Part shown: positions 1 through 64,000 of the stretch, one piece after another
How positions within the stretch are numbered: the first letter of the stretch is position 1
Layout of the letters: the number at the start of each line of letters is the position of its first letter
Assembly (NCBI GenBank): GCA_900319105.1
Contig: ONND01000004.1
Location: 1 to 64,000, forward strand
DNA length: 64,000 bases
Direction: 5' to 3'
DNA from: an uncultured Bacteroidales bacterium
GTDB taxonomy: Bacteria > Bacteroidota > Bacteroidia > Bacteroidales > Paludibacteraceae
The notes under the pieces: model-generated
What the model was told of the DNA's origin: nothing
The model's database searches: none
The model's input: only the letters and a program-made list of their open reading frames with translations
Program-made: the position numbers and the translations under genes

Positions 1-162
1 TCTATGTGCATGGTCACATGTTTTCGTTCTTTGACTGCGACAATTTCAGCGTCATCACGCTTAAATGTCAGCCGGAACCGGATAGATGAACTGAAAGCCG
101 AGTACGACTGCATCGGCAAGCCCATGATGGTCAACAACCGGATTAACAATGCCACGCTATGA
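1..162 (+). pseudogene. YjbR/MmcQ-like protein remnant, frameshifted and cut by the window edge
   Basis: Frame 3 (from base 3) reads GHMFSFFDCDNF then VITLKCQPE and stops at 87-89. Frame 1 continues with RIDELKAEYDCIGKP and MMVNNR to a stop at 160-162. Joined, the two halves resemble the centre of YjbR/MmcQ family proteins, where a strand with LKC.PE is followed by an ELR..Y..I segment and a HMNK-like turn. Neither frame spans both halves, so there is a frameshift near 75-85, either a real mutation or an assembly error. The usual C-terminal part after the HMNK turn is also missing, and the next gene starts inside the end of this one. The start lies outside the window. The family call is by eye and tentative. 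Confidence 0.35.
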
Positions 163-817
163 GATACATAGTTGCGAGCAGATGATGGAACTCATCCAGC
201 AGCTCGGATTCCTGCCGCTTTTAGCAAGCGGCATTTCCGGCTATTCGGCGGAAGAGATGGCGGACGAGGAATGTCGTTACGTCGTCTTTCCGGACGGTGG
301 ATGGGACTGGCCGTTGTGGAAATGGAAAGGTATCATCATCAACGAGAGTGATTGTGTCTATGGCAAGTTTTTCAACGGCAAGGCGGGTTTTATCAGCCGC
401 TCGTGGTGGCGGCATTTCTGCAACTGGCGTCGCAGCCTCTATCCCATGCCGGAGGATGGCAGTATAGAAGGCATCATCTACCAGACGCTCTGCGAACAAG
501 ATAGTATCATCAATCGGGACTTGCGTGCCACGTGCGGTTTCTCCGGTCCGAAGATGCGGAGTAAGTTCGATGGTTATGTCACGCGCCTTCAGATGGCAAC
601 GCGCGTGGTGACGGAAGATTTCGTTTATCCGCGTGACAAGCATAATCGTGAATACGGTTGGGGATGGTCGTTACTCACTACTCCAGAACGGCTTTATGGC
701 AAGGACTCGTGTTTTGTTGATTGCTCGCCGGAGGAATCGTATCAGTTGATGGCCAAGCACTTGCGCACCATTCTGCCGCACGCTACCGACAAACAAATAA
801 GCAAACTATTGAGATAA
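149..817 (+). CDS. AlkZ-related winged-helix protein
   Basis: 222 aa, with no signal peptide or membrane segment. The sequence (WKGIIINESDCVYGKFF near residues 58-74, GKAGFISRSWWRHFCNWRR around 77-95, a TRLQMATRVV segment and GWGWSLLTTPE near 169-179) resembles the small AlkZ-related proteins of Bacteroidota and Firmicutes. These are distant relatives of the YcaQ/AlkZ winged-helix DNA glycosylases that unhook alkylation crosslinks. Aromatic residues are frequent. The start ATG at 149 overlaps the end of the YjbR-like remnant and leads directly into family-like sequence. It is first of a run of same-strand genes that also includes an AlkD-like repair protein, which fits a DNA-damage role. The catalytic QxQ motif of true AlkZ is not obvious, so glycosylase activity is unproven. 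Confidence 0.6.
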   Translation: MPRYEIHSCEQMMELIQQLGFLPLLASGISGYSAEEMADEECRYVVFPDGGWDWPLWKWKGIIINESDCVYGKFFNGKAGFISRSWWRHFCNWRRSLYPMPEDGSIEGIIYQTLCEQDSIINRDLRATCGFSGPKMRSKFDGYVTRLQMATRVVTEDFVYPRDKHNREYGWGWSLLTTPERLYGKDSCFVDCSPEESYQLMAKHLRTILPHATDKQISKLLR

Positions 818-838
818 GCATGACCAAAAGACAATATA

Positions 839-1366
839 ATGGAGAAGTTAGAAGAACAGATACATAGCGACTTGCAGCAGTATTTGCTGAGTGTGAATGA
901 AGTAGACGAACGTATGCCGGAGTGCCCCGATGTGGAGGGCAAATGGGAGGCAATTGCGAATGCGTATATCCCTGACGGAGTGCGTGAGTTTCAGAATTAT
1001 CCGCTCGCGTCGCTCGGGTGGATGATGTATATCGGCATGGCGCTGGCGAAGATGTGGGATGACGATTGGCAGTACTATGCAGCGAAAGACGACCTGTATG
1101 TCTATCTGCGAGACAAACGCGGCTACGATGCTATGGATGAGTATATCCGCCGAGATTTTCTCAAACTCTCGCCCAAGGACTTTACGGCGACTGAAGAACT
1201 CGTTAGCGAGTGTGCTTCGAGGGTGCATAATACCTTGATGCATCAAGATATAGAACCGGGCACCAAGGAAGCATTTCTTGGCTATGTTGCTTGTCTGCAT
1301 CAGTTGTTCCTCTTTGGCGCTGCTGTACAACTCAAACGCATGGGCTACCACATGACCCGCATATAA
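839..1366 (+). CDS. Conserved hypothetical protein
   Basis: 175 aa, soluble, and I do not recognise the family. It is acidic in its first half (MEKLEEQ start, many Asp and Glu) with a hydrophobic patch near residues 58-72 (LASLGWMMYIGMALAK) and another near 147-165 (AFLGYVACLHQLFLFGAAV). Neither is long enough to be a confident membrane span. The predicted character is mainly alpha-helical. It starts 21 bases after the AlkZ-related gene and 15 bases before the next gene, so it is almost certainly co-transcribed with both. The large reverse-strand reading frame over the same bases is a shadow. Function unknown. Confidence 0.7.
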   Translation: MEKLEEQIHSDLQQYLLSVNEVDERMPECPDVEGKWEAIANAYIPDGVREFQNYPLASLGWMMYIGMALAKMWDDDWQYYAAKDDLYVYLRDKRGYDAMDEYIRRDFLKLSPKDFTATEELVSECASRVHNTLMHQDIEPGTKEAFLGYVACLHQLFLFGAAVQLKRMGYHMTRI

Positions 1367-1381
1367 TTAAGTGATAAACCT

Positions 1382-1795
1382 ATGAAAACGATTATCGGTA
1401 TAGAAAAATTCTGGACATTGTTCATTGGTCTCGGTGCCGTTTGGGGTGCAATGATGATGTGGATTGACCCGACAGGAGTCATGTGGGGCATGGATCTGAT
1501 GCTGGAATTGCTACGTGCAAAGATGCCGTGGCCGGATATTTTCTTCCGCAACTTTATTCCTTCCAGTTTTGTGTTGTTGGTAGTCAACGGCATAACGCAA
1601 TTCATAGCAGCTTATCTGCTTTTTAAGAGCCATCGTTGGGCGCAACCGGCAGTCCTTGCCTGTGGCATCATTCTCATGCTTTGGATTAGTCTCGAATGGT
1701 GGATTTGGGGCTTCAATGCCATCTGTAATACCTATTTCGCCTTTGGTTTGATAGAAGCCGTATTGGCTATTATTGGTTTGAAGAAACAACAATAG
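1382..1795 (+). CDS. Small four-helix membrane protein, unknown function
   Basis: 137 aa with about four hydrophobic segments (roughly residues 9-27, 55-78, 86-108 and 115-133), rich in Trp and Met. There is no signal peptide and no recognisable catalytic motif. This is the pattern of a small integral inner-membrane protein. It sits between the unknown soluble protein and an alpha/beta hydrolase with very short gaps (15 and 2 bases), so it belongs to the same transcript. Membrane topology follows directly from hydrophobicity. No family assignment is offered. Confidence 0.7.
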   Translation: MKTIIGIEKFWTLFIGLGAVWGAMMMWIDPTGVMWGMDLMLELLRAKMPWPDIFFRNFIPSSFVLLVVNGITQFIAAYLLFKSHRWAQPAVLACGIILMLWISLEWWIWGFNAICNTYFAFGLIEAVLAIIGLKKQQ

Positions 1796-1797
1796 TT

Positions 1798-2547
1798 ATG
1801 GACTTTCACATTTACGGAACACAAGGCCAACCAACGTTGCTACTCCTGCCCGGTTTGGGTGTGTCGCACGAGATCTTCCTACCGCTCATAGAACGGTTGC
1901 AGGATAAGTTCTATATCGTTGCTGCAGGCGTGGATGGTTTTCTCATAGGCAAGCCGTCACGCTTTACATCAGTGGACGACCAAGCGGCGCAAGCTATCCA
2001 ATATGTAAAGAACGAGTTAAGCGGACACCTGGATGTGGCTTATGGTTTATCGTTAGGCGGCAAGATTCTCTCCCGAATGATGGAGCGCAATGAGATTGTG
2101 ATTGACCATACCATCATGGATGCGGCACCTCTATTGCCGCTACCGAAATGGAGTGTTGACCCTTTGCGGTATTATCAGGCGTTTAACGTGTGGACGTGCT
2201 ACCACTGGACAGGTTTCTGGCGATGGGTGTTCCATTCGCACTATTTCGATGTGCTGCTGGATGAGGTGCGCAAAGTCTATCCGTCCGGTCGCAGTCAGGC
2301 AGTATTGGATGGTTACAAGTCTGTCTATACCAACCGCTTGGAGTCCATCCACGGCGCAGATATTCACTTCTGGTATGGCACTAAAGAAGCCTTTGTTGCC
2401 AAGCCGCAAGTGGAGCACTTGTTGAAACTATGCCCGTCTGCACATGTAGAAATTTTCGAAGGAATGAACCATGGTCAACTCCTTATCGACCATCCCGATG
2501 AAGTTGCCAAACGAATAATGAACGTTTTAGAATATGACAGAATATGA
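1798..2547 (+). CDS. Alpha/beta-fold hydrolase
   Basis: 249 aa. The N-terminus holds LLLLPGLGVSHEIF, the usual strand and oxyanion-loop region of alpha/beta hydrolases. The nucleophile elbow is GLSLG (residues 83-87, Ser85), and a late EGMNHGQ places the catalytic His at residue 225. The acid is uncertain, with candidates near residues 190-200. No signal peptide, so cytoplasmic. Substrate cannot be read from sequence. Its stop overlaps the start of the next gene by four bases (ATGA), indicating translational coupling with the methyltransferase-like membrane protein downstream. Confidence 0.8.
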   Translation: MDFHIYGTQGQPTLLLLPGLGVSHEIFLPLIERLQDKFYIVAAGVDGFLIGKPSRFTSVDDQAAQAIQYVKNELSGHLDVAYGLSLGGKILSRMMERNEIVIDHTIMDAAPLLPLPKWSVDPLRYYQAFNVWTCYHWTGFWRWVFHSHYFDVLLDEVRKVYPSGRSQAVLDGYKSVYTNRLESIHGADIHFWYGTKEAFVAKPQVEHLLKLCPSAHVEIFEGMNHGQLLIDHPDEVAKRIMNVLEYDRI

Positions 2548-3056
2548 AAAAGAGCATTCAAAACATAGCCGGCTATGTGCTTGGCGGAGTGATGTTCGTA
2601 GTGCTTTTGCCGACGATTATGTGGCTGGCATCAGGAATGCCGGACATGGCTGTACATATCGGTGCGTTGCGCGCATCTTTGACAGGACTGTTGATGCTTG
2701 GCGGCCTAACGCTCAGTGTGTGGACTATTGTCTATATGAAGCGTCGTGGAAAAGGCAATCCGATGGATGCGTTCGGACATGAGGTGGCTCCTCGCACGCA
2801 ACATCTGATGACAGATGGACCTTATCGTCTCAACCGCAATCCGATGCTGACCGGGACGCTTGTCTATCTCGCGTCATTTATCGTCTGGCTATGGACGTGG
2901 CAGGCAGTGTTGGTGTGGTGTATTTTCTTTGCTATCATGTTCGTACAAGTGCTGACTGAGGAGAAACGCCTCCGCCGTGATTTTGGCGATGAATACGAGT
3001 CTTATTGCCGTCGCACAGGGCGGTTTTTACCGATTGGATTTAATGGAAACAAATAG
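2544..3056 (+). CDS. Isoprenylcysteine carboxylmethyltransferase-like membrane protein
   Basis: 170 aa. Hydrophobic segments lie near residues 10-30, 45-63 and 100-135. The conserved C-terminal core of ICMT/PEMT-type methyltransferases follows: a TDGPYRLNRNPMLTG stretch, then EEKRLRRDFGDEYESYCRR and RFLP. In this family the R-N-P and E-E segments bind S-adenosylmethionine and the methyl acceptor is usually a lipid-like or small thiol/amine substrate. In bacteria the substrate is mostly unknown. The ATG overlaps the hydrolase stop by four bases, and the 3' end overlaps the next gene by 14 bases. Confidence 0.8.
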   Translation: MKKSIQNIAGYVLGGVMFVVLLPTIMWLASGMPDMAVHIGALRASLTGLLMLGGLTLSVWTIVYMKRRGKGNPMDAFGHEVAPRTQHLMTDGPYRLNRNPMLTGTLVYLASFIVWLWTWQAVLVWCIFFAIMFVQVLTEEKRLRRDFGDEYESYCRRTGRFLPIGFNGNK

Positions 3057-3735
3057 CGTAGATATTACCGCACAACTCTTTGCTTTACAAGACCAAGCAT
3101 ACGCAGACTTTCAAAGCAAGTTGCTGCCGACTGTCAAACGCGAGACGGTTATTGGTGTGCGGACACCGGACTTACGCAAAATGGCGAAGCAAATCTGCAA
3201 GACTCCTGCTGCGCAAGAGTTCTTGCACAGTTTGCCACATCGCTATTTTGACGAGAACCAACTGCACGCGTTTATCCTATCGGAAGAGAAAGATTTCAAC
3301 ACCTGTATTGCATATCTGGAGCAGTTCCTGCCGTATGTGGATAATTGGGCAACATGTGACCAACTATCGCCGTGTTGCTTTAAGAAGCATACTCAAGAAC
3401 TATTACCGCTTATTCGCAAGTGGATGAGAAGCAAGCACACCTATACGAAACGCTTTGGCATAGGGACGCTGATGCGGTATTTCTTGGACGAGGCTTTCCT
3501 ACCGGAATACTTAGAATGGGTTGAATCCATTAAGAGCGATGAGTATTACATCCGCATGATGCAAGCGTGGTTCTTTGCTACGGCTTTCGCCAAACAATGG
3601 GATGCCACGCTGCCTTATATCGAGCAACATCGCTTGCATCCATGGACGCACAATAAGTCAATTCAAAAAGCTATTGAGAGTTATCGTATTACGGACGAGC
3701 AGAAGGCTTTGCTAAGGACCTTTCGAGTGAAATGA
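3043..3735 (+). CDS. DNA alkylation repair protein, AlkD-like HEAT-repeat family
   Basis: 230 aa from the ATG at 3043. A longer frame begins with GTG at 2977, but its first 22 residues are read out of the preceding gene and are not family-like. The protein has the AlkD/alkylation-repair pattern: an N-terminal VIGVRTPDLRKMAKQI, LHAFILSEEKDF, YVDNWATCDQLSP (with the W and D that line the DNA cleft), RFGIGTLMRYFLD, and a closing TDEQKALLR. Related enzymes excise N3- and N7-alkylated purines without base flipping, and many distant homologs are uncharacterised. The 14-base overlap upstream and 4-base overlap downstream place it inside the operon. Confidence 0.85.
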   Translation: METNSVDITAQLFALQDQAYADFQSKLLPTVKRETVIGVRTPDLRKMAKQICKTPAAQEFLHSLPHRYFDENQLHAFILSEEKDFNTCIAYLEQFLPYVDNWATCDQLSPCCFKKHTQELLPLIRKWMRSKHTYTKRFGIGTLMRYFLDEAFLPEYLEWVESIKSDEYYIRMMQAWFFATAFAKQWDATLPYIEQHRLHPWTHNKSIQKAIESYRITDEQKALLRTFRVK

Positions 3736-4322
3736 AAAAGATACTATTTTTACATGGCTTTTATGCAAGCGGGCAATGTGTTCCGGCTGTGGCATTGCGA
3801 GAGGCTTTTGCAGAGAGAGCAGAGGTGCTCACACCGGATCTGCCTATGCATCCGCAGAACGCACTTGAATTCATTTCTGATATGATAGATAGCGAAAAGC
3901 CCAATCTGCTAATCGGGAATAGTTGTGGCGCTTTCTATACACAAATGATAGCTCCAATAAAATCCATTCCTGCGCTGCTGGGCAATCCGCATTTCCGGAT
4001 GTCAGAGTTCCTAAGCCAACGTATAGGGCAGCACGATTACAATTCGCCACGCAAGGATGGCAAGCAGTCATTCGTTATTGATGAAGCCTTGGTGAAAGAG
4101 TTTGCTGCACTGGAGGCTACTCAATTCGACAACTGGAATCCTCAATTCCGCGACCAAGTATGGGGATTATTCGGAGAGCAAGATACCTTAGCGCATTTTG
4201 AACCGCTCTTCTTGGAGCACTACAACCGTTCATTCCATTTCCCCGGAGGACATACTCCCACCGCTGATGAAGTCCGCACATGGTATGTACCGTTGGCAGA
4301 GAAGATGTTAATTGAACTATAA
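3732..4322 (+). CDS. YqiA-like alpha/beta hydrolase (small esterase)
   Basis: 196 aa. It starts with ILFLHGFYASG, has a nucleophile elbow GNSCG at residues 62-66 (Ser64), an acid in FGEQDTL (Asp151) and a histidine in FPGGHTPT (His174). This gives a complete Ser-Asp-His triad in the order and spacing of the YqiA/YcfP (UPF0227) esterases. No signal peptide. The ATG overlaps the AlkD-like stop (ATGA). It is the last gene of the accessory operon. After it come 734 bases without a convincing gene. Substrate unknown. Confidence 0.8.
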   Translation: MKKILFLHGFYASGQCVPAVALREAFAERAEVLTPDLPMHPQNALEFISDMIDSEKPNLLIGNSCGAFYTQMIAPIKSIPALLGNPHFRMSEFLSQRIGQHDYNSPRKDGKQSFVIDEALVKEFAALEATQFDNWNPQFRDQVWGLFGEQDTLAHFEPLFLEHYNRSFHFPGGHTPTADEVRTWYVPLAEKMLIEL

Positions 4323-4519
4323 TATACAAACGAGGTGTGAGGCGTTTGTCGTTTACTATCTAAATCACTTTTGAGTGTCCCATTTCGTCGCTACCGCGCT
4401 TTTCGTGATGAAACGTGCGGTAGTTTTGTTTATGCAAGACCTTATAGGCGCTCAAGTGCAAGCGGACTTTCGAGGTGCGCAGGGCGGTTGAAGACTCGCG
4501 AGGTTGGCGAGCAAATGGA

Positions 4520-4619
4520 GACTTTTGAGTTCGCAAAAAGAGAAGACTTTCGACACTCAAAAATGGCGGACTTTTACACGCGAAAAATGAGGTGACTTTT
4601 GAGGTCTTTTTGGAATAGT
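4520..4619. repeat. Four imperfect direct repeats of 24-25 bases
   Basis: GACTTT recurs at 4520, 4545, 4569 and 4594, a spacing of 25, 24 and 25. Each unit continues with a purine/pyrimidine-mixed 6-8 bases and, in the first three units, an A-run (GCAAAAA, CTCAAAAA, GCGAAAAA). Related single copies lie at 4367 (CACTTTTGAG), 4465 (GACTTTCGAG) and 4676. No spacer sequences lie between units, so this is not a CRISPR array. Tyrosine recombinases often have arm-type direct repeats beside their core site, and the integrase gene ends 440 bases away. That role is inference. Confidence 0.6.
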
Positions 4620-4801
4620 GTAGACCTATCAATTTTGTTCGCAAAATACGACTTATGATGTATGAAATAGAGTGAGACTTTCGTCCTAAAGATTTGAGCG
4701 GACTTCGGCAATAAGTTGAAAGTGTTGACTGCATATTCCGCTCAAGAAGAGCCGATTTTGGGCAAATTAAGCAGGGCGGTTGGGGCTCTCCAGAGGGAAA
4801 A

Positions 4802-4827
4802 GACGAAAGATTTTGCTATCTTTCGTC
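4802..4827. other. Perfect hairpin, 9-bp stem
   Basis: GACGAAAGA (4802-4810) pairs with TCTTTCGTC (4819-4827) around an 8-base loop. There is no adjacent T-run on the plus strand, so it is not a classical terminator in that direction. It lies in the repeat-rich non-coding stretch. Function unknown. Confidence 0.5.
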
Positions 4828-4899
4828 GCTATCTGGCTTATTTACAGCGATTTATGATTTTATAGACCGGAAAAACGGAATAAAATGAAAATCTTTTAG

Positions 4900-4940
4900 C
4901 ACGAACACGCCAAATTTTTTAGCAAGTGTTCGTGTTTTTA
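4900..4940. other. Perfect inverted repeat CACGAACAC/GTGTTCGTG
   Basis: CACGAACAC at 4900-4908 and GTGTTCGTG at 4926-4934 are perfect inverted copies separated by 17 A/T-rich bases. Plus-strand TTTTTA follows at 4935-4940. It could be a plus-strand terminator, or inverted core-type binding sites for the neighbouring recombinase. The 17-base centre is long for a terminator loop. Confidence 0.5.
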
Positions 4941-4996
4941 CACGGACGAACGAAGTTTCTCCCTACGCGCGCGTTCCTAACTTGATACGAATATAC

Positions 4997-5040
4997 AAAA
5001 AAAGAAGCAGTATTCATGTACTTGAACGCTGCTTCTTTTC
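4997..5040 (-). terminator. Rho-independent terminator of the integrase gene
   Basis: GAAGCAG (5004-5010) pairs with CTGCTTC (5029-5035), with an inner TTCA/TGAA pairing. Read on the minus strand the stem is followed by a run of seven T within TTCTTTTTTTG, directly downstream of the integrase stop at 5057. The plus-strand side also has TTTT, so it may act in both directions. Confidence 0.8.
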
Positions 5041-5056
5041 GACCGGAAAAAAGCTA

Positions 5057-6274
5057 TTATTTTACCGGGCGGAAACTGGTGCCGCACGAACGTATTTTCT
5101 CTATCATATTCGGGTCAATTTTACGAGCATATTTCATGGTCGTTGTGACGTCTTGGTGACCGGCTGCCTGTTGTACCAGATGGATGTTCATATTATGGTC
5201 ATCAATCATCTCGGTAATTCCGTCATCCTTGAACGAATAGAGTTGCATTTCTTGCGGCAGGTGGAGTGCTTCACGTATCTTCATCCAGTCTTTCTTATAC
5301 TTGCCGTGATAAGCCGGAGCCTCAGACGGAACATACTCGGTGCCTAACAGGTAATAATCCTGCGGATACTTCTCCAAATGCATAGCTTTGAGACGTTCAA
5401 TCAGTTCAGGTGATAGGGGCGCAGCACGCTCAATATGCGTCTTCGCTTTCTCTACCGGAATAAGGATGTAACCTTCGTCCAGATGGATGTCACGTAGCTG
5501 AATAAGCGCAATCTCTTTCGGTCGGATGAGCGAGTAGTAAATGAGCATGCAGACGAGAATGTAGTTCGGCATGTTTTCTTCGCAGTAGTCGAAGATCTGA
5601 CCACGAACTTCTGCCGGGATCAAACCACGGCGTTTCTCTTCTTTCTGCTTGGTTTTAATACGCTCAAACGGGTTCTCTTTGCAGTAGCAATGTTCCTCGA
5701 ACCAACTGAAGATGGCGCGATACTTCTTGAGGTAGGTGTTCCAAGCGTTAGCAGACAATGCTTTGCGTGGCTGTTTCTTTTGCGCCTTTGCCTTTCGGAT
5801 CTCTTCCTCTGTTGGTTCCGTAAAGAGGAAGTCCATGAAGCGAACCGCCAAAGCATGGTTGAACATCGAAGCCGGACAGTCGGGAGAATGCAGTTCTTCA
5901 ACAATCCAGTTGTTAAGGATGCCAAGAACTGATTTGTACGCTACCATCGTCGATTGACGTAACTCGCGTTTCTTGATACTGATGAACTCTTCGGTAGCTA
6001 AGTTCATCGGCTTAAAGAGGGAAGCATTCTGCTGCTCGATAAGCGGAGTCCAACCACCGGCTAATTTAAGATTGATGTCTTGCACCATCTTATCCGCATA
6101 AGAACGGAAGTCGTTAAGGCGTTTAAAATTCTCGCGTACACCATTTAATTTGGTGCGTACACGTTCTAACTTGTTTGTGACTGGGGAATACACGTAGTAC
6201 AGAATGTACCAACCATTGGTGTCGTGTTTCAGTGTCGCGGGTTTGTAACCCAAAATTTCTAAACGATTTTTCAT
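5057..6274 (-). CDS. Tyrosine recombinase (phage-type integrase), Bacteroidales subfamily
   Basis: 405 aa: N-terminal arm-binding-like region (1-90), SAM-like core-binding domain (about 95-215) and catalytic domain (220-395). Catalytic candidates are Arg251 in SLIRPKE, a Lys near 276-278 in VEKAKTH, His373 in AAGHQD and the nucleophile Tyr382 in TTMKYARK. At the HxxR box the protein reads YSFK (346-349), so His and Arg are replaced by Tyr and Lys. Such departures occur in some Bacteroidota integrases, but activity cannot be assumed. The gene lies 3' of tRNA-Gln, whose 3' end is a typical attachment site for this enzyme class, and ends in a strong terminator. No second att copy was found in the window. 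It may integrate the accessory operon to its left, or be a relic. Confidence 0.85.
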   Translation of the reverse strand: MKNRLEILGYKPATLKHDTNGWYILYYVYSPVTNKLERVRTKLNGVRENFKRLNDFRSYADKMVQDINLKLAGGWTPLIEQQNASLFKPMNLATEEFISIKKRELRQSTMVAYKSVLGILNNWIVEELHSPDCPASMFNHALAVRFMDFLFTEPTEEEIRKAKAQKKQPRKALSANAWNTYLKKYRAIFSWFEEHCYCKENPFERIKTKQKEEKRRGLIPAEVRGQIFDYCEENMPNYILVCMLIYYSLIRPKEIALIQLRDIHLDEGYILIPVEKAKTHIERAAPLSPELIERLKAMHLEKYPQDYYLLGTEYVPSEAPAYHGKYKKDWMKIREALHLPQEMQLYSFKDDGITEMIDDHNMNIHLVQQAAGHQDVTTTMKYARKIDPNMIEKIRSCGTSFRPVK

Positions 6275-6281
6275 GTTTTTT

Positions 6282-6319
6282 AAAAAGCGCTGGCACCATT
6301 ACTGATGTCAGCACTTTTT
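6282..6319 (-). terminator. Hairpin between tRNA-Gln and integrase, probable tRNA terminator
   Basis: AAAAAGCGCTG (6282-6292) faces CAGCACTTTTT (6309-6319), an 11-bp stem with one G-T pair and a 16-base loop. On the minus strand it is followed by TTTTTAAAAAAC. It lies 83 bases downstream of the tRNA-Gln 3' end and 8 bases upstream of the integrase start codon. It most simply ends the tRNA transcript. It could also hide the integrase ribosome-binding site. Confidence 0.55.
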
Positions 6320-6401
6320 AAGTCATGAAAACTTTTTGACCCGATTTTGACACGGCCTTTTTGCGTCAATACCTCGCGAGGCCAGTATTTATCGGACTTT
6401 G

Positions 6402-6472
6402 TTGCTCAACCAGGACTCGAACCCAGACAGACAGAACCAGAATCTGTAGTGCTACCATTACACCATTGAGCA
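6402..6472 (-). tRNA. tRNA-Gln (anticodon CUG)
   Basis: On the minus strand a cloverleaf can be drawn. The acceptor stem is TGCTCAA (pairing with TTGAGCA), the D-arm is GTGTAATGGTAGCAC, and the anticodon stem is ACAGA/TCTGT with loop TTCTGGT. This gives anticodon CTG and reads CAG. The T-arm contains GGTTCGAGTCC. The discriminator base is A, and CCA is not encoded. It has its own promoter at 6530-6560. The neighbouring integrase lies on the 3' side. Confidence 0.93.
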
Positions 6473-6529
6473 GCGGCGCGTGTCCCTCGAAGGGGGCACA
6501 AGACGCTTCTGTTTTTTCAAAAGCGGGTG

Positions 6530-6560
6530 CAAAGGTACTGCTTTTTTCTGATATGTGCAA
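6530..6560 (-). promoter_or_regulatory. Bacteroidota-type promoter of tRNA-Gln
   Basis: Read on the minus strand: TTG (6560-6558), a 20-base spacer, then TACCTTTG (6537-6530), which matches the TAnnTTTG -7 element of the Bacteroidota primary sigma factor. The spacer contains ATATCAGAAAAAAGCAG, nearly the same as in three other minus-strand promoters of this window. Confidence 0.85.
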
Positions 6561-6605
6561 ATTTTTGGGCAAAAAAATGCAGATAAAGCGTGTTTTTTCG
6601 CTTTT

Positions 6606-7076
6606 TTAGATGTGTTCGATGATATAATAGGGTATATTGAGCGCTTGAATCTCCGCTTCATAACGATCGAACAGTTCGCGGCGAATAGCATCTGATCCAT
6701 TGCTTCGTGCCGGATCGGGCACCCATGGCAGGTCGGGCTTGGTCAGCAGGTAAACATCCATCGGGAAGCGTCTAATGGCCTCGTTCAGCCATTCAGGCAC
6801 GCGGCCGAAAGCATAATCGAACCATACTTCGGTCACGATCAGTTCGGTGTCGAAAAAAGCTGTTGGCTGTTGGCTATTGGCTATTAGTTCCAATTCTTCA
6901 ATCTGATGCTTGGCTATTTCGCATAGTTCATCATAGGTGACGTCGGTAGTGCCCTTTCGCTCGACGTATTCGCGGGCATATTCGGGCACGAGAATGCCTT
7001 GATACCGATTAGCGAGATAGCGTGCAAGGGTGCTCTTTCCGCTACTCTCAGGGCCGATGATTGCTACTTTGAACAT
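6606..7076 (-). CDS. NadR-like P-loop kinase (ribosylnicotinamide kinase-type domain)
   Basis: 156 aa. It opens with a Walker A motif GPESSGKST (residues 8-16), then VPEYAREYVE, FFDTELIVTEVW and a LLTKPDLPWVPDPAR segment. These are the hallmarks of the C-terminal ATPase/kinase domain of NadR and of stand-alone AAA-type nicotinamide riboside kinases. The NMN adenylyltransferase half is absent. The protein ends shortly after YYIIE, a little earlier than usual in this family, so the last helix may be missing. The start overlaps the sprA stop by one base (TAATG). A 7-base repeat array (TTGGCTG/TTGGCTA at 6863-6883) encodes ANSQQPT inside it. Confidence 0.75.
   Translation of the reverse strand: MFKVAIIGPESSGKSTLARYLANRYQGILVPEYAREYVERKGTTDVTYDELCEIAKHQIEELELIANSQQPTAFFDTELIVTEVWFDYAFGRVPEWLNEAIRRFPMDVYLLTKPDLPWVPDPARSNGSDAIRRELFDRYEAEIQALNIPYYIIEHI
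6863..6883. repeat. Heptamer array in the NadR-like gene
   Basis: TTGGCTG, TTGGCTA, TTGGCTA. Encodes ANSQQPT on the minus strand, between the YEL-CEIAKHQIEELELI helix and the FFDTE strand. Confidence 0.75.
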
Positions 7077-10000
7077 TACCGGGTAAGCATCAGTTTGATG
7101 TTGAGACCGATATTATCCGTCTTGACCGGATAAGAGGACGAGATAAGCGGCGTAGTACCCTGGTGGTCATAGAAGAGCTGGAGGTTGATCTTCTGACTCA
7201 GCACGTAGTCGGCAGAGATCTTCACGGCAAAGACACGGTTGCCGGACGAAGCCTGTGAGATACCTTCTTCGATCTTACGGAGGATCATTCGAGCGTCCTT
7301 ATAAGAGAAGTCCACCTGCAGTTTGAGGTCATTACTTACTTTCTTCTCGCTACCGTCACGGCGTTTGGTGATGAAATTGAGGTTCTTAATGGTGTAACCA
7401 CCTCCGATGACGAACTCATTGGTGTGTCCTTCCGTCAGCTGGACAGAGGTCACATTGAGCGTAATATTACGCTGCTTGCGGTATTCGGCCTTGACGCTGA
7501 GTGAGTTCTTCATCGTCAGGTTGAGTCCGATAAGCGGCGAGAACGACTCGGTGAGGGATACAGAACTGATGTCATATGCAGCACTCGGGCTGGGCATGTC
7601 GGAAGTCACATCACGAACAAAACCGACTTGTTTGCTCTTCTCATTCACGCCGACCCATGTAGAGTAGCTACCGAACGAACCGATGGCGTACTTACAGGTA
7701 TAAGCATGTGTGAGGGTGACAGCCTTGAAATGATCGCGCATCCACGGCAGTTTGCCTAAGCCGTCGAAAGTAACAGACCAGTTCGGCAGGATGCTGAGGA
7801 TACCGAGGAAAGGATTGAGTCCGACCTTATGCGGGCTGCGTCCTGTATATGCGGCGAGGAAGGCAGGCACAAGCACATCGGCGGAGTTATTGCTGACACG
7901 TCCGTGTTTGCTCGGGTCATATTTCTTACCCGCCATCGGTGTTCCGGCGAGGAAGCCGGCATCGGGCAGGGTAACGCCTGTATATTGGTTCTGCACGCGC
8001 TCGGAAAGGATCTGCCTGTTCTCGATAAATCGGTCGAACGTGCTATTACGGAAGTTCGACTCCTGGTTTCCGACCTTGCTGAAGATCGTTCCGATCGCCA
8101 CCTGGGTGATGTTGAACGAGCCGGTGACGGTCTCCTGCGGACTGCCGTACGAAGAGACGATCGAGGTCGAAGTAGCCATATAGCGTTTACCGCTCAGTTG
8201 GACTTTGAATCCCGGCAGGGGTTCAAGCGTCAGTTTGATATCTATATCGGATGTATGTGCGCGAATAGCAGGCTGTACGATCGATGTATCGCCCGAGAGC
8301 CACTCATGCTTGATCGCGCGCTCCATCATATTCTTCGGAATGAAACCGAAGGCGAAATCGAAGCCCGGCGCATAAGCTCCGTTGAACTTACGCTGTCCCA
8401 TGAAGCCTGCCTCCGGCATGAAGCCCGGAAGGGTCATGGAGTTGGTCTCGCGATAGGTGATCTGCAGACGACGAATCATCGTACCGAGGTAAGTGAACAT
8501 ATCGCCGGCTACTTGTGCCGGAGTGCGGTCGTTCGGGTCGCGCGTGGTGACCGTAATGGTCGCTTTGGCGCAATCGGCTTTCGGCGTGATGCTGATCTTG
8601 GTATTACCGGCAGGACGGAAGGAGACAGGAATCGTCTTACCCGTCGAATCGGCCACGCTGACGTGTAGCGCCTCGCTGTTGAGACGGTGGGTCACTTCGA
8701 GGGCCTCGCCTTTCTTGAGCGTCACAGTCTGGGTGTATGTCTTCGGCTTAAAGGCTCGTCGGGAACCACGTCCGCCGTATATCTGCGTAATCTTCTTCCA
8801 GTACTTGGACTTACCATACCAAGTCTCGAAATTGATAGCTCCATCGACCTGCCAGGTCTGCAACGAACTGACGGTATTACCACGGTCAACACCCTCCATC
8901 GTGGAGGCGGTACGTGTCCAGTTATAGTTGGCGTTATAGGTACCATTGAGCGTCAAAGCATCGAGATAAGGGATGCGGTTGAGCGGCACATTCCAGCTGG
9001 CGGTAAAGATCTGCTGGTACGCATAAGGTTTACCCCAGCGCGCCAACGAACGCTTGATCGTGTCCTTCCATGCCTCGTACTTATCATGGCAGAACTCCTC
9101 GTCGAAATAGCGGCTCTTGAGGATCTCCGGCGTATATTTACCTTCGTCGATGATGGCGTTATACGAGGACTGGAAACTAAACTTCATGTTCTTCGTCAGG
9201 TCGTACTTGATATCGACGTTCCGATCCCAAGTGAAGTCCTTGCTATAGGTGAGGTCCATGTTCGACGCCGCATCGCCGGCGAGGTCGCGCATCTTCATAT
9301 GGCTGAACGTACGGTGCATATTCGTATTGAACGCCCATGATTGCGGCAAGTAGTAGAAATTCAACTCCTTGAGGGCCTTCACTTTCTGCACTTTCTCCAC
9401 CTTGCTGAACGGTTCCCACGGCTTGGGATTGAAGCTATAGGCGTACTGGAACGACCCCTTATGGTCGGTGGTGTAGTTGGTCTCCAACTCCGGCGAGTGT
9501 TCCGACTGTTTGTTGTACGCCGCCGAGATAGAGAAGTTCGCCGGGTCGTAGAACATATCTTTCTTCTTCGAATGGATATCCACCTTGAAATTGCTGACGG
9601 AGAAAGATGTGGACTCATGTACGGTGTTGACGAGTTTCTTGACGGAGTCTCTCTCGGCCTTTGTCTCGTACGTGGAGAGCGATTCTTTGAGCTTGACGTC
9701 GGTATCTAACGGGTCGTACTCAGGACTGGTGACTTCCTTGCTGTATGATACATAGAGCGGCAGTTGGATTTTCGCTTTCTCCGGGAAGAGACGTCCTGCT
9801 TCCAGGGCGGCACTCACGGCAATCTGGTAGAAATTATCGACATTCCTGTCGAGGACGTTAGACTCAATCGAACCGTATCCGGCGGTCTCGAGGTGTCCGG
9901 CTACGTTAAGCTGGGCAATGTCGCTGATAGCGAGCGAAGCGTTCGCCTTGGCTGCCACACCGCCTTTCTCGTTGAACTGGCTCAGACGTAACTCATTCAC

Positions 10001-13000
10001 CCAAATCTCACCGCTCGCCTTATGCTGGCTGTTGTTACGCACACCGATCATGATGGACTCCACTTCTTCAAGGGTCGGGTTACCGAGCACGGTGATCTTA
10101 TTCATCGGCTTGTCGTGTGCATCGTCGTACGTGACGTATGGGATGGTGTTGCTCACACCCTTGTTACCGGCTCTCTTGGCCTTGTTACGCGCTGTCTTGG
10201 CGTCCGTGAACACGCTCAGCGGGAAGTCGAACATGTTATCTTCCGGCCATACGCGCATTCGATCCTGCTCGTTGTCATTATTATACATGCCGGGAGCCGT
10301 CAGTTTAAGCGGTATCTCGTATTCGTAGTAGTTGTTGCGCAAGTCGGAACCCAAGCGGATGAAGCAGGTCAGATCGTCGTCCCGCAAGTTCGGATCTGCA
10401 TCGGTCAATTGCTCGGCATGGACGAACATCTGCAGGTTCTTGTATTGGCGCATGTCGTACGTGGTGTTCTTATACATCGCACGGGCATCGTGCGGCGCGA
10501 GATTATTCACACGGAGTACCATGGCTTGTTCGTTCTGGGCGATGAGTTGCGCTTGACCGGGGTCGGTCTGACGGCTTACACCCGGAGGCAGCACGTAGTT
10601 AATGGGCGTACGTGTACTGTTCTCCTCGATATTCACGGTCTGCACATCAATCACACCCGTCTCGGTCTCCGGCGTACCGATCGGCGCGAGGTCGCGGGTG
10701 TACTGACGCCATTCGCCGCGCACGAGGTCCATCGTAGCAAAACGCAGATAGGTCTCATGCTGGAAGCCCGTCAGGTACATACGCATGAAACGGATCGATT
10801 TCCAGTTACGTATGGTACCGATACGCTTCATCGTTGCGCTATCCCCGCGCAAAGGTATCTTGAACTGATACCATGTTACATCGACCGTCTCGCCGTTACG
10901 CAGCGTCACTTTGCGGATCTTCTTCTCCGCGATATGCTGCTTACCCACCTCCATCATATGAGGCGCGAGGATGATCTTATACTCGTAGTATTTCTCGTAC
11001 TCGTTGAGGGTGTTATCCTGGTTGATATCCTCCACATCCGGAATAGTGGTGGCGGCGGTTCCGTATCGTTCGGTCTGCTGCTCGGTAGCAGGAGAGTTAC
11101 CTTGCGTACCGTTGTAGTGCTTGTAACGCTCGAGGATAGGTACCTCCATATCATCGAAGTCAGTTCCGCGGTAGAAATGGAAGTTATCGCCGGCAGGGTC
11201 ATTCAGCGGCGAGAAGAGATCCCGCGACCAGCGGCTGATGACGTCCGGATTAACTTTGCCGCGCAGGGTCTCCACATAAGTCTTGTACGCCGGCCATGTT
11301 TTCTCCTGGTCATCATTCAATCCATCCAAACCGAGATCCTGTCTCTCTCTCGAACCGGTCTCGTTACTGAAGGCATTGACCGTACTGGTCGTCTTTGGTA
11401 CGCGTCCCCAGAAGGTCGATTCGACGCGGCCTTCGTCGGCGTCCGAAACGGGCATCCCGTTCTCAAACGATTTCTTGCCGTCCCGTAAGATATCTTCGCT
11501 TACATCACCGAGGTTGATGTATAACTCGCCATTATAATCGGTCGGGTGGTCGGGGTTGGTCAGAGCGGGATCCATGAGCCAGAACTGGATGTACTCGATA
11601 TTGGCTTTCTCGAAATCGGTATTATCCAATTTACGCATCATACCACCCCAACGCTTTGCCGGGTTCGTCAGTTTACCATCCGGCGCAATCTCATCGGCGG
11701 AGATGTTATACTGTCCGCGCTCCTCGGGATAGTACGCGAGGTTGAGGACGGGTAACTTGGTATCGACGTTGCTGGCTTCCTGACGATTCGGGTATATCTC
11801 GTCCTGATAGACGATACGCGTACGATGGTCGCTCATCGCCGCCAGATCATTACGGATATGATCCGGCGTGTTGGTCTGCGGGTAACCGAAGATAGGATCG
11901 ACGGTGTACCAAGCCAAGTGCGCACGGCTGCGGTTATAAGCCGCTGTGTCGGTTGTGAAATTGATTCCCTCTTCATCGATAATACGGCGTGGCGTGGATG
12001 CCAGGAACCAGTAGTTCGGGAAATGGATGTCGATATTGGTTGTCGTCGTCTCGAAATCATCGATATACGCCGTTCCCTTGCGCCCCACATCTCGGGTGTG
12101 ACCGGGGATGAGGTGTGCGAACTCCGCGTTGATAGAGAAAGTGGAGGGGGCTGTCGCGGTTATCCAGGGGATCTTGTCAATCGCATTCGTGAGCCACTGG
12201 AACTCGGTCTTCCAGCTGGCGTTCAGACCCCAGATGGTGTTAGCAAGCGGTTCGTAACCCATATTAACTTTCGTGGTCAACGGACGTTCGCGTAAGTGCA
12301 TGATCGTTCCGCCGACAACGAGGTCCTTGTTAAACTCATATTCGAGATGCGCGCCAAAGAGTGACTTACGCTGCATGGAGAACGTGCTCTGGTTCTCCAA
12401 CTTGACGTCGATATTCGTACCCGACTCGATGATGGAGGTGTTGAGAATAGTGACCGTTCCCATCGTATAATCGACTGTATAATCGACGTTCTCGATAAGG
12501 GTGGCACCTCCGGCAGTAACCGTCACACTTCCGCGGGGCACGTTCATCGCTCCCAAACGGATCTCGCTGCTGTTCGTGCCCTTGTATTTACCGACGAGGC
12601 GGAACTTGTTCTTCTCGCTGATCTCCTGAGCTGAGACGAGGGTGGAGTCGTACAACTCGGGGAAGCAGTATTTCTTGGCGAGCGGCGAATCTTTACCGCC
12701 TAATTTGCCGGCGAGGAAGTCGCCGAACGGCTCCAGTACAGGGAAGATGATCTTACCTGTCGAAGACTGGATAGTGATACCGTCGAGGAAGTCGAATCGT
12801 CCATCCGGGCTGGCGTTATGTTTCTGGTCCAAGCGGTCCAGGTTCAGTACGCGGATGAGTTGTTTGCCGCTGATGTCACCTTCGTGGAGGTATTGCATGT
12901 CGGTTCCGATGGAGTCGTTGCGGTACGTGACGTACAATTCGAAACGGTCGGAATTGATGCTGGTAGCGCCGAGGGAGTAGATATTCTTCATCATCAGATC

Positions 13001-14725
13001 CCATGTGCCGCGACCTTTGACGGTCGGCGCGTTATCGCTCGCTTTCAGCATTTTCAAGGCCAAGGCATTCGGCGCACGCAGCTCTTCGCTTCCATCCGTA
13101 GAGAACTCACCCACCTGATAGACCTGACCGTTATACGTATATTCGTAAGCCACGGCGAGCACCTCGTCCTGGTTAAGAGCCGCTTTAAGAGAGATATATC
13201 CGAGTGCGCTATTGAGCGTATATTCGCTGCTGTTCAGCAGTCGTGCCGACTCGATCTTCTCGAAATCCACACCGCCTTCCATGCCGTTGAGGCCGTTCAA
13301 AGCCACACTCGTCTGGTCGATCCGGCGGAAATCCGTTTGCTGGATGTCCGTATAGAGGCTGTTCATCTTGTTATCCGGAGCCGCTTTCTGGTTCGCGCCC
13401 CAGTTGAGGTGCGTGTGGTCGCTCGTTTCTCCTAAATCCATGAATGCCACGATGTTACGGGCCTGATCATACGTGCCGCGTTTATTCGTGACCCATACTT
13501 CGATCTTATTGATCGTCGCGCCGCTGGAAACATAAGGAACGGTGGACATCGCTTTCTCGAAGTTGTCGCGGAAGAAATAGCTGAGGAAGAAATGTCGGTT
13601 CTCGTCGTAGTTATCGCCGGCGATGTCGAACTTGGACATCTGTGCGCCTCCCTGACTGCTGACGGATTGCGCTTCGCTGTTCTGCTGGCTGATCAACGCC
13701 TGGATGCGGAACTTACCGAACTTGAGGTTCGTCTTGATACCGAAAAGCGCCTTACTGCCCCGGATGAGCGAGTTGGGAATATCCATCGATACATTACCTG
13801 CCTCGATGGACTGGATAATATCATCCTCTTCGCCTTTGTAGTTCAGTTTGAGGTTCTGCTGGTCAAAGGAGAACGAAGCTTCGGTATTGTAGCTGAGGTT
13901 GAAATTGAGGCGGGTACCGACCTTACCCTGCACGCTGGCTTGGATCTTCTCGTCAAAATCGAAGATGTTATTGTTGCGGGCCCGCGGCGTCAGAGACGGA
14001 TTGGAGATATGCTGATGCTTGAAGCCGAAGAGTAATTCCGCACTTCCTTGCATCTTCAGTTGTACACCACCGGGACCGAACACTTTGTCTGCAGGCCCGA
14101 TATTGAATTTCATATCGGTAATGTCAAACTTACGCTCGTTATTATGCTCTACTTCGCCTATTTTCTGCTGCCAGTAACGGTGCATGATCTGCCGCTCGGC
14201 GTACTGGTTGTATTCCTCTTGGGTGAGCATGTACGGCGTGGTGATGTCGGTATCGCCCATCTTGGTCCGGATGACATACGTGCCCGACTCCGGCTGGTAT
14301 TCAACTGTCGTGGTGATGTTATCCGGATCCTGTAGATCCATGGACGAGGCAGGGCGGGTTAACTCGCCGTAGTTCTGCGCACCGAGTTGCTTCACGTTCG
14401 TCGGAGCCCAGAAAGCACTATCCGTCTCGGTGACGAAATCCGCCACATCTTCGGGTTTCAGTTCTTCGCCGGCAGCTATTTTCTCGGCACGAGCCTTACG
14501 CGCAGCTTCGCGCTCCGCTTTCTCGGCCTCTCTGCGCGCTTTCTCTTCCTCTTCTGCTTTCTTCTCCGCCGCTTTCTTCGCCTTCTCCGCTTCCTTAGCG
14601 GCTCTCTCTTCCGCCACTAACTCCTTGAGCGTCTTCGGCTTCGTACGTTGCGCAGGCTCTTGTGCTTCCGCCACGAAGGGTAGCAGAAGAACGAAAATTA
14701 CTATGTAAACTATTCGCTTAATCAA
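7076..14725 (-). CDS. sprA: SprA/Sov, outer-membrane translocon of the type IX secretion system
   Basis: 2549 aa, close to the length of Flavobacterium SprA and Porphyromonas Sov. A signal peptide (MIKRIVYIVIFVLLLPFVAEA) is followed by an unusual 60-residue run of Lys, Glu, Ala and Arg (about 30-95). Beyond that come family landmarks such as GPGGVQLKMQGSAELLFGFK near 214, RNNNIFDFDEKIQ near 247, ASTPRRIIDEEG near 900 and many alternating beta-strands to the C-terminus. SprA forms a very large barrel that passes cargo with T9SS C-terminal signals and is needed for gliding in motile relatives. It follows ruvA by 21 bases on the same transcript and abuts the NadR-like gene. Long plus-strand frames across this gene are shadows. 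Confidence 0.95.
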   Translation of the reverse strand: MIKRIVYIVIFVLLLPFVAEAQEPAQRTKPKTLKELVAEERAAKEAEKAKKAAEKKAEEEEKARREAEKAEREAARKARAEKIAAGEELKPEDVADFVTETDSAFWAPTNVKQLGAQNYGELTRPASSMDLQDPDNITTTVEYQPESGTYVIRTKMGDTDITTPYMLTQEEYNQYAERQIMHRYWQQKIGEVEHNNERKFDITDMKFNIGPADKVFGPGGVQLKMQGSAELLFGFKHQHISNPSLTPRARNNNIFDFDEKIQASVQGKVGTRLNFNLSYNTEASFSFDQQNLKLNYKGEEDDIIQSIEAGNVSMDIPNSLIRGSKALFGIKTNLKFGKFRIQALISQQNSEAQSVSSQGGAQMSKFDIAGDNYDENRHFFLSYFFRDNFEKAMSTVPYVSSGATINKIEVWVTNKRGTYDQARNIVAFMDLGETSDHTHLNWGANQKAAPDNKMNSLYTDIQQTDFRRIDQTSVALNGLNGMEGGVDFEKIESARLLNSSEYTLNSALGYISLKAALNQDEVLAVAYEYTYNGQVYQVGEFSTDGSEELRAPNALALKMLKASDNAPTVKGRGTWDLMMKNIYSLGATSINSDRFELYVTYRNDSIGTDMQYLHEGDISGKQLIRVLNLDRLDQKHNASPDGRFDFLDGITIQSSTGKIIFPVLEPFGDFLAGKLGGKDSPLAKKYCFPELYDSTLVSAQEISEKNKFRLVGKYKGTNSSEIRLGAMNVPRGSVTVTAGGATLIENVDYTVDYTMGTVTILNTSIIESGTNIDVKLENQSTFSMQRKSLFGAHLEYEFNKDLVVGGTIMHLRERPLTTKVNMGYEPLANTIWGLNASWKTEFQWLTNAIDKIPWITATAPSTFSINAEFAHLIPGHTRDVGRKGTAYIDDFETTTTNIDIHFPNYWFLASTPRRIIDEEGINFTTDTAAYNRSRAHLAWYTVDPIFGYPQTNTPDHIRNDLAAMSDHRTRIVYQDEIYPNRQEASNVDTKLPVLNLAYYPEERGQYNISADEIAPDGKLTNPAKRWGGMMRKLDNTDFEKANIEYIQFWLMDPALTNPDHPTDYNGELYINLGDVSEDILRDGKKSFENGMPVSDADEGRVESTFWGRVPKTTSTVNAFSNETGSRERQDLGLDGLNDDQEKTWPAYKTYVETLRGKVNPDVISRWSRDLFSPLNDPAGDNFHFYRGTDFDDMEVPILERYKHYNGTQGNSPATEQQTERYGTAATTIPDVEDINQDNTLNEYEKYYEYKIILAPHMMEVGKQHIAEKKIRKVTLRNGETVDVTWYQFKIPLRGDSATMKRIGTIRNWKSIRFMRMYLTGFQHETYLRFATMDLVRGEWRQYTRDLAPIGTPETETGVIDVQTVNIEENSTRTPINYVLPPGVSRQTDPGQAQLIAQNEQAMVLRVNNLAPHDARAMYKNTTYDMRQYKNLQMFVHAEQLTDADPNLRDDDLTCFIRLGSDLRNNYYEYEIPLKLTAPGMYNNDNEQDRMRVWPEDNMFDFPLSVFTDAKTARNKAKRAGNKGVSNTIPYVTYDDAHDKPMNKITVLGNPTLEEVESIMIGVRNNSQHKASGEIWVNELRLSQFNEKGGVAAKANASLAISDIAQLNVAGHLETAGYGSIESNVLDRNVDNFYQIAVSAALEAGRLFPEKAKIQLPLYVSYSKEVTSPEYDPLDTDVKLKESLSTYETKAERDSVKKLVNTVHESTSFSVSNFKVDIHSKKKDMFYDPANFSISAAYNKQSEHSPELETNYTTDHKGSFQYAYSFNPKPWEPFSKVEKVQKVKALKELNFYYLPQSWAFNTNMHRTFSHMKMRDLAGDAASNMDLTYSKDFTWDRNVDIKYDLTKNMKFSFQSSYNAIIDEGKYTPEILKSRYFDEEFCHDKYEAWKDTIKRSLARWGKPYAYQQIFTASWNVPLNRIPYLDALTLNGTYNANYNWTRTASTMEGVDRGNTVSSLQTWQVDGAINFETWYGKSKYWKKITQIYGGRGSRRAFKPKTYTQTVTLKKGEALEVTHRLNSEALHVSVADSTGKTIPVSFRPAGNTKISITPKADCAKATITVTTRDPNDRTPAQVAGDMFTYLGTMIRRLQITYRETNSMTLPGFMPEAGFMGQRKFNGAYAPGFDFAFGFIPKNMMERAIKHEWLSGDTSIVQPAIRAHTSDIDIKLTLEPLPGFKVQLSGKRYMATSTSIVSSYGSPQETVTGSFNITQVAIGTIFSKVGNQESNFRNSTFDRFIENRQILSERVQNQYTGVTLPDAGFLAGTPMAGKKYDPSKHGRVSNNSADVLVPAFLAAYTGRSPHKVGLNPFLGILSILPNWSVTFDGLGKLPWMRDHFKAVTLTHAYTCKYAIGSFGSYSTWVGVNEKSKQVGFVRDVTSDMPSPSAAYDISSVSLTESFSPLIGLNLTMKNSLSVKAEYRKQRNITLNVTSVQLTEGHTNEFVIGGGYTIKNLNFITKRRDGSEKKVSNDLKLQVDFSYKDARMILRKIEEGISQASSGNRVFAVKISADYVLSQKINLQLFYDHQGTTPLISSSYPVKTDNIGLNIKLMLTR

Positions 14726-14746
14726 TATAGTCTTTTGTCTTTTGTC

Positions 14747-15352
14747 TTAAAGCATCTTCAACGCTTCTCGAATGACGGCTTCCACCTTCATATCCGGCTG
14801 TGCTTTGAGTATCTTATCAACGGCCTTACCGCTCGCAGCTGCTGCGAAGCCAAGCATCGTCAGGGCACTCACAGCCTCGGCTTTCACGCCGCTGTCCGCC
14901 TCTACATCGAGCATCGGAATCTCCGTCGGGTCGCCGCCCAAATCCAGTTTGATAGCCTTGTCCTTGAGATCGACGATAATACGCTGGGCGGTCTTCGTGC
15001 CCAATCCTTTCACTTTCGACATCGCTTTCGCGTTGCCTGTCGCAATCAACATACGCAACTCCTCCGCCGTGAAGGCTGAGAGGATCATGCGTGCCGTGGC
15101 TGCACCGATGCCGCTGACCGTCATCAGCAACTCAAACAGCTGACGCTCGGTCTTCGTGGCAAAACCGTATATCTCATGGGTGTCCTCACGGATGATCTCC
15201 GTGATAAAGAGCTTCGCCTCTTTCTCTTCGCTTCCCACTAACGCCGAGTACGTCGGCAGGGTGATGGCTATTCCGTATCCGATTCCGGCGGCCTCTATAA
15301 CGGCCTCCGTCGGGTTCAATTCAGTTAATATACCTTTGATATATTCGATCAT
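14747..15352 (-). CDS. ruvA: Holliday junction branch-migration protein RuvA
   Basis: 201 aa, the normal length. The N-terminal OB domain starts MIEYIKGILTEL. Domain II carries two helix-hairpin-helix motifs (TVSGIGAATARMIL about 79-92 and VKGLGTKTAQRIIVDLKD about 113-130). The C-terminal domain III (about 155-201) contacts RuvB. The tetramer holds four-way junctions for RuvB. It is first gene after the promoter at 15436-15466 and co-oriented with sprA, a ruvA-sprA pairing I believe is common in Bacteroidota. Confidence 0.95.
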   Translation of the reverse strand: MIEYIKGILTELNPTEAVIEAAGIGYGIAITLPTYSALVGSEEKEAKLFITEIIREDTHEIYGFATKTERQLFELLMTVSGIGAATARMILSAFTAEELRMLIATGNAKAMSKVKGLGTKTAQRIIVDLKDKAIKLDLGGDPTEIPMLDVEADSGVKAEAVSALTMLGFAAAASGKAVDKILKAQPDMKVEAVIREALKML

Positions 15353-15384
15353 GTCTGTTCAATTTCTTTGTTACTTTTAACAGT

Positions 15385-15420
15385 CCTCTCCTTCTTTGGA
15401 GGGTCGTGGTGGGGCGCTTG
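15385..15420. repeat. Pyrimidine/G-rich dispersed element
   Basis: A CTCTCC...GGAGGG pair followed by TGGTGGGGCGCTTG resembles the element inside murE at 54246-54280 (CTCCCCTCC...GGAGG then GGTGGGGCTTAG). It lies between the ruvA promoter and the ruvA start, so it would be in the 5' leader of that transcript. It looks like one copy of a dispersed short element of the genome. Function unknown. Confidence 0.5.
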
Positions 15421-15435
15421 CACACAAAAAGCCCG

Positions 15436-15466
15436 CAAAAGTACAACTTTTTTTTGATATACGCAA
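15436..15466 (-). promoter_or_regulatory. Promoter of ruvA-sprA
   Basis: Minus strand: TTG (15466-15464), 20 bases, then TACTTTTG (15443-15436), a full match to TAnnTTTG. The spacer contains TATATCAAAAAAAAGTTG. The predicted transcript has a leader of about 75 bases containing the G-rich element. Confidence 0.85.
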
Positions 15467-15510
15467 GCGTGCGCGTGTTTTTTTATAAAAAAGAGTGCTT
15501 TTTATGAAAT

Positions 15511-15555
15511 TTTGTACTTTGTCCTTTGTACATTGTACCTTTTTTATTACCTTTG
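15511..15555 (+). promoter_or_regulatory. Promoter of the thiL-glycan operon, built partly from 7-base repeats
   Basis: TTTG (15525-15528), 19 bases, then TACCTTTG (15548-15555) match the Bacteroidota promoter exactly. The -33 box lies inside four consecutive heptamers, TTTGTAC, TTTGTCC, TTTGTAC, ATTGTAC (15511-15538). Transcription should begin near 15562, leaving a short leader before the ATG at 15577. Confidence 0.8.
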
Positions 15556-15576
15556 CATGCCCATTATGTGTGTAAT

Positions 15577-16614
15577 ATGACAGAAATCTCCAAATACGGT
15601 GAGTTTGGACTCATCAAACATCTTACGAAGGACCTCAAAACGGTTCAGCCTTCGACCATGAAATCCGTCGGAGACGATTGTGCTGTGATGGATTTCGGGA
15701 AAGTACCAAGTGACAAAGTACATACAAAGGACGTACGTGTGCTCATGACGACCGACATGCTCCTTGAAGGCATCCATTTCAACCTGGAGTACGTGCCCCT
15801 CAAGCACCTCGGTTATAAAGCCGCCGTGGTCAATTTCTCGGACATCTACGCTATGAACGGAACGCCGACCCAGATCACAGTCGGTTTGGGTATCAGCAAG
15901 CGTTTCTCGGTGGAGGATATAGAGGAACTCTATTCCGGTATTCGCCTGGCGTGCGAGCGCTACAACGTCGATCTCGTCGGTGGAGATACCTGCGCTTCCA
16001 TGACCGGACTCACGATCTCCATCACCTGCCTCGGAACGGCGTCAGCCAAGGATATCGTCTATCGTAACGGAGCCAAACTGAACGATCTCATCTGCGTCTC
16101 CGGCAATCTCGGAACAGCCTATATGGGACTCCAACTCCTCGAACGCGAGCGATTAGCCGGAGCGGAGCAGCCTGATTTTACAGGCAAAGAATACCTCTTG
16201 GAGCGCCAACTCAAACCCGAAGCGCGCCGTGACATCCTCGAAGCCCTGCGCAAAGCGGGAGTCAAACCAACGGCGATGATGGATGTCTCCGACGGACTCT
16301 CATCCGAACTGATGCATATCTGTTCGCAGTCCAACGTCGGTTGCTGCATCTACGAGGATAAACTGCCAATCGACTACGAGGCTGCGGCTTTAGCCGAGGA
16401 GATGAATCTCAATATCGTTACGTGCGCCCTCAACGGCGGAGAAGACTATGAGCTGCTCTTCACCTGTTCGCTCGACGACTACGAAAAACTGATTCCTATC
16501 GAGGATCTCTATATCATCGGGCATATTACCAAACCCGAATACGGTTGCAACCTCATCGGTCGCAACGGAGAAGAATTAACCCTTAAAGCACAAGGCTGGA
16601 ATGCATTCGATTAA
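15577..16614 (+). CDS. thiL: Thiamine-monophosphate kinase
   Basis: 345 aa from ATG 15577. The longer frame from 15526 starts upstream of the -7 box and adds 17 unrelated residues. Family motifs: GEFGLIKHL, VGDDCAVMDF, the metal/ATP-binding TTDMLLEGIHF, NFSDIYAMNGTP, LVGGDTCAS and MMDVSDGLSSEL. It phosphorylates thiamine phosphate to thiamine diphosphate in the cytoplasm, ATP-dependent. It is the first gene of the plus-strand operon and its end overlaps kdsC by 14 bases. Its link with envelope genes is positional rather than metabolic. Confidence 0.93.
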   Translation: MTEISKYGEFGLIKHLTKDLKTVQPSTMKSVGDDCAVMDFGKVPSDKVHTKDVRVLMTTDMLLEGIHFNLEYVPLKHLGYKAAVVNFSDIYAMNGTPTQITVGLGISKRFSVEDIEELYSGIRLACERYNVDLVGGDTCASMTGLTISITCLGTASAKDIVYRNGAKLNDLICVSGNLGTAYMGLQLLERERLAGAEQPDFTGKEYLLERQLKPEARRDILEALRKAGVKPTAMMDVSDGLSSELMHICSQSNVGCCIYEDKLPIDYEAAALAEEMNLNIVTCALNGGEDYELLFTCSLDDYEKLIPIEDLYIIGHITKPEYGCNLIGRNGEELTLKAQGWNAFD

Positions 16615-17098
16615 ACTTTTTCTCACGGATGTGGATGGTTGCCTCACGGACGGCAGCATGTATTACTCCGCCGAAGGCGAAGTGATGAAGCGTTTCTGTG
16701 TCTATGACGGAATGGGCATGGTCTGCCTCCAGCAGGCCGGCATCCCTTGCGGCATCCTGACCTCCGAACAATCGCCTGTGGTAAAAGCCCGCGCGGAGAA
16801 ACTCAAACTGCAGTTCCTCTACCTCGGCGTCGGAAGTAAGGTCAACCCGAATTGCCTGACCAAACTCCAGGCTGCTTCGGAGATATGCGCCCAACTCGGG
16901 ATCACGCTCGATGAGGTCTGCTATGTAGGCGATGACATCAACGATATAGACCTGCTCTCGGCGGTTGGTTTCCCTTGCTGCCCGCCCAATGCCCGACCTG
17001 AGGTGCTTGCGATACCGAATATCCATGTGCTAAAGACCCCCGGCGGACAAGGTGCCATCCGTGAGATAGCAGACAATATCTTAAAAGAATACGGATGA
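16601..17098 (+). CDS. kdsC: KdsC-type HAD phosphatase (KDO 8-phosphate phosphatase)
   Basis: 165 aa. HAD motif I FLTDVDGCLTDG (residues 7-18), motif II around ILTSEQSP, and motif IV GDDINDIDLL near 110-119 with the two metal-binding acids. This is the small C0-type, capless form typical of KdsC tetramers. It removes phosphate from 3-deoxy-manno-octulosonate 8-phosphate. A kdsD gene in the same operon supports a KDO/LPS role. kdsA and kdsB are not in the window. Overlaps thiL by 14 bases and the next gene by 4. Confidence 0.88.
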   Translation: MHSIKLFLTDVDGCLTDGSMYYSAEGEVMKRFCVYDGMGMVCLQQAGIPCGILTSEQSPVVKARAEKLKLQFLYLGVGSKVNPNCLTKLQAASEICAQLGITLDEVCYVGDDINDIDLLSAVGFPCCPPNARPEVLAIPNIHVLKTPGGQGAIREIADNILKEYG

Positions 17099-17781
17099 AA
17101 AATATTGCAATCATATTAGCCGGAGGAACCGGAAGCAGAGTGGGCGGAGAGACGCCGAAGCAGTTCTTGCCGTTACCCGACGGACGAACGATACTTGAGC
17201 ACTCGGTCGATGCCTTTGAACAGGCGGTTCCGATCCATGAGATCGTCATTGTGATGCACCCCGACTGGATACCGGAGGCGGAAGCTATCGTGGCACGCAA
17301 CTCGTGGCGCAAAGTGAAGCAGATCATCTCCGGAGGCAGCGAACGATGGGAGAGCTCTTGGAACGCCATCTCATTATTCCTCAAGGACGACAAGAAAGAT
17401 CCGGACACGTTCTACTGGTTCCACGATGCGGCACGGCCTTTCGTCTCGCAGGATATCCTGCGTCGCGTAGCAGAGGCACTCAAGACGCACCTGGCGGTAA
17501 CGGTGGCGGTCCCGATTACGGATACCTTGTACCACGTACATAATGCGAAAGTGGAGCATATCCCGAATCGCAAGGAGTACATGCGCGCCCAAACGCCGCA
17601 GGCTTTCCATTATTTGGTTATCGGACCTGCATACATGCGCGCAATAGAAAAAGGAAAGATCGAGGCGACGGACGATGTGGGCATTTTGATGAAGTATAAC
17701 CCCGAAGTGGAAGTGTTCATCGTCGAAGGCGACGAGACCAACAAGAAAATAACGTACAAGGAAGACCTGGCAAACCGATGA
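17095..17781 (+). CDS. IspD/TarI-family cytidylyltransferase
   Basis: 228 aa. The CTP-binding loop is LAGGTGSRVGGETPKQF (residues 8-24). FHDAARPFVS and AQTPQAFHY follow, and TNKKITYKEDL closes it. These features are shared by IspD (CDP-methylerythritol, MEP isoprenoid pathway) and TarI (CDP-ribitol for phosphoribitol polymers). The segment before AQTPQ reads EHIPNRKEYMR, which by memory resembles TarI (IPNR) more than typical IspD. With a CDP-polyol phosphotransferase downstream, a CDP-ribitol role is possible, but no TarJ-like reductase is present. It overlaps both neighbours by four bases. Confidence 0.8.
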   Translation: MKNIAIILAGGTGSRVGGETPKQFLPLPDGRTILEHSVDAFEQAVPIHEIVIVMHPDWIPEAEAIVARNSWRKVKQIISGGSERWESSWNAISLFLKDDKKDPDTFYWFHDAARPFVSQDILRRVAEALKTHLAVTVAVPITDTLYHVHNAKVEHIPNRKEYMRAQTPQAFHYLVIGPAYMRAIEKGKIEATDDVGILMKYNPEVEVFIVEGDETNKKITYKEDLANR

Positions 17782-18947
17782 GCGAGAAGATGAAAATAGT
17801 GATTTTAGGTACGTCGTGGCCTTACCGCGGCGGACTTGCGACGTTCAACGAACGGCTCGCACGCCAGTTTGTGGCGGAAGGACATGAGGTGGAAATATGG
17901 ACGTTCACTCTTCAATATCCCTCTTTCCTGTTCCCCGGCAAGACGCAATATACCGCCGAACCGGCTCCCGACGATCTGGTCATCCGGCGTGAACTCAATT
18001 CCTGCAACCCGTTCAACTGGTTGCGTGTGGGAAAGGCGATCCGTAAAGCGGCTCCCGACTTGCTCATTTGCTGTTACTGGATGTCTTTCTTTGCTCCTTC
18101 CTACGGACTCATCTCCCGCATGGCGCGCAAGAACGGAAAGACGAAATGTATTGCGCTTGTCCATAACATGATCCCGCATGAACCCACAATCCTCGACAAA
18201 CTCTTCGCGCCCTATTTCGTCAAATCCCAGGACGGCTTTGTTGCCCTCTCCGATAGTGTCGTAAAGGATATAGATAATATAGAGCGAAAAATCTCAAATC
18301 TCAAATGTCCAATCTCAAATAAACCAAAGGTATCTTCTCCTCATCCCATCTACGATCATTACGGCGAGCGGATGACGAAAGAGGAGGCGTGCCAAGCTCT
18401 GAACATCGATCCGGGAAAATCCTATATGCTTTTCTTCGGTCTCGTACGCGCGTACAAAGGACTGGATCTGCTGCTCGATGCGTTTGCGTTCATTAAAGAC
18501 CAACTGCCTGATTTGCAGTTGATTATTGCCGGGGAGTTCTATGAACACGAAGACAAATACCGCACGCAGATAGCGGCAAACGGTTTGACCGAACGGGTGA
18601 TCCTTCGTAATGAGTTTATCCCCGACGGCGACCTGCGCAAGTATTTCGGAGCGGCGGATCTGATTGTGCAGCCCTATAAGACCGCTACGCAAAGCGGCGT
18701 GACCCAAGTGGCTTTCCATTTCGAGAAACCGATGCTCGTCACCAACGTCGGCGGACTGGGGGAGATCGTCCATGACCATCAGATGGGCTATGCCTGCGAA
18801 CCGAACGCACAAGCGATAGCAACCGATATATTGGATTATTATACCCAGCATCGCCAAGCGGCTTATACCGCCTATCTACAGAAAGAGAAAACCAAATACG
18901 CATGGTCTAAGATGACCTGCGCATTTACCAAAATAATGAAACAATGA
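17778..18947 (+). CDS. Glycosyltransferase, family 4 type (GT-B)
   Basis: 389 aa. N-terminal Rossmann-like half with GTSWPYRGGLATFNERLA. C-terminal nucleotide-sugar half with MLFFGLVRAYKGLDLLLDAF, LQLIIAGEFYE and the donor-binding EKPMLVTNVGGLGEIV. Acts on the cytoplasmic face in polysaccharide or LPS assembly. Donor and acceptor unknown. A 7-base repeat array at 18290-18317 (AATCTCA units) encodes KISNLKCPISNK in the linker between the two halves and looks like an in-frame insertion. Overlaps both neighbours by four bases. Confidence 0.88.
   Translation: MSEKMKIVILGTSWPYRGGLATFNERLARQFVAEGHEVEIWTFTLQYPSFLFPGKTQYTAEPAPDDLVIRRELNSCNPFNWLRVGKAIRKAAPDLLICCYWMSFFAPSYGLISRMARKNGKTKCIALVHNMIPHEPTILDKLFAPYFVKSQDGFVALSDSVVKDIDNIERKISNLKCPISNKPKVSSPHPIYDHYGERMTKEEACQALNIDPGKSYMLFFGLVRAYKGLDLLLDAFAFIKDQLPDLQLIIAGEFYEHEDKYRTQIAANGLTERVILRNEFIPDGDLRKYFGAADLIVQPYKTATQSGVTQVAFHFEKPMLVTNVGGLGEIVHDHQMGYACEPNAQAIATDILDYYTQHRQAAYTAYLQKEKTKYAWSKMTCAFTKIMKQ
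18290..18317. repeat. Heptamer array in the GT4 gene
   Basis: AATCTCA, AATCTCA, AATGTCC, AATCTCA. Encodes ISNLKCPISN in the linker between the two GT-B halves. Confidence 0.75.
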
Positions 18948-19918
18948 TTGAAAAATCTGTCATTACTAAAGCAAAAGAATGCCTCAAACAAGAGGCAAAT
19001 GCTATCACGGCCCTGATTCCTCGGCTTGGAGAAGATTTTATCCGTGCGGTAGAACTGATTCAGGGATGTCAAGGCAAGGTTGTTGTAACCGGAGTCGGCA
19101 AGTCCGGACATATAGGCTCGAAGATAGCCGCTACACTGGCTTCAACCGGTACGCCGGCTTTCTTCCTCAACCCGCTTGATGCTTACCATGGCGACTTAGG
19201 TATGCTGGCCACGGGAGACGTACTGTTGGCGATCTCCTATTCCGGTGCCACGGAAGAGTTGTTGCGCTTCCTGCCGCTGATTCAGGACAAGCATATCCCG
19301 ATCATCGGCATGTCCGGCAATCCCTCTTCGTTACTCGCCAAGTACTCCGATGTGCACCTGAATATCTCCGTGGAGCGCGAAGCGGATCCGCTCAACCTGG
19401 TTCCGACCTCCTCCACGACGGTAACGCTCGCGCTCGGCGATGCACTCGCTTGCGCACTCATTGAGGCGGCACATTTCCAGCCGACGGACTTCGCTATGCT
19501 GCATCCCGGCGGTGACCTCGGACGCAAACTGTTAGCGAAAGTGGAAGACGTCATGTTCACGGACAACCTGCCCTTTATTTCGCCTGACGCTTCGATGAAC
19601 GAAGCGATAGAGATTGTGACGAAAGGTAAGTTAGGCGTCGGCATCGTGGTAGATCGCAATAAGCTTCTTGGTATCGTGACGGACGGAGATATACGTCGTG
19701 CGATGTTGCGCCTCGGGCAGGATTTCTTCAGTACACCGGTGACTGATATCATGGCACGCGAACCAAAGACCATCAATCAGAACGCGAAGATTGTAGATGC
19801 CGGTGAGGCGATGAACCACTATTCGATCCACTCCCTTATCGTGCTCGATAACAACAACCATGTTGTCGGCGTCATCGACTCCTTCTCCTGCCTCCCCGGC
19901 ACAAGGTTTTATCATTAA
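18944..19918 (+). CDS. kdsD: Arabinose-5-phosphate isomerase (KdsD/KpsF/GutQ type)
   Basis: 324 aa. SIS domain with VTGVGKSGHIGSKIAAT (about 48-64), TGTPAFFLNPLDAYHGDLGM and SYSGATEELL. Two CBS domains follow from about residue 210 (VEDVMFTDNLPFI; GIVTDGDIRRAML; VTDIMAREPKTI). It interconverts ribulose 5-phosphate and arabinose 5-phosphate, the entry to KDO. The last residues (SFSCLPGTRFYH after VVGVID) do not look like the usual end of the second CBS domain, where a DLLRAG-like helix is expected. The change falls exactly where base composition shifts to the AT-rich genes downstream. Confidence 0.92.
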   Translation: MIEKSVITKAKECLKQEANAITALIPRLGEDFIRAVELIQGCQGKVVVTGVGKSGHIGSKIAATLASTGTPAFFLNPLDAYHGDLGMLATGDVLLAISYSGATEELLRFLPLIQDKHIPIIGMSGNPSSLLAKYSDVHLNISVEREADPLNLVPTSSTTVTLALGDALACALIEAAHFQPTDFAMLHPGGDLGRKLLAKVEDVMFTDNLPFISPDASMNEAIEIVTKGKLGVGIVVDRNKLLGIVTDGDIRRAMLRLGQDFFSTPVTDIMAREPKTINQNAKIVDAGEAMNHYSIHSLIVLDNNNHVVGVIDSFSCLPGTRFYH

Positions 19919-19929
19919 AACAAAAAATT

Positions 19930-21717
19930 ATGCAAGCAATTATTTTAGCGGCGGGAATGGGAAAGCGCCTTGGAGAGTTGACGCAAGGAAATACGAAATG
20001 TATGATTCGTGTTGGCAGCGAGACGCTGATAGAGCGCGTGCTACGGCAATTAGACGCGCTTCATTTGAGTCGTATAATTATCGTTATCGGTTACAAAGGC
20101 GCAGAGTTGCAAGAGTACTTGGCTAATGTATCCGTTCAGACACCTCTGGTGTTTGTTGAAAATCCCATCTACGACAAGACGAATAATATCTATTCCTTGT
20201 ATTTGGCAAAGGATTATATGCGTGAGCAAGATACCTTGCTGTTAGAGTCGGATATAATCATAGAAGATGCCGTATTGAGCAAGTTGGTGCATCATCCTTA
20301 TCCCGATTTGGCTTTGGTAGATAAATATGAGAGTTGGATGGACGGAACGGTAGTGACGATAGATGATGAAAACCGCATTCAGCGTTTTATCCCGAACAGC
20401 CAATTCCGCTATGAAGAGATACCAGAATATTACAAGACAGTGAATATCTATAAGTTCTCGCAGGCTTTTTCGGAGCATATGTATGTGCCGTTCTTGGAGG
20501 CGTATAGTTCGGCTTTGGGCAATAACGAATATTACGAGCAGGTGTTGCGTGTAATTACGATGTTGGATAACTCGCCGCTCCGTGCGCTGCCTTTGGAAGG
20601 TGAGCAATGGTACGAGATAGATGATATTCAGGATTTGGATATTGCAGAGTCTATCTTTACGGATAAGCAGTATGATTTGCTTTGTTCGCGTTATGGTGGT
20701 TACTGGCGGTATCCTCATATGTTGGATTTTTGCTATCTAGTGAATCCCTATTTCCCGAACCAACGTTTGAGAGATGAGTTAGCTGCCAGTTTCGACCGTT
20801 TGCTGACAGAATATCCGTCGGGTCAGAAAGTGAATAATCTGTTGGTAGCCAAAGATTTTGGCGTTAAGCAGGAATATATTTTAGTAGGTAATGGAGCCGC
20901 TGAATTGATCAAGGCATTAACGACACAGATGTTAGGCAAAGTCGGAATCGTTCGTCCGACTTTTGAGGAATACCCGAATCGGTTGATGGAGGAACAGGTA
21001 GTAGCGTACGTACCACAACGACCGGATTTTCGCTATACAGCGGATGATTTAATGGCGTATTTTGAAGACAAGCAGATATGGTCATTAGTGCTGATTAATC
21101 CTGATAATCCGACCGGCAATTATATTCCTTATGATGATTGTTTGCGTTTGGCGCAATGGTGTCAAGAGCGCGAGATAGTGTTGGTGATTGATGAGAGTTT
21201 CATTGATTTCTCGAGCGAGCATCCTACTTTCCTGAAGAACGATATATTGGCTCAAAACGACCATTTGGTAGTTGTGAAGAGTATATCCAAATCGTATGGT
21301 GTACCGGGGCTGCGTTTGGGTGTATTGGCAACTTCCAATCAAGGTCTGATGCTGAACTTACGTCGAGAGATGAGTATATGGAACATCAATTCTTTCGGAG
21401 AGTTTTTCTTGCAGATTATAGGCAAGTACGAGAAGGTATATGCTCAGGCTATGGATGCTTTCCGTGAGGAGCGTAGCCATTTTGTGAAGGCATTGGAAAG
21501 TGTATCTTATTTACGTGTTTTGCCCAGCGAGGCAAACTATGTTTTATGCGAAGTGAAGGAGCGTTATAGTCCTCGCGAATTGGCAGTCCGTTTACTGCGA
21601 GAGTACGGCATTTTGATCAAAGATTGCTCGCAGAAATGCAAAGGTAATTATATCCGTTTGGCTGTGCGTGATACGAAAGATAATAACCGATTGATAGAGG
21701 CTCTCAAGCAATTATGA
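19930..21717 (+). CDS. Nucleotidyltransferase fused to PLP-dependent aminotransferase/decarboxylase-fold enzyme
   Basis: 595 aa. Residues 1-240 form a nucleotidyltransferase with LAAGMGKRLGEL (6-17), NTKCM and VENPIYDKTNNIYSL (77-90), LLLESDII and a late EIDD, like LicC-type phosphocholine cytidylyltransferases. Residues 250-595 are a fold-type I PLP enzyme of the HisC/CobD group with NGAAELI (321-327), NPDNPTGN (390-397), DESF (421-424) and the PLP lysine in SISKSYG (Lys454). CobD-like members decarboxylate phosphothreonine or phosphoserine, so one polypeptide could make a phospho-amino-alcohol and activate it with CTP. That is inference. Histidinol-phosphate-like transamination is the alternative. 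AT-rich compared with kdsD upstream. Overlaps the next gene by four bases. Confidence 0.85.
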   Translation: MQAIILAAGMGKRLGELTQGNTKCMIRVGSETLIERVLRQLDALHLSRIIIVIGYKGAELQEYLANVSVQTPLVFVENPIYDKTNNIYSLYLAKDYMREQDTLLLESDIIIEDAVLSKLVHHPYPDLALVDKYESWMDGTVVTIDDENRIQRFIPNSQFRYEEIPEYYKTVNIYKFSQAFSEHMYVPFLEAYSSALGNNEYYEQVLRVITMLDNSPLRALPLEGEQWYEIDDIQDLDIAESIFTDKQYDLLCSRYGGYWRYPHMLDFCYLVNPYFPNQRLRDELAASFDRLLTEYPSGQKVNNLLVAKDFGVKQEYILVGNGAAELIKALTTQMLGKVGIVRPTFEEYPNRLMEEQVVAYVPQRPDFRYTADDLMAYFEDKQIWSLVLINPDNPTGNYIPYDDCLRLAQWCQEREIVLVIDESFIDFSSEHPTFLKNDILAQNDHLVVVKSISKSYGVPGLRLGVLATSNQGLMLNLRREMSIWNINSFGEFFLQIIGKYEKVYAQAMDAFREERSHFVKALESVSYLRVLPSEANYVLCEVKERYSPRELAVRLLREYGILIKDCSQKCKGNYIRLAVRDTKDNNRLIEALKQL

Positions 21718-22706
21718 AAACAGTTTGTATCTGTGGCGGAGGTGCATTAGGTTTGGTAGTCGCGAGTGTGTTGTCTCATACGCGCGAAGTAGCAGTACGT
21801 GTGCTAACGGCTCATCCGCAGCAATGGAGCAAATCAATCGAAGCTATTGATACTGCAGGAAAAATCTATCAAGGGGAATTAGAGAGAGTGTCTGATAGAG
21901 CAGTAGATGTTATTCCTCAGAGCGACATCGTTTTGCTTTGTCTGCCGGGATTTTTGATAGAGAAGAGTTTGAGGCAGATAGCGCCATTTGTTACGAATCA
22001 GGCGATAGGCAGTATCGTGAGCAGTACTGGATTTTTCTTTCAGGCTCATCGGATATTCGCCAGTTCGGTTTCGTTGTTTGGCTTTCAACGCGTACCTTAT
22101 ATAGCACGCGTACGCGAATACGGTCATAGTGCTGATTTGTTAGGATACAAACAGCAATTATATATGGCGACGGAGAATTTGCCAAGGGATTATGAGGCAA
22201 TGTGGGCGGAGTGGTTACAAACACCTATTGCTCATCTGTCGAATTATTTGGAGGCATCGCTAAGTAATAGTAATCCGTTACTTCATCCGGCTCGTTTGTA
22301 TGGAATGTGGCATGATTGGAAAGGAGAAACGTGTAATGACCAAACGCTTTTTTATGCCCAATGGGACGAATTGAGTTCGGAGGTTTATATTGCAATGGAT
22401 GAAGAGTTTCAGAAGTTATGCTGCAAGGTGGGTGTGAAAATACCAAGTGTGTTGGATTATTATGAAAGTACTGATGCGGTCTCTTTGACGCGTAAGTTAC
22501 GCTCTATTGTAGCTTTTCAAACGATCAAAGCGCCGATGAAACAGACCGAGAAAGGCTTTGTGCCGGATTTTGAGAGTCGGTACTTTACGGAAGATTTTCC
22601 ATATGGATTGCAGATCGTAAAAGATTTGGCGCAAACACATCAAATAGAGACACCTGTAATAGATAGAGTGTTGTTGTGGGGGAATAAATTGATTAAAAGA
22701 TGTTAG
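21714..22706 (+). CDS. Opine/octopine dehydrogenase-like NAD(P)-dependent enzyme
   Basis: 330 aa. N-terminal Rossmann loop ICGGGALGLVVASVLS (residues 5-20), then VIPQSDIVLLCLPGF. A mid-protein NPLLHPARLYG (about 188-198) matches the Asn and catalytic His segment of octopine/nopaline dehydrogenases. The C-terminal helical domain begins near 225. Family members reductively condense an amino acid with an alpha-keto acid. The gene overlaps the fusion gene by four bases and the phosphotransferase gene by seven, so the three proteins probably serve one pathway. Opine-type groups such as N-carboxyethyl-lysine occur in some O-antigens, which makes a surface-glycan role plausible. No substrate is inferred from sequence. 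Confidence 0.7.
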   Translation: MKTVCICGGGALGLVVASVLSHTREVAVRVLTAHPQQWSKSIEAIDTAGKIYQGELERVSDRAVDVIPQSDIVLLCLPGFLIEKSLRQIAPFVTNQAIGSIVSSTGFFFQAHRIFASSVSLFGFQRVPYIARVREYGHSADLLGYKQQLYMATENLPRDYEAMWAEWLQTPIAHLSNYLEASLSNSNPLLHPARLYGMWHDWKGETCNDQTLFYAQWDELSSEVYIAMDEEFQKLCCKVGVKIPSVLDYYESTDAVSLTRKLRSIVAFQTIKAPMKQTEKGFVPDFESRYFTEDFPYGLQIVKDLAQTHQIETPVIDRVLLWGNKLIKRC

Positions 22707-24034
22707 ATAAGATACAAGAAAAAGTAAAACAATTTGTCGGTATAAACTTTGTGGATAGTTTGTACAAGGCAGTAACGTTCCGTGACTTTTTTATTGCAGC
22801 CTTTCCTTCTTGCTTGTTACGGAAAGTCCGCAAAGTGAGGCAGATACAGGAGCGAAAGATAAAAGAATTACAGCAACAAGACAAATGCCGCGTATTGTTC
22901 TTTTTGCAGACTCCATCTGTGTGGAAATATGATAGTCTATATAGGAAACTGGAAAGTTCTGAGTATTTTGAACCGCTCATTGTGGTGTCTCCCTATAATG
23001 TGCATCTTAATTATGATATGCAAGAGTGTTTCCGTGTGATGCATCAAACTGAAGACTTTGCCAGAGAGAGAGGGTACCAATATATCAGCGCATACAATTG
23101 GGAAAAACGCCAATGGAGAGATATAAAGAAAATGTGTAGTCCGGATGTGGTGTTTTTTACCAAACCGTATAAAGATACATTGCCGGCATACCACATTTAT
23201 CACTACACAGACGTGTTAACATTATATGTGCCGTACGGAATTAATTGTATGCATCTGTATCACAATAATTACGAGCTTCCTTTTCAATCATTGCTATGGA
23301 AGTTTCTGGTAGAGACTGAGTTTCAGAAGCATTATGCAGAGATTTATGAGAAGAGCCATGGGGATAATGTGGAGATAGTGGGTGCTCTGGCGGAAGAGAA
23401 ACTGATGCAAGAGGAGTACGAGGCGAAAGATGTGTGGAAGCCGCAAGAAAAGAAAAAGAAACGTGTTATCTGGGCTCCGCATCACACGGTGGATTATTTG
23501 TTTAACTTCTCTAACTTCCTCAATTATTGCGAGGATATGCTGCGGCTGGCAGAGGAGTACAAAGACGAGGTGCAATTTGCGTTTAAACCTCACCCCGTGC
23601 TGAAGTTCAAACTGATCAACTTGTGGGGATTAGAGAAAACGGAGGCGTATTATCACCAGTGGGAAGAAATGGAAAACGGACAGATAGAGCAAGGCGATTA
23701 TATTGATTTGTTCAAGACCTCGGATGCGATGATACATGATTGTGCTTCGTTTACGGTGGAGTATTTGTATGCGCAGAAACCGGTGCTTTTCCAGATTCGG
23801 GACGAGAAAGTGAAAGAGGAGTTCAATACATTCGGGCAGATGTGTCTGGATAAACACTATCTGGCTTATTATATAGAAGAGACGGAGAAGTTTATTCGCG
23901 AGGTAGTGATCGAAGGGAAGGACCCGAAGAAAGCCGAACGGGAACAGTTCTACAAACAATACCTCTATCCGAAAGACGGAGTGATGCCTTCGGATAAGAT
24001 ATTTGAGATTTTAAAAACAGCAATAGGAAAATAA
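22700..24034 (+). CDS. CDP-glycerol glycerophosphotransferase-family (TagF/TagB-like) protein
   Basis: 444 aa. After a basic, helical N-terminus (1-65) comes a GT-B-type region with FFLQTPSVWKYDSLY, then VIWAPHHTV (about 255), FAFKPHP (about 294) and SDAMIHDCASFTVEYLYAQ (about 346-364). These His and Asp motifs define the CDP-glycerol phosphotransferase family that moves a polyol phosphate from a CDP carrier to a glycan or polymer. No membrane span; likely peripheral on the inner membrane. A neighbouring cytidylyltransferase fusion could supply an unusual CDP donor. Low G+C, with a ten-base gap before yfhO. Confidence 0.82.
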   Translation: MLDKIQEKVKQFVGINFVDSLYKAVTFRDFFIAAFPSCLLRKVRKVRQIQERKIKELQQQDKCRVLFFLQTPSVWKYDSLYRKLESSEYFEPLIVVSPYNVHLNYDMQECFRVMHQTEDFARERGYQYISAYNWEKRQWRDIKKMCSPDVVFFTKPYKDTLPAYHIYHYTDVLTLYVPYGINCMHLYHNNYELPFQSLLWKFLVETEFQKHYAEIYEKSHGDNVEIVGALAEEKLMQEEYEAKDVWKPQEKKKKRVIWAPHHTVDYLFNFSNFLNYCEDMLRLAEEYKDEVQFAFKPHPVLKFKLINLWGLEKTEAYYHQWEEMENGQIEQGDYIDLFKTSDAMIHDCASFTVEYLYAQKPVLFQIRDEKVKEEFNTFGQMCLDKHYLAYYIEETEKFIREVVIEGKDPKKAEREQFYKQYLYPKDGVMPSDKIFEILKTAIGK

Positions 24035-24043
24035 TATCTAAAT

Positions 24044-26467
24044 ATGAATAAAATCAATTGGAAAGCCATTTGGCAACAGAGTTGGCCGCATTTGGTGGCG
24101 GTGAGTATTTTTGTTGTGCTGGTGATGGTGTATTTTGCCCCTCAGGTGTTTGAGGGTAAGCAGTTACCTCAGGGCGATATGATCAGTTCGTACGGTATGG
24201 GTCATGACGCAAAGGTGTACCACGACCAAACCGGTGAATGGAGTCATTGGTCGAACGCGATGTTCGGCGGCATGCCGTATAATGCTACGTCCGGTGTCGA
24301 TTCGAAGAGTGTTTTTCGTCCTGTTGCCCAATGGGTGAAATGCGGTTTTAACGGTTTGACCAGCGGTGTGCTATGGCTGTTGTTGATCGGATTTTATATT
24401 TTTATGTTGGCTGTGGGGTGTAGCCCATGGTTGAGCATCGTAGGAGCTATTGCTTTTGCGTTTGGATCCTATAACCTGATTATTATTGATGCCGGACATG
24501 TAACCAAGGCGTGGGTTTTAGCAACCCTTCCGGCTGTCATAGGTGGATGTTTGCTATGCTATCGCAAGAAATATATTGCAGGATTTATAGTAACGGTTTT
24601 GGCAACAGGTCTTAACGTGTATTGGAATCATCAACAAATTTCGTATTATACACTGCTGATGCTGATTCCATTAGCGATAAGTTACTTTGTTTACTCGTTA
24701 CGTGAGAAAGAGCAGAAACATTTCTGGGTAGCATCATGTATATTACTGATAGCAGCCGTTATGGCAGTGGTGCCTGCTGCTGATAAGTTAGTGACGACAT
24801 GGGATTATTCGAAGGAGACGATGCGTGGAGGTGCGGTATTGCACGGAGCAGCTGACAGTGAGGCGGGTAAGTCAGGATTGAACAGGGACTATGCGTTCAT
24901 GTGGAGTTATGGCAAGGCAGAGACGATGACGCTGCTGATTCCGAATTTCTATGGAGGCAGCAGCCATTACGCATTGGGCGAAGACAGCGAGACCTACAAG
25001 ACCATTAAGAAATACGCCGGCACATCGCAGGCAAAGCAGTTTGTGAAGGCCGTTCCGACCTATTGGGGCGACCAGCCGTTCACTTCGGGACCTGTTTATG
25101 CGGGTGCGATCATCTGTTTCCTCTTTATCCTTGGTTTGATGGTGGTGCCGCAGAAAGAGCGTTGGTGGCTGTTGGCAGCTGCGGTAATCGGTATTTTGTT
25201 GTCATGGGGACGTAATCTTCCGGGGCTTAATAACTGGTTGTTTGACCATCTGCCTTTATACAATAAGTTCCGTACGCCGAGTATGGCACTTGTGATGACG
25301 ACTACCGCAATGGCGATGATGGGTATGTTGGCGCTCAAAGAAGTACTGGAGCGCAAAGTGACGCTCAAGCAAGTGGGTATAGCCGGAGGCGTCACAGTGG
25401 GAGTATGCTTGCTGTTCATACTTTTCCCCAGTTTGGCAGGCACGTTCTCTGCCCAGGTAGATGCCCAAATGCCCGAATGGCTCACATCCGCTATTATCGC
25501 AGACCGTCAGCATATGCTAACTTCTGATGCATGGAGATCTATAGTATTTGTCTTATTAGCAGCAGTGGGAATAGTTGTTTACCTACGGGCAGAAAAGATG
25601 AAAGGCATAGTGATTGTGGTGATTCTCGGTGCGCTTATTATAGGAGATCTATGGGCTGTGGATAAGCATTATCTGAACGATAGCCATTTTGTGGCGAAGA
25701 AGCAGCAACTAATCACACCGACTGCTGCTGATAAACAGATATTGGCGGATAAGGATCCGGACTATCGAGTGCTGAATCTGGCGTCGAATACGTTTAATGA
25801 GTCTCGTACCAGTTATTTCCACAAGACGATAGGCGGTTACAGCCCGGCAAAGTTGCGCCGCTATCAAGATATCATTGATTATTACCTCTCCGGCAAGATA
25901 AATATGAACGTGCTGAATATGTTGAACACTCGTTATGTAATAACGCAGCAGGGTGTACAACGCAATTTTGAGGCTTTTGGCAATGCGTGGTTTGTGAAAT
26001 CCGTACAATGGGTTAATACACCGAATGAGGAGATAGAGGCTATCGGTGATGCTGATTTGCAGGAGGTTGCGTTTATCGATACTTGTTGGCAAAGCAAAGT
26101 GCAAGGTGCATTGACAATGACTCAGCCGGCGAAGATAGAACTGACGAAATATGCTAATCCGGGCAACTTGTTCTATGCGAGCGAGAGTGCAGAGGAGGGT
26201 CTGGCGGTATTCTCGGAGGTTTATTACAAGACTTGGAAAGCATTCGTAGATGGAAAAGAAGTGCCTGTCTTGCGCGCGAACTATATCTTACGCGCGATAG
26301 AGGTTCCGGCAGGCAAACATACCATAGAGTTTAGATGTCAGGATGAGCTGTTGGAGAAAACGCAGGTAGTGTCTGTTGTTGCGTCTTGTGTTATTGTATT
26401 GGTAGTATTGCTGTTGCTGGTATATTGTATCAAACGAAAGAAAGATGAATCTGCTGACAATCAATAG
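24044..26467 (+). CDS. YfhO-family multi-pass membrane protein (GT-C-like)
   Basis: 807 aa with about a dozen membrane segments from residue 17 to 525, a large extracytoplasmic domain (about 530-770, including YFHKTIGGYSPAKLRRYQDI and NMLNTRYVIT) and a last membrane helix near 780-798. This is the layout of YfhO proteins, GT-C-fold glycosyltransferases thought to use a lipid-linked sugar donor on the outer face of the membrane. The loop after the first helix contains QGDMISSYGMGHDA. In this operon it probably adds a sugar to the polysaccharide after export. Its end overlaps the next gene by 23 bases. Confidence 0.87.
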   Translation: MNKINWKAIWQQSWPHLVAVSIFVVLVMVYFAPQVFEGKQLPQGDMISSYGMGHDAKVYHDQTGEWSHWSNAMFGGMPYNATSGVDSKSVFRPVAQWVKCGFNGLTSGVLWLLLIGFYIFMLAVGCSPWLSIVGAIAFAFGSYNLIIIDAGHVTKAWVLATLPAVIGGCLLCYRKKYIAGFIVTVLATGLNVYWNHQQISYYTLLMLIPLAISYFVYSLREKEQKHFWVASCILLIAAVMAVVPAADKLVTTWDYSKETMRGGAVLHGAADSEAGKSGLNRDYAFMWSYGKAETMTLLIPNFYGGSSHYALGEDSETYKTIKKYAGTSQAKQFVKAVPTYWGDQPFTSGPVYAGAIICFLFILGLMVVPQKERWWLLAAAVIGILLSWGRNLPGLNNWLFDHLPLYNKFRTPSMALVMTTTAMAMMGMLALKEVLERKVTLKQVGIAGGVTVGVCLLFILFPSLAGTFSAQVDAQMPEWLTSAIIADRQHMLTSDAWRSIVFVLLAAVGIVVYLRAEKMKGIVIVVILGALIIGDLWAVDKHYLNDSHFVAKKQQLITPTAADKQILADKDPDYRVLNLASNTFNESRTSYFHKTIGGYSPAKLRRYQDIIDYYLSGKINMNVLNMLNTRYVITQQGVQRNFEAFGNAWFVKSVQWVNTPNEEIEAIGDADLQEVAFIDTCWQSKVQGALTMTQPAKIELTKYANPGNLFYASESAEEGLAVFSEVYYKTWKAFVDGKEVPVLRANYILRAIEVPAGKHTIEFRCQDELLEKTQVVSVVASCVIVLVVLLLLVYCIKRKKDESADNQ

Positions 26468-27662
26468 TTTTAATTGCTCTGCGCAAGCTATGGGTGGCGT
26501 TAACCAAACTACGGTGACGCTAACTACTTATTTCACGGAGCAACTGGGGATACATTGTTATTTAGGATTCTTTGAGAATCTTCCATCTATTTATGAGCCG
26601 CTTCCTCTATTTGAGGGACGCATATTGCTTTCGCGCTATTTTGACGAGCAGGGCTTCGCAGATTTTCTTAGATCCAACAAGATAGATATCGTACAAGTCA
26701 ATTTCTTGAAGAAAGAGAATTTGAAAACCCTTCCTCAGATTTATAAAATAGCTCATCAATGTGGCGCAAAGGTTATTTATGCGTTTCATATGTGTCCCGG
26801 TTTCCAGATTCATGCATATGGATCTTGGCTACGTGCTCAATACGGATTGAAATATAATGATAACGCATTTGCTGAGACGAAGAAATGGCTTTTGACAGCG
26901 ACAAGTTGGCTATGGAGAGGGATAGCACGTCGTGCTTTGCAGTCCAAATACAGGATACCATATGATAGTTGCGACAAAGTGGTAGTGTTGTCGAAATATT
27001 ATTTCCCGACGTATTTGTATTATGCCGGTTTGGAAAAGAGTGAAAAGATGAGTGCTATCGGCAATGCCTTGCGTTTTAATGAGTTTGCGACGGATCAAGA
27101 TATCCAGCAAAAGCACAAAACAGTACTCGTTGTAGCTCGTTTTGACGAAGATACCAAACGTATATCCATTATGTTAAAAGCATGGCGTGAAATAGAACAG
27201 GATGCGCGTCTGAGCGAATGGAAATTGCAGTTAGTGGGTGACGGACGAGATATGGCTTTTTACAAGTATTTGGTTCGTCAATGGCATCTTCAGCGGGTCG
27301 AGTTCACAGGTCGTCAACAGCCGAAAGAATATTACCGGAATGCCTCTATGTTTCTGATGACAAGTTGCGCAGAAGGGTGGCCAATGGTATTGATGGAAGC
27401 AGTGCAGATGGGTGTGCCGGTAGTGGCAATGGATTCGTTCGGATCGTTGCATGATATTATCGAAGATGGTGTGAACGGAAGTATTGTGCCTAATAATGAT
27501 ATGAGTGCTTTCGTGGCGGCGATGAAACAGATGATGCAGAATGAGGAATTGCGGCATAAGATGTCTCGTCATGCGGTAGAGCGAAGCAAGTCTTTCGTTA
27601 TTGATGAAGTGGTACGATGCTGGAAACAAGTGTTTAGTGAATTAATACAGGAGAAACAATGA
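26445..27662 (+). CDS. Glycosyltransferase, family 4 type
   Basis: 405 aa. N-terminal half starts LLTINSFNCSAQAMGGVNQTT. C-terminal half has VLVVARFDEDTKRISIMLKAW, LVGDGRDM, VEFTGRQQPKEYYRNASMFL and the donor-binding signature EGWPMVLMEAVQMGVPVVA, where the two Glu bracket the nucleotide. Cytoplasmic retaining transferase of unknown specificity. Low G+C compared with thiL-kdsD. It begins inside the yfhO coding end and overlaps the GT2 start by four bases. Confidence 0.88.
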   Translation: MNLLTINSFNCSAQAMGGVNQTTVTLTTYFTEQLGIHCYLGFFENLPSIYEPLPLFEGRILLSRYFDEQGFADFLRSNKIDIVQVNFLKKENLKTLPQIYKIAHQCGAKVIYAFHMCPGFQIHAYGSWLRAQYGLKYNDNAFAETKKWLLTATSWLWRGIARRALQSKYRIPYDSCDKVVVLSKYYFPTYLYYAGLEKSEKMSAIGNALRFNEFATDQDIQQKHKTVLVVARFDEDTKRISIMLKAWREIEQDARLSEWKLQLVGDGRDMAFYKYLVRQWHLQRVEFTGRQQPKEYYRNASMFLMTSCAEGWPMVLMEAVQMGVPVVAMDSFGSLHDIIEDGVNGSIVPNNDMSAFVAAMKQMMQNEELRHKMSRHAVERSKSFVIDEVVRCWKQVFSELIQEKQ

Positions 27663-28396
27663 AAGTTTCTATTATCACCATTACATATAACGCGGCTAAA
27701 TGGCTGGAACGCACGATGCTGAGTGTACTTGCGCAGCGTTGCAAGGACTATGAATATATCATCGTTGATGGCGGTTCGAAAGATGGTACTATTGATATCG
27801 TAAAACGTCTGGAACCGCTGTTTGAGGGACGATTGTCATGGAAATCAGAGCCGGACAAGGGACTCTATGACGCGATGAATAAAGGTATTGCGCGTGCGAA
27901 AGGCGATTTCCTCTGGTTTGTCAATGCCGGCGACGAGATCTATGCACCAGAGACATTGGCACATGTGGTAGCTGCGGCTGCGGAGGAGACGGATATTGTC
28001 TATGGCAAGGCGTGTATCGTCAATGCGGAAGGCGTCAAAGTGAGCGAGCATCATAAGGTGACACCGCCGGACTTACAACGCAAGCATTTCTTGAACGGTC
28101 TGGTGGTGAGTCATCAGGCGATATTAGTGCGCCGTTCTATAGCTGCGAATTATGATACGCACTATCGCATCTGTGCGGACTACGATTGGTGTGTGCGTGC
28201 GGTCACTCGATCGCGGAAGAATGTGTATCTGGATGAATATGTGTGCAAGTTCCTGACGGAAGGTGTGAGCAAAAAACAGAGAAAACGCGCCTGGAAGGAA
28301 CGTTTTCATATCATGTGTACTCATTTCGGAGTAGCGCGTACGTTGTGGGCACATTTCTTGATTGCCCTCCAATATCCGTTCTCGATCAAGTACTAA
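27659..28396 (+). CDS. Glycosyltransferase, family 2 type (GT-A)
   Basis: 245 aa. It opens with SIITITYNAAKWLERTMLSV, then YIIVDGGSKDGTIDIV, GLYDAMNKGIARAKGDFLWFVNAGDE (the DxD-equivalent NAGD near 88-91) and HQAILVRR plus DYDWCVRA. This is the WcaA-like single-domain GT2 pattern of polysaccharide loci. Last gene of the plus-strand operon. Its stop overlaps the stop of the convergent acyltransferase gene, and no terminator hairpin is visible between them. Confidence 0.9.
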   Translation: MKVSIITITYNAAKWLERTMLSVLAQRCKDYEYIIVDGGSKDGTIDIVKRLEPLFEGRLSWKSEPDKGLYDAMNKGIARAKGDFLWFVNAGDEIYAPETLAHVVAAAAEETDIVYGKACIVNAEGVKVSEHHKVTPPDLQRKHFLNGLVVSHQAILVRRSIAANYDTHYRICADYDWCVRAVTRSRKNVYLDEYVCKFLTEGVSKKQRKRAWKERFHIMCTHFGVARTLWAHFLIALQYPFSIKY

Positions 28397-29256
28397 TTTA
28401 TTCCTAAATAGGTATGTGTTGTGGGCAATAGTCTTTTGCCTATTACCGCCATAATGGTACAGATTGTCACAACGACCAAACTCACGGAAATGGGCAACAA
28501 TGCACATTGCCACAAGGGAGCCTGTGCACCATTGAAACCGATGATTGTATACAGGGGTGTAATGAAAATCATGTGCATCAGATAAGTCATAAAACTACTA
28601 TTGCTGATAGTTTCTATTACGATGTTGGATCTCGGATGCCAAATCTCGCCATATTCGCGATAGAGCAAGTAGCCCAAGATATAAAATCCTAAGAAATAGG
28701 TGAGGCGAGAGGTGTATTCCAACAGGTATAAGCCCGGGAAGAACTTTCTTGTTATTACAAAACAAAGCCAACCCAAACAGATGATTATCAGTTCTTTCCT
28801 GCTGCAAGGAGCTAATGCGCGTTGCAGGAAAGGGGTTATGCCATACAGCACAATAATCAATCCCATAAACCAATAGGCTTCGTTGATCCGATTTGTTAAT
28901 AGGAATGGGATGTAATGGGTTAGACCCTCCCAAAGCGAGTGAACATCCTCGTATTTCCCGATAAAACAAGAAAGGATATACACTATAATGCTCCAAAAAA
29001 CGAAAGGCACCAAGATTCGGATATATCTTTTCTTATAATATTGACCGAAAGAGGTAATAGGGGAGGATAACTGAAGGGCACCGGAGAGTATCACAAACAA
29101 AGGTACACCACATTGATAGAATAGTTTGTAGCACATAGCCAGTATAGGATGAACAGAACTATCAATATGCGATAGTGACCATGTATGCACGGTAACAATC
29201 ATGACGATTGCCAATGCCCTTAACCAATCCAATAATGTATTGCGCGTCCTTGTCAT
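28393..29256 (-). CDS. Acyltransferase family 3 membrane protein
   Basis: 287 aa, about nine or ten membrane helices. The N-terminus LLDWLRALAIVMIVTVHTWS carries the R and the H that mark acyltransferase-3 proteins (OafA/WecH type). FFYQCGVPLF-like and KKRYIRILVPFVFWS segments follow. These proteins O-acetylate or succinylate sugars, often on LPS or capsule. It starts inside the end of the MerR-type gene (4-base overlap) and faces the glycan operon, so it may modify the product of that operon though it sits on the other transcript. Confidence 0.85.
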   Translation of the reverse strand: MTRTRNTLLDWLRALAIVMIVTVHTWSLSHIDSSVHPILAMCYKLFYQCGVPLFVILSGALQLSSPITSFGQYYKKRYIRILVPFVFWSIIVYILSCFIGKYEDVHSLWEGLTHYIPFLLTNRINEAYWFMGLIIVLYGITPFLQRALAPCSRKELIIICLGWLCFVITRKFFPGLYLLEYTSRLTYFLGFYILGYLLYREYGEIWHPRSNIVIETISNSSFMTYLMHMIFITPLYTIIGFNGAQAPLWQCALLPISVSLVVVTICTIMAVIGKRLLPTTHTYLGIN

Positions 29257-29582
29257 TTAATCATTTTGCGGATTTCACATAGCTCTTCGCGTACGCGGAG
29301 CAGAATCTCCAATGCCGATTGTTTTTCGTCGGAGCGCTTGGTGTTCTCCTTGAGTTCCTTGCGGATGGCCTCAATACGGGTGATCTTCAGTTCATCCCGG
29401 ATGAACTTGATGCGCTTGATAAGTTCCTGATCTTCACGCGTATAGTAGCGGTTTCCATGGCCATCTTTGCGCGGATTGAGTTGCTCAAATTGCTTTTCCC
29501 AATAACGAAGGGTAGAGGCCGCTATCCCGGTCTCCGTCTCCGTCTCGCGCAACGAGTAATATATCTTTTCGCCCTCAGCCAT
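29253..29582 (-). CDS. MerR-family transcriptional regulator
   Basis: 109 aa from ATG 29582. The N-terminal winged helix reads YYSLRETETETGIAASTLRYWEKQF, then GNRYYTREDQELIKRIKFIRDELKIT, with a C-terminal coiled-coil. A frame start 39 bases upstream would add 13 residues encoded by a 7-base repeat array, which is implausible. Bacteroidota genomes often carry this short MerR protein beside an MltD-type gene and parAB. Ligand unknown, and no cysteine-based metal site is visible. Confidence 0.85.
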   Translation of the reverse strand: MAEGEKIYYSLRETETETGIAASTLRYWEKQFEQLNPRKDGHGNRYYTREDQELIKRIKFIRDELKITRIEAIRKELKENTKRSDEKQSALEILLRVREELCEIRKMIK

Positions 29583-29622
29583 ACACTTTACACCATACAC
29601 TGTACATTTTACACTGTACACC
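29581..29622. repeat. Six-unit heptamer array between mltD and the MerR gene
   Basis: ATACACT, TTACACC, ATACACT, GTACATT, TTACACT, GTACACC tile 29581-29622 without a gap, filling all the space between the mltD stop and the MerR start codon. On the coding strand it has an open frame into the MerR gene, which explains the longer apparent protein. Confidence 0.75.
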
Positions 29623-30975
29623 CTATTTGCAAATCTTCAGTTTCTTTCCTTCGCGGATGTTATCATTCTTCAGTCCGTTCCATTGCTTGATTTGCTTCAC
29701 GGAGCAGTGGAATTTCTTCGCAATACCGCCTAAGGTATCACCTCGTTTGATCTTATAGTAAGTCACGCCGTTGACGCGGTATGCGCCTGTGATAGACGTC
29801 ACTTTCGCCATGTCGATCTCTGCACGACGGTTGTTAATCAGACTGTCTGCTTTATACGCCATAATGGTGTCCTGCAGATCAATATACAGCCCGACTTTCT
29901 CGGACGGCAGGGCAAGGGTATAAGTACTTCCTCCAGGCAATATATCGCGGGAGTACTGCGGGTTCAAGCGGCGCAGTTCGTCCATCGTCACGCCTATGTT
30001 CTCACTCACTTGCTGGAGGTGCAACCGCTTGTTCGTACGGATCGTATCGGTCATCATCGCCTTTTCCGCAGGGGCTTTGCAAATACCGTGCTCCGTTCCG
30101 TAGTTCATGGCATAATTGGCGGCGATGAAGATAGGTACATAGTTGCGCGTCTCGCGCGGGAGATACGGATAGATAGACCAGAAATCGCGTTTGCCTCCGG
30201 CCCGACGAATAGCCTTGTTGACGTTACCGCTACCGCAGTTGTACGCCGCAATGACCAGGTTCCAATCATGATATACTGCGTACATGCTGCTTAGGAAACG
30301 ACAAGCCGCTTCTGTAGCCTTGAGCGGATCCATTCGTTCGTCCACAAGCGAGTTGATCTCTAATCCGAAGAGTTTACCTGTAGCCGGCATGAACTGCCAC
30401 AAACCGGCAGCTCCGACGTACGAGCGTGCTACCGGATTGAGTGCCGACTCGATGATTGGCAGGTATTTGAGTTCGTACGGCAATCCGTAGCGGCCTAAAG
30501 CTTCTTCGAAGATAGGGAAGTAATACTCGCTCATCCGCATCATTCGGGATACTTGCTTGGGATTTCGCTTGACGTAGCGCAGGATAAACGCACGTACTCG
30601 CTCATTGTACGGCAGCTCAATCACACAGGGAAGAGCCTGCAAACGTGCTTTATATACCGAGTCCGGCAGAGAAGTGGTATCGAGCGCAATCACGCACTCC
30701 GATGTATCAATCCATTGCAGGCTCCAATCCAACGCCCGCATCTCTAAGTCGCTCAACTCATTCTCATTCCAATGGGTGTAATAGGGTATAATTGGTATGA
30801 TAGAATCGACTGCCACGCTATCGATGACGCCTAAACTGTCATCAACCTGCATAGGTACTAATTCAAGCGATTCGACCGAACTGCTATCGGCCGCCAAACT
30901 ATCCGGTTTGACCTCTTCTTGCGCGTAACTTACCATGCAAAAGAGGCATGTCGCTAAGCATAAAATCTTTCTCAA
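29623..30975 (-). CDS. mltD: Membrane-bound lytic murein transglycosylase D-like, SLT plus LysM
   Basis: 450 aa. Signal peptide MRKILCLATCLFCMVSYAQ. The SLT domain (about 140-300) contains LKYLPIIESALNPVA with the catalytic Glu, then GAAGLWQFMPATGKLFGL and IAAYNCGSGNVNKAI. One clear C-terminal LysM (YKIKRGDTLGGIAKKFHC, about 405-448) binds peptidoglycan, and a weaker LysM-like segment precedes it. It cleaves glycan strands to anhydro-MurNAc ends in the periplasm. Overlaps the DUF5683 gene by four bases. Confidence 0.9.
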   Translation of the reverse strand: MRKILCLATCLFCMVSYAQEEVKPDSLAADSSSVESLELVPMQVDDSLGVIDSVAVDSIIPIIPYYTHWNENELSDLEMRALDWSLQWIDTSECVIALDTTSLPDSVYKARLQALPCVIELPYNERVRAFILRYVKRNPKQVSRMMRMSEYYFPIFEEALGRYGLPYELKYLPIIESALNPVARSYVGAAGLWQFMPATGKLFGLEINSLVDERMDPLKATEAACRFLSSMYAVYHDWNLVIAAYNCGSGNVNKAIRRAGGKRDFWSIYPYLPRETRNYVPIFIAANYAMNYGTEHGICKAPAEKAMMTDTIRTNKRLHLQQVSENIGVTMDELRRLNPQYSRDILPGGSTYTLALPSEKVGLYIDLQDTIMAYKADSLINNRRAEIDMAKVTSITGAYRVNGVTYYKIKRGDTLGGIAKKFHCSVKQIKQWNGLKNDNIREGKKLKICK

Positions 30976-31619
30976 AATCTAATCGCTAATTTTAATTCAG
31001 CGCTCTGTTGACGCTGTGGGTCCATAATAATCTGTGGTTCTAAATTGAAGGATAAATCAGGAGTGATATCGAAATCAAAGAGTTGTGCATCCACGTACGC
31101 GTCAATCAGACTCAGCGCATACACGATAGCCGTAGCCAAAATAGACAGATCCCGGTAACGCCGGAACGTCGTCTGCTGGTTCTTCAGCGTATTGAGCCAG
31201 GTGTCTTGTCCGCCTACTCGCTCCAGATCATAGCCCTCCGGAATGATGGCGATGTAGCTTTTGCTTCCATCCTCGCTTACGGTTCCTGCCTGGATATCAT
31301 TGTATAGATCCAGATAGGCTGTCTTATAATTGCTATACCGGTGTTGATTCCAACTGATCGCATAGCCGCATCCCATGAAAGCGCCATAAACGATTGGTAA
31401 CTTCCAATACGATTTGTTGTAGATCTGTCCGGCTCCCGGGAAGATAGCTCCAAGCCAAACGGCCTTGATAGCGTCCGGTTGCTTGGTGAGGTCGATATAA
31501 TACTTATACTCGTCCTCCGCCGTGGTTGTGGTATCCGGATGATGCACGTAGATCGTGTCCTCATGGGCATGGAGCGTCATGGGAACCAGCAATAATACTA
31601 TGTAAAGCCAGTTTTTCAA
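30972..31619 (-). CDS. DUF5683 protein
   Basis: 215 aa. Signal peptide to about residue 18, then a hydrophobic pattern with IKAVWLGAIFPGAGQIYNKSYWKLPIVYGAFMGCGYAISW, the hallmark of Bacteroidota DUF5683 proteins. Two membrane segments are likely (about 55-75 and 150-165). Function unknown. The gene order parA-parB-DUF5683-mltD recurs in the order, and start/stop overlaps of four bases on both sides argue for coupled expression. Confidence 0.85.
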   Translation of the reverse strand: MKNWLYIVLLLVPMTLHAHEDTIYVHHPDTTTTAEDEYKYYIDLTKQPDAIKAVWLGAIFPGAGQIYNKSYWKLPIVYGAFMGCGYAISWNQHRYSNYKTAYLDLYNDIQAGTVSEDGSKSYIAIIPEGYDLERVGGQDTWLNTLKNQQTTFRRYRDLSILATAIVYALSLIDAYVDAQLFDFDITPDLSFNLEPQIIMDPQRQQSAELKLAIRF

Positions 31620-32443
31620 CCTAATTTATCTACTATTTGAAGCAATTCCTGTTCGTTCGAGTAAGAGATGACCAGTTTGTTCTCCCGGATGACTACTTTC
31701 TGTCCCAGACGTGAACTCAACTCTTTCTCCAGCATCTCATAGGGATTACCGGTTTTGTCCTTCGGTTTCTTGCTCTCTTTCTTGTCTTCTTGTGCCAGTG
31801 CCTCTACTTTGCGGACTGAGAGTCCTTCGCGCAAGATGCGTTGGTAGAGTTCCAACTGACGTTCTGCCGAAGGTGTGCTCAATATAGCGCGGGCATGACC
31901 CATGTCGATCTTCTTCTCCTTGATACCGACCTGGATCTCTGCCGGCAGTTTCAACAAGCGCAAGTAGTTGGCTACCGTTGCACGTTTCTTGCCGACACGC
32001 TCCGACATCCGCTCCTGAGTCAGGTTATAATCGTCCATCAGCCGTTGATAAGCTAACGCGATCTCGATGGCATCCAAGTCCTCACGCTGGATATTCTCGA
32101 TGAGAGCCCATTCCATCACTTGCTCGTCTTTCGCAGTGCGGATATAGGCCGGAATACGATCCAAACCGGCGATCTTACTGGCTCTGAAACGCCGCTCGCC
32201 GGCGATGATCATATACGTACCGTCTCCGTTGTCGCGCAGGGTGATCGGAGAGATGACGCCATGCTCGCGGATCGAGTCCGCTAACTCTTGCAGCGCTTCT
32301 TCGTCGAAGGTACGACGCGGCTGATCGGGATTGGCTACGATTGAATCCAGAGCTATCTCCGAGATCGAACTGCCGCCGTTGGTATCTACATGCGAGGTGT
32401 CGATGAGCGCATCTAAACCTCTTCCTAATCCGGTCTTTTTCAT
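31616..32443 (-). CDS. parB: Chromosome-partitioning protein ParB
   Basis: 275 aa. Begins with a GRGLDALI motif, then the CTPase/ParB-box region with NPDQPRRTFDEEALQELA and GERRFRASKIAGL (GERRxRA). The helix-turn-helix follows around LTQERMSERVGKKRATVANYLRLLKLP, and a C-terminal dimerisation domain closes it. It loads on parS and spreads as a CTP-gated clamp. No parS palindrome was seen in this window. Overlaps parA and DUF5683 by four bases each. Confidence 0.95.
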   Translation of the reverse strand: MKKTGLGRGLDALIDTSHVDTNGGSSISEIALDSIVANPDQPRRTFDEEALQELADSIREHGVISPITLRDNGDGTYMIIAGERRFRASKIAGLDRIPAYIRTAKDEQVMEWALIENIQREDLDAIEIALAYQRLMDDYNLTQERMSERVGKKRATVANYLRLLKLPAEIQVGIKEKKIDMGHARAILSTPSAERQLELYQRILREGLSVRKVEALAQEDKKESKKPKDKTGNPYEMLEKELSSRLGQKVVIRENKLVISYSNEQELLQIVDKLG

Positions 32444-33204
32444 TTGTTACGTGCTATCAATTCGTTTGCTAATGAGGTGTAATTCTGTGCGCCCTTTGAA
32501 CTCGGATCATACTCCAATACTGATACGCCGTGTGAAGGCGCCTCGCTGAGGCGGACGTTACGGGCGATGACCGTATTGAAAACCAGGTCGCCGAAATGAC
32601 GTTTCACTTCTTCATAAACCTGGTTGCTCAGACGCAGACGGTTGTCAAACATCGTCAGCAGGAATCCCTCTACTTTCAGACTCGGGTTCAGTTTCGATTT
32701 GATGATCTTGATCGTGTTCAGCAGTTTGGCGATACCTTCCAGTGCAAAGAACTCGCATTGTACCGGAATGATCACACTGTCGCTGGCGGTCAGGGCATTG
32801 ACCGTAATCAGACCAAGCGACGGACTGCAGTCAATCAGAATGTAGTCATATTCGTCGCGAACTTGGGTCAGTATATTCTTGAGTAATTGCTCCCGATGCT
32901 CCATGTTCAACATCTCAATCTCGGCTCCCACCAAGTCGATGTGACTCGGAATAAGGCTGAGGTTCTTCGTGCTCGTCTCTACGACCGCCGAATGAGGATC
33001 CACGCCGTTCACCAGACATTCGTAGATCGTGTTGTCCAGTTCGCGGATCTCCACACCCAGGCCCGACGAACTGTTCGCTTGCGGGTCTGCATCAATCAGC
33101 AACACGCGTTTGCCTAACGTGGCTAATGCTGCCGCTAAATTGATCGAAGTAGTCGTTTTGCCGACGCCTCCTTTTTGGTTTGCTAATGAAATGATTTTAC
33201 TCAT
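32440..33204 (-). CDS. parA: Chromosome-partitioning ATPase ParA (Soj)
   Basis: 254 aa, the normal length of chromosomal Soj. Deviant Walker A KGGVGKTTTSINLAA (residues 11-25), LIDADPQANSSSGLG, the Walker B-like YDYILIDCSPSLGLI and VIARNVRLSEAPSHG. It forms nucleoid-bound ATP dimers stimulated by ParB. Overlaps the GT9 gene by eight bases upstream. Confidence 0.96.
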   Translation of the reverse strand: MSKIISLANQKGGVGKTTTSINLAAALATLGKRVLLIDADPQANSSSGLGVEIRELDNTIYECLVNGVDPHSAVVETSTKNLSLIPSHIDLVGAEIEMLNMEHREQLLKNILTQVRDEYDYILIDCSPSLGLITVNALTASDSVIIPVQCEFFALEGIAKLLNTIKIIKSKLNPSLKVEGFLLTMFDNRLRLSNQVYEEVKRHFGDLVFNTVIARNVRLSEAPSHGVSVLEYDPSSKGAQNYTSLANELIARNK

Positions 33205-34192
33205 ATATTCGTTGTATTATTGTTTCTGCTTCTATATCCTTGCAGGCATAATTGCCGTAGCGGCAATGATTCGTTCCATGGCAGGTACATGGCCGGCATG
33301 CCAGGTCGTTGCGTTGGATAATATCTCTCGGGTCTTGCTTCCATCCCATAAAACCGATGATCGGATGTGTTGCACACCAGACGCTTATCGCACGGAGTCC
33401 CACGAGACTGGATAAATGCTGATTCGCACTATCCATGCAGATCATGACGTCCAGCTGTCGCATCAATTCCAGTTCTTGGGCCAGGGTTAAACTGCCGGCT
33501 ACGCTCGTTGTGCGGGGAAAAACACTCGCCCATTGACGTAGCATCTCGCTCTCGATCACCCCCGCTCCAAAGAGGAAGACATGCGTGTCCTCGTTCCGGC
33601 TGAGCCGGTCAATGATATCTTTCGTCACACGATAGGGTAGCATATTCGATTTGGATTTGGCAAAAGGCGCCAGGCCAATCCACTTACCTTCTTTCTCGCC
33701 GTATATCCTCTTTACCTCCTTAGCTGCGGATTTGTTGACAGGCAGTGCCTCAAAATCCGTGTCGGTCTCCAATCCTGCGCGGCGGAAGGCGGCTCTATAG
33801 CGGTCAAACTCCGACGGCAGTTGCTGGTATCCGATACCCAACGCGGTAATCAGATGCTTGCGAATTCTGCCGTAATGCACACGTGCTATTCTTTTGCCGC
33901 TCAGGCGCATCAAACCATCCAACAGGCGGGTTCGGGGCAGGTTCTGCAGGTCGATGACCGCATCCACACGGCCTTTCAGCCGCTTCCAAAGTGTAAACAC
34001 GCCCTGCCAATCCAATCGGTTATCTACTTCGCAAAACTCCACGTTCGGCATTGAGACGAACATAGCGCTCAGCTCTTTCTTGCTGGCGATGATGAAGTGA
34101 TCATCCGGGTAGCGACGACTGACGGACGCTACAACAGGAACAGTCATAGCTACATTGCCTAAAGTCGCCAATCGAATGATCAGATACGTCAT
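33197..34192 (-). CDS. Glycosyltransferase family 9 (heptosyltransferase-like)
   Basis: 331 aa. LIIRLATLGNVAMTVPVV at the N-terminus, IDLQNLPRTRLLDGLM, then IGLAPFAKSKSNMLP, HVFLFGAG, and the late LMRQLDVMICMDSANQHLSSLVG with the conserved Asp-Ser-Ala/Gly donor loop. Adds a heptose-like sugar to LPS core from an ADP-activated donor in characterised members. Here the sugar is unknown. It sits between DUF4861 and parA with overlapping ends on both sides. Confidence 0.9.
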   Translation of the reverse strand: MTYLIIRLATLGNVAMTVPVVASVSRRYPDDHFIIASKKELSAMFVSMPNVEFCEVDNRLDWQGVFTLWKRLKGRVDAVIDLQNLPRTRLLDGLMRLSGKRIARVHYGRIRKHLITALGIGYQQLPSEFDRYRAAFRRAGLETDTDFEALPVNKSAAKEVKRIYGEKEGKWIGLAPFAKSKSNMLPYRVTKDIIDRLSRNEDTHVFLFGAGVIESEMLRQWASVFPRTTSVAGSLTLAQELELMRQLDVMICMDSANQHLSSLVGLRAISVWCATHPIIGFMGWKQDPRDIIQRNDLACRPCTCHGTNHCRYGNYACKDIEAETIIQRIYE

Positions 34193-35118
34193 AATTTGCT
34201 TGCCTCCTCTTGAATGGCGTTAGTCCATGCTTCTTGCGTCGGGAAGGACTTATCGCCGTCTTTCCATTCGCTCCAGCAAGCACCGAAATAATAGGTGAGA
34301 GTATCTCCTAAGTTATACGCGCGCACGGCATAAAGCACGTCGCCTTGTGTGCTGCAAGCTCCGCCGTTCGGTACCACCAACGCCAGATAGTCATGGCCTT
34401 GCGTCGTCGAACCGTTGTAGTCGTAGTTCATCTGCGCAGCGGTCTTGTCGCTCAGTGCATCCTCGGCATACGTCACGATACCGGAATTGTCATCGGCGAA
34501 GATAGACTCTTTCTCGGCTCCCTCGTGCAGATAGATGCCGCCGCCGACCCACATGATTCCTTCGTAGTTATTATCGCCGGTCAGTACGACCTCCGCTTTG
34601 TTGAGGATCTTACCCGCCTCGGCGGTAATAGTGATCTGCTCCTGCAGAATATGACCGTTCACGTTGAGACTGTCGTACTCCAGACGGAAAACGAATTTAT
34701 CCGGTTTCTGTTCGATGATCTCCCACCGGTCATAAGCACCGCCCACAAACACCTGGTCAGTGGTGTCTTCGTCTAACATAACAACTAATCCGCCGGCTCC
34801 ACAGGTGTGTCCGACCTTGTAGCAGTCGAGACCTTTTCCGTAGTTGATATGATACGGCAGACCTAACACATGCTCGCGGTAGTAGAAACTATCCACTACC
34901 AGTTCCGGACTTGCCTTGAGCCACAGATCGATGCCGTTGGACGGGTTCTCCGGTCTCAATGCCGGACCGTACATACGGAATGCAGCATACTCGTTCTCCC
35001 ACGCAAAGTCATCCTTGCGTTCCGGAACAAAACGTCCGTACACTTTCGGCTGTACTGCCTCTTTCTGACAAGCGGTCAGAGCGAGCACCATCAATGCAAA
35101 AAATACTATCTTTTTCAT
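34189..35118 (-). CDS. DUF4861 lipoprotein
   Basis: 309 aa. A lipobox LTAC places the lipidated Cys at residue 17. The body matches the Bacteroidota DUF4861 type (FAWENEYAAFRMYGPALRPENPSNGIDLW near 37-65, YGKGLDCYKVGHTCGAGGLV near 107-126). DUF4861 genes commonly accompany kduI/kduD and pectin or uronate catabolism, as here. The periplasmic or surface catalytic function is not established. Stop overlaps the GT9 start. Confidence 0.85.
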   Translation of the reverse strand: MKKIVFFALMVLALTACQKEAVQPKVYGRFVPERKDDFAWENEYAAFRMYGPALRPENPSNGIDLWLKASPELVVDSFYYREHVLGLPYHINYGKGLDCYKVGHTCGAGGLVVMLDEDTTDQVFVGGAYDRWEIIEQKPDKFVFRLEYDSLNVNGHILQEQITITAEAGKILNKAEVVLTGDNNYEGIMWVGGGIYLHEGAEKESIFADDNSGIVTYAEDALSDKTAAQMNYDYNGSTTQGHDYLALVVPNGGACSTQGDVLYAVRAYNLGDTLTYYFGACWSEWKDGDKSFPTQEAWTNAIQEEASKL

Positions 35119-35123
35119 AATAA

Positions 35124-35155
35124 CGTAATTCCGTAATTCCGTAATAACGTGATTA
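35124..35155. repeat. 8-base tandem repeat between kduD and DUF4861
   Basis: CGTAATTC, CGTAATTC, CGTAATAA, CGTGATTA tile 35124-35155 and include the kduD stop codon. An 8-base counterpart of the heptamer arrays elsewhere in the window. Confidence 0.7.
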
Positions 35156-35956
35156 CTTGGGTTGTCTTCCTATATACGCGAGGATTCCGCCATCGACATA
35201 AATAATCTGACCGTTCACAGCGTCCGAAGCGTGTGAAGCGAGGAACACAGCAGTGCCGCCTAACTCATCTGGCTCTAACCAACGGCCGGCAGGAGTCTTC
35301 GCGCAGATGAAGGCATCGAACGGATGTTTGCTGCCGTCTGCTTGCGGCTCACGCAACGGAGCGGTCTGCGGCGTAGCGATATAGCCCGGACCAAGACCGT
35401 TACACTGGATATTATACTCGCCGTATTCCGAGCAGATATTACGGGTCAGCATCTTCAATCCGCCCTTAGCTGCGGCGTAAGCGCTTACGGTCTCGCGTCC
35501 GAGTTCCGACATCATAGAGCAGATATTGATGATTTTTCCTTCGCGGCGCTCCATCATCTCCGGCAGTACGGCTGCACTCACGATATAAGGAGCCACAAGG
35601 TCAATATCGATCACTTGCTGGAACTCTTCCCGCTTCATCTCGTGCATCGGGATGCGCTTGATGATACCGGCATTGTTTACGAGAATGTCAATCTGACCCA
35701 CCTCTTGGTGGATGCGGTCAACAAGTGCCTTAACGGCTTTCTCGTCCGTCACATCGCATACATATCCCTTGACGTTTTCAATGCCTGCCGCCTTGTAATC
35801 TTCGATAGCCTTTGCGACAGCTTCTTCATGACGCGCATTGAAAATGATGGTCTTTGCCCCTGCCTGAGCAAATGCTTTCGCAATAGCGAAACCTATTCCG
35901 TAGCAAGCCCCTGTAACCCAGGCGTTCTTGCCTTCCAAAGAAAATAAATTTGTCAT
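35153..35956 (-). CDS. kduD: SDR dehydrogenase KduD-like (2-deoxy-D-gluconate 3-dehydrogenase)
   Basis: 267 aa. Classical SDR: NAD-binding GACYGIGFAIAKAFAQAG (TGxxxGxG type, about residues 16-33), NNAGI (about 92-96), Ser in NICSMMSELG and the YAAAKGG Tyr-Lys pair. C-terminal VYVDGG-like IIYVDGGILAYIGR. With kduI directly upstream it should reduce or oxidise 2,5-diketo-3-deoxygluconate in unsaturated uronate breakdown. Gluconate 5-dehydrogenase is the main alternative. Only one base separates it from kduI. Confidence 0.88.
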   Translation of the reverse strand: MTNLFSLEGKNAWVTGACYGIGFAIAKAFAQAGAKTIIFNARHEEAVAKAIEDYKAAGIENVKGYVCDVTDEKAVKALVDRIHQEVGQIDILVNNAGIIKRIPMHEMKREEFQQVIDIDLVAPYIVSAAVLPEMMERREGKIINICSMMSELGRETVSAYAAAKGGLKMLTRNICSEYGEYNIQCNGLGPGYIATPQTAPLREPQADGSKHPFDAFICAKTPAGRWLEPDELGGTAVFLASHASDAVNGQIIYVDGGILAYIGRQPK

Positions 35957-35957
35957 A

Positions 35958-36800
35958 TTATTTCAAATCAGTGATTTTACTAAAATCCTGGTCTCCGTAG
36001 TCGAGATTCTCGCCTCCCATGCCCCAGATGAAGGTGTAGTTATGGGTAGCAGCGGCACTATGGATAGACCACTCCGGCGACAGAACCGCCTGATTGCCTT
36101 TCATCCAGATGTGGCGCGTCTCTTCTACTTCGCCCATGAAGTGGCAAACGGCTTGCTCTTCGGGTACCTCGAAATAGAAATACGCCTCCATGCGACGGCT
36201 ATGTACGTGTGCCGGCATGGTGTTCCAAACGCTACCAGGAGCCAGTTCGGTCATACCCATCTGCAGCTGGCAGGTTGGCAGAACTTGGTTAACGAGCATC
36301 TTGTTGATATCACGTTCATTGGACATCTCCAGGCTACCCATATGTGCTACTACAGCGTCCGCTTTGGTCACTTTCTTGTTCGGATATGCGCAATGAGCGG
36401 TCGTTGAATTGAAGTAGAAGAGGGCAGGGTGGTTCGCATCGATGCTCTCGAACTTCACCTCGCGGTCTCCACGGCCCAGGTACAACGCCTCTTTGTAGTC
36501 CAACTCGAAAACCTCATCGCCTGCAATCACACGGCCTTTGCCGCCCACATTGAAGATACCCATCTCGCGGCGGGTCAGGAAATACGGTGCTTTGAGCGGA
36601 TCAATCGCCTCGAGCAGCAAGGTCTCGCCAACAGGCATCGCGCCGCCGACGATCATTCGGTCGTACATGGAATAAACCATGTTCACCTCGTTCTTCACAA
36701 ACACGTTCTCAATGAGAAAATCTTTTCTCAGTCGAGTGGTGTCATAACTCTTTGCGTCGATAGGGTTCGACGCGTACCGTACTTCATAATTCGTTTTCAT
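35958..36800 (-). CDS. kduI: 5-keto-4-deoxyuronate isomerase (KduI)
   Basis: 280 aa, the usual length. Zn-binding cupin motif HVHSRRMEAYFYF (about 198-210), then a later HNYTFIWGMGGEN. The N-terminal YDTTRLRKDFLIE and GRGDREVKFES are family landmarks. Converts 5-keto-4-deoxyuronate to 2,5-diketo-3-deoxygluconate during pectin and glycosaminoglycan breakdown. Co-transcribed with kduD and the DUF4861 lipoprotein, but no polysaccharide lyase or transporter is nearby. Confidence 0.95.
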   Translation of the reverse strand: MKTNYEVRYASNPIDAKSYDTTRLRKDFLIENVFVKNEVNMVYSMYDRMIVGGAMPVGETLLLEAIDPLKAPYFLTRREMGIFNVGGKGRVIAGDEVFELDYKEALYLGRGDREVKFESIDANHPALFYFNSTTAHCAYPNKKVTKADAVVAHMGSLEMSNERDINKMLVNQVLPTCQLQMGMTELAPGSVWNTMPAHVHSRRMEAYFYFEVPEEQAVCHFMGEVEETRHIWMKGNQAVLSPEWSIHSAAATHNYTFIWGMGGENLDYGDQDFSKITDLK

Positions 36801-36803
36801 ATC

Positions 36804-37538
36804 TTATAGTTTTTGATGTTCTGCTTTGGTCTTTTGTCCTTCTACTTTTGTCTTTCTACTCCGAACCGGCATGAGCCATCCTAAGTTGATGCTCAGGTCC
36901 ATCGGGCTGGCTGTCGAGAAATGATCTGTCAGGTTCGTGCCGTAGATACCGCCGAACGAGTAGTCAAAACGTACGTCGAACTGGTATATACCTGCTTTCT
37001 TGGTAATGACGTAGAACCCGGTTCCGACCAATACACCCCAATCGAAGCGTTTCTTGATCGGTTCATATTCAGTCTTTCCTTGGCCATTCACCAGCGTGCC
37101 GTGGTTGCCTTCGTCCTTGATGCAATAACCGATCTGCGGACCTGCATTGAGGAACCAGCGGCACTTGTCGCTACCGAAATTGAGGTGCATCAGCATCGGG
37201 ATCTCAATGTAATGAAGACGTCGGCTGTACGAACCGATCGTATCGATATGCTCCGCCCAGCCGCGGTGTACATAGTTCAACTCCATCTGCAGCGCGCAGT
37301 ACTTATGCCCCGCATAGCGGAATACAAAACCGCCGTTACCGCCTAAGACACTGGCCTTGACGATATTGGACGTACCCTCTACACGCGGCGAGAAAGCAAC
37401 CGTGCTGGCACTCACACCGCCATGTACGCCCACCCAGTATTTCGGCATCCGTAAGCGTGGCTGAGCCTGTAATGGGCAAAAGGCCGCTGCGCTAAAGGAC
37501 AAAAGACAAAGGACTAATATGTATCTTCCAATCTTCAC
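36804..37538 (-). CDS. PorT-like outer-membrane beta-barrel protein
   Basis: 244 aa from a GTG start at 37538 that overlaps the upstream stop as GTGA. The longer ATG frame (37571) would put 11 charged residues before the signal peptide and overlap by 37 bases. The signal peptide KIGRYILVLCLLSFSAAAF is nearly identical at the DNA level to that of the neighbouring gene. The mature part (VGVHGGVSASTVAFSP, alternating strands, INLGWLMP end) fits an 8-strand OmpW/PorT-type barrel. The C-terminal SRKTKVEGQKTKAEHQKL is encoded by a heptamer array (36824-36858) and follows what looks like the natural last strand. Confidence 0.75.
   Translation of the reverse strand: MKIGRYILVLCLLSFSAAAFCPLQAQPRLRMPKYWVGVHGGVSASTVAFSPRVEGTSNIVKASVLGGNGGFVFRYAGHKYCALQMELNYVHRGWAEHIDTIGSYSRRLHYIEIPMLMHLNFGSDKCRWFLNAGPQIGYCIKDEGNHGTLVNGQGKTEYEPIKKRFDWGVLVGTGFYVITKKAGIYQFDVRFDYSFGGIYGTNLTDHFSTASPMDLSINLGWLMPVRSRKTKVEGQKTKAEHQKL
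36824..36858. repeat. Five-unit heptamer array at the end of the PorT-like gene
   Basis: CTTTGGT, CTTTTGT, CCTTCTA, CTTTTGT, CTTTCTA. It encodes the charged C-terminal tail of the barrel protein in frame. Confidence 0.7.
37465..37521 (-). repeat. Signal-peptide cassette, copy A (57 bases)
   Basis: These 57 bases match 38901-38957 at 55 positions. They encode the hydrophobic core and cleavage region of the signal peptides of two adjacent genes whose mature parts are unrelated. The core is formed of heptamers AAAGGAC, AAAAGAC, AAAGGAC (37494-37514). Confidence 0.85.
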
Positions 37539-38977
37539 TTTTCTACAATACTTACTGCGTTGTTTTGCCATCCGCCTTCACCTATCTGTGTCCAGCGGAT
37601 GGAGGATTGCAGACCTTCAAATGTTTTCTTGTTGTCAATCCATGCCACTAACGCTTTCATCAGGTCATAGCCCAAGAGGTCATACCGGGGAGCGTCACTC
37701 GCGTGCTCGGTATTGAAATAGGTACTCCATAGCGCGTCGTACGCTTCGCGGTTGCCTTTTGCGGTAAACATGGACGTATAGACTTGCGGGATTGTTATGT
37801 TCTCTTTGATCCATGAGTACTGACCGATGATACGGATCCGGTAACCCGCTTGTTGCAGTTTCTCCAAGTGCGGCAATAACATCCGGATATGCTGGTACTT
37901 GTCGCTATGCAGCAGGATGATATTCTCTTTCTCGGTGTCTAAAGCATAAGCTACGGAGTCGTTCAGGAGGTCTCGCAACGCCATCGCCGAGTACTTGATC
38001 TGGTGTGCCTGCATCTGCTTGCGCATCGTGCGGGCATACTCACTCATATCGGCGGCACGTACTTCCAACGCTACGCAATGTGCGTCGCGGGTCTTGATCC
38101 ATGCGCAGATACTATCGGCTTGCTGTTTGTCCATCGAGTTGAACTGCAGCACATAGGGCTTCTGCGCGATCTCTTCCTCTGCACTGAAAGGTACTAAGAG
38201 CGACACTTGGTGTGCGGCGCTCCATGCGGCCATCCGCTCGATCTGAATCGGATAAACCAGCCCTAAGACGCCTTGTACTTGATCCAGGACCGTGCTGTCG
38301 CATAACTCATTCACTACACGTTCGCTTCGTCCGGTGTCAAATACCCGCAAGCGGAAGTGAACGCTGTCGTTCTGCATCTCATTCAGCGCAATCAGGGCAC
38401 CCTGGTAGAACTCTAACATCCGCTCTGCATTTCCGCTTCGTTTCGTCTGTTGGCTCTCGAACGGCAGCATCAGTGCTAACTCAACCGGCTGGATGAACTT
38501 CGTATTGTCTGCGGTCATCGGGTTCTCCACTACTGAAATACTATCGTTAAGAGCAGATGCAACGATCATTCGGATCGTCTCTGCCGTAGTGGGCTCTGCG
38601 GCAACGGTTGTCGGTGCGGGTTCCGGTTGTCGGCGTTCGGGTACTATCGGTGTCTCTTTCGCCGTCGTTGCGATGACGGTCGGCTTCGTCTCTTTGACCA
38701 CAGGACGGCCGGTAGGAAGAAGAAGGGTCTCGCCGTAGTGCAGACCGCGGTTCTCCAGCTGAGGGTTCCAACGGATGATCTCTTCTTGCGTCACATGAAA
38801 ATTCACGCCCACCCGGTAGAGACCGATACTCTTCTCCACCTGGTAGCGATACACTTCTATGCCATTCACCGTGTCCAACGGGTAATTCAGCAACTCCTGT
38901 GCCTGTAATGGACAAAAGACCGCTGCGCTAAAGGACAAAAGACAAAGGACTAATATGCTTCGAATAATTGATTTCAT
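37535..38977 (-). CDS. LysM domain plus periplasmic ligand-binding domain protein
   Basis: 480 aa from ATG 38977; an ATG eight codons upstream is less likely before the signal peptide MKSIIRSILVLCLLSFSA. A LysM-like domain lies at about 35-95 (YRVGVNFHVTQEEIIRWNPQL, GETLLLPTG), then a Pro/Thr-rich linker, then a type I periplasmic-binding fold from about 165 (LALMLPFESQQT, FYQGALIALNEM, GVLGLVYPIQ, LVPFSAEEE). Such proteins in Bacteroidota are uncharacterised. They bind peptidoglycan and an unknown ligand and lack a partner ABC transporter here. Its stop is coupled to the PorT-like gene. Confidence 0.8.
   Translation of the reverse strand: MKSIIRSILVLCLLSFSAAVFCPLQAQELLNYPLDTVNGIEVYRYQVEKSIGLYRVGVNFHVTQEEIIRWNPQLENRGLHYGETLLLPTGRPVVKETKPTVIATTAKETPIVPERRQPEPAPTTVAAEPTTAETIRMIVASALNDSISVVENPMTADNTKFIQPVELALMLPFESQQTKRSGNAERMLEFYQGALIALNEMQNDSVHFRLRVFDTGRSERVVNELCDSTVLDQVQGVLGLVYPIQIERMAAWSAAHQVSLLVPFSAEEEIAQKPYVLQFNSMDKQQADSICAWIKTRDAHCVALEVRAADMSEYARTMRKQMQAHQIKYSAMALRDLLNDSVAYALDTEKENIILLHSDKYQHIRMLLPHLEKLQQAGYRIRIIGQYSWIKENITIPQVYTSMFTAKGNREAYDALWSTYFNTEHASDAPRYDLLGYDLMKALVAWIDNKKTFEGLQSSIRWTQIGEGGWQNNAVSIVEK
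38901..38957 (-). repeat. Signal-peptide cassette, copy B (57 bases)
   Basis: Same orientation and reading frame as copy A at 37465-37521, with two mismatches. Contains heptamers AAAGGAC, AAAAGAC, AAAGGAC at 38930-38950. Confidence 0.85.
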
Positions 38978-39004
38978 TGTGCAAAAATATCCATTAATCA
39001 TTAT

Positions 39005-40645
39005 TCATTTTTTTTCGTATTTTCGTTTTCGTATAACCCATACTAAAGCACCGATCAGGGCAAGTACCGCTACCGGACTGATGGTACTGATCATCTGTAC
39101 TTTCGTTCGCTCGTCGTGTGCCCGCTTGTCGTTCAATAAGCGCAAGGCAACACTCTTCTCGCGCAGACCGATCAGTCCTTCGCTATCCGTCAACCATAGG
39201 ATGGCGTTCGTGATAAAATCGCGGTTGCTGAACTGCATGCCGCTGTATCGGTCGTAACCCATCGGCAATGCCTGACCTTTCTGCACTTCGTTCATGACGA
39301 TGCTTCCGCTGCCGATCACTATTTGCCGGGTTTTCTTGCTCGTCTTACGAATCGCCTCGTCCGTCTCGATGCCTTCCGGAACCATCCGATGGGCAAATGC
39401 GCTGGTGAAAGCGCCTTCCAGCGACACGGCAACCGGGATATATTGATAAACAAACGTGTTCGGGTCGGGATTCATGTCGCTGAGATTCACTTCTCCGGGT
39501 GTAGCGGTCACACGGCTTGCCGTACTGGTTGCCAAGAGTACTCGTTTCTCGATCCCGTCTTCGCCACCCACGGCATCAATCGGGCAGACAAACGTACTCA
39601 TGATCTGCCCCATGCTTCGAGTGATCGGACTGCCTTGGCTCGTCAGCAGCAGCGGAGCAAAGGTCCACGGCATCGGTTGGAAATTCGGCTGCTCAGGATC
39701 GCTGCTTACGTTCACGGGGATTGGCAGACATTGGATATCTTGTACCAAAGCCGGGTTGATACGTACGCCGTATTTGAAGAACATCTCCGTCAGCCCCAGA
39801 TCCAACGCTACGATAGGCGTGAAGCCGTCGGTCTGCAACACTTGTTCGCTGAATCGTACGCCGTCAATCGCCCAAAGCACCGTTCCTCCTCGCATGATAT
39901 ATTGGTCGATGATGAAACGCTCTGCATCGCTCAACGCCGTCTGCGGGCTGGCGATGATAACTGCCTTGTATCCGTCCAGGAGGTGGATGTTAGCTCTTGG
40001 CTCTTGGCTATTCGCTATTTGGCCTCTATCGACCTGGAAATACTTACTCAGGGCATTCATCAGATCGTAGGTGTGCGCTTCGTCGGGTTCGCCGTGTCCC
40101 TCGAGGATAGCTACCCTCGGCGTCTCGGTCTGCTGCAGCAGATGCAGCGCTTCCATGAAGGCGAACTCCAACTGCTCGATACTCGCGTTCAGGTTCTCTT
40201 CGCCGCTTAGTCCGCGGGTGTTCTTCAGTAGCGTCACGACGGCTTTGCGACCTTTGTACTCCATGATCGCGTACGGCCAGACGGTGGTCTGTGCGGTCTT
40301 GCCGTCATGCTCGCGCTCGTGGATCACGATCGGTCTGAGGCCTAACGAATCGGCTGCCTTTGTACTTTGTACATTGTACTTTTGTACATCGGCGAAAACA
40401 TCCAGCTCCTCCAAGGTCTCTTCCGTTGCTTTCTTGAGCCGCTTGAAACCGGCATTGAGGTCGCCGCCTAACAGGAGCGTCACCTTGATCGGCGCGTCGG
40501 TCTGTTGGAGCAAAGCCTTGCTGGCGTCGCTGAGGCTATAGTGCTTGTCGTCCGTCAAGTCCCAACGAACAGGACGGACTTGCAGTTCTCCGTAGAGACA
40601 AAGGAACAAGCCTATAATGAATATGTACGGTGCGTACTTTTTCAA
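39005..40645 (-). CDS. gldG: Gliding-motility ABC transporter component GldG
   Basis: 546 aa. N-terminal membrane segment (about 7-23), then RWDLTDDKHYSLSDASKALLQQTDAPIKVTL, the GldG/IFT52-like ABC-substrate domain, and VAILEGHGEPDEAHTYDL with KAVIIASPQTALSDAERFIIDQYIMRGG. C-terminal helix VLALIGALVWVIRKRK. GldG pairs with GldF and GldA in gliding bacteria and is found in many non-gliding Bacteroidota. gldF is not adjacent: the upstream gene is a parvulin. Two heptamer arrays (39990-40017 and 40359-40387) encode IANSQEPRA- and VQKYNVQSTK-like insertions. Confidence 0.9.
   Translation of the reverse strand: MKKYAPYIFIIGLFLCLYGELQVRPVRWDLTDDKHYSLSDASKALLQQTDAPIKVTLLLGGDLNAGFKRLKKATEETLEELDVFADVQKYNVQSTKAADSLGLRPIVIHEREHDGKTAQTTVWPYAIMEYKGRKAVVTLLKNTRGLSGEENLNASIEQLEFAFMEALHLLQQTETPRVAILEGHGEPDEAHTYDLMNALSKYFQVDRGQIANSQEPRANIHLLDGYKAVIIASPQTALSDAERFIIDQYIMRGGTVLWAIDGVRFSEQVLQTDGFTPIVALDLGLTEMFFKYGVRINPALVQDIQCLPIPVNVSSDPEQPNFQPMPWTFAPLLLTSQGSPITRSMGQIMSTFVCPIDAVGGEDGIEKRVLLATSTASRVTATPGEVNLSDMNPDPNTFVYQYIPVAVSLEGAFTSAFAHRMVPEGIETDEAIRKTSKKTRQIVIGSGSIVMNEVQKGQALPMGYDRYSGMQFSNRDFITNAILWLTDSEGLIGLREKSVALRLLNDKRAHDERTKVQMISTISPVAVLALIGALVWVIRKRKYEKK
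39990..40017. repeat. Heptamer array in gldG (distal)
   Basis: TTAGCTC, TTGGCTC, TTGGCTA, TTCGCTA. Encodes IANSQEPRAN. A second array, TTTGTAC, TTTGTAC, ATTGTAC, TTTTGTAC, lies at 40359-40387 and encodes VQKYNVQSTK. Confidence 0.75.
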
Positions 40646-40652
40646 TTCGTAA

Positions 40653-42407
40653 TTACTTCTTAATCTTCTCCCAAACTTCCTCGTTCAGCACAACCGGATA
40701 TTTGGCGCGGAGGCTCTTGATCCACTCTGCCTCCAGCCAATCCTGGTAGTCGGTAACGACTGCGCTCTTCTCGTCCATCCAGCTCTCCGGTGCTTTCAGA
40801 GTCTTGCCGACACATTCAACCACCGGCAGCTCCTCTTTCGGAGTGAACTCCACTTTCTTGTCCTTGAAACCGAACTTGTCGATAGCGCCGTTCTTGCCTT
40901 TTTCCCAGAGACCGTGCTGCACTTTGACATAGGTAATCGTATCGCAGTTGATACGACGCTTGATATAGCTCTGGATGGAGTCCGGGTTAGCGCTCTTGAT
41001 AATCGCCTTGGCTGCTTTCGCGCTGGTCTTGTCTTTCGCCTGAATCAGGTAACCTTTCCATCGCGGAGCTGCCCAGGTATATTTAGCTTTGTTGGCTGCG
41101 AAATAAGCTTCCAAGCCTGCGGTATCTTTGGCTGCTTTGTCCCACACCTCGCGGAGCGATACCTCGAAGAGCAGAATACCGTCGTGGTATTCCTGAACCA
41201 GGTTCTTCAGCTCCGGATATTTCTCCTCCAGATGGGCGTCGGCGTAAGCCTTGGCGTCGGCATCGCTCATTGACTCCGGCAGGTTGTACTCGGCACGCGT
41301 CTTACGGGCAAAACTCTTGTCGATCTCTTTAGCGCGCTCGTCGCGTTTTACCTGACGCTCGATCTGCGTACGCATGGAGTCCAGCGGCTGAATGCTGCGT
41401 TCGCCTTGCTTGTAGATGATATGCCATCCGTAGTTGGTACGAATAGGCTTGCTGATCTCGCCTGATTGCAGACCAAAAGCGGCTTCCTCAAACGGCTTGA
41501 CCATCATCCCGAGTCCGAACCATCCTAACTCACCGCCGCGTACACTACTGCCGCGGTCATCCGATTCGGCTTTCGCTACTTCGGCGAAGTTCTCCGGCGT
41601 CACGATCAAAGCGATGCTGTCGATCTTCGCTTTCTGGATATCATTGAGACTATCAGCCGGAACCATCTTCATGATATGACTGGCTTGCACGTCGCGGTGG
41701 TCACGCTCTTCTTCCACCAGCACGATATGAAAACCGTATTGCGTGCGGAAGGGCTTGCTGACGCTGTCCACCGGGGTGTTATAAACCGCCTCCTCCAAGG
41801 GATAGACGTAACGGAACGGAGTGATCCATCCTAACTCACCGCCTGTCTCCTGTACGTTCGGGTCGGTACTCAGGTCGCGTGCTACCATAGCAAACGGATC
41901 TTTCTTGTATCGTTTGGCTTTGCTGCCGCGTGCCTTGATCGGATGTCCGATCACTATGCGATTGTAAGCTTGGTTGATCTTCTCCCACGCTGCCGCTTCG
42001 GTTGCGCTGTCTGCATTCATCGGACATTGGATGGCGATATGCGCTGCGCGGCGGTCTTTCGCCATGTGCCTCCAGCTCAACTCGATCAGGCTGTCCAGAG
42101 CAGCCTCGTCCTGCAGGTATTTCGGCGTAGCCTGTGCACGGTAGCCCTTCAACTCGTTCTTGAAACTCTCCGTGGTGTCAATGCCTTGTGCCTCGGCCTC
42201 CGTCACTTTGAGTTTGAAATTGATGAACATGTCCAGATACTCGTCCATCGTCTTGGGATCCAGAGCACCGGCTTGGTTGTTCTTCTCATAGATGTACAAA
42301 AATTCTTCTGCGCTCACGGGTTTTCCGTTGATGGTCATGAGCGGAGCTTGCGCCATCGCAGCGATACTCATTGCTGCAAAAGCCATTAAAAAGAAACTTT
42401 TTTTCAT
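40653..42407 (-). CDS. Periplasmic peptidyl-prolyl isomerase with two parvulin domains
   Basis: 584 aa. Signal peptide MKKSFFLMAFAAMSIAAMAQA. SurA-like N-terminal chaperone region (22-110). Parvulin domain 1 is about 115-235 (TGGELGWITPFR, PFRTQYGFHIVLV) and domain 2 about 240-345 (RGGELGWFGLGM, PIRTNYGWHIIYK). A C-terminal region of unknown fold ends the protein. It should help fold outer-membrane proteins. First gene of the long minus-strand run, with its own promoter at 42451-42481. Seven bases separate it from gldG. Confidence 0.9.
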   Translation of the reverse strand: MKKSFFLMAFAAMSIAAMAQAPLMTINGKPVSAEEFLYIYEKNNQAGALDPKTMDEYLDMFINFKLKVTEAEAQGIDTTESFKNELKGYRAQATPKYLQDEAALDSLIELSWRHMAKDRRAAHIAIQCPMNADSATEAAAWEKINQAYNRIVIGHPIKARGSKAKRYKKDPFAMVARDLSTDPNVQETGGELGWITPFRYVYPLEEAVYNTPVDSVSKPFRTQYGFHIVLVEEERDHRDVQASHIMKMVPADSLNDIQKAKIDSIALIVTPENFAEVAKAESDDRGSSVRGGELGWFGLGMMVKPFEEAAFGLQSGEISKPIRTNYGWHIIYKQGERSIQPLDSMRTQIERQVKRDERAKEIDKSFARKTRAEYNLPESMSDADAKAYADAHLEEKYPELKNLVQEYHDGILLFEVSLREVWDKAAKDTAGLEAYFAANKAKYTWAAPRWKGYLIQAKDKTSAKAAKAIIKSANPDSIQSYIKRRINCDTITYVKVQHGLWEKGKNGAIDKFGFKDKKVEFTPKEELPVVECVGKTLKAPESWMDEKSAVVTDYQDWLEAEWIKSLRAKYPVVLNEEVWEKIKK

Positions 42408-42450
42408 ACTGATTTTATGTTGTTTTTAGAGTTACACTACAAAAAGCGTG

Positions 42451-42481
42451 CAAAGTTACTGCTTTTTTTTGACATATGCAA
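42451..42481 (-). promoter_or_regulatory. Promoter of the parvulin-gldG run
   Basis: Minus strand: TTG (42481-42479), 20 bases, TAACTTTG (42458-42451). The spacer has CATATGTCAAAAAAAAGCAG, matching the promoters at 48988 and, with changes, 15436 and 6530. Confidence 0.85.
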
Positions 42482-42501
42482 GGGTTTGTATAATTTTATA
42501 C

Positions 42502-42536
42502 AAAAAAATGTTTCCGAAATGTCGTATTTCGGAAAC
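42502..42536 (-). terminator. Rho-independent terminator after nrnA
   Basis: GTTTCCGAAAT (42510-42520) and ATTTCGGAAAC (42526-42536) form a perfect 11-bp stem with a 5-base loop. On the minus strand it is followed by ATTTTTTTG. It ends the AsmA-murG-AsmA-nrnA transcript and sits just upstream of the next promoter. Nearby, an 11-base unit CAAGTACTGGT is repeated twice (42553-42574). Confidence 0.9.
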
Positions 42537-42593
42537 GGGATTGTTACGGGAGCAAGTACTGGTCAAGTACTGGTCAATACGGAGTGGAAATGT

Positions 42594-43631
42594 TTATGAT
42601 TTCTTCACGTATAACGGGAACGATTTTTCGAAGAGTTGGACGGCTTGCTCCAGTTTGCCGAAGAGTTCGCCTCCGGAAGCGTTGGCATGACCGCCGCCAT
42701 GGAAGACTTCGCCCGCCCATATATTGACCGGGCGGTCGCCTTGCGAGCGGAAAGAGATACGGATCCGCGGTTTCGGTGTCCCCGGTTTGGGACGTTCCTC
42801 GCGCATGAAGACCGAGTAATAGACATCGGAGATCTGGAGCGGCATGTTCACCAATCCTTCCGTATCGCCCACCTGATAATGGTAGCGGTCCAACTCATCT
42901 GCGCTCAGCGTGATCAACGCCAAATGGTACTCCGGATAAATGCGCATCTTGCGATACAGGGCATAGCCTGTCAATCGCACTCTGTCCGTCGAATACTGAT
43001 TGAAAACGGCATTGTAGATCTCGTCTTTCTGTACACCGGCACGAATCAGATGGGCGATGATCTCATATATCTCCGGATTATTGGAGTTGTAACTGAAATT
43101 ACCCGTATCGGTCATGAGGCCGGTGTAAATCGCGGTGGCGATTTCAGTTGAAAGTTGAAAGTTGAAAGTTGAAAGAAGTTTATAGACGATTTCGCAGGAT
43201 GAGGAGGCTTTGGAATCTACATGTTCCTCCGCCCAGATACTTTCCTCCTTTGTACCTTGTACATCGTCCTTTTGTCCCTTCAGATGGTGGTCAATGAGAA
43301 TCTTCGGACAGCTATTCTGCAGCATTTTCTCGCCCATCGGACCGATGCGTTTCGGGTCGTTGAAATCGGTACAGATGAACAGATCCGCTTCGGCAATCAA
43401 GCGGTTGCATACCTCCGGTTTCTTCTCGTAGATCAGAATATCCTTGGCTCCCGGCATCCAGTTGAAGAAGGCGGGAAAAGCGTTGGGTACAATGACGGAA
43501 AGAGACCGGCCTTCGCCTGACAGACTTGAGATCCAATGATACAATGCCAAGGAGGAACCCATGGCATCGCCGTCCGGCGCCATGTGGGTAAAAATAACGA
43601 TATGTTGAGCGTTCTCGATTAGTTGTTTCAT
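42594..43631 (-). CDS. nrnA: DHH-family phosphoesterase, NrnA-like
   Basis: 345 aa. DHH domain with VIFTHMAPDGDAMGSSLAL (metal site I), the LICTDFND acid and ILIDHH. DHHA1 domain with the substrate-binding GGGHANASGG near the C-terminus. Degrades short oligoribonucleotides and/or pAp. Two segments encoded by 7-base repeats, GQKDDVQGTKEE (43249-43277) and STFNFQLST (43145-43172), look like in-frame insertions between conserved blocks. The start overlaps the AsmA-like stop by four bases. Confidence 0.9.
   Translation of the reverse strand: MKQLIENAQHIVIFTHMAPDGDAMGSSLALYHWISSLSGEGRSLSVIVPNAFPAFFNWMPGAKDILIYEKKPEVCNRLIAEADLFICTDFNDPKRIGPMGEKMLQNSCPKILIDHHLKGQKDDVQGTKEESIWAEEHVDSKASSSCEIVYKLLSTFNFQLSTEIATAIYTGLMTDTGNFSYNSNNPEIYEIIAHLIRAGVQKDEIYNAVFNQYSTDRVRLTGYALYRKMRIYPEYHLALITLSADELDRYHYQVGDTEGLVNMPLQISDVYYSVFMREERPKPGTPKPRIRISFRSQGDRPVNIWAGEVFHGGGHANASGGELFGKLEQAVQLFEKSFPLYVKKS
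43145..43172. repeat. Heptamer array inside nrnA
   Basis: CAGTTGA followed by three exact AAGTTGA units, encoding STFNFQLS on the minus strand. A second array TTTGTAC, CTTGTAC, ATCGTCC lies at 43249-43269 in the same gene. Confidence 0.75.
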
Positions 43632-45244
43632 ATATCTTTAGTTTGTAAATGTACATACAATCCCGGGAGCATGGTCTTCTTTACACCGTCAATACACGGC
43701 CCGAACAGATAGAGCGGAACGGGTTTGTACTCGTTGCGTTTCCAAGTGATCTTATAGGCTCTCGGAGCGGCCTTGGCTGAACTCGGATTGGATTTGGGCA
43801 GCAATGAGTTTCCGATCGAAGTGAAGGCCTTTGCGTTCTTTGTAATGATCTTGTAGGGCACATCTTTGTCGTTATGCACCTCCACTTTGAAGCCGTGATA
43901 GAGCATTCGGAACACTCCGTCTGCCTGTACGGAATTGCCTGCGTAGCGAATGTCCAGTTTGTCGATCATGCACTCGGATGTAATACCGACGAGTGGACGA
44001 ACAAAACTGTTCATCACATTTGTGTTTACCTCCTCGGCATGCATCTCTAATTTCCAGTTACAATCTTTATTCATCGTCATGGCAAAACCGGCCGTAGCCT
44101 TACCCAGCCCCAGTTTGCAGTTACCCTTCGCCTCCATCGTAGCGCCGCGGCGGTTGGTGGCATGAGTCACGTGTGCCTTGATCGCCTTGACATCCAGTTT
44201 GCCGATACTCTTGTCCGTGCTGGCAAACTCGATGAAGAGTTTGTCTATGCCTGCCTCAATATGCTTGATATCAAAGACAATCGGTATCTTCCGCATAATA
44301 TTCTGAGGCATGTCGTACACGATTTTCGGAACGTATCGCTCGTCGCGGAAGACATGCATCTCGCTCACTTCCGCTTCGATCTTGTCCAGCGTCAGGTCTT
44401 GTGCCAGCGCCTTGCGGATGGGATTGAAGGGCGAGGTCGTTACTTGTTGGATCGTCATATCAATCCACGTCATCGGCTGTTTGGTGATGTTACCGAGGTG
44501 CATCTTGGCGCAGTTATTGGCAATCCGCGTACGGCCTACGGTCAAGGCACCTTGGTCGCTATGCGCTACTTCGCGTGTTTCAATGCGCATTAATCCGTCC
44601 GGCGTAATGATCTTCGCGTGTGCCAGATGGAGCCGATAGACCGAATCGCAGTAGTGGAAAGCGGAGTCGTAAACCAGCTCATGTACCGCCAGCGAACAAC
44701 TGTCCACTGCTACATCCAGCTTCGTGCGGATACTATGCAAGGCCATCGAGGCGCAGAAGATCCGCAGATGCGACAACTCTGCACTCTTAAACGGAAAAGC
44801 CACCGAATCGCGCGTGGTGTCTTTCGGCATTTCGGGAAAACATAACTCGGGATGCTCCTCGTCCATCCATAACTCGACCCGCGGGCGAACCACGTGGATA
44901 TTATGAATCAGCAACTGTTTGTTCAGCAGCATCGAGTAGAAGAGATGCCCTACGTCAATACGGTCCACGTAGATCTCCGCGCCCGGATAGACCGTGTCTT
45001 TCTTGAGAACGACAGGCTTACCGCGGTAGGATAGACGAATATCATCCACCGCCGCAGTTCCGCTAAAAAGACGCACCGTGATACCGCCGCACGACGCACT
45101 GTCGAAGGGTAGGGTGGCTAACACTTTGTTCACTTCCCGTGTCGCAAAACGGGATAATACCACGTCGGCGCCAATAAAGAACGCCACTCCGATCGTCAGC
45201 AGGGAGGCTAACACGATCAGCGTTATTTTAGTTCCCTTTTTCAT
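43628..45244 (-). CDS. AsmA/DUF748-like envelope protein, short paralog
   Basis: 538 aa. An N-terminal membrane anchor (MKKGTKITLIVLASLLTIGVAFFIGADVV) is followed by long beta-rich sequence of the AsmA/TamB/DUF748 type. It has one copy of the module that is triplicated in the neighbour at 46335-48965 (VRPRVELWMDEEHPELCFPE, then ALHSIRTKLDVAVDSCSL, YDSAFHYCDSVYRL) and the same C-terminal part (VRPLVGITSECMIDKLDIRYAGN; LYLFGPCIDGVKKTMLPGL). Such proteins bridge the periplasm and may carry lipids. Lies four bases after murG. Confidence 0.75.
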   Translation of the reverse strand: MKKGTKITLIVLASLLTIGVAFFIGADVVLSRFATREVNKVLATLPFDSASCGGITVRLFSGTAAVDDIRLSYRGKPVVLKKDTVYPGAEIYVDRIDVGHLFYSMLLNKQLLIHNIHVVRPRVELWMDEEHPELCFPEMPKDTTRDSVAFPFKSAELSHLRIFCASMALHSIRTKLDVAVDSCSLAVHELVYDSAFHYCDSVYRLHLAHAKIITPDGLMRIETREVAHSDQGALTVGRTRIANNCAKMHLGNITKQPMTWIDMTIQQVTTSPFNPIRKALAQDLTLDKIEAEVSEMHVFRDERYVPKIVYDMPQNIMRKIPIVFDIKHIEAGIDKLFIEFASTDKSIGKLDVKAIKAHVTHATNRRGATMEAKGNCKLGLGKATAGFAMTMNKDCNWKLEMHAEEVNTNVMNSFVRPLVGITSECMIDKLDIRYAGNSVQADGVFRMLYHGFKVEVHNDKDVPYKIITKNAKAFTSIGNSLLPKSNPSSAKAAPRAYKITWKRNEYKPVPLYLFGPCIDGVKKTMLPGLYVHLQTKDI

Positions 45245-45248
45245 AGAT

Positions 45249-46322
45249 TTAATGTTTTGCTAAACGTATCACTTCTTCAGCAATGCGCTTGGCGGAGTCG
45301 GCTTGTGCTAATTTCAGTATATTGGTATGCAGCGTCTCTAAGCGCTTGTCATCCCAGATCAAGTCCAAGGCGGTGGATACCAACTTGTCCGCGGCCTCGG
45401 CGTCACGTACCAACACGGCCGCCTCTTTATTGACCAACGCCATCGCATTGTGCGTCTGATGGTCTTCCGCTACGTTCGGCGAAGGAACCAAGATGGCTGG
45501 TTTGCCGAGCAGACACAACTCACTGATGCTGCTCGCCCCGGCACGCGAGATCACGAGATCCGCCTGAGCGTAGCGGTCGGGCATGTCGGAGAGGAAATCC
45601 AGACATTCGATGTTCGCCGGACTGCCTGCGGCTTCCCATGCAGCCTTGCATTGGGCATAATAGGTCTTACCCGTTTGCCATACTACGTGCAGTTTGCTTT
45701 TGGCTATTTCCGGCAGTGCTGCGGTCATCGCCTCATTGATGGTCCGTGCGCCCAGACTTCCGCCGATAATAAGAAGGTTCTTTGGTCCCCCTTCTGCATT
45801 ATTCCTGCGTCCCTCCGTCAGGTTCTGGCGTACAGGGTTACCGGTCAGAATAATCTTGTCGGCAGGGAAGAATTTCTCCATCCCTTCGTACGCGACGCAG
45901 ATCTTCGACGCTTTGTCCTTGAGTATCTTATTGGTCACTCCGGCAAAACCGTTCTGTTCTTGCAGCAGGATAGGGATTCCCATCTGCGCTGCCGCCCACA
46001 TAGCGGCTCCCGAGGCGTAACCTCCTACGCCTACTCCTACGTCCGGACGGAACTCCCGGATGATCTTCTTCACCTGTCGGATAGACTTGGCTAAATCGAC
46101 CAGCACAGAGACGTTCTTCCATGGTTTGGATCGGTTGAAGCCACGCACGGGCAAGCCCACGATCTTGTAGCCGGCCTGCGGGACACGCTCCATCTCCATC
46201 CGGCCTAACGCACCGACAAACAGGATCTCTGCCTCCGGATCTAATTCCTTGAGCGCATTCGCGATACTTATTGCGGGGAAGATATGTCCGCCGGTTCCCC
46301 CTCCGGAAATCAAATAGCGCAT
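45249..46322 (-). CDS. murG: UDP-GlcNAc:undecaprenyl-PP-MurNAc-pentapeptide GlcNAc transferase
   Basis: 357 aa. GGGTGGHIFPAISIANAL (residues 7-24), VGVGGYASGAAMWAA, LLQEQNGFAGVTNKIL, GNPVR, IIGGSLGARTIN and the donor-binding SRAGASSISELCLLGKPAILVPSPNVAEDHQ. Makes lipid II at the inner face of the membrane. It normally follows ftsW directly in Bacteroidota. Here an AsmA-like gene with its own promoter stands between, and a paralog follows. Confidence 0.96.
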   Translation of the reverse strand: MRYLISGGGTGGHIFPAISIANALKELDPEAEILFVGALGRMEMERVPQAGYKIVGLPVRGFNRSKPWKNVSVLVDLAKSIRQVKKIIREFRPDVGVGVGGYASGAAMWAAAQMGIPILLQEQNGFAGVTNKILKDKASKICVAYEGMEKFFPADKIILTGNPVRQNLTEGRRNNAEGGPKNLLIIGGSLGARTINEAMTAALPEIAKSKLHVVWQTGKTYYAQCKAAWEAAGSPANIECLDFLSDMPDRYAQADLVISRAGASSISELCLLGKPAILVPSPNVAEDHQTHNAMALVNKEAAVLVRDAEAADKLVSTALDLIWDDKRLETLHTNILKLAQADSAKRIAEEVIRLAKH

Positions 46323-46334
46323 AGTTCTCTATTT

Positions 46335-48965
46335 TTACCACTCCATGATCTTCGTCCGGTCTTTGATGAACAAACCGGGCAGAAGGGTCTTTTTTATTCC
46401 GTCTATACAGGGTCCGAACAAGTATAACTCGGTCGGTTTCCATTCGTTGCGTTGCCAATCGACGGTGTACGCTTTGGCTTTGGTATGCGGCGTCAACGGG
46501 TTGCTCTTCGGGAGCAGCATGTACGAGGCCACATTGATAGCCCCTGCATGGCGCGTCACGATCTTATAGGGTATGTCATCCTCTTTATGCACCCGCACTT
46601 TGAGGCCGTGATAGAGCATGCGGAAATTACCGCTGGCTTTGTATTTGTTACCGCGATACCTGGTGTCGAGTGTGTCGATATAAAGCGCGCAAGTAATGCC
46701 TACGAGCGGTCGAACGAGCGAGTTAAGGAACGAAGCGTCCACTTGCTCGGCATGCAGGCGGGTCTCGAATTCACATAAACTATTCGCAAAGAAATTCATC
46801 TCAATCTGCATTTTCCCTGCGCCTACTGCACAAATACCCTTCATCTTCACCGCCTCATTGCGGTAGTTGGTGATATTATCCACGGTAGCCCGCATGTTAT
46901 TGAACTGCACATTACCGCAATTGATATCGGTGCTCGTCAAGTCCACATTGAGATGCTTCAGTATCGCATCTACGCGGTGTATCATGAATGGCGTTTTGAT
47001 ATCCTTGAAGGCCTCCTGCACCATGATGAACGCTTTCTTGGGCGGGAAGCGCAGGTCGCGCACGAGGTCGATCTTATCCACTACGACATCCGCATGATCG
47101 AGCGTGTAATCTTTCGCCATGATCTTCCGAATCGGATTGAGCGGCGAGGTGTGGAGACTCTCCATTTGCATGTCGATCCAGGTGGTGGGTTCCTCTACGA
47201 TCTTACCCAGTTCCATGCGTCCCATCGTGTGGGCTACGCGTGTGGCGCCGATGGTGAGCGGTCCGCCGTTGGTGTTCTCGATAGCGTTCGTCTCGATACG
47301 CAACATACCGTCGGGCAGGGTGACTGCGGCATGACCCAAGGCAAAGCGGTAGAGCGAATCGGAGAAGCAGAACGAATGGTCGTACGCCAGTTGGTGCATC
47401 TCCATCGAACAACTGTCCACCGCCACGTCCAGTTGGGTCTTCACGCTATGCAGCGCCAAAGATGCGTTATCTATGTACAAGTGACCCAACTCGGCCAACT
47501 CGACGAGCGTAGCCACTTTTTGTTTCTTGTTCTTCTCTTTCTTCTCGAACTTAGGGAAACTCAATTCCGGATGGTCCTCATCCAACCATAGTTCGACGCG
47601 CGGGTTCGCGACGCGCATGGTTCCCATGAGCACTTGTCTCTCCAGCAGCATGGCGTACGACAACGGACCAATCTGAATCTGCTTGACCTGTATGTCAGCG
47701 CCCGGCGTTTTGCCTGCAACGCCGTTAGTCGCCCGGTATGCAAAGCGCGTCGCACCGATAGAGAGACCCTCGTTATCGGCATGCGCGATGTCCTGCGCCT
47801 CGATGCATGTGCGACCGTCCTGCAGTACGACTGCCGCTTTGGCTAACGAGAACCGGTACATGGAATCGCAGGTGAACCGATCTTCATAGACCATGTGGTT
47901 GAAACCGATGTTGCAACCTTCGGCCGCTACGTCCAGACCGCTCACGGTGCTATGCACCTTAACCGCCGCGTTCTTGATCTGCAGTTTTTTCAGTTCTGCC
48001 CGGATAAGAGGAACGGACAACTCCTTGCTCTTCAAGGTCTCAAGCAACTGGTTTGTATCGCTTTTCTTGGTCTCGTTGATCCAAAGTTCGATATTCGGGT
48101 TGTAGATCTTCACCGCGTCAATCACGGCCTGCATGTCCCATAACTTGGAATGCGAGAGTGGACCGATCTCCATCTTCGCGATCTTCAGGTCTGCACCCGG
48201 TTCGTTGGCCTCGCGGCTCTTCTTGGTGGTGTTACTATAATGCGTCGCACCGATGGTCAAGGTACCTAATGCCTGCAGCGCGATATCGTTCGTGCTGATC
48301 CGTGTACGGCCGTCCGGTAACTTAAGTGCCGCTTTGGCTACCGAGAACTTATACAATGTGTCGCAGAAATGGAAAGCGGAGTCGTACGCCAGATCATGCA
48401 TCGACAGCGAACAATCCTCCACCTTCACATCCAAGGGCGTGCGAGTGCTATGCAGCGCGAAACAAGCTTCCTCTATATGCAGGTTCATCAGCTCTGCCCG
48501 CTTCAAGGGGTGCAAAAGCTTAAGCATCGTCGTATCCACTTCAAACTTCGGGAAACTCAATTCCGGATGGTCCTCATCCATCCATAGTTCCACTTTCGGA
48601 CGCACGATCTGAATCGATTGTACCAGCGCCTCTTTGTTCTTCAGTTTGAAGAGGAAGACACGGCCTGCCTTGATGCGATCGACCGTAATCTGCGAACTCG
48701 GTACTTGTTTGCCCTTGGCTTTTTGGGCGCTGTCTTGTTGTCCTTGATAAACAAATCGCACATCTTCTACCTCGACCGTGCCGGTAAATACACCGACCTG
48801 TATACGTCCGCAGGAAGCCTCGCAATCCGGGATAGAAGCTAAGGCTTTATTCACTCTCCGCGAGGCGATATTAGACAATACGGCATTCAGACCGCCTTCT
48901 GCGACGATTCCGATACTTAGCACCACGGCTAATGTGAGTAGTGTGATACGTGTTCCGCGTTTCAT
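46335..48965 (-). CDS. AsmA/DUF748-like envelope protein with a triplicated module
   Basis: 876 aa. N-terminal membrane anchor (about 7-30), then three copies of a 165-167 residue module (about 92-247, 258-412, 424-580). Each has an ELW motif (Trp at 128, 295 and 460), an S/T-x-LDV strand, a D/Y-x-x-(Y)RF segment and an IGATRxA-like end. The C-terminal part (about 585-876) is shared with the 538-residue paralog. Its structure suggests a long beta-groove across the periplasm. It is preceded by a strong promoter at 48988-49018 and sits 12 bases before murG, so it starts the murG transcript. Function inferred only from fold type. Confidence 0.75.
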   Translation of the reverse strand: MKRGTRITLLTLAVVLSIGIVAEGGLNAVLSNIASRRVNKALASIPDCEASCGRIQVGVFTGTVEVEDVRFVYQGQQDSAQKAKGKQVPSSQITVDRIKAGRVFLFKLKNKEALVQSIQIVRPKVELWMDEDHPELSFPKFEVDTTMLKLLHPLKRAELMNLHIEEACFALHSTRTPLDVKVEDCSLSMHDLAYDSAFHFCDTLYKFSVAKAALKLPDGRTRISTNDIALQALGTLTIGATHYSNTTKKSREANEPGADLKIAKMEIGPLSHSKLWDMQAVIDAVKIYNPNIELWINETKKSDTNQLLETLKSKELSVPLIRAELKKLQIKNAAVKVHSTVSGLDVAAEGCNIGFNHMVYEDRFTCDSMYRFSLAKAAVVLQDGRTCIEAQDIAHADNEGLSIGATRFAYRATNGVAGKTPGADIQVKQIQIGPLSYAMLLERQVLMGTMRVANPRVELWLDEDHPELSFPKFEKKEKNKKQKVATLVELAELGHLYIDNASLALHSVKTQLDVAVDSCSMEMHQLAYDHSFCFSDSLYRFALGHAAVTLPDGMLRIETNAIENTNGGPLTIGATRVAHTMGRMELGKIVEEPTTWIDMQMESLHTSPLNPIRKIMAKDYTLDHADVVVDKIDLVRDLRFPPKKAFIMVQEAFKDIKTPFMIHRVDAILKHLNVDLTSTDINCGNVQFNNMRATVDNITNYRNEAVKMKGICAVGAGKMQIEMNFFANSLCEFETRLHAEQVDASFLNSLVRPLVGITCALYIDTLDTRYRGNKYKASGNFRMLYHGLKVRVHKEDDIPYKIVTRHAGAINVASYMLLPKSNPLTPHTKAKAYTVDWQRNEWKPTELYLFGPCIDGIKKTLLPGLFIKDRTKIMEW

Positions 48966-48987
48966 AGCAGTTTTTCAAAATCGACTG

Positions 48988-49018
48988 CAAATATACTGCT
49001 TTTTTTTGATGTATGCAA
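48988..49018 (-). promoter_or_regulatory. Promoter of the AsmA-murG-AsmA-nrnA operon
   Basis: Minus strand: TTG (49018-49016), 20 bases, TATATTTG (48995-48988). The spacer CATACATCAAAAAAAAGCAG is almost identical to that at 42459-42478. Confidence 0.85.
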
Positions 49019-49060
49019 AAAAATCTGCACTTTGCATGCAGATTTGTACATTTTGGGCTT

Positions 49061-50293
49061 TTATTCCAACGTAACGATAGGTACGTCGTCCTGGCTCTCG
49101 GTGATGGTCTCCTGAACACGCTCGCGGAGCGCCATCTGTTCGCGGCTGACACCCATCATAATACCGAAATAGACAGAGGTGATGAGTACCGATGTACCAC
49201 CTCTGGAGATCAAAGGCAAGGGTTGGCCTGTGACAGGTCCCAGACCGACGGCGACAAGCATGGAGATCAGCGCCTGGCAGGTGATCATCAGCGCCAGACC
49301 CATCGTCATCAGCATTGCCGGCATGTCCGAATAGCGGCTTGACACATTGCATGCACGGAAAAGAATAGCCAGATAGAGGAAAATCAGCCCGAACGCCCCG
49401 ACGACACCGCTCTCCTCCACGATGATCGCGAAGATATAGTCCGCAAAAGCCAACGGCAGGTAATCCCGCTCCTTGCTGTTGCCCGGCAGCACACCCAAAG
49501 GCGAGGCGCCGCCACGCGCGATAGCCACCGCTGAATAAACCTCCTGGATATTATCATCCGTCAGCACATATTTGGAGCCGTCGTCGTGCTCGAAATGGCG
49601 GTCAATACGTCCCACCCAAGTAGTCGCACGTTTGAACGGACCGTGCATCTGACGTCCCGGTCGCACAAAACCGAACTCCACGATACAATACCCCAAAACC
49701 AGTGCTACGACGGCAATCCCAACCACCGACATCGTGTATTGCCAAGGGATGCGTGCCAGAATCCATAGACAGAATATAATCAGACCGATCAACACCGCCG
49801 TTGAGAGGTTAGACGCCATCACCGGCAGCATCACTACGCCCGAGATAAGGAGTGTCCGGAGGAAATATTTCTTCTTATCCGCCTCCGTACGGATACGCGC
49901 TAACTGGTCGGCCACCACAATGATAAGACTCAGTTTGGCAAGTTCCGACGGCTGGAAAGTGATGCCAGCCAGACGAACCCAGCGCGCGGCGCCGTTGATC
50001 GTCACCACCAGCGGGTTGCCGGGGATCATCGTTGAATAGACAAGCAGCGTACTGACCACCAGCAAGACATACCCGCCGAAACGCACCCAGTACGATGGGA
50101 TATACTGAATCCCGAAGGCCGCCGCGATACCCAACACGATGAAGAACATCTGCTGACCAATCGGACCCAAGGCCGAATGATGCATATAGACGAGTGTGCT
50201 GGATGCCGAGAAGAGCGCGATCACCGCCACGACGATCAGCGTCAGAAATAACCACCAGAAGGTCTTGTCGATATTTTGCAGATTGGGTTTCAT
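49061..50293 (-). CDS. ftsW: Septal peptidoglycan glycosyltransferase FtsW
   Basis: 410 aa, about ten membrane helices. SEDS-family motifs: RWVRLAGITFQPSELAKL (about 104-122), the catalytic-loop region VARGGASPLGVLPGNSKERDYLPLAFADYIFAIIVEE (about 252-290) and TGQPLPLISRGGTSVL near 357-372. Polymerises lipid II at the septum with the FtsI-type partner encoded upstream. Overlaps murD by four bases. It ends the first part of the cluster; downstream is the AsmA promoter. Confidence 0.95.
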   Translation of the reverse strand: MKPNLQNIDKTFWWLFLTLIVVAVIALFSASSTLVYMHHSALGPIGQQMFFIVLGIAAAFGIQYIPSYWVRFGGYVLLVVSTLLVYSTMIPGNPLVVTINGAARWVRLAGITFQPSELAKLSLIIVVADQLARIRTEADKKKYFLRTLLISGVVMLPVMASNLSTAVLIGLIIFCLWILARIPWQYTMSVVGIAVVALVLGYCIVEFGFVRPGRQMHGPFKRATTWVGRIDRHFEHDDGSKYVLTDDNIQEVYSAVAIARGGASPLGVLPGNSKERDYLPLAFADYIFAIIVEESGVVGAFGLIFLYLAILFRACNVSSRYSDMPAMLMTMGLALMITCQALISMLVAVGLGPVTGQPLPLISRGGTSVLITSVYFGIMMGVSREQMALRERVQETITESQDDVPIVTLE

Positions 50294-51573
50294 AAGTTCT
50301 TGACAGCTGCCATGAATTGTTCGCCGCGGTCTTCGTAACTCTTGAAGAGATCAAAACTGGCGCAGCAGGGGCTGAGCAGCACGGTGTCGCCTTCGTGTGC
50401 CGCTTTGTATGCGCCCTGAATAGCGTCGTGCAGGTTGTCCGTATCAATAATATTCAGACCAAAACCGCCAAAATGCTCTCTTAGTTTCTCATTGTGCAGG
50501 CCCATGAACACGAGCGTGTGGCATTTCTGCTTGACTAACTCATCGATCTCACTATAGTCATTGCCCTTGTCCTTACCGCCTAAAATCAGCACGGTCGGCG
50601 TCGTCATGGACTCTAACGCGTACCAGCAACTGTTCACATTCGTTGCCTTGCTGTCGTTGATCCATCGTACGCCCTTGACCGTCGCTACGTATTGTAGCCG
50701 GTGTTCTACGCCTTGGAAAGTCTTCAGACTCTCGCGGATGACCTCTTTCTTGATACCCACTACGTTCGCAGCAATAGTAGCCGCCATCGAGTTCAGCACA
50801 TTATGCTTGCCCTTCAGTGCCAACTCATCTTCGCCCACAGGCAGCGGGTTGGGACAGGTGAATCCGTACGGATAGAGGGTTGCGCCTAACTGGATTTTTT
50901 TCATCTCTCTATCAATAACCGGATCTTCCGCCCAGTAGATAAAACTGTCCTCTTTCGTCTGGTTGCGCGTGATACGGAACTTGGCATCGACATAGTTCTG
51001 GAACTTAAAGTCGTAGCGGTCCAGGTGATCCGGCGTGATATTCAGCAAGATGGCGATGTCTGCCTTGAAATCATACATGTTATCTAGCTGGAAAGAACTC
51101 AACTCAATGACGTAATAGTCGTGATCCTCATGCGCCACTTGTAGCGCTAACGAATTGCCGATGTTACCCGCCAGACCGACGTTCAGACCCGCTTGCTTCA
51201 GGATATAATAGATGAGCGAAGTAGTGGTTGTCTTTCCGTTCGAACCGGTGATACAGATCATCTTTGCGTTCGTATAGCGGGCGGCAAACTCGATCTCGGA
51301 GATGATATGAGTGCCCTGTTTTTGCAACTTCTGTATCAGCGGCGCTGTTAACGGAATACCCGGCGATTTGACTACTTCGTCGGCATTTAGAATCAATTCT
51401 TCGCTATGCTTTCCGTCCTCCCATGGGACTCCGTTCTGGTCCAACAACGCACGATACGGTTCGCTGATCGTCCCGCAGTCGGAAACGAACACATCAAACC
51501 CTTTCTCTTTGGCGAGTATAGCAGCTCCGCTACCACTTTCGCCCGCTCCTAAAACAACGATTCGCTTATTCAT
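50290..51573 (-). CDS. murD: UDP-MurNAc-L-alanine:D-glutamate ligase
   Basis: 427 aa, slightly short for the family. VLGAGESGSGAAILAKEKGF at the N-terminus, ATP loop ITGSNGKTTTTS (about 108-119), ELSSFQLDN, NITPDHLDRY and the late INDSKATNVNS plus ILGGKDKGNDYSE. Adds D-Glu to UDP-MurNAc-Ala in the cytoplasm. Overlaps ftsW and lies three bases after mraY. Confidence 0.95.
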   Translation of the reverse strand: MNKRIVVLGAGESGSGAAILAKEKGFDVFVSDCGTISEPYRALLDQNGVPWEDGKHSEELILNADEVVKSPGIPLTAPLIQKLQKQGTHIISEIEFAARYTNAKMICITGSNGKTTTTSLIYYILKQAGLNVGLAGNIGNSLALQVAHEDHDYYVIELSSFQLDNMYDFKADIAILLNITPDHLDRYDFKFQNYVDAKFRITRNQTKEDSFIYWAEDPVIDREMKKIQLGATLYPYGFTCPNPLPVGEDELALKGKHNVLNSMAATIAANVVGIKKEVIRESLKTFQGVEHRLQYVATVKGVRWINDSKATNVNSCWYALESMTTPTVLILGGKDKGNDYSEIDELVKQKCHTLVFMGLHNEKLREHFGGFGLNIIDTDNLHDAIQGAYKAAHEGDTVLLSPCCASFDLFKSYEDRGEQFMAAVKNL

Positions 51574-51576
51574 TTT

Positions 51577-52860
51577 TTATCTTATTTTGAGGGTCAACAA
51601 TGTTATAGCGGCTAATATCAGCGTCACGATGCAGAAGCGCAGCACGATCTTCGTCTCGTGGTGGAGGTTCTTGCTGCCCTTGAACAGGATCGTACAGGTC
51701 GGATCGTTCTTGAGCACCTGCTCCACGCTTGTCCGGAAATGATCATGCAGCGGCGTACGTTTCCATACACGCACATGCTTCCCGCGCGCTTTGTTCCATT
51801 TATATACCTGCGTCTGCAGGATCACACTCACGCTCTCCATCAGGAATACGCCGCAAAGGACAGGTACCATCAGTTCCTTATGAATCACCATCGCGCATAC
51901 ACCGATGATACCGCCTACCGTCAGACTTCCCGTGTCGCCTAAGAACACCTGCGCGGGGAACCCGTTGAACCACAGATAACCCACCAACGCACCGACGAAC
52001 GAAGCCAGGAAGACAACCAACTCTTCGCTGCCGGGGATGTACATGACGTCGAAATACTCCGCCCAGACGACACTACCGCTCGTGTACGCCAGTATCAACA
52101 GAGCAATCGCCATGATCGCCGAGTTACCCGCACACATGCCGTCCATGCCGTCGTTCAGGTTCGCGCCGTTGCTCACTGCCGCTACCACAAAAACCGTCAG
52201 CAGCACGAAGAAGATCCATCCGAAGCGGTACTTGTTCGCCTCGCCGGTCCAGCTGAACAGGTCCGCGTAGTTGAAGTTATGATGCTTCACAAACGGAATA
52301 GTGGTCTGTGTGGACTTGATCTCCGGCGTCTTCTCAACCACCACCACATTGTTCTCGATATGACTCGTCACCACCTCATTCATGCTCACCGCCGGACAGA
52401 AACGCAGCGTCAGACCTACGATCAGACCCAGCGTCACTTGGCCTGCGATCTTCACCCATCCGTTCAGCCCGTCTTTGTTTTTCTTGAACGTCTTGATATA
52501 GTCGTCCGCGAAGCCTAACGAACCCATCAGAACGGTCGTCACGAGCATCAGAATCATATAGACGTTCGTCAATTTGCCGAGCAGCAGGCAGGGTAGCAGA
52601 ATCGCTGCAATCACAATCAGACCGCCCATCGTCGGCACACCTTTCTTGCCCACGTTGAACGGATCGGTTTTCTCGTCGCGCTGGGTCTCGGAGATGTTAT
52701 GACGCTTCATGTAGTTGATGAACCAGTTCCCGAACCAGATGCTCACTAACAGGCCGATGATACCCGCCGTGATCGCCCGGAACGAGATGTACGTCAACAG
52801 TCGTGCGCCGGACATATGCCCGTACGCCGTCGTCAAATAATCAAATAAGTGGTATAGCAT
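51577..52860 (-). CDS. mraY: Phospho-MurNAc-pentapeptide translocase
   Basis: 427 aa, about 65 residues longer than the Escherichia enzyme because of an insert after the fourth helix (about 155-210), which is usual in Bacteroidota. Motifs: GKKGVPTMGGLIVI (about 72-85), GFADDYIKTFKKNKDGLNGWVKI, the catalytic-site NLNDGMDGM and LWFNGFPAQVFLGDTGSL, and PLHDHF. Makes lipid I on the inner membrane. A 132-base gap with heptamer arrays and a conserved 27-base element separates it from murE. Confidence 0.95.
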   Translation of the reverse strand: MLYHLFDYLTTAYGHMSGARLLTYISFRAITAGIIGLLVSIWFGNWFINYMKRHNISETQRDEKTDPFNVGKKGVPTMGGLIVIAAILLPCLLLGKLTNVYMILMLVTTVLMGSLGFADDYIKTFKKNKDGLNGWVKIAGQVTLGLIVGLTLRFCPAVSMNEVVTSHIENNVVVVEKTPEIKSTQTTIPFVKHHNFNYADLFSWTGEANKYRFGWIFFVLLTVFVVAAVSNGANLNDGMDGMCAGNSAIMAIALLILAYTSGSVVWAEYFDVMYIPGSEELVVFLASFVGALVGYLWFNGFPAQVFLGDTGSLTVGGIIGVCAMVIHKELMVPVLCGVFLMESVSVILQTQVYKWNKARGKHVRVWKRTPLHDHFRTSVEQVLKNDPTCTILFKGSKNLHHETKIVLRFCIVTLILAAITLLTLKIR

Positions 52861-52863
52861 AAT

Positions 52864-52995
52864 TTAATTATCAATTATTAATTATTAAAGCATTCTAGTG
52901 ACTTTTGTACAAACTGAGGAGTCCGTACGGGTCTTAAAACATTGTACAAAACTCCAAGAGCCCTTTATTAATTGTTAATTATTAATTGTTAATTA
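52864..52995. repeat. murE-mraY gap: two heptamer arrays and a shared element
   Basis: TTAATTA, TCAATTA, TTAATTA tile 52864-52884. TTAATTG and TTAATTA alternate over 52968-52995 and include the murE stop codon. Between them, 52887-52913 matches 58361-58387 (upstream of mraZ) at 23 of 27 positions around a CTAGTGA core. The stretch 52951-52990 resembles a piece of rsmH at 57520-57560. Confidence 0.7.
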
Positions 52996-54492
52996 CTTCG
53001 CATATTTGCGAACCTCCTCATGGTCGTCAAAATGGTGCTTGACGCCTTTGATGATCTGATAGTCCTCATGGCCCTTGCCGGCAACTAAGATCACATCGCC
53101 TTGTTGCGCAAGAGTGCAAGCGGTCTGTATCGCCGTCGCACGGTCTTCGATAACCAGCGTGCTGCGCAGTTCCTCTTCTGTCAGACCTGCTTTCATATCG
53201 TTCAGGATGTCTGCCGGCTCTTCGTCACGCGGGTTGTCCGAGGTCAGGATCAACTGCTCGCTGCCGCGTTTCGCGATCTGCGCCATCATCGGCCGTTTAC
53301 CCTTGTCCCGATTTCCTCCGCAACCGATAACAGTAATGAGTTTCCTTTGTCCATTGTCCATTGTCCTTTGTCCATTGTCCAAGATCTCCCGTATCGTCTG
53401 GATCACATTATCAACCGCGTCCGGCGTGTGGGCATAATCAACGATTGCCGTCCAGCCTTTCTTGCTCTGTATGGTCTCAAACCGGCCGTTCACGGGTTTC
53501 AGCGTGCTCAGCACGCGCAGTACATCCAACTCCTCAAATCCCAAACACAACGCCGCGCCGTAGATGCACAGCAGGTTGCTGACGTTGAATCGGCCTACAA
53601 GCGGAACGAACACCTCCTTGCCGTTCATATTCAGCATCATTCCCTCAAAACCCTCTTCCAAGATCTGCGCTTTATAGTCCGCCAGCGAACGGGTGGAGTA
53701 GGTCTTCACTTCTGCTTGGCAGTTTTGCGTCATGACGAGTCCGTTCTTGTCGTCTTTGTTCGTCACGGCGAACGCACTCTTCTTCAGTCCGTCAAACAGC
53801 CGCTTCTTTGTATCGCGGTAGTTGTCAAACGTCTTATGGTAGTCGATATGATCCCTTGTCAGGTTGGTGAACAGAGCCCCATCGAAATCCAAGCCGGCGA
53901 TACGTTCCTGCGCAATCGCGTGCGAACTCACCTCCATGAACGCGTACTCACAACCCGCATCCACCATCCGTCTCAGCAAGCCGTTCAACTCAATCGCGTC
54001 CGGCGTCGTGTGGGTCGCAGGAACGGCCTCGTCCTCGATATAGTTCACCACGGTAGAGAGCAATCCCGCCTTGTGACCTAATGCCCGCACAAGTTTGTAT
54101 AGCAGGGTCGCGATGGTCGTCTTTCCGTTCGTGCCCGTCACACCGACTAACGTCAGCTTCTTACTCGGCTCGCCGAACCATTTGCTCGCCAGCAATCCCA
54201 ACGCCTTATCTGTGTTCTCAACGAGAATATACGTGGAACTTATCTCCTCCCCTCCATGGGGAGGCTGGGTGGGGCTTAGGTACTCTCTCTTACTCAGTAC
54301 TATCGCCGCTGCCCCTTTGGCGACACAACCATCAATGAACGTGTGTCCATCTACTGCTGTGCCTACCTGGGCAACAAACAGATCACCCGGACCTATTTTC
54401 CGGCTGTCGAAATGCAGACCCTTGATCTCCTTTTCTGTACTTCCGATCACCTCAATCGGCTCAATTACTTCCAATAATTCACTGAGTATCAT
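52993..54492 (-). CDS. murE: UDP-MurNAc-tripeptide synthetase (meso-diaminopimelate-adding)
   Basis: 499 aa. ATP loop VTGTNGKTTIATLL (117-130), EVSSHAIAQERI and TNLTRDHIDYH. The substrate motif DNPR (419-422) indicates meso-diaminopimelate as the amino acid added. Two segments look foreign: residues 71-85 (LSPTQPPHGGEE), encoded by a G-rich palindromic element at 54246-54280, and residues 372-383 (DNGQRTMDNGQR), encoded by five heptamers at 53345-53379. Both lie between conserved blocks and keep the frame. Lies 27 bases after ftsI. Confidence 0.95.
   Translation of the reverse strand: MILSELLEVIEPIEVIGSTEKEIKGLHFDSRKIGPGDLFVAQVGTAVDGHTFIDGCVAKGAAAIVLSKREYLSPTQPPHGGEEISSTYILVENTDKALGLLASKWFGEPSKKLTLVGVTGTNGKTTIATLLYKLVRALGHKAGLLSTVVNYIEDEAVPATHTTPDAIELNGLLRRMVDAGCEYAFMEVSSHAIAQERIAGLDFDGALFTNLTRDHIDYHKTFDNYRDTKKRLFDGLKKSAFAVTNKDDKNGLVMTQNCQAEVKTYSTRSLADYKAQILEEGFEGMMLNMNGKEVFVPLVGRFNVSNLLCIYGAALCLGFEELDVLRVLSTLKPVNGRFETIQSKKGWTAIVDYAHTPDAVDNVIQTIREILDNGQRTMDNGQRKLITVIGCGGNRDKGKRPMMAQIAKRGSEQLILTSDNPRDEEPADILNDMKAGLTEEELRSTLVIEDRATAIQTACTLAQQGDVILVAGKGHEDYQIIKGVKHHFDDHEEVRKYAK
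53345..53379. repeat. Heptamer array inside murE
   Basis: CTTTGTC, CATTGTC, CATTGTC, CTTTGTC, CATTGTC. Read on the coding strand it encodes the DNGQRTM-type heptapeptide, the same protein signature as the larger array in rsmH. Confidence 0.8.
54246..54280. repeat. G-rich palindromic element inserted in murE
   Basis: CTCCCCTCC and GGGGAGG form an imperfect palindrome around CAT, followed by TGGGTGGGGCTTAG. A related sequence lies in the ruvA leader at 15385-15420. In murE it is in frame and encodes PTQPPHGGEE in a surface loop position. Confidence 0.6.
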
Positions 54493-54519
54493 GCTAAATT
54501 TTTTTATGTTCGTAAAATA

Positions 54520-56313
54520 TTATCTCTTTTCCAAATGTTTTTCTCCATCCTTCCACACATAACATCCCGTGTACGCCATCGTTTTCTCGGCAATCACCCT
54601 CACGGCACTGCCGCAATCCATACCTGCGTCGTACGGAAATTTCGGATCCTCGATCATGCAGATACATGTGTACCGCGGGTTCTCCTCCGGGAAATAACCG
54701 ACGAACGTGATACGGTGTCGTCTGGCGGAGTAACCATGCCCGCGCACAAACAGCTGGGCCGTTCCGGTTTTACCGGCGATAGACACCAGTTTCGATTGCG
54801 CCTTGCGACTCCATTTCTTCGCCGCCGCAGTGCCCAAATGCTCATCCCAAACGACGTCATGCAGCGCCCCTTTGATGTCGCGCAGCGTGCGGTTGGAGCA
54901 AATAGACGACTTGACTGTCTCCGTCCGAAAACTCTTCTCTACCTCGCCGTTCTGCTGGATAGCGGTCACTAACATCGGACGTACCATCCGCCCGTTGTTG
55001 GCGATAGCGTTGTAGAACATCAGTATCTGCATCGGACTCAACTCTACCGAGTAGCCGTAACTCATCTTACTCAGCGTCACCGTGTCGCGCGGCACGTCGA
55101 TTCGCGCTTTGTCTGCGCCCGGGATCTCGCAGTAGATACTGTCCATCAATCCCATTTTCTCTATTCTGCGAACGAATTTCTTCGCCGATCCTTCATAACT
55201 CCGCGTGATCAGTTTGGCTAATGCGATATTCGAGGACACCGCTAACGCACTTCTCACCGTCAGCAATGTGTCCATCGGGTGGGCGTCGGTATGCTTGACC
55301 GTGAAGTATTTCCAGGGTTGTCGGCTGACGCTCACGGTGTCGTCAATCTCTATTTTGCCGTCGTCCAGAGCGGCTACCAGAGCGATCGTCTTGAAGGTCG
55401 AACCGGGTTCTACACGTTGTACGGCATGGTTCTGCGCCTCGTAGTACTCGCCGTCTTCCGAGCGGTCGATGTTAGCGATCGCACGGATGTAACCCGTCTG
55501 TGTCTCCATGAGGATCGCACATCCCCATTGGGCATTGCGCTCTGCCGTCTTGGCGATCAACGTGTGCTCCACGATGTCCTGCAGGTTCGCGTCGATAGTC
55601 GTCACGATATCCAAGCCGTCTTTCGCTTCTTCAACCGTCACCGACTCGTACCGGCCGCCTATCTTCTGAATACTGCTCATGCCGTCTTCGCCGCGTAACT
55701 CTTCGTCAAAACGTTTCTCCAGACCCGAGTTGCCACCGCCGCCTTCACCGTAGATACCGCCTATCGTACGGCTCGCTAAAATACCGTACGGCTTGATCCG
55801 GCGATGCTGGTCCTCAAAGAAAATACCGCTTTTGTATTTGCCTTTCTTGATCAGTTGGTTCTGCAGCAATGCCTGCCGCTGCAGGTAATTGATCCGGTGG
55901 TCGCACACCCTCAATCGCTTTTCGCCTCTCCGGTAGGCGTTCGTGATACGCGCTTTGTATTCCGCCTGACTCTTGTCACCCACGATAGTCGCTAAATCAG
56001 CCGCCAGCGAGTCGATATGTTGCGTGAAAAGTGCCCCTTTATTATCGTGCAACGCGGGCACGCGTGTATCCATATACATATAGTATTGCGGCATGCTGCT
56101 TGCCAACAGCCGACCGTTGCAATCGAGTATATTCCCGCGTGTCGCCAGAATAGGTTTGTTCGTCGGCACTTGTTTCTCCGCCACTTTCAACCATGCCTCA
56201 CGTTCCACCGCCTGGATGTAAATGATCTTACCCAGCACGGCTACAAAGCCCAACAGAATGACGATGAATATCATCGCAAACCGCCATACCGTATTTCTTT
56301 GCTCGTCAGACAT
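54520..56313 (-). CDS. ftsI: Division-type transpeptidase, class B penicillin-binding protein (FtsI)
   Basis: 597 aa. One N-terminal membrane helix (about 10-34), dimerisation domain with RGNILDCNGRLLA (59-71), and transpeptidase domain with GSTFK (catalytic Ser305, Lys308), SSN (360-362) and KTGTA (515-519). C-terminal PASTA domains, found in many Bacteroidota FtsI proteins of about 700 residues, are absent. Crosslinks septal peptidoglycan with FtsW. One base separates its start from the ftsL stop. Confidence 0.93.
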   Translation of the reverse strand: MSDEQRNTVWRFAMIFIVILLGFVAVLGKIIYIQAVEREAWLKVAEKQVPTNKPILATRGNILDCNGRLLASSMPQYYMYMDTRVPALHDNKGALFTQHIDSLAADLATIVGDKSQAEYKARITNAYRRGEKRLRVCDHRINYLQRQALLQNQLIKKGKYKSGIFFEDQHRRIKPYGILASRTIGGIYGEGGGGNSGLEKRFDEELRGEDGMSSIQKIGGRYESVTVEEAKDGLDIVTTIDANLQDIVEHTLIAKTAERNAQWGCAILMETQTGYIRAIANIDRSEDGEYYEAQNHAVQRVEPGSTFKTIALVAALDDGKIEIDDTVSVSRQPWKYFTVKHTDAHPMDTLLTVRSALAVSSNIALAKLITRSYEGSAKKFVRRIEKMGLMDSIYCEIPGADKARIDVPRDTVTLSKMSYGYSVELSPMQILMFYNAIANNGRMVRPMLVTAIQQNGEVEKSFRTETVKSSICSNRTLRDIKGALHDVVWDEHLGTAAAKKWSRKAQSKLVSIAGKTGTAQLFVRGHGYSARRHRITFVGYFPEENPRYTCICMIEDPKFPYDAGMDCGSAVRVIAEKTMAYTGCYVWKDGEKHLEKR

Positions 56314-56314
56314 G

Positions 56315-56629
56315 TTATTTTATCTTCACCGGCGGCACATTGTTCTCTTTGAGGTTGCTTCCTTTTTCCTGCAGCGCCTCGATGATCTGGCTCTGCCGCG
56401 TCGTGTTCGTTAACTCCGCACTGATCGTCATGTACCGGAATTTGGCGTCAAGCATCTCTTTCTTCGTGTCCGTCAGGTATTTCTGTTGCTCTGCCGCCTG
56501 ATAACCCACCAATATATACAGAAAGAACAGCGCCACAATAAGACCAATCAACGGGTATTGTTCCCGAAAACCCTTACTGCGGAACTTATCTCCGTTCAGC
56601 CAACTCTGTATGTCATGCGTATCTGCCAT
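56315..56629 (-). CDS. ftsL: FtsL-like division protein
   Basis: 104 aa from ATG 56629. The longer frame from 56683 reads back into rsmH. One membrane helix (YPLIGLIVALFFLYILVGY, about 26-44) separates a short cytoplasmic N-terminus from a periplasmic coiled-coil (AAEQQKYLTDTKKEMLDAKFRY). Sequence conservation is low, so the call rests on position between rsmH and ftsI plus topology. Partner of a DivIC-type protein in activating FtsWI. Confidence 0.8.
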   Translation of the reverse strand: MADTHDIQSWLNGDKFRSKGFREQYPLIGLIVALFFLYILVGYQAAEQQKYLTDTKKEMLDAKFRYMTISAELTNTTRQSQIIEALQEKGSNLKENNVPPVKIK

Positions 56630-56642
56630 GATATAATAATTT

Positions 56643-57707
56643 TTATGTTTTTTCTTTTTTAATAGCGACGCGCAACTTGGCACTCCGGCTACGCGGGTTT
56701 CGTGCTACTTCTTCTTCGCTCGCCTCGCGGCCTTTCTCGATTACCTCAAACGGACTCAGGTTATTGCCGTAAAAATCCTTCTCGATAGTCCCTTCTAAGT
56801 TCCCGCTTCGGAAGAAATTCTTCACTAATCGGTCTTCTAACGAATGATACGTCAAGATTGCGATTCGTCCTCCGGGCTTCAGTAGATCCCGCGCCGCAAC
56901 TAACATCTCCCGCAATGCCCCTAACTCATCATTCACCTCTATCCGCAACGCCTGAAACAGCCGCGCTAAATCCTTCTTGTACTGCGCCGGAATCTCTAAT
57001 TCTACAATGTCCTTTGTACTTTGTCCTTTGTCCCTTTGTACCTTCTCAGGCGTGCGGCCAAGCACGGCTGAAATGAGCTCCTCCGTCCGCAAAATCGGCT
57101 TTTGAGAACGGGCCTTGCATATATTCTTCGCGATGCCCCTCCCGTTCTTTAATTCGCCGTATAACCAAAAAATCTTCGCTAATTCCTCCTCGCTGTACCC
57201 GTTGACAATATCCGCCGCGGTCCGTTTCGACGTCTGGTTCATGCGCATGTCCAGCGGTGCGCTATACCGGAAACTGAATCCCCGCTCCGGGCAATCGAAA
57301 TGATGAAAACTTACCCCTAAATCTGCCAGCAGTCCGTCTATCTCTTCCACTCCGTAATAGTCCATCCAATTCCGCAAATACCGGAAATTGCTATGCACAA
57401 ACGTCCATCTCGGATCCATTGTCCATTGTCCATTGTCCATTGTCCATTGTCCCTTGTCCCTTTGTACATTTATATAAGCCTCTATGTCCTGGTCAAACGA
57501 GTACAGATGTCCCTTATTTTGTACAGAACTTTTACAAGCCCTTTGTAAATTGTTAATTGTTATTTGTGAATTTTCGAGAGCTTCCAAAATAGCTCTCGAA
57601 TGTCCTCCTCCGCCGAAAGTGACATCCACATACACCCCGTTCGGCTTGATCGCCAAACCCTCTATCGTCTCTTTCAGCATCGCCGGTATGTGGTATATCT
57701 CTTCCAT
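56643..57707 (-). CDS. rsmH: 16S rRNA m4C1402 methyltransferase RsmH (MraW)
   Basis: 354 aa from ATG 57707; an upstream ATG at 57749 adds only heptamer-encoded residues. SAM-binding VYVDVTFGGGGHSRAIL (25-41), ADLGVSFHHFDCPERGFSFRY (128-148) and the late LTYHSLEDRLVKNFF. Three in-frame inserts absent from normal RsmH are encoded by short repeats: residues about 47-65, 81-98 (VQRDKGQWTMDNGQWTM) and 223-234 (VQRDKGQSTKD). The second and third share VQRDKGQ. All sit between conserved blocks, so the enzyme is probably functional. Confidence 0.93.
   Translation of the reverse strand: MEEIYHIPAMLKETIEGLAIKPNGVYVDVTFGGGGHSRAILEALENSQITINNLQRACKSSVQNKGHLYSFDQDIEAYINVQRDKGQWTMDNGQWTMDPRWTFVHSNFRYLRNWMDYYGVEEIDGLLADLGVSFHHFDCPERGFSFRYSAPLDMRMNQTSKRTAADIVNGYSEEELAKIFWLYGELKNGRGIAKNICKARSQKPILRTEELISAVLGRTPEKVQRDKGQSTKDIVELEIPAQYKKDLARLFQALRIEVNDELGALREMLVAARDLLKPGGRIAILTYHSLEDRLVKNFFRSGNLEGTIEKDFYGNNLSPFEVIEKGREASEEEVARNPRSRSAKLRVAIKKEKT
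57012..57040. repeat. Heptamer array in rsmH (third insert)
   Basis: CTTTGTA, CTTTGTC, CTTTGTC, CCTTTGTA. Encodes VQRDKGQSTKD. Confidence 0.75.
57415..57463. repeat. Seven-unit heptamer array in rsmH (second insert)
   Basis: Five exact TCCATTG units then TCCCTTG and TCCCTTT, tiling 57415-57463. Three units make 21 bases, so the protein shows a repeated heptapeptide (GQWTMDN, GQWTMDP). Confidence 0.9.
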
Positions 57708-57723
57708 TTTTATTTGTCTTCTA

Positions 57724-57864
57724 TCTATTGTCCATTGTCCATCGTCCATCGTCCATTATCTATTGTCCATCGTCCATTGTCCATTGTCTTTGAACAGTAG
57801 GTAATTAGTAGGTGATTAGTAGGTGATTAGTAGGTGATTCCGCCGACCATCTACCGACCAATAC
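57724..57864. repeat. mraZ-rsmH gap: nine heptamers, 11-base repeats and an inverted repeat
   Basis: Nine consecutive heptamers of the TCCATTG type tile 57724-57786. Then an 11-base unit (AGTAGGTGATT and variants) occurs four times over about 57797-57839. AACAGTAGGTA (57793-57803) and TACCTACTGTT (57862-57872) are perfect inverted repeats, and the second spans the mraZ stop codon (57865-57867). Confidence 0.8.
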
Positions 57865-58326
57865 CTACTGTTTAGCCTCCGTCTTTTTCATCTTAGCCCG
57901 TAATCGAGCCGCCAACTCGGTCTGACTCAAGCGTTTTGCCGCGAAGTTCTCCGGCGCCCACAACGCAAAGCGGTTCAGCATGCCTACAAAGAGTACATCC
58001 TGCTGTGCACCGATGGTCTCCAGGTTCTTCTTCTGCAGCAATATACGTCCCTGACCGTCCAACTCCATATATTCGGCATCCGCCATAAATTGCATCAGAA
58101 TCAGCTGGTCCTCCGGATCCCATTCGTCCAGTGCCGCACGCAGTTGCTCCACCTTCTCGTTCCAAACCTGCTCGGGGTAGAACATCAGACACTCGTTATC
58201 CGTATCTCTACGCATAACGATCCGTTTGCTCTCTGCCTCCGCTAAGATCTTACGGTAACTCGCCGGAACAAATATCCGTCCCTTCTCGTCCAACCGTCCT
58301 TCAATATTTCCTACAAAAGTCTGCAT
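57865..58326 (-). CDS. mraZ: Transcriptional regulator / division cluster protein MraZ
   Basis: 153 aa. Two SpoVT-AbrB-like halves: FVGNIEGRLDEKGRIFVPASYRKIL (5-29) and MADAEYMELDGQGRILLQKKNLETIG (about 80-105). The DxKGR- and DxQGR-type motifs are the DNA-contacting signatures of MraZ. Usually the first gene of the cluster and a repressor of it through repeated TGGG boxes; such boxes occur upstream at 58916-58930 and 59040-59054. Heptamers (ATAATTT, ACAATTT, ATAATTC, ACAATTA) tile 58331-58358 just before its start. Confidence 0.95.
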   Translation of the reverse strand: MQTFVGNIEGRLDEKGRIFVPASYRKILAEAESKRIVMRRDTDNECLMFYPEQVWNEKVEQLRAALDEWDPEDQLILMQFMADAEYMELDGQGRILLQKKNLETIGAQQDVLFVGMLNRFALWAPENFAAKRLSQTELAARLRAKMKKTEAKQ

Positions 58327-58360
58327 GTTAATAATTTACAATTTATAATTCACAATTAAC

Positions 58361-58387
58361 AAAGCGTCCTAGTGAATTTTGTGCAAA
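58361..58387. promoter_or_regulatory. 27-base element shared by the mraZ and mraY upstream regions
   Basis: Matches 52887-52913 at 23 of 27 positions, same orientation, around CTAGTGA, with AAAGC at one end and TGCAAA or TACAAA at the other. One copy lies 35 bases upstream of mraZ and the other 27 bases upstream of mraY. Role unknown. Confidence 0.5.
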
Positions 58388-58407
58388 GTTTTATATATGT
58401 ACGGATT

Positions 58408-58782
58408 CTATAAATTCCGTTTTTCGTTTTCGATATTTATTCGTGTGTTTTTTATGATTGTTGTAAGGATCTTACATATTTCGATAGCATCTGCCTTCAT
58501 GGATTTGTATGTTTCCTCGTTAATCAGTTCTGCAGTATAAGTGACTTCTATCCAATGGCATGTTTCATTAGCCTCTTTTAGGGCAATACTTAGCTTGTTG
58601 GCAAAGTCAGCCTTTGATACAGCGCTTACCGCTTCGCTACAATTGGCGCCAATAGATGTCCCGCTTCTGAAAAATTGGTCAGCGAGGCTATACTCTTTTT
58701 GATCCTTAATATATTTTGTGGCCTTCACAACGCGTTTGGTAAAAGCCTCTATTTTATCGCCTAATATCCCAAGTCCGTACAT
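58408..58782 (-). CDS. Four-helix bundle protein (23S rRNA intervening-sequence family)
   Basis: 124 aa, all helical. FTKRVVKATKYI, LADQFFRSGTSIGANCSEAVSAVSKADFANKLSIALKEANETCHWIEV is the typical core of the S23/IVP family. The proteins form pentamers and are found inside 23S rRNA intervening sequences or free in Bacteroidota genomes. Function unknown. It precedes mraZ by 81 bases and is downstream of the cluster promoter, so it is probably co-transcribed. Confidence 0.9.
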   Translation of the reverse strand: MYGLGILGDKIEAFTKRVVKATKYIKDQKEYSLADQFFRSGTSIGANCSEAVSAVSKADFANKLSIALKEANETCHWIEVTYTAELINEETYKSMKADAIEICKILTTIIKNTRINIENEKRNL

Positions 58783-58794
58783 ATTCTTGTTGCC

Positions 58795-58878
58795 CTTTGT
58801 AAATTGTACATTGTGAATTGTAAATTGTGCTTGTCGTCCTTTGTGAATTGTACATTATTAATTTTTAATTATTAATTG
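58795..58878. repeat. Twelve-unit heptamer array
   Basis: CTTTGTA, AATTGTA, CATTGTG, AATTGTA, AATTGTG, CTTGTCG, TCCTTTG, TGAATTG, TACATTA, TTAATTT, TTAATTA, TTAATTG tile the 84 bases exactly. The motif drifts from TTTGTA-like to TTAATTA-like along the array. It forms most of the 5' leader of the four-helix-protein/mraZ transcript. Confidence 0.75.
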
Positions 58879-58889
58879 AAAACACGCCG

Positions 58890-58897
58890 CAAAGGTA
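58890..58897 (-). promoter_or_regulatory. -7 element of the mraZ-cluster promoter
   Basis: TACCTTTG on the minus strand, an exact TAnnTTTG. The -33 box is weak. The spacer contains TATATCAAATATTTTTTG, partly like the conserved spacer of the other promoters. Confidence 0.7.
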
Positions 58898-58915
58898 CAA
58901 AAAATATTTGATATA

Positions 58916-58930
58916 ACCCACATTTCCCCA
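58916..58930 (-). promoter_or_regulatory. Probable MraZ operator, minus-strand pair
   Basis: On the minus strand TGGGG (58930-58926), five bases, TGGGT (58920-58916). Known MraZ operators are TGGGN repeats spaced by five bases. The pair lies about 19 bases upstream of the -7 box, over the expected -33 region, where a repressor would block polymerase. Confidence 0.6.
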
Positions 58931-59039
58931 CAAAAAAATTTTTCAATTGTTTTGTCAACAGGAAATTGACAGATTGGATAGCGTATATATCTGCTCATTT
59001 TCAGTAGTTTACGCGACTTATTAACATTTTAATAAAAAG

Positions 59040-59054
59040 TGGGGCTTTGTGGGG
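59040..59054 (+). promoter_or_regulatory. Probable MraZ operator, plus-strand pair
   Basis: TGGGG (59040-59044), CTTTG, TGGGG (59050-59054). Together with flanking bases it repeats, in inverse orientation, the pair at 58916-58930: both read GTGGGG, three bases, TGTGGG, then TATAT close by. Confidence 0.5.
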
Positions 59055-59104
59055 GTATATTGTTTTCTTTGCTCCAGAGACGCCTTCTCATGATGTATTT
59101 TTCT

Positions 59105-59137
59105 AAAAAAAAGCAGCCCGCCGAAAGGCAGGCTGCT
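59105..59137 (-). terminator. Rho-independent terminator of the SusD-type operon
   Basis: AGCAGCC (59112-59118) pairs with GGCTGCT (59131-59137), extended by GCC/GGC around GAAA. On the minus strand it is followed by eight T. Lies 56 bases past the stop at 59193. Confidence 0.9.
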
Positions 59138-59192
59138 ATGCAAGATCAAACTTGCAAATTAGGTTATTTTACTGTTTACTAAAACAGGCGGA

Positions 59193-61112
59193 TTACTTGA
59201 GGAACTTCTTGCCGTTGCGGATAACAACACCCTTATAGTCCTCGCCAACTTCTTGGCCAAGTACATTATAAAGTTTGTTGTTGTTCTGGAAGCTTACATT
59301 CTCAATACCTTGCGGCATATTGCGGGTTTCAACAACCTTGAAGATTAACTGACGACCATAACGTGACAATTTGATTTCGTCGCCTACTTCAGGTTGATCT
59401 ACGTCTGTATCTGATCCATCGCCCCAAATGTAGAGGTTGTATGCACCGAAATAGCTCCAATAGGTATAATCATAGCCTTCCTGAATGATTCTGTCATATC
59501 CGGTCATATCAACTTGAGCCCAGTCCGGAGCCTGAATGTTGAAGTTGTATGCGTACGAAATAGTATCATATAACAATTCTGTTGCGCAAACCGTTGGAAT
59601 ATAGCCCTTGAAGAAACCATCTGCATGGTATGCAAAATATTCGCTGGATTCAGGATCATATTCTACAACCACGTTAATCGTATCGGATGTATATTCATTA
59701 GGCATATTAAACATCTCCGGATTGTGAGCGGCATGCTCAAATGTGTACATAACACCGTTCAACATAATAAACGGATCATACGGAGCATAATGATGAGCTT
59801 TACCCTCATTGTCAACAACTAACGTCTGGCCACCGGTGTATGGGTTACGTGCAGCCCAGATACCGAACTTGTTACCGGCACGATTCAAACCATTTACGAT
59901 TACCTTAAATTCGTCATTTACAACGATACCCTCAGTAATTGTGCCATAAGCATCCTTTTTCTGAAGTTTGAAAGTAACCATCTTACCTGGGTAGGATAGC
60001 ATTGAAGCGGTATCATTGATCGTGGCAATAGAACTGATAATGGGCTTGTTGTTTTTATCCACTACAACAACCAGCAAGGAATCAAAGATAGGGTCTGTGT
60101 ATTCGAGATCGCTTTGTAATGCAACCAAAGCGATAGAGATGTCTTTAATATACAATGGAGACATCGGTTTCTCATAATAAGTATACAGCATTGCGGGCTG
60201 AATAGTATCATAAATAGTATCTACAATAACGGGGTCGAGAGAAGTAGTATCCAGACCCGGTACTACTACAGCAGTACTACCGAAAATGTAGGAGATATCA
60301 TATTGCTTCTCATCAATACTATCAAGATCATAGATAAAACCTCTTCCCTTTCCAAATTTTGGAGTGGAGAAGATTGCATTAGTAAGAGGCCACATACCAT
60401 CCTCACCGATTTCATATCTCTCATACGGCGCCAAAATACCGCCAACTGTCATAACGTCTACCAATTTCGTTGTGTCAGGACGGGAGGTCTTATTGCCAAT
60501 CAAGCGGAACATGTTTTTTCCCTCCGTATTGCTGGCATTCTGGAGAGGCATATGCCAACTATAGAGATAATCAAGATTTGCTTTCCCTGCAGCAAGAGTG
60601 TCAACGAAATTACCGTCAGCATCGATACTCCAGCCACGCTCCTGCAGACCGTATTTGGTATAGCAGGTTGTATAATCTACAGCAGTTGCGTTCTTGCTGT
60701 AGTTCGGCCATACCCATGTCTCAACACCGTTTAACCAGGAACCTACTACGCTCGGATATACTTCGAAGAGTCTTGTGCCGAGGACATTGTCAATACCGGT
60801 AAAGAAAGTACCATCTGGTTTGAAGTAAGAAGCTACAGGACCATCGGCTTGTACGGCTTTACGAGGATTTTTGATTTTGGCAGCCTCGTTTTTGAGCGCT
60901 TGCGACTTCTGTTCTGCGCTGACAGTCTTAAGAGTATACGATTTAACTGCCTTTTGGCTTGCGTCAAAACTGATACGCTCATGATCTTTCGCAATTTGCT
61001 CTTTTACTTGCAGGTTAGTATTTTCAACCTGCATTTGTCTTGCAGTAGTGGGGGCAGCAAAGATACTACTTGCCATCATAGCCACACTAAAAAGAGAAAT
61101 AATTTTTTTCAT
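59193..61112 (-). CDS. Secreted protein with C-terminal sorting-like tail
   Basis: 639 aa. Signal peptide MKKIISLFSVAMMASSIFA, then a basic region (20-90), a large beta-rich body with many Asp/Thr/Tyr, and a C-terminal NKLYNVLGQEVGEDYKG then VVIRNGKKFLK. That ending resembles the short tail of Bacteroidales surface proteins (x-YN-x-x-GQ...KG-x-x-I-x-NGKK) and loosely the T9SS C-terminal domain. With sprA in the same window, export by T9SS is possible. No catalytic motif is recognised. Last gene of the operon, 31 bases after the DUF4302 gene. Confidence 0.7.
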   Translation of the reverse strand: MKKIISLFSVAMMASSIFAAPTTARQMQVENTNLQVKEQIAKDHERISFDASQKAVKSYTLKTVSAEQKSQALKNEAAKIKNPRKAVQADGPVASYFKPDGTFFTGIDNVLGTRLFEVYPSVVGSWLNGVETWVWPNYSKNATAVDYTTCYTKYGLQERGWSIDADGNFVDTLAAGKANLDYLYSWHMPLQNASNTEGKNMFRLIGNKTSRPDTTKLVDVMTVGGILAPYERYEIGEDGMWPLTNAIFSTPKFGKGRGFIYDLDSIDEKQYDISYIFGSTAVVVPGLDTTSLDPVIVDTIYDTIQPAMLYTYYEKPMSPLYIKDISIALVALQSDLEYTDPIFDSLLVVVVDKNNKPIISSIATINDTASMLSYPGKMVTFKLQKKDAYGTITEGIVVNDEFKVIVNGLNRAGNKFGIWAARNPYTGGQTLVVDNEGKAHHYAPYDPFIMLNGVMYTFEHAAHNPEMFNMPNEYTSDTINVVVEYDPESSEYFAYHADGFFKGYIPTVCATELLYDTISYAYNFNIQAPDWAQVDMTGYDRIIQEGYDYTYWSYFGAYNLYIWGDGSDTDVDQPEVGDEIKLSRYGRQLIFKVVETRNMPQGIENVSFQNNNKLYNVLGQEVGEDYKGVVIRNGKKFLK

Positions 61113-61143
61113 TTTTGCGTTTGTTTTTAATTAATAATTAATT

Positions 61144-62526
61144 TTATTGGGCGGAAATCTTTATCCGCTTATTACTATCATTTGTACCTATTAAATAGAG
61201 TTGTTTTGCATTCAAAGTAGAACCGGAAGCACTGGCTACATTAAATTCGCCTGTGATAAGCGCTTTCAAACGCTCCAAACCGACATCTTCTTTTCCAACA
61301 CCGCCACCTGCACGTTGCAAGAATTCACTTGCATACATCGGGTTTTGGCCTTCTACTGACGGATATTTGTAACTATACGACAATTGGGTGCCATTAAGCG
61401 TGAAATCCATAACGAAGAACGCCTGGGTTAAACCATTACTACCGTTGAATTCTATGTTGATACGATCTATTTTGGTTACCACTTCCGGTTCTCCTTCAGC
61501 TTCCGGATCTTTATACGTACTATCTATACGCTGTATGGTGATCTTACGCAAACTACCTCCGGAACTCTTAAGAGCATTGGCAATCACGTCGTATGCAGCT
61601 TTGCTGCTCTCGCCCATATCTTTCTTGTCTACCGTCCACTGGATATGGTTATCCAGTTTTGCATTAAGAATCTCAGCGATAGTCATTGCCGATTCAAACC
61701 GGGCACTAATTCCGGCATCTACGCACTCAAGCGCCGTCATCTCACTGTTAATCTTGAAATTAATAGCGTTGCCTCCTTGTGCCGGCATACCGGTGTTATA
61801 GAAAGTGACAAGATTTGGACGAATCACAAAAGGATAGATAAGACCTCTCTCATAATCTTCATCCATACGACCTGCATTATATACCACTTTCTTCTCGCTT
61901 CCAGGTGTGAGATATTTGAATGCCGTGCCATCATTGCCTGTTACGAGTAAGTCACGATATACATACACTTGGTTGAAGTACTCAATCCAATCTAAGCCGA
62001 CTTTCAGCGGGTAGAGTATGCAGTATGCTCCATGTTTTTTACCTTTGAGGCGCACTTTCTCCGGAGTGGCTTCCAGAATCAGAAATTCATAGTCACCCAG
62101 ATATCCGTCTCCTCGCTCGTAGTCAGTATTTCTGCTGTTGGGATTAGGATCTGGATCAGCCCATTTATGCATGACATTGTTATAGGTGTCAAACGACAAA
62201 ATGGGACCATAGTCTGAAACAACAACCCAGGTGCTATTTCCGTCCGTCATGTACTTGTTTGCTGTCGTTTGCGGATTGCGTGACGCTACGAAAACATTTC
62301 CCTTTTCATCAAATTTAATTAATACACTATATCCGCCGCTCTCGGGATTCGGAAAATAAAGCATCTCCCATCCGTTCGCAGGAGCAGTAAGTACATCCCT
62401 GGCATTATCCAATGCCTTCTGGGCACGTACGGCTGCGCTATCAGCGAATAAATCTTTCTCCTCGCGTCTACAAGCGCCAAATACGCTCGCAAGGGCAATC
62501 ACTAATAGAATATATTTTGCTTTCAT
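61144..62526 (-). CDS. DUF4302 lipoprotein
   Basis: 460 aa. Lipobox VFGAC with Cys19. The first 170 residues hold the DUF4302 pattern (ANGWEMLYFPNPESGGYSVLIKFDEKGNV, LSFDTYNNVMHKWADP, DYEFLILEATPEKVRLKGKKHG). DUF4302 proteins occur in SusC/D operons with a zinc metallohydrolase lipoprotein, exactly as here. They are thought to be surface or periplasmic binding proteins, function unproven. Lies 13 bases after the metallohydrolase gene. Confidence 0.88.
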   Translation of the reverse strand: MKAKYILLVIALASVFGACRREEKDLFADSAAVRAQKALDNARDVLTAPANGWEMLYFPNPESGGYSVLIKFDEKGNVFVASRNPQTTANKYMTDGNSTWVVVSDYGPILSFDTYNNVMHKWADPDPNPNSRNTDYERGDGYLGDYEFLILEATPEKVRLKGKKHGAYCILYPLKVGLDWIEYFNQVYVYRDLLVTGNDGTAFKYLTPGSEKKVVYNAGRMDEDYERGLIYPFVIRPNLVTFYNTGMPAQGGNAINFKINSEMTALECVDAGISARFESAMTIAEILNAKLDNHIQWTVDKKDMGESSKAAYDVIANALKSSGGSLRKITIQRIDSTYKDPEAEGEPEVVTKIDRINIEFNGSNGLTQAFFVMDFTLNGTQLSYSYKYPSVEGQNPMYASEFLQRAGGGVGKEDVGLERLKALITGEFNVASASGSTLNAKQLYLIGTNDSNKRIKISAQ

Positions 62527-62539
62527 ATCTTATCCTCCT

Positions 62540-63451
62540 TTATTTTTTTTCGTGAAGGAATCCGAGACTCATGATCATGTCCCAGTCCAGATTAGCTTGG
62601 CGTTTCTGTACTTCTGCGTGGAGTTGGTCGAGATCCAACTGCCATCTGTCTGCCAACCAATCACGGCAAATTCCCAATTTCTGAAGAATAATCTGATCTC
62701 CTTTTTTGCCGTCCAGACTAGCTGCTTCAAGAATACCCTGCCATTGTGCGTCTGTTTTAACAATATAGTTGGCAATCGTCTCTACAAAATCCTCACGAGC
62801 CTGACTGCCGGCGTAGGGAGATATAAATCCTGTCTGCCATGCAACAGTGTCAGAGGTATATTGCCATCCGTCCGGATTGTAATCAGCTGCGCTAATCTGC
62901 TCAAACTCCTTCGGATAGGTCTTTTTCTGGTGCAGGATATGAGAGAACTCATGGTGCATCGTCTTGAAGATATACTCATTCATCTGATCAATGTCATTTG
63001 TCTTCATCTCGTTAATCTTCATCAGAGTGATTTTGATACCGCCTTCTGCCTGACCGATTTTCTCAGTTCCTTGCGAGGCATTGATCATCGCGGATCCGAT
63101 GAGCTGGATGATACGCGGACCGTTCTCATAGAGGAAGCCCGGGGTGGCTACCGAATCATATACGTCGTACCAGAGGTACAATGCTAAGCATGCTACAGTA
63201 TCTGCCTTAGACAAGCTCACGGGTACTACGTTGTAGTTAGGATCCGTACCATTGTCATCCAGACGATAACGGAAATCTACGTTATACGGGACGGTGTAGT
63301 ACTTGTGGAGCCACTGATCAAATGGATAGGAGTATCCCGTCGTATCTACTACCGGATCAATAAAGATAGACTCGCTGAATTTATCCTTTTCGCATGAAGC
63401 GAAGCCTAAAAGCAATACGCTCAATAGGGCTATTTGATATATTTTTTTCAT
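62540..63451 (-). CDS. Substrate import-associated zinc metallohydrolase lipoprotein
   Basis: 303 aa. Lipobox GFASC with Cys20. The zinc motif HEFSH (167-171) is preceded by FKTMH and followed by ILHQ. The remainder (FDQWLHKYYTVPYNVDFRYRL, ICRDWLADRWQLDLDQLHAEVQKR) matches the zinc-binding lipoproteins that accompany SusC/SusD pairs. Likely a surface or periplasmic peptidase-type enzyme for an imported substrate. Lies 17 bases after the SusD gene. Confidence 0.88.
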   Translation of the reverse strand: MKKIYQIALLSVLLLGFASCEKDKFSESIFIDPVVDTTGYSYPFDQWLHKYYTVPYNVDFRYRLDDNGTDPNYNVVPVSLSKADTVACLALYLWYDVYDSVATPGFLYENGPRIIQLIGSAMINASQGTEKIGQAEGGIKITLMKINEMKTNDIDQMNEYIFKTMHHEFSHILHQKKTYPKEFEQISAADYNPDGWQYTSDTVAWQTGFISPYAGSQAREDFVETIANYIVKTDAQWQGILEAASLDGKKGDQIILQKLGICRDWLADRWQLDLDQLHAEVQKRQANLDWDMIMSLGFLHEKK

Positions 63452-63468
63452 ATTCTTAGTCCTCCTAA

Positions 63469-64000
63469 TTAGTCGTTATCCTGAATGGTTAGTTGTGCAC
63501 CCAATCCCATGGATTCCGCTGCAGAATAAACCGCAGGCTGCGAGGGCAGGGGCAGACTACCACCTTGAGTTGCCGTATTGACCTTATCACCTACGATTAC
63601 ACGCGGGTTTGCGGCCATGCCGGCTAAGATTACCTCTTGCGGCAACTGGATCGCACGACGGTCATCATTCCAGATCAGCTTATGTGCCGGATCCGTTCCC
63701 TGTGCGTGTGTGATCTCAATACCGTAACGCTTGATATCATGCCAGCGGAGTCCTGTATGGATGGTCTCTAAGCGGCGGAAATGCAGCACACAATCGATCA
63801 CTGCTTCTTGATCAGCGCTCAATACCCAACTCGGGCAGATATCTGTATTGTGCAGTACCGGTACCCAGTTCACGTTAGCGCCTTTGTGATAGAATTTCTT
63901 AATTTTTCCCAGCGTCAGGTCAACGACTCCATCAGAAATGGTATCCATGGAATTATTGACATTATAGCCTTGCGCCCATATACGCAGGTCATTGACCGCG
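63469..64000 (-). CDS. SusD/RagB-family lipoprotein, C-terminal part
   Basis: The reading frame is open through base 64000 (AVNDLRIWAQGYNVNN precedes the first internal Met), so this is the C-terminal 176 residues of a longer protein. The diagnostic end of SusD/RagB is present: RRLETIHTGLRWHDIKRYG, then IWNDDRRAIQLPQEVILAG and NPR. Surface lipoprotein that hands a nutrient to a SusC-type TonB-dependent channel, which should lie just beyond the window. First visible gene of the operon. Confidence 0.92.
   Translation of the reverse strand, partial: AVNDLRIWAQGYNVNNSMDTISDGVVDLTLGKIKKFYHKGANVNWVPVLHNTDICPSWVLSADQEAVIDCVLHFRRLETIHTGLRWHDIKRYGIEITHAQGTDPAHKLIWNDDRRAIQLPQEVILAGMAANPRVIVGDKVNTATQGGSLPLPSQPAVYSAAESMGLGAQLTIQDND

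Follow-up and report, generated by a model that had tools for sequence, protein, structure and literature searches.

A candidate route to nucleotide-activated opines: a nucleotidyltransferase-PLP fusion and a reductase slot shared by two enzyme families in Bacteroidales and Clostridia

In this study, we have analysed a 64,000-nucleotide stretch from an uncultured Bacteroidales bacterium (the window) and found three co-directional genes, with adjacent reading frames overlapping by 4 and 7 bases, which on balance we believe make and use a nucleotide-activated opine, their predicted product most likely being a CDP-N-(carboxyalkyl)ethanolamine donor. What we recognise from sequence is the family membership of the enzymes, their conserved active-site residues, a coupling between the genes, a repeated exchange between the Octopine_DH (ODH) and OCD reductase families, and proteins in which ODH is fused to LicD. 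In the route that we propose, the PLP half of the first protein would decarboxylate O-phospho-L-serine (phosphothreonine being less likely) to phosphoethanolamine, which the other half of that protein, the nucleotidyltransferase, would combine with CTP to give CDP-ethanolamine. The ODH enzyme would then join a 2-oxo acid (at the plainest guess, pyruvate) to the amine and reduce the resulting imine, yielding CDP-N-(1-carboxyalkyl)ethanolamine; the OCD reductase of related loci, from an unrelated family, would perform this step there, perhaps with the other stereochemistry. The TagF-like enzyme, or LicD in most ODH relatives, would finally transfer the phospho-group to a surface glycan. We infer all substrates, including the 2-oxo acid and the amino-alcohol (ethanolamine, aminopropanol or serinol), the order of the second and third steps, the stereochemistry and the acceptor glycan; N-alkylation may well follow CDP activation. 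More tentatively, we picture a modular route, widespread in Bacteroidales and Clostridia, from phosphoserine to CDP-ethanolamine, N-carboxyalkylated while on its CDP carrier by one or other of the two unrelated reductase types, possibly with opposite stereochemistry, and passed to surface glycans; a reductase that switches even within a genus would make this an exchangeable amino-acid-like epitope. The genes and sites concerned, all on the + strand, are as follows.

16601-17098, +, KdsC/KDN-9-phosphatase-like HAD, upstream in the same gene run
17095-17781, +, IspD/TarI-like cytidylyltransferase, upstream in the same gene run
17778-18947, +, GT4, upstream in the same gene run
18944-19918, +, KpsF-family isomerase, upstream in the same gene run
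19930-21717, +, gene 1, nucleotidyltransferase-PLP fusion, 595 aa
19930-20661, +, LicC/PntC-like nucleotidyltransferase half (PF12804 NTP_transf_3, residues 3-122)
20245-20247 and 20536-20538, +, codons of Glu106 and Glu203
20689-21714, +, PLP half, CobD/SMUL_1544-like predicted phospho-amino-acid decarboxylase (from PF00155, motifs and tree)
21289-21291, +, codon of the PLP lysine Lys454 (present in 93/94 fusions)
21714-22706, +, gene 2, Octopine_DH-family (ODH) reductase, 330 aa
22700-24034, +, gene 3, putative TagF-like phosphotransferase, 444 aa
24044-26467, +, large membrane-type protein, weakly matching YfhO (under the cut-off)
26445-27662, +, GT4, downstream of the trio
27659-28396, +, GT2, downstream of the trio

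The four upstream genes (16601-19918) are glycan context outside the trio; counterparts of the HAD, IspD/TarI-like and GT4 genes adjoin the fusion in a genome of the same genus (G383). Gene 1 is indeed, as the first-pass annotation had it, a LicC-like cytidylyltransferase joined to a PLP enzyme of the HisC/CobD type: a single unbroken frame matches PF12804 at 48.0 bits, past the gathering score (cut-off 27), and PF00155 Aminotran_1_2 at residues 306-592 with 111.3 bits (cut-off 19.7), and its predicted structure has a mean pLDDT of 93.7. A search for this fused architecture found it over all or almost all of its length in at least 80 further loci, the best 80 of at least 404 confirmed relatives, and together with the unbroken frame and the good model this recurrence argues that the joint is no product of chance or assembly. 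Because these loci are the best of 404, the frequencies given below hold for the nearest relatives. The closest solved structures to the nucleotidyltransferase half are PntC-AEPT (6pd1) and LicC (1jyk), and its acidic residues Glu106, Asp108 and Glu203 are invariant in 94/94 fusions. Glu106 aligns with Glu104 of PntC, one of two amine-binding glutamates. In both MAFFT and HMMER alignments, Glu203 stands opposite LicC Asp192 and one residue off PntC Glu196, which itself faces Tyr202 of the fusion, so that a glutamate match there needs a one-residue shift. On its PF12804 score the half is classed as LicC/PntC type, with putative use of CTP.

By homology, the PLP half stands closer to phosphoserine/phosphothreonine decarboxylases than to HisC, in agreement with the earlier proposal of a decarboxylase-type enzyme. 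The CobD and HisC models of NCBIfam both match below their equivalog cut-offs (TIGR01140, 191.1 bits against 290.55; TIGR01141, 147 against 276.55), and the top PDB match by sequence is the decarboxylase SMUL_1544 (6oux, 159 bits), while HisC 8bj1 scores 117.7 bits and CobD 1lc5 115.6. Lys454 is missing from one full-length fusion (L054), the sole exception. Ser423, Trp484 and Arg580 are as in the Sulfurospirillum serine-O-phosphate decarboxylase, whereas the corresponding residues are Ala, Tyr and Gly in four HisCs; the PLP lysine, the W-N-x-N motif and the Ser423- and Arg580-type residues are common to the PLP half and the serine-O-phosphate decarboxylase L161, whose gene sits among cbiB, cobU and cobT. 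In the tree, the four HisCs and two HisC-like rows lie on one side of a branch with SH-aLRT 99 and the PLP half lies apart. Modelled against solved structures, as had been suggested for CobD and HisC, the PLP half fits CobD at 2.4-2.5 A, 3fkd at 2.6-2.9 A and 6oux at 2.8 A (chain B) or 3.5 A (chain A), against 3.1-3.2 A for HisC 3cq5, 3.7-3.8 A for 8bj1 and 4.7 A for 1fg3; the exception is 3ftb, a HisC according to its depositors, which fits about as well as CobD (2.6-2.7 A) and carries a W-N-I-N motif. At E<=1e-60, no HisC was found in the window's own genome or in nine others of its genus. We therefore reject a HisC function on residues, tree and this absence from ten genomes. The PLP clade also includes a Bradyrhizobium enzyme encoded beside PEP mutase, so clade membership does not settle the reaction.

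Gene 2 was correctly described as an octopine-dehydrogenase-like reductase, with 124.3 bits to PF02317 Octopine_DH (cut-off 30) and scallop octopine dehydrogenase as its best solved relative (3c7a, E 6.9e-31). Its His191 and Asp294 align with His212 and Asp329 of 3c7a, which we take to be the catalytic pair of octopine dehydrogenase. Among the ODH family members taken, His191 is kept in 41/41 and Asp294 in 40/41, as are Arg126, Asp285 and Arg289 in 41/41; in OCD enzymes, Lys, Arg and Asp are the residues with functional roles. The pathway had been drawn with a single reductase family, which is true of the window and of the 35 loci among the best 80 of 404 where ODH lies directly downstream of the fusion, but OCD takes that place in 17 and lies directly upstream in 2 more. 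One or the other thus adjoins the fusion in 54/80 and neither does in 26/80 (17 of these 26 having a readable same-strand downstream neighbour), so the fusion can work without a reductase, and its product there may be plain phosphoethanolamine.

The coupling between fusion and reductase is positional. Within the best 80 of 404 loci, reductases make up 52 of 75 genes at +1 and 6 of 1031 elsewhere (Fisher P 6e-64), and a 4-base overlap joins fusion and +1 reductase in 24/52 cases. The first-round profiles had drifted: that for ODH also covered LicD and further sequence in the L131 protein, and that for IspD picked up LicD proteins. Clean profiles, single-pass and built from hand-checked seeds, left the +1 counts unchanged and gave 4/1031 elsewhere. 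Gene calls were mechanical ORFs of at least 80 aa. Pfam confirmed all ODH (36/36, window included) and OCD (19/19) calls, and other neighbours were checked against it in hand-chosen cases. Across the order, the near ODH type occurs in 6/393 genomes including the window's own, all within the 13 that bear a fusion (P 3e-10).

By sequence, the reductase slot is shared by two unrelated families, and even within one genus the window has ODH and G383 has OCD. On a quick tree of 59 labelled fusions with four long rows, we counted at least 15 ODH/OCD exchanges, or at least 13 when only branches with SH-aLRT >=95 were retained, a count that would also take in swaps of the fusion gene by recombination. 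The tree leaves out the G266 fusion, split over two ORFs, and L052 (G286), which nearly duplicates L135; in nine rows the downstream neighbour could not be used, and their label was set to NA. When labels were shuffled, OCD proved scattered as by chance (138/500 as low) and ODH did not (5/500). ODH-LicD fusion proteins, found in two loci (L131 and L141), tie the reductase to phosphotransfer. Descriptions of tauropine dehydrogenases from the OCD family exist (PMC4113996, PMC3840593), and taurine and phosphoethanolamine are close analogues, so that the chemistry common to ODH and OCD would by analogy probably be reductive N-carboxyalkylation of an amine. The OCD family also includes alanine dehydrogenases and cyclodeaminases (PMC4113996).

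The TagF-family label of gene 3 is the weakest of the three. PF04464 Glyphos_transf does match at 30.5 bits (cut-off 22.1), but the predicted structure, GT-B-like with a mean pLDDT of 84.0, matches mostly UDP-GlcNAc 2-epimerases in the PDB, along with TarL (8va1), a capsule multienzyme (8a0m) and TagF (3l7k); no NCBIfam match and, by sequence search, no solved relative were found. The expectation that the three genes travel together held for fusion and reductase and failed for the transferase: with the clean profiles and a reach of four genes, 22 of the 36 ODH loci (window included) have LicD nearby, 7 have TagF and 7 have neither (20, 8 and 8 with the first-round profiles), so that 29/36 have one of them, and the window's own fusion has no LicD within four genes. 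We thus rejected the trio as a fixed unit, the transferase being exchangeable between loci. A phosphotransferase or phosphatidyltransferase lies within four genes in 9/19 OCD loci, where some contigs end nearby.

Other reactions can be read into the PLP half. It could be a transaminase making serinol phosphate from dihydroxyacetone phosphate, as the C. jejuni capsule enzyme Cj1437 does, with CDP-serinol or its N-alkylated form as donor. Transaminase and decarboxylase both occur within the fold family, the bit scores of 8bj1 and 1lc5 and the fit of 3ftb speak for it, and both ethanolamine phosphate and (S)-serinol phosphate are used for the C. jejuni capsule, Cj1435-Cj1437 being some of the enzymes needed (PMC12096443). 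We nevertheless hold it to be unlikely, given that SMUL_1544 is the top sequence match, that CobD, 6oux chain B and 3fkd fit better than the HisCs 3cq5, 8bj1 and 1fg3, and that the residues of the four HisCs, the transaminases in that comparison, are missing. Lower still we place a phosphonate pathway, in which the fusion would make and activate 2-aminoethylphosphonate or phosphonoalanine as PntC-AEPT does. This agrees with PntC-AEPT being the closest nucleotidyltransferase structure and with the Glu106/Glu104 match; PntC-AEPT is also the first Foldseek match of the whole fusion, but in another domain arrangement (rmsd 22 A). PEP mutase gave 0 matches in the window's own genome (G000, 90.79% complete), and we dropped phosphonates as the main reading, keeping them as a rival for the Bradyrhizobium relative adjoining aepX and for PEP-mutase-like genes in 3 of the best 80 of 404 loci (L104, L123, L126). 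In two of these loci (L123, 107 bits; L126, 106 bits) the PEP-mutase-like protein is itself picked up by the fusion profile, so a nucleotidyltransferase other than that of the fusion may work with it. Of the 13 fusion genomes, 10 gave a PEP mutase match, 5 of them above cut-off; only that of G383 is strong (183 bits), on a different contig from the fusion, and the other four pass narrowly (31-38 bits over at most the first 109 of 240 positions), presumably as a related enzyme such as ketopantoate hydroxymethyltransferase. The family also matches in 11/14 control genomes, and the PLP half is class I/II, not class V.

The later steps could differ too. The product of the reductases might be an opine or amino acid in free form that is added at some other place on the glycan, with the fusion just supplying CDP-ethanolamine; of the alternatives this is the least improbable, if still doubtful. 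In 6 of the best 80 of 404 loci the gene immediately after the fusion is LicD (in 5 of these the opposite flank has no reductase either), and LicD adjoins the fusion in G101, G286 (by profile), G368, G293 and G194 of the order survey; the breadth of the OCD family points the same way. The strict +1 slot with its 4-base overlaps, the exchanges and the ODH-LicD fusions suggest rather that the reductase shares a metabolite with the fusion and LicD. Finally, a CDP-alcohol phosphatidyltransferase could use CDP-(N-carboxyalkyl)ethanolamine to build an unusual phospholipid head group. G042 has the order fusion, ODH, CDP-OH_P_transf, a CDP-OH_P gene lies directly upstream of the fusion in L129, and another accompanies distant relatives in Erwinia and Bradyrhizobium; such loci may follow a lipid route. 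For the window this seems very improbable, as its third gene is TagF-like and lies among glycosyltransferases. Within four genes of the 81 fusions considered (the best 80 loci plus the window), LicD or TagF was found far more often, in 48 as against 1 for CDP-OH_P.

Returning to the opine donor as our preferred reading, searches of open-licence papers turned up no described pathway for the substituent or the gene combination, in line with the first claim for the composition, but one part has a precedent. PntC-AEPT of Treponema denticola (Tde1415; 6pd1/6pd2) is a cytidylyltransferase-aminotransferase fusion known for phosphonates; there too a LicC-like domain precedes a PLP enzyme and 2-aminoethyl groups decorate a surface glycan (PMC6697681). 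Its PLP half is, unlike the CobD-like class I/II domain here, a class V aminotransferase for phosphonate, and the window's genome lacks a detected PEP mutase. SMUL_1544 and CobD share the fold, lysine, motif and residues described above, but act in cobamide synthesis, whereas the domain studied here belongs to a glycan locus and shares its polypeptide with a nucleotidyltransferase. Known octopine and tauropine dehydrogenases, likewise PF02317 (ODH) and PF02423 (OCD) proteins, act on free amino acids or taurine; the likely substrate here, in a glycan locus, is ethanolamine phosphate, free or CDP-linked. In C. jejuni, Cj1436 and Cj1437 are PLP enzymes. As the relevant sections of PMC12096443 have it, the Cj1435-Cj1438 ethanolamine/serinol glucuronamide pathway also supplies phospho-amino-alcohols for the capsule, but the phosphate is removed and an ATP-dependent domain makes an amide link; those sections mention neither a CDP donor nor an opine step. 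LicABCD likewise brings CDP-activated amino-alcohol phosphates to glycans, but with choline imported and phosphorylated (PMC8027243), whereas the amine here would probably come from phosphoserine and be reductively alkylated.

The predicted product has a counterpart in nature. Perepelov et al. reportedly found in 1999 that the Proteus mirabilis O14 O-antigen bears 2-[(R)-1-carboxyethylamino]ethyl phosphate, which would be our product if the 2-oxo acid is pyruvate; to our knowledge, the carboxyethylamino-ethyl phosphate substituent is known only from O-antigen chemistry. The available sections of a Proteus O-antigen survey (PMC5560731) do not name its biosynthetic genes. An ODH-like gene of P. 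mirabilis (L162) was considered as the O14 gene and set aside, its ORF sizes resembling those of a Serratia siderophore-type set (L165). If our reading is right, it offers a biosynthetic route, with genes, for opine-type phosphate groups on bacterial surfaces, and it predicts for many Bacteroidales and Clostridia a charged group at the cell surface, potentially open to recognition by phages, antibodies and lectins. ODH/OCD swaps in one gene slot would be a natural experiment in non-homologous replacement, making stereochemistry directly testable.

The fusion is widespread, not rare. Among the best 80 of 404 relatives, most loci come from MAGs labelled Bacteroidales or Clostridia, and named records include Bacteroides cellulosilyticus DSM 14838, Bacteroides sp. 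224, Prevotella sp. P5-50, Butyrivibrio sp. AE3009 and Oceanirhabdus sp. W0125-5. Five of 50,697 phage records matched it, none over more than 80% of its length. A literature search on DUF1015, considered as a possible phosphoserine supplier, gave nothing; its gene adjoins the fusion in L093 and L155. In the order survey the fusion, whole or split, is present in 13/393 genomes including the window's own, and a further genome (G371) holds a fragment (residues 1-126) at a contig end.

Three adjoining genes on one strand at 19930-24034, with overlaps of 4 and 7 bases between them, form the trio described by the first-pass annotation; position, overlaps and gene families agree with that description, and the observation is confirmed. 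The first gene is a single 595-aa frame that joins a LicC/PntC-type nucleotidyltransferase to a class I/II PLP enzyme (the fusion), the second belongs to the octopine-dehydrogenase family (ODH), with scallop octopine dehydrogenase as its closest solved relative, and the third has a weak yet above-threshold match to TagF-type transferases, TagF being the least certain of the three labels. The trio is surrounded by glycan genes: a KdsC-like phosphatase, an IspD/TarI-like cytidylyltransferase, a GT4 and a KpsF-family isomerase on the 5' side, and a large protein (YfhO match below the cut-off), a GT4 and a GT2 on the 3' side. Elsewhere in the window, an integrase lies next to a tRNA gene, an arrangement like that at the border of an integrated element:

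5057-6274, minus strand: phage-type integrase, adjoining the tRNA gene
6402-6472, minus strand: tRNA gene, next to the integrase
7076-14725, minus strand: SprA-family protein of 2549 aa (PF14349, 700 bits), a secretion/motility protein

The earlier reading ran from the PLP half through a CDP donor and an opine-type reductase to TagF-type transfer onto a glycan. Its PLP type and its coupling of fusion and reductase are strengthened. We amend it in three respects: the reductase comes from either of two families that can stand in for each other, the transferase can be exchanged, and N-alkylation possibly follows CDP activation. Among the best 80 of at least 404 confirmed relatives, from a collection that represents each species by one genome, the gene directly after the fusion (+1) encodes ODH in 35 loci, OCD (an unrelated reductase family) in 17, LicD in 6 and another protein in 13; no same-strand +1 gene is present where the contig ends (5) or the neighbour lies on the opposite strand (4). 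Clean single-pass profiles gave the same +1 counts, and Pfam agrees with the ODH label in 36/36 cases (window included) and with the OCD label in 19/19. The OCD-partnered loci include L070 and L122, the latter from Bacteroides cellulosilyticus DSM 14838. In these best 80 of at least 404 loci, reductases account for 52 of the 75 genes at +1 and 6/1031 at other positions (4/1031 with the clean profiles), the fusion and its downstream reductase overlap by 4 bases in 24/52, and OCD lies directly upstream of the fusion in 2/80. Across 393 genomes of the same order, own genome included, window-type ODH (E<1e-60) occurs in six, all of which carry the fusion (beside the ODH in 4, on a different contig in 2), and the fusion is absent from six genomes having only more distant ODH-like matches. 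No recognised reductase adjoins the fusion on either side in 26 of the best 80 of at least 404 loci, so the fusion also works alone; the product there is perhaps plain phosphoethanolamine. One locus (L110:151-10796) has the fusion, then a two-piece OCD downstream, with an ODH eight genes further on.

A tree was built from 93 fusions, of which 59 carry a label for an ODH or OCD neighbour. The label switches at least 15 times on it, and at least 13 switches are left when only branches with support of 95 or more are kept; one sister pair, at support 100, unites an ODH locus (L099) with an OCD locus (L114). The window's own genus has both, ODH in the window and OCD in the same-genus genome G383, with common neighbour genes. 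Residues with presumed roles in the two families are conserved (ODH His191 in 41/41 and Asp294 in 40/41; OCD Lys66, Arg105 and Asp228 each in at least 20/21), which suggests that both are working enzymes. Since two unrelated families repeatedly fill one slot, their chemistry is most likely the same. Two reports (PMC4113996, PMC3840593) place tauropine dehydrogenases in the OCD family, so chemistry common to both families is on record; taurine and phosphoethanolamine have different acid groups. Opposite stereochemistry, if set by ODH and OCD, would explain the persistence of both.

The PLP half had been proposed to act as CobD-type decarboxylases do. Among solved structures compared by sequence, 6oux scores highest against it (159 bits; titled SMUL_1544, a decarboxylase, in the structure library), followed by HisC 8bj1 (117.7) and CobD 1lc5 (115.6). 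The fusion model (mean pLDDT 93.7) is fitted by CobD at 2.4-2.5 A, by the P. gingivalis phosphothreonine decarboxylase at 2.6-2.9 A, by 6oux at 2.8 A (chain B) and 3.5 A (chain A), and by the HisCs 3cq5, 8bj1 and 1fg3 at 3.1-4.7 A; the counter-case is 3ftb, a depositor-named HisC that fits at 2.6-2.7 A. The fusions were aligned with L161, annotated as the serine-O-phosphate decarboxylase of Sulfurospirillum, and with four HisCs: Ser423, Trp484 and Arg580 were common to the fusions and L161, and the HisCs had Ala, Tyr and Gly. On the PLP tree, the HisCs and two HisC-like rows lie on one side of a branch with support 99, a CobD-looking row (L043) branches between them and the remaining rows, and the non-HisC part includes a Bradyrhizobium enzyme encoded beside a PEP mutase and unassigned stand-alone enzymes. 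HisC at E<=1e-60 was found in 0/10 genomes of the genus (own and nine others), which further disfavours a HisC role and suggests that the genus lacks the usual route to histidine; we rejected that role on the grounds of the residues, the tree and this absence. Decarboxylation of phosphoserine is the best, although not a proven, reading, because the PLP clade is mixed, several of the tree's branches are long and the half scores below the CobD equivalog cut-off. In one intact full-length fusion beside LicD (L054:8658-10475) Ser replaces the PLP lysine, and activity may be limited to the nucleotidyltransferase half; a relative on the S. fredii NGR234 plasmid likewise lacks this lysine.

For the other half, a PntC study (PMC6697681) places Glu104 and Glu196 close to the substrate's primary amine, with Asp105 and Asp192 as LicC counterparts. 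Glu106 and Glu203 (window numbering) are kept in 94/94 fusions. Glu106 aligns with PntC Glu104 and shares a column with LicC Asp105 under HMMER, while MAFFT puts these two one column apart. Glu203 aligns with LicC Asp192, with PntC Glu196 opposite Tyr202, one residue away. Because of this conservation and alignment, an acidic amine site is likely, its PntC-like kind being unproven. The most economical order would be decarboxylation, CDP activation, N-alkylation and transfer, given the nucleotidyltransferase-PLP fusion and the fusion of ODH to LicD in two of the best 80 of at least 404 loci (L131, L141). The trio is probably a variant of CDP-activated amino-alcohol phosphate decoration, sharing its way of working with LicABCD and PntC decoration but differing in the amine, which would probably derive from phosphoserine and be converted to an opine.

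As to phosphate or phosphonate, PEP mutase was not found in the own genome. Across 13 genomes with the fusion, some match was present in 10 and one above the cut-off in 5, the only strong match being in G383, on a different contig from the fusion. A PEP-mutase-like gene occurs in 3 of the best 80 of at least 404 loci, and two of these proteins also match the fusion profile. On a Bradyrhizobium plasmid (L160:4756-8740), genes for PEP mutase, a phosphocholine-type cytidylyltransferase, a CDP-alcohol phosphatidyltransferase and a CobD/HisC-like PLP enzyme are consecutive, perhaps a phosphonolipid pathway.

The transferase partner is exchangeable, because LicD, TagF, a phosphatidyltransferase or none lies near fusions. 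Proteins of the LicD family take phospho-groups off CDP donors and place them on glycans. Counting up to four genes from the fusion, the 36 ODH loci (window plus best 80 of at least 404) divide into 22 with LicD, 7 with TagF and 7 with neither. Of the 19 OCD loci (best 80 of at least 404), 8 have LicD, 1 has a CDP-alcohol phosphatidyltransferase and 10 have none, and LicD is found in 11/26 loci without a reductase (same best 80 of at least 404). Directly 3' of one fusion, a single protein carries an O-antigen ligase (Wzy_C) domain and LicD (L112:4990-7155). The C-terminal third of the L131 ODH-LicD protein (11838-14603) has no Pfam match. Stand-alone proteins near fusions (L095:16166-17260, L127:16674-17705, L137:17035-18060) match a drifted ODH profile that includes this C-terminal part and may be its relatives; the clean ODH profile matches neither the L095 nor the L137 protein. 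On a Gloeothece plasmid (L156:7977-11439) a distant fusion is followed by a SAM methyltransferase and then LicD, as if the slot took whatever modifies the amine; the methyltransferase could represent a third type of partner that modifies the amine. A DUF1015 protein lies directly 3' of the fusion in loci from different phyla (L093:7683-8939, L155:9820-10869).

The fusion is common. It is full-length in 12/393 order genomes (own genome counted); a further genome, G266, has it as two ORFs, and another, G371, as a fragment at a contig end. The best 80 of at least 404 loci hold it whole or nearly whole (56-94% identity); most are from MAGs with a Bacteroidales or Clostridia label, and Treponemataceae and Akkermansia appear as single records. 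Farther full-length matches (34-47%) come from a plasmid collection, on records of Fusobacterium, Gloeothece, Pseudonocardia, Erwinia, Rahnella and Priestia; Bradyrhizobium and Mesorhizobium loti encode the halves as two separate genes. The annotated phage records searched held no full-length fusion. Four IMG/VR viral-collection contigs (L145-L148) carry full-length fusions at 43-50% identity, adjoined by TagF in L145 and LicD in L147.

On a Serratia plasmid (L165:3708-7134), ODH directly follows a gene of the cysteine-synthase family, and an IucA/IucC gene lies in the vicinity. Staphyloferrin B sets employ an OCD enzyme (SbnB) at the corresponding step and, by analogy, ODH and OCD enzymes may substitute for one another at a staphyloferrin-B-like step as well. 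A Proteus record (L162:7832-9999) has ORF sizes similar to those of the Serratia locus.
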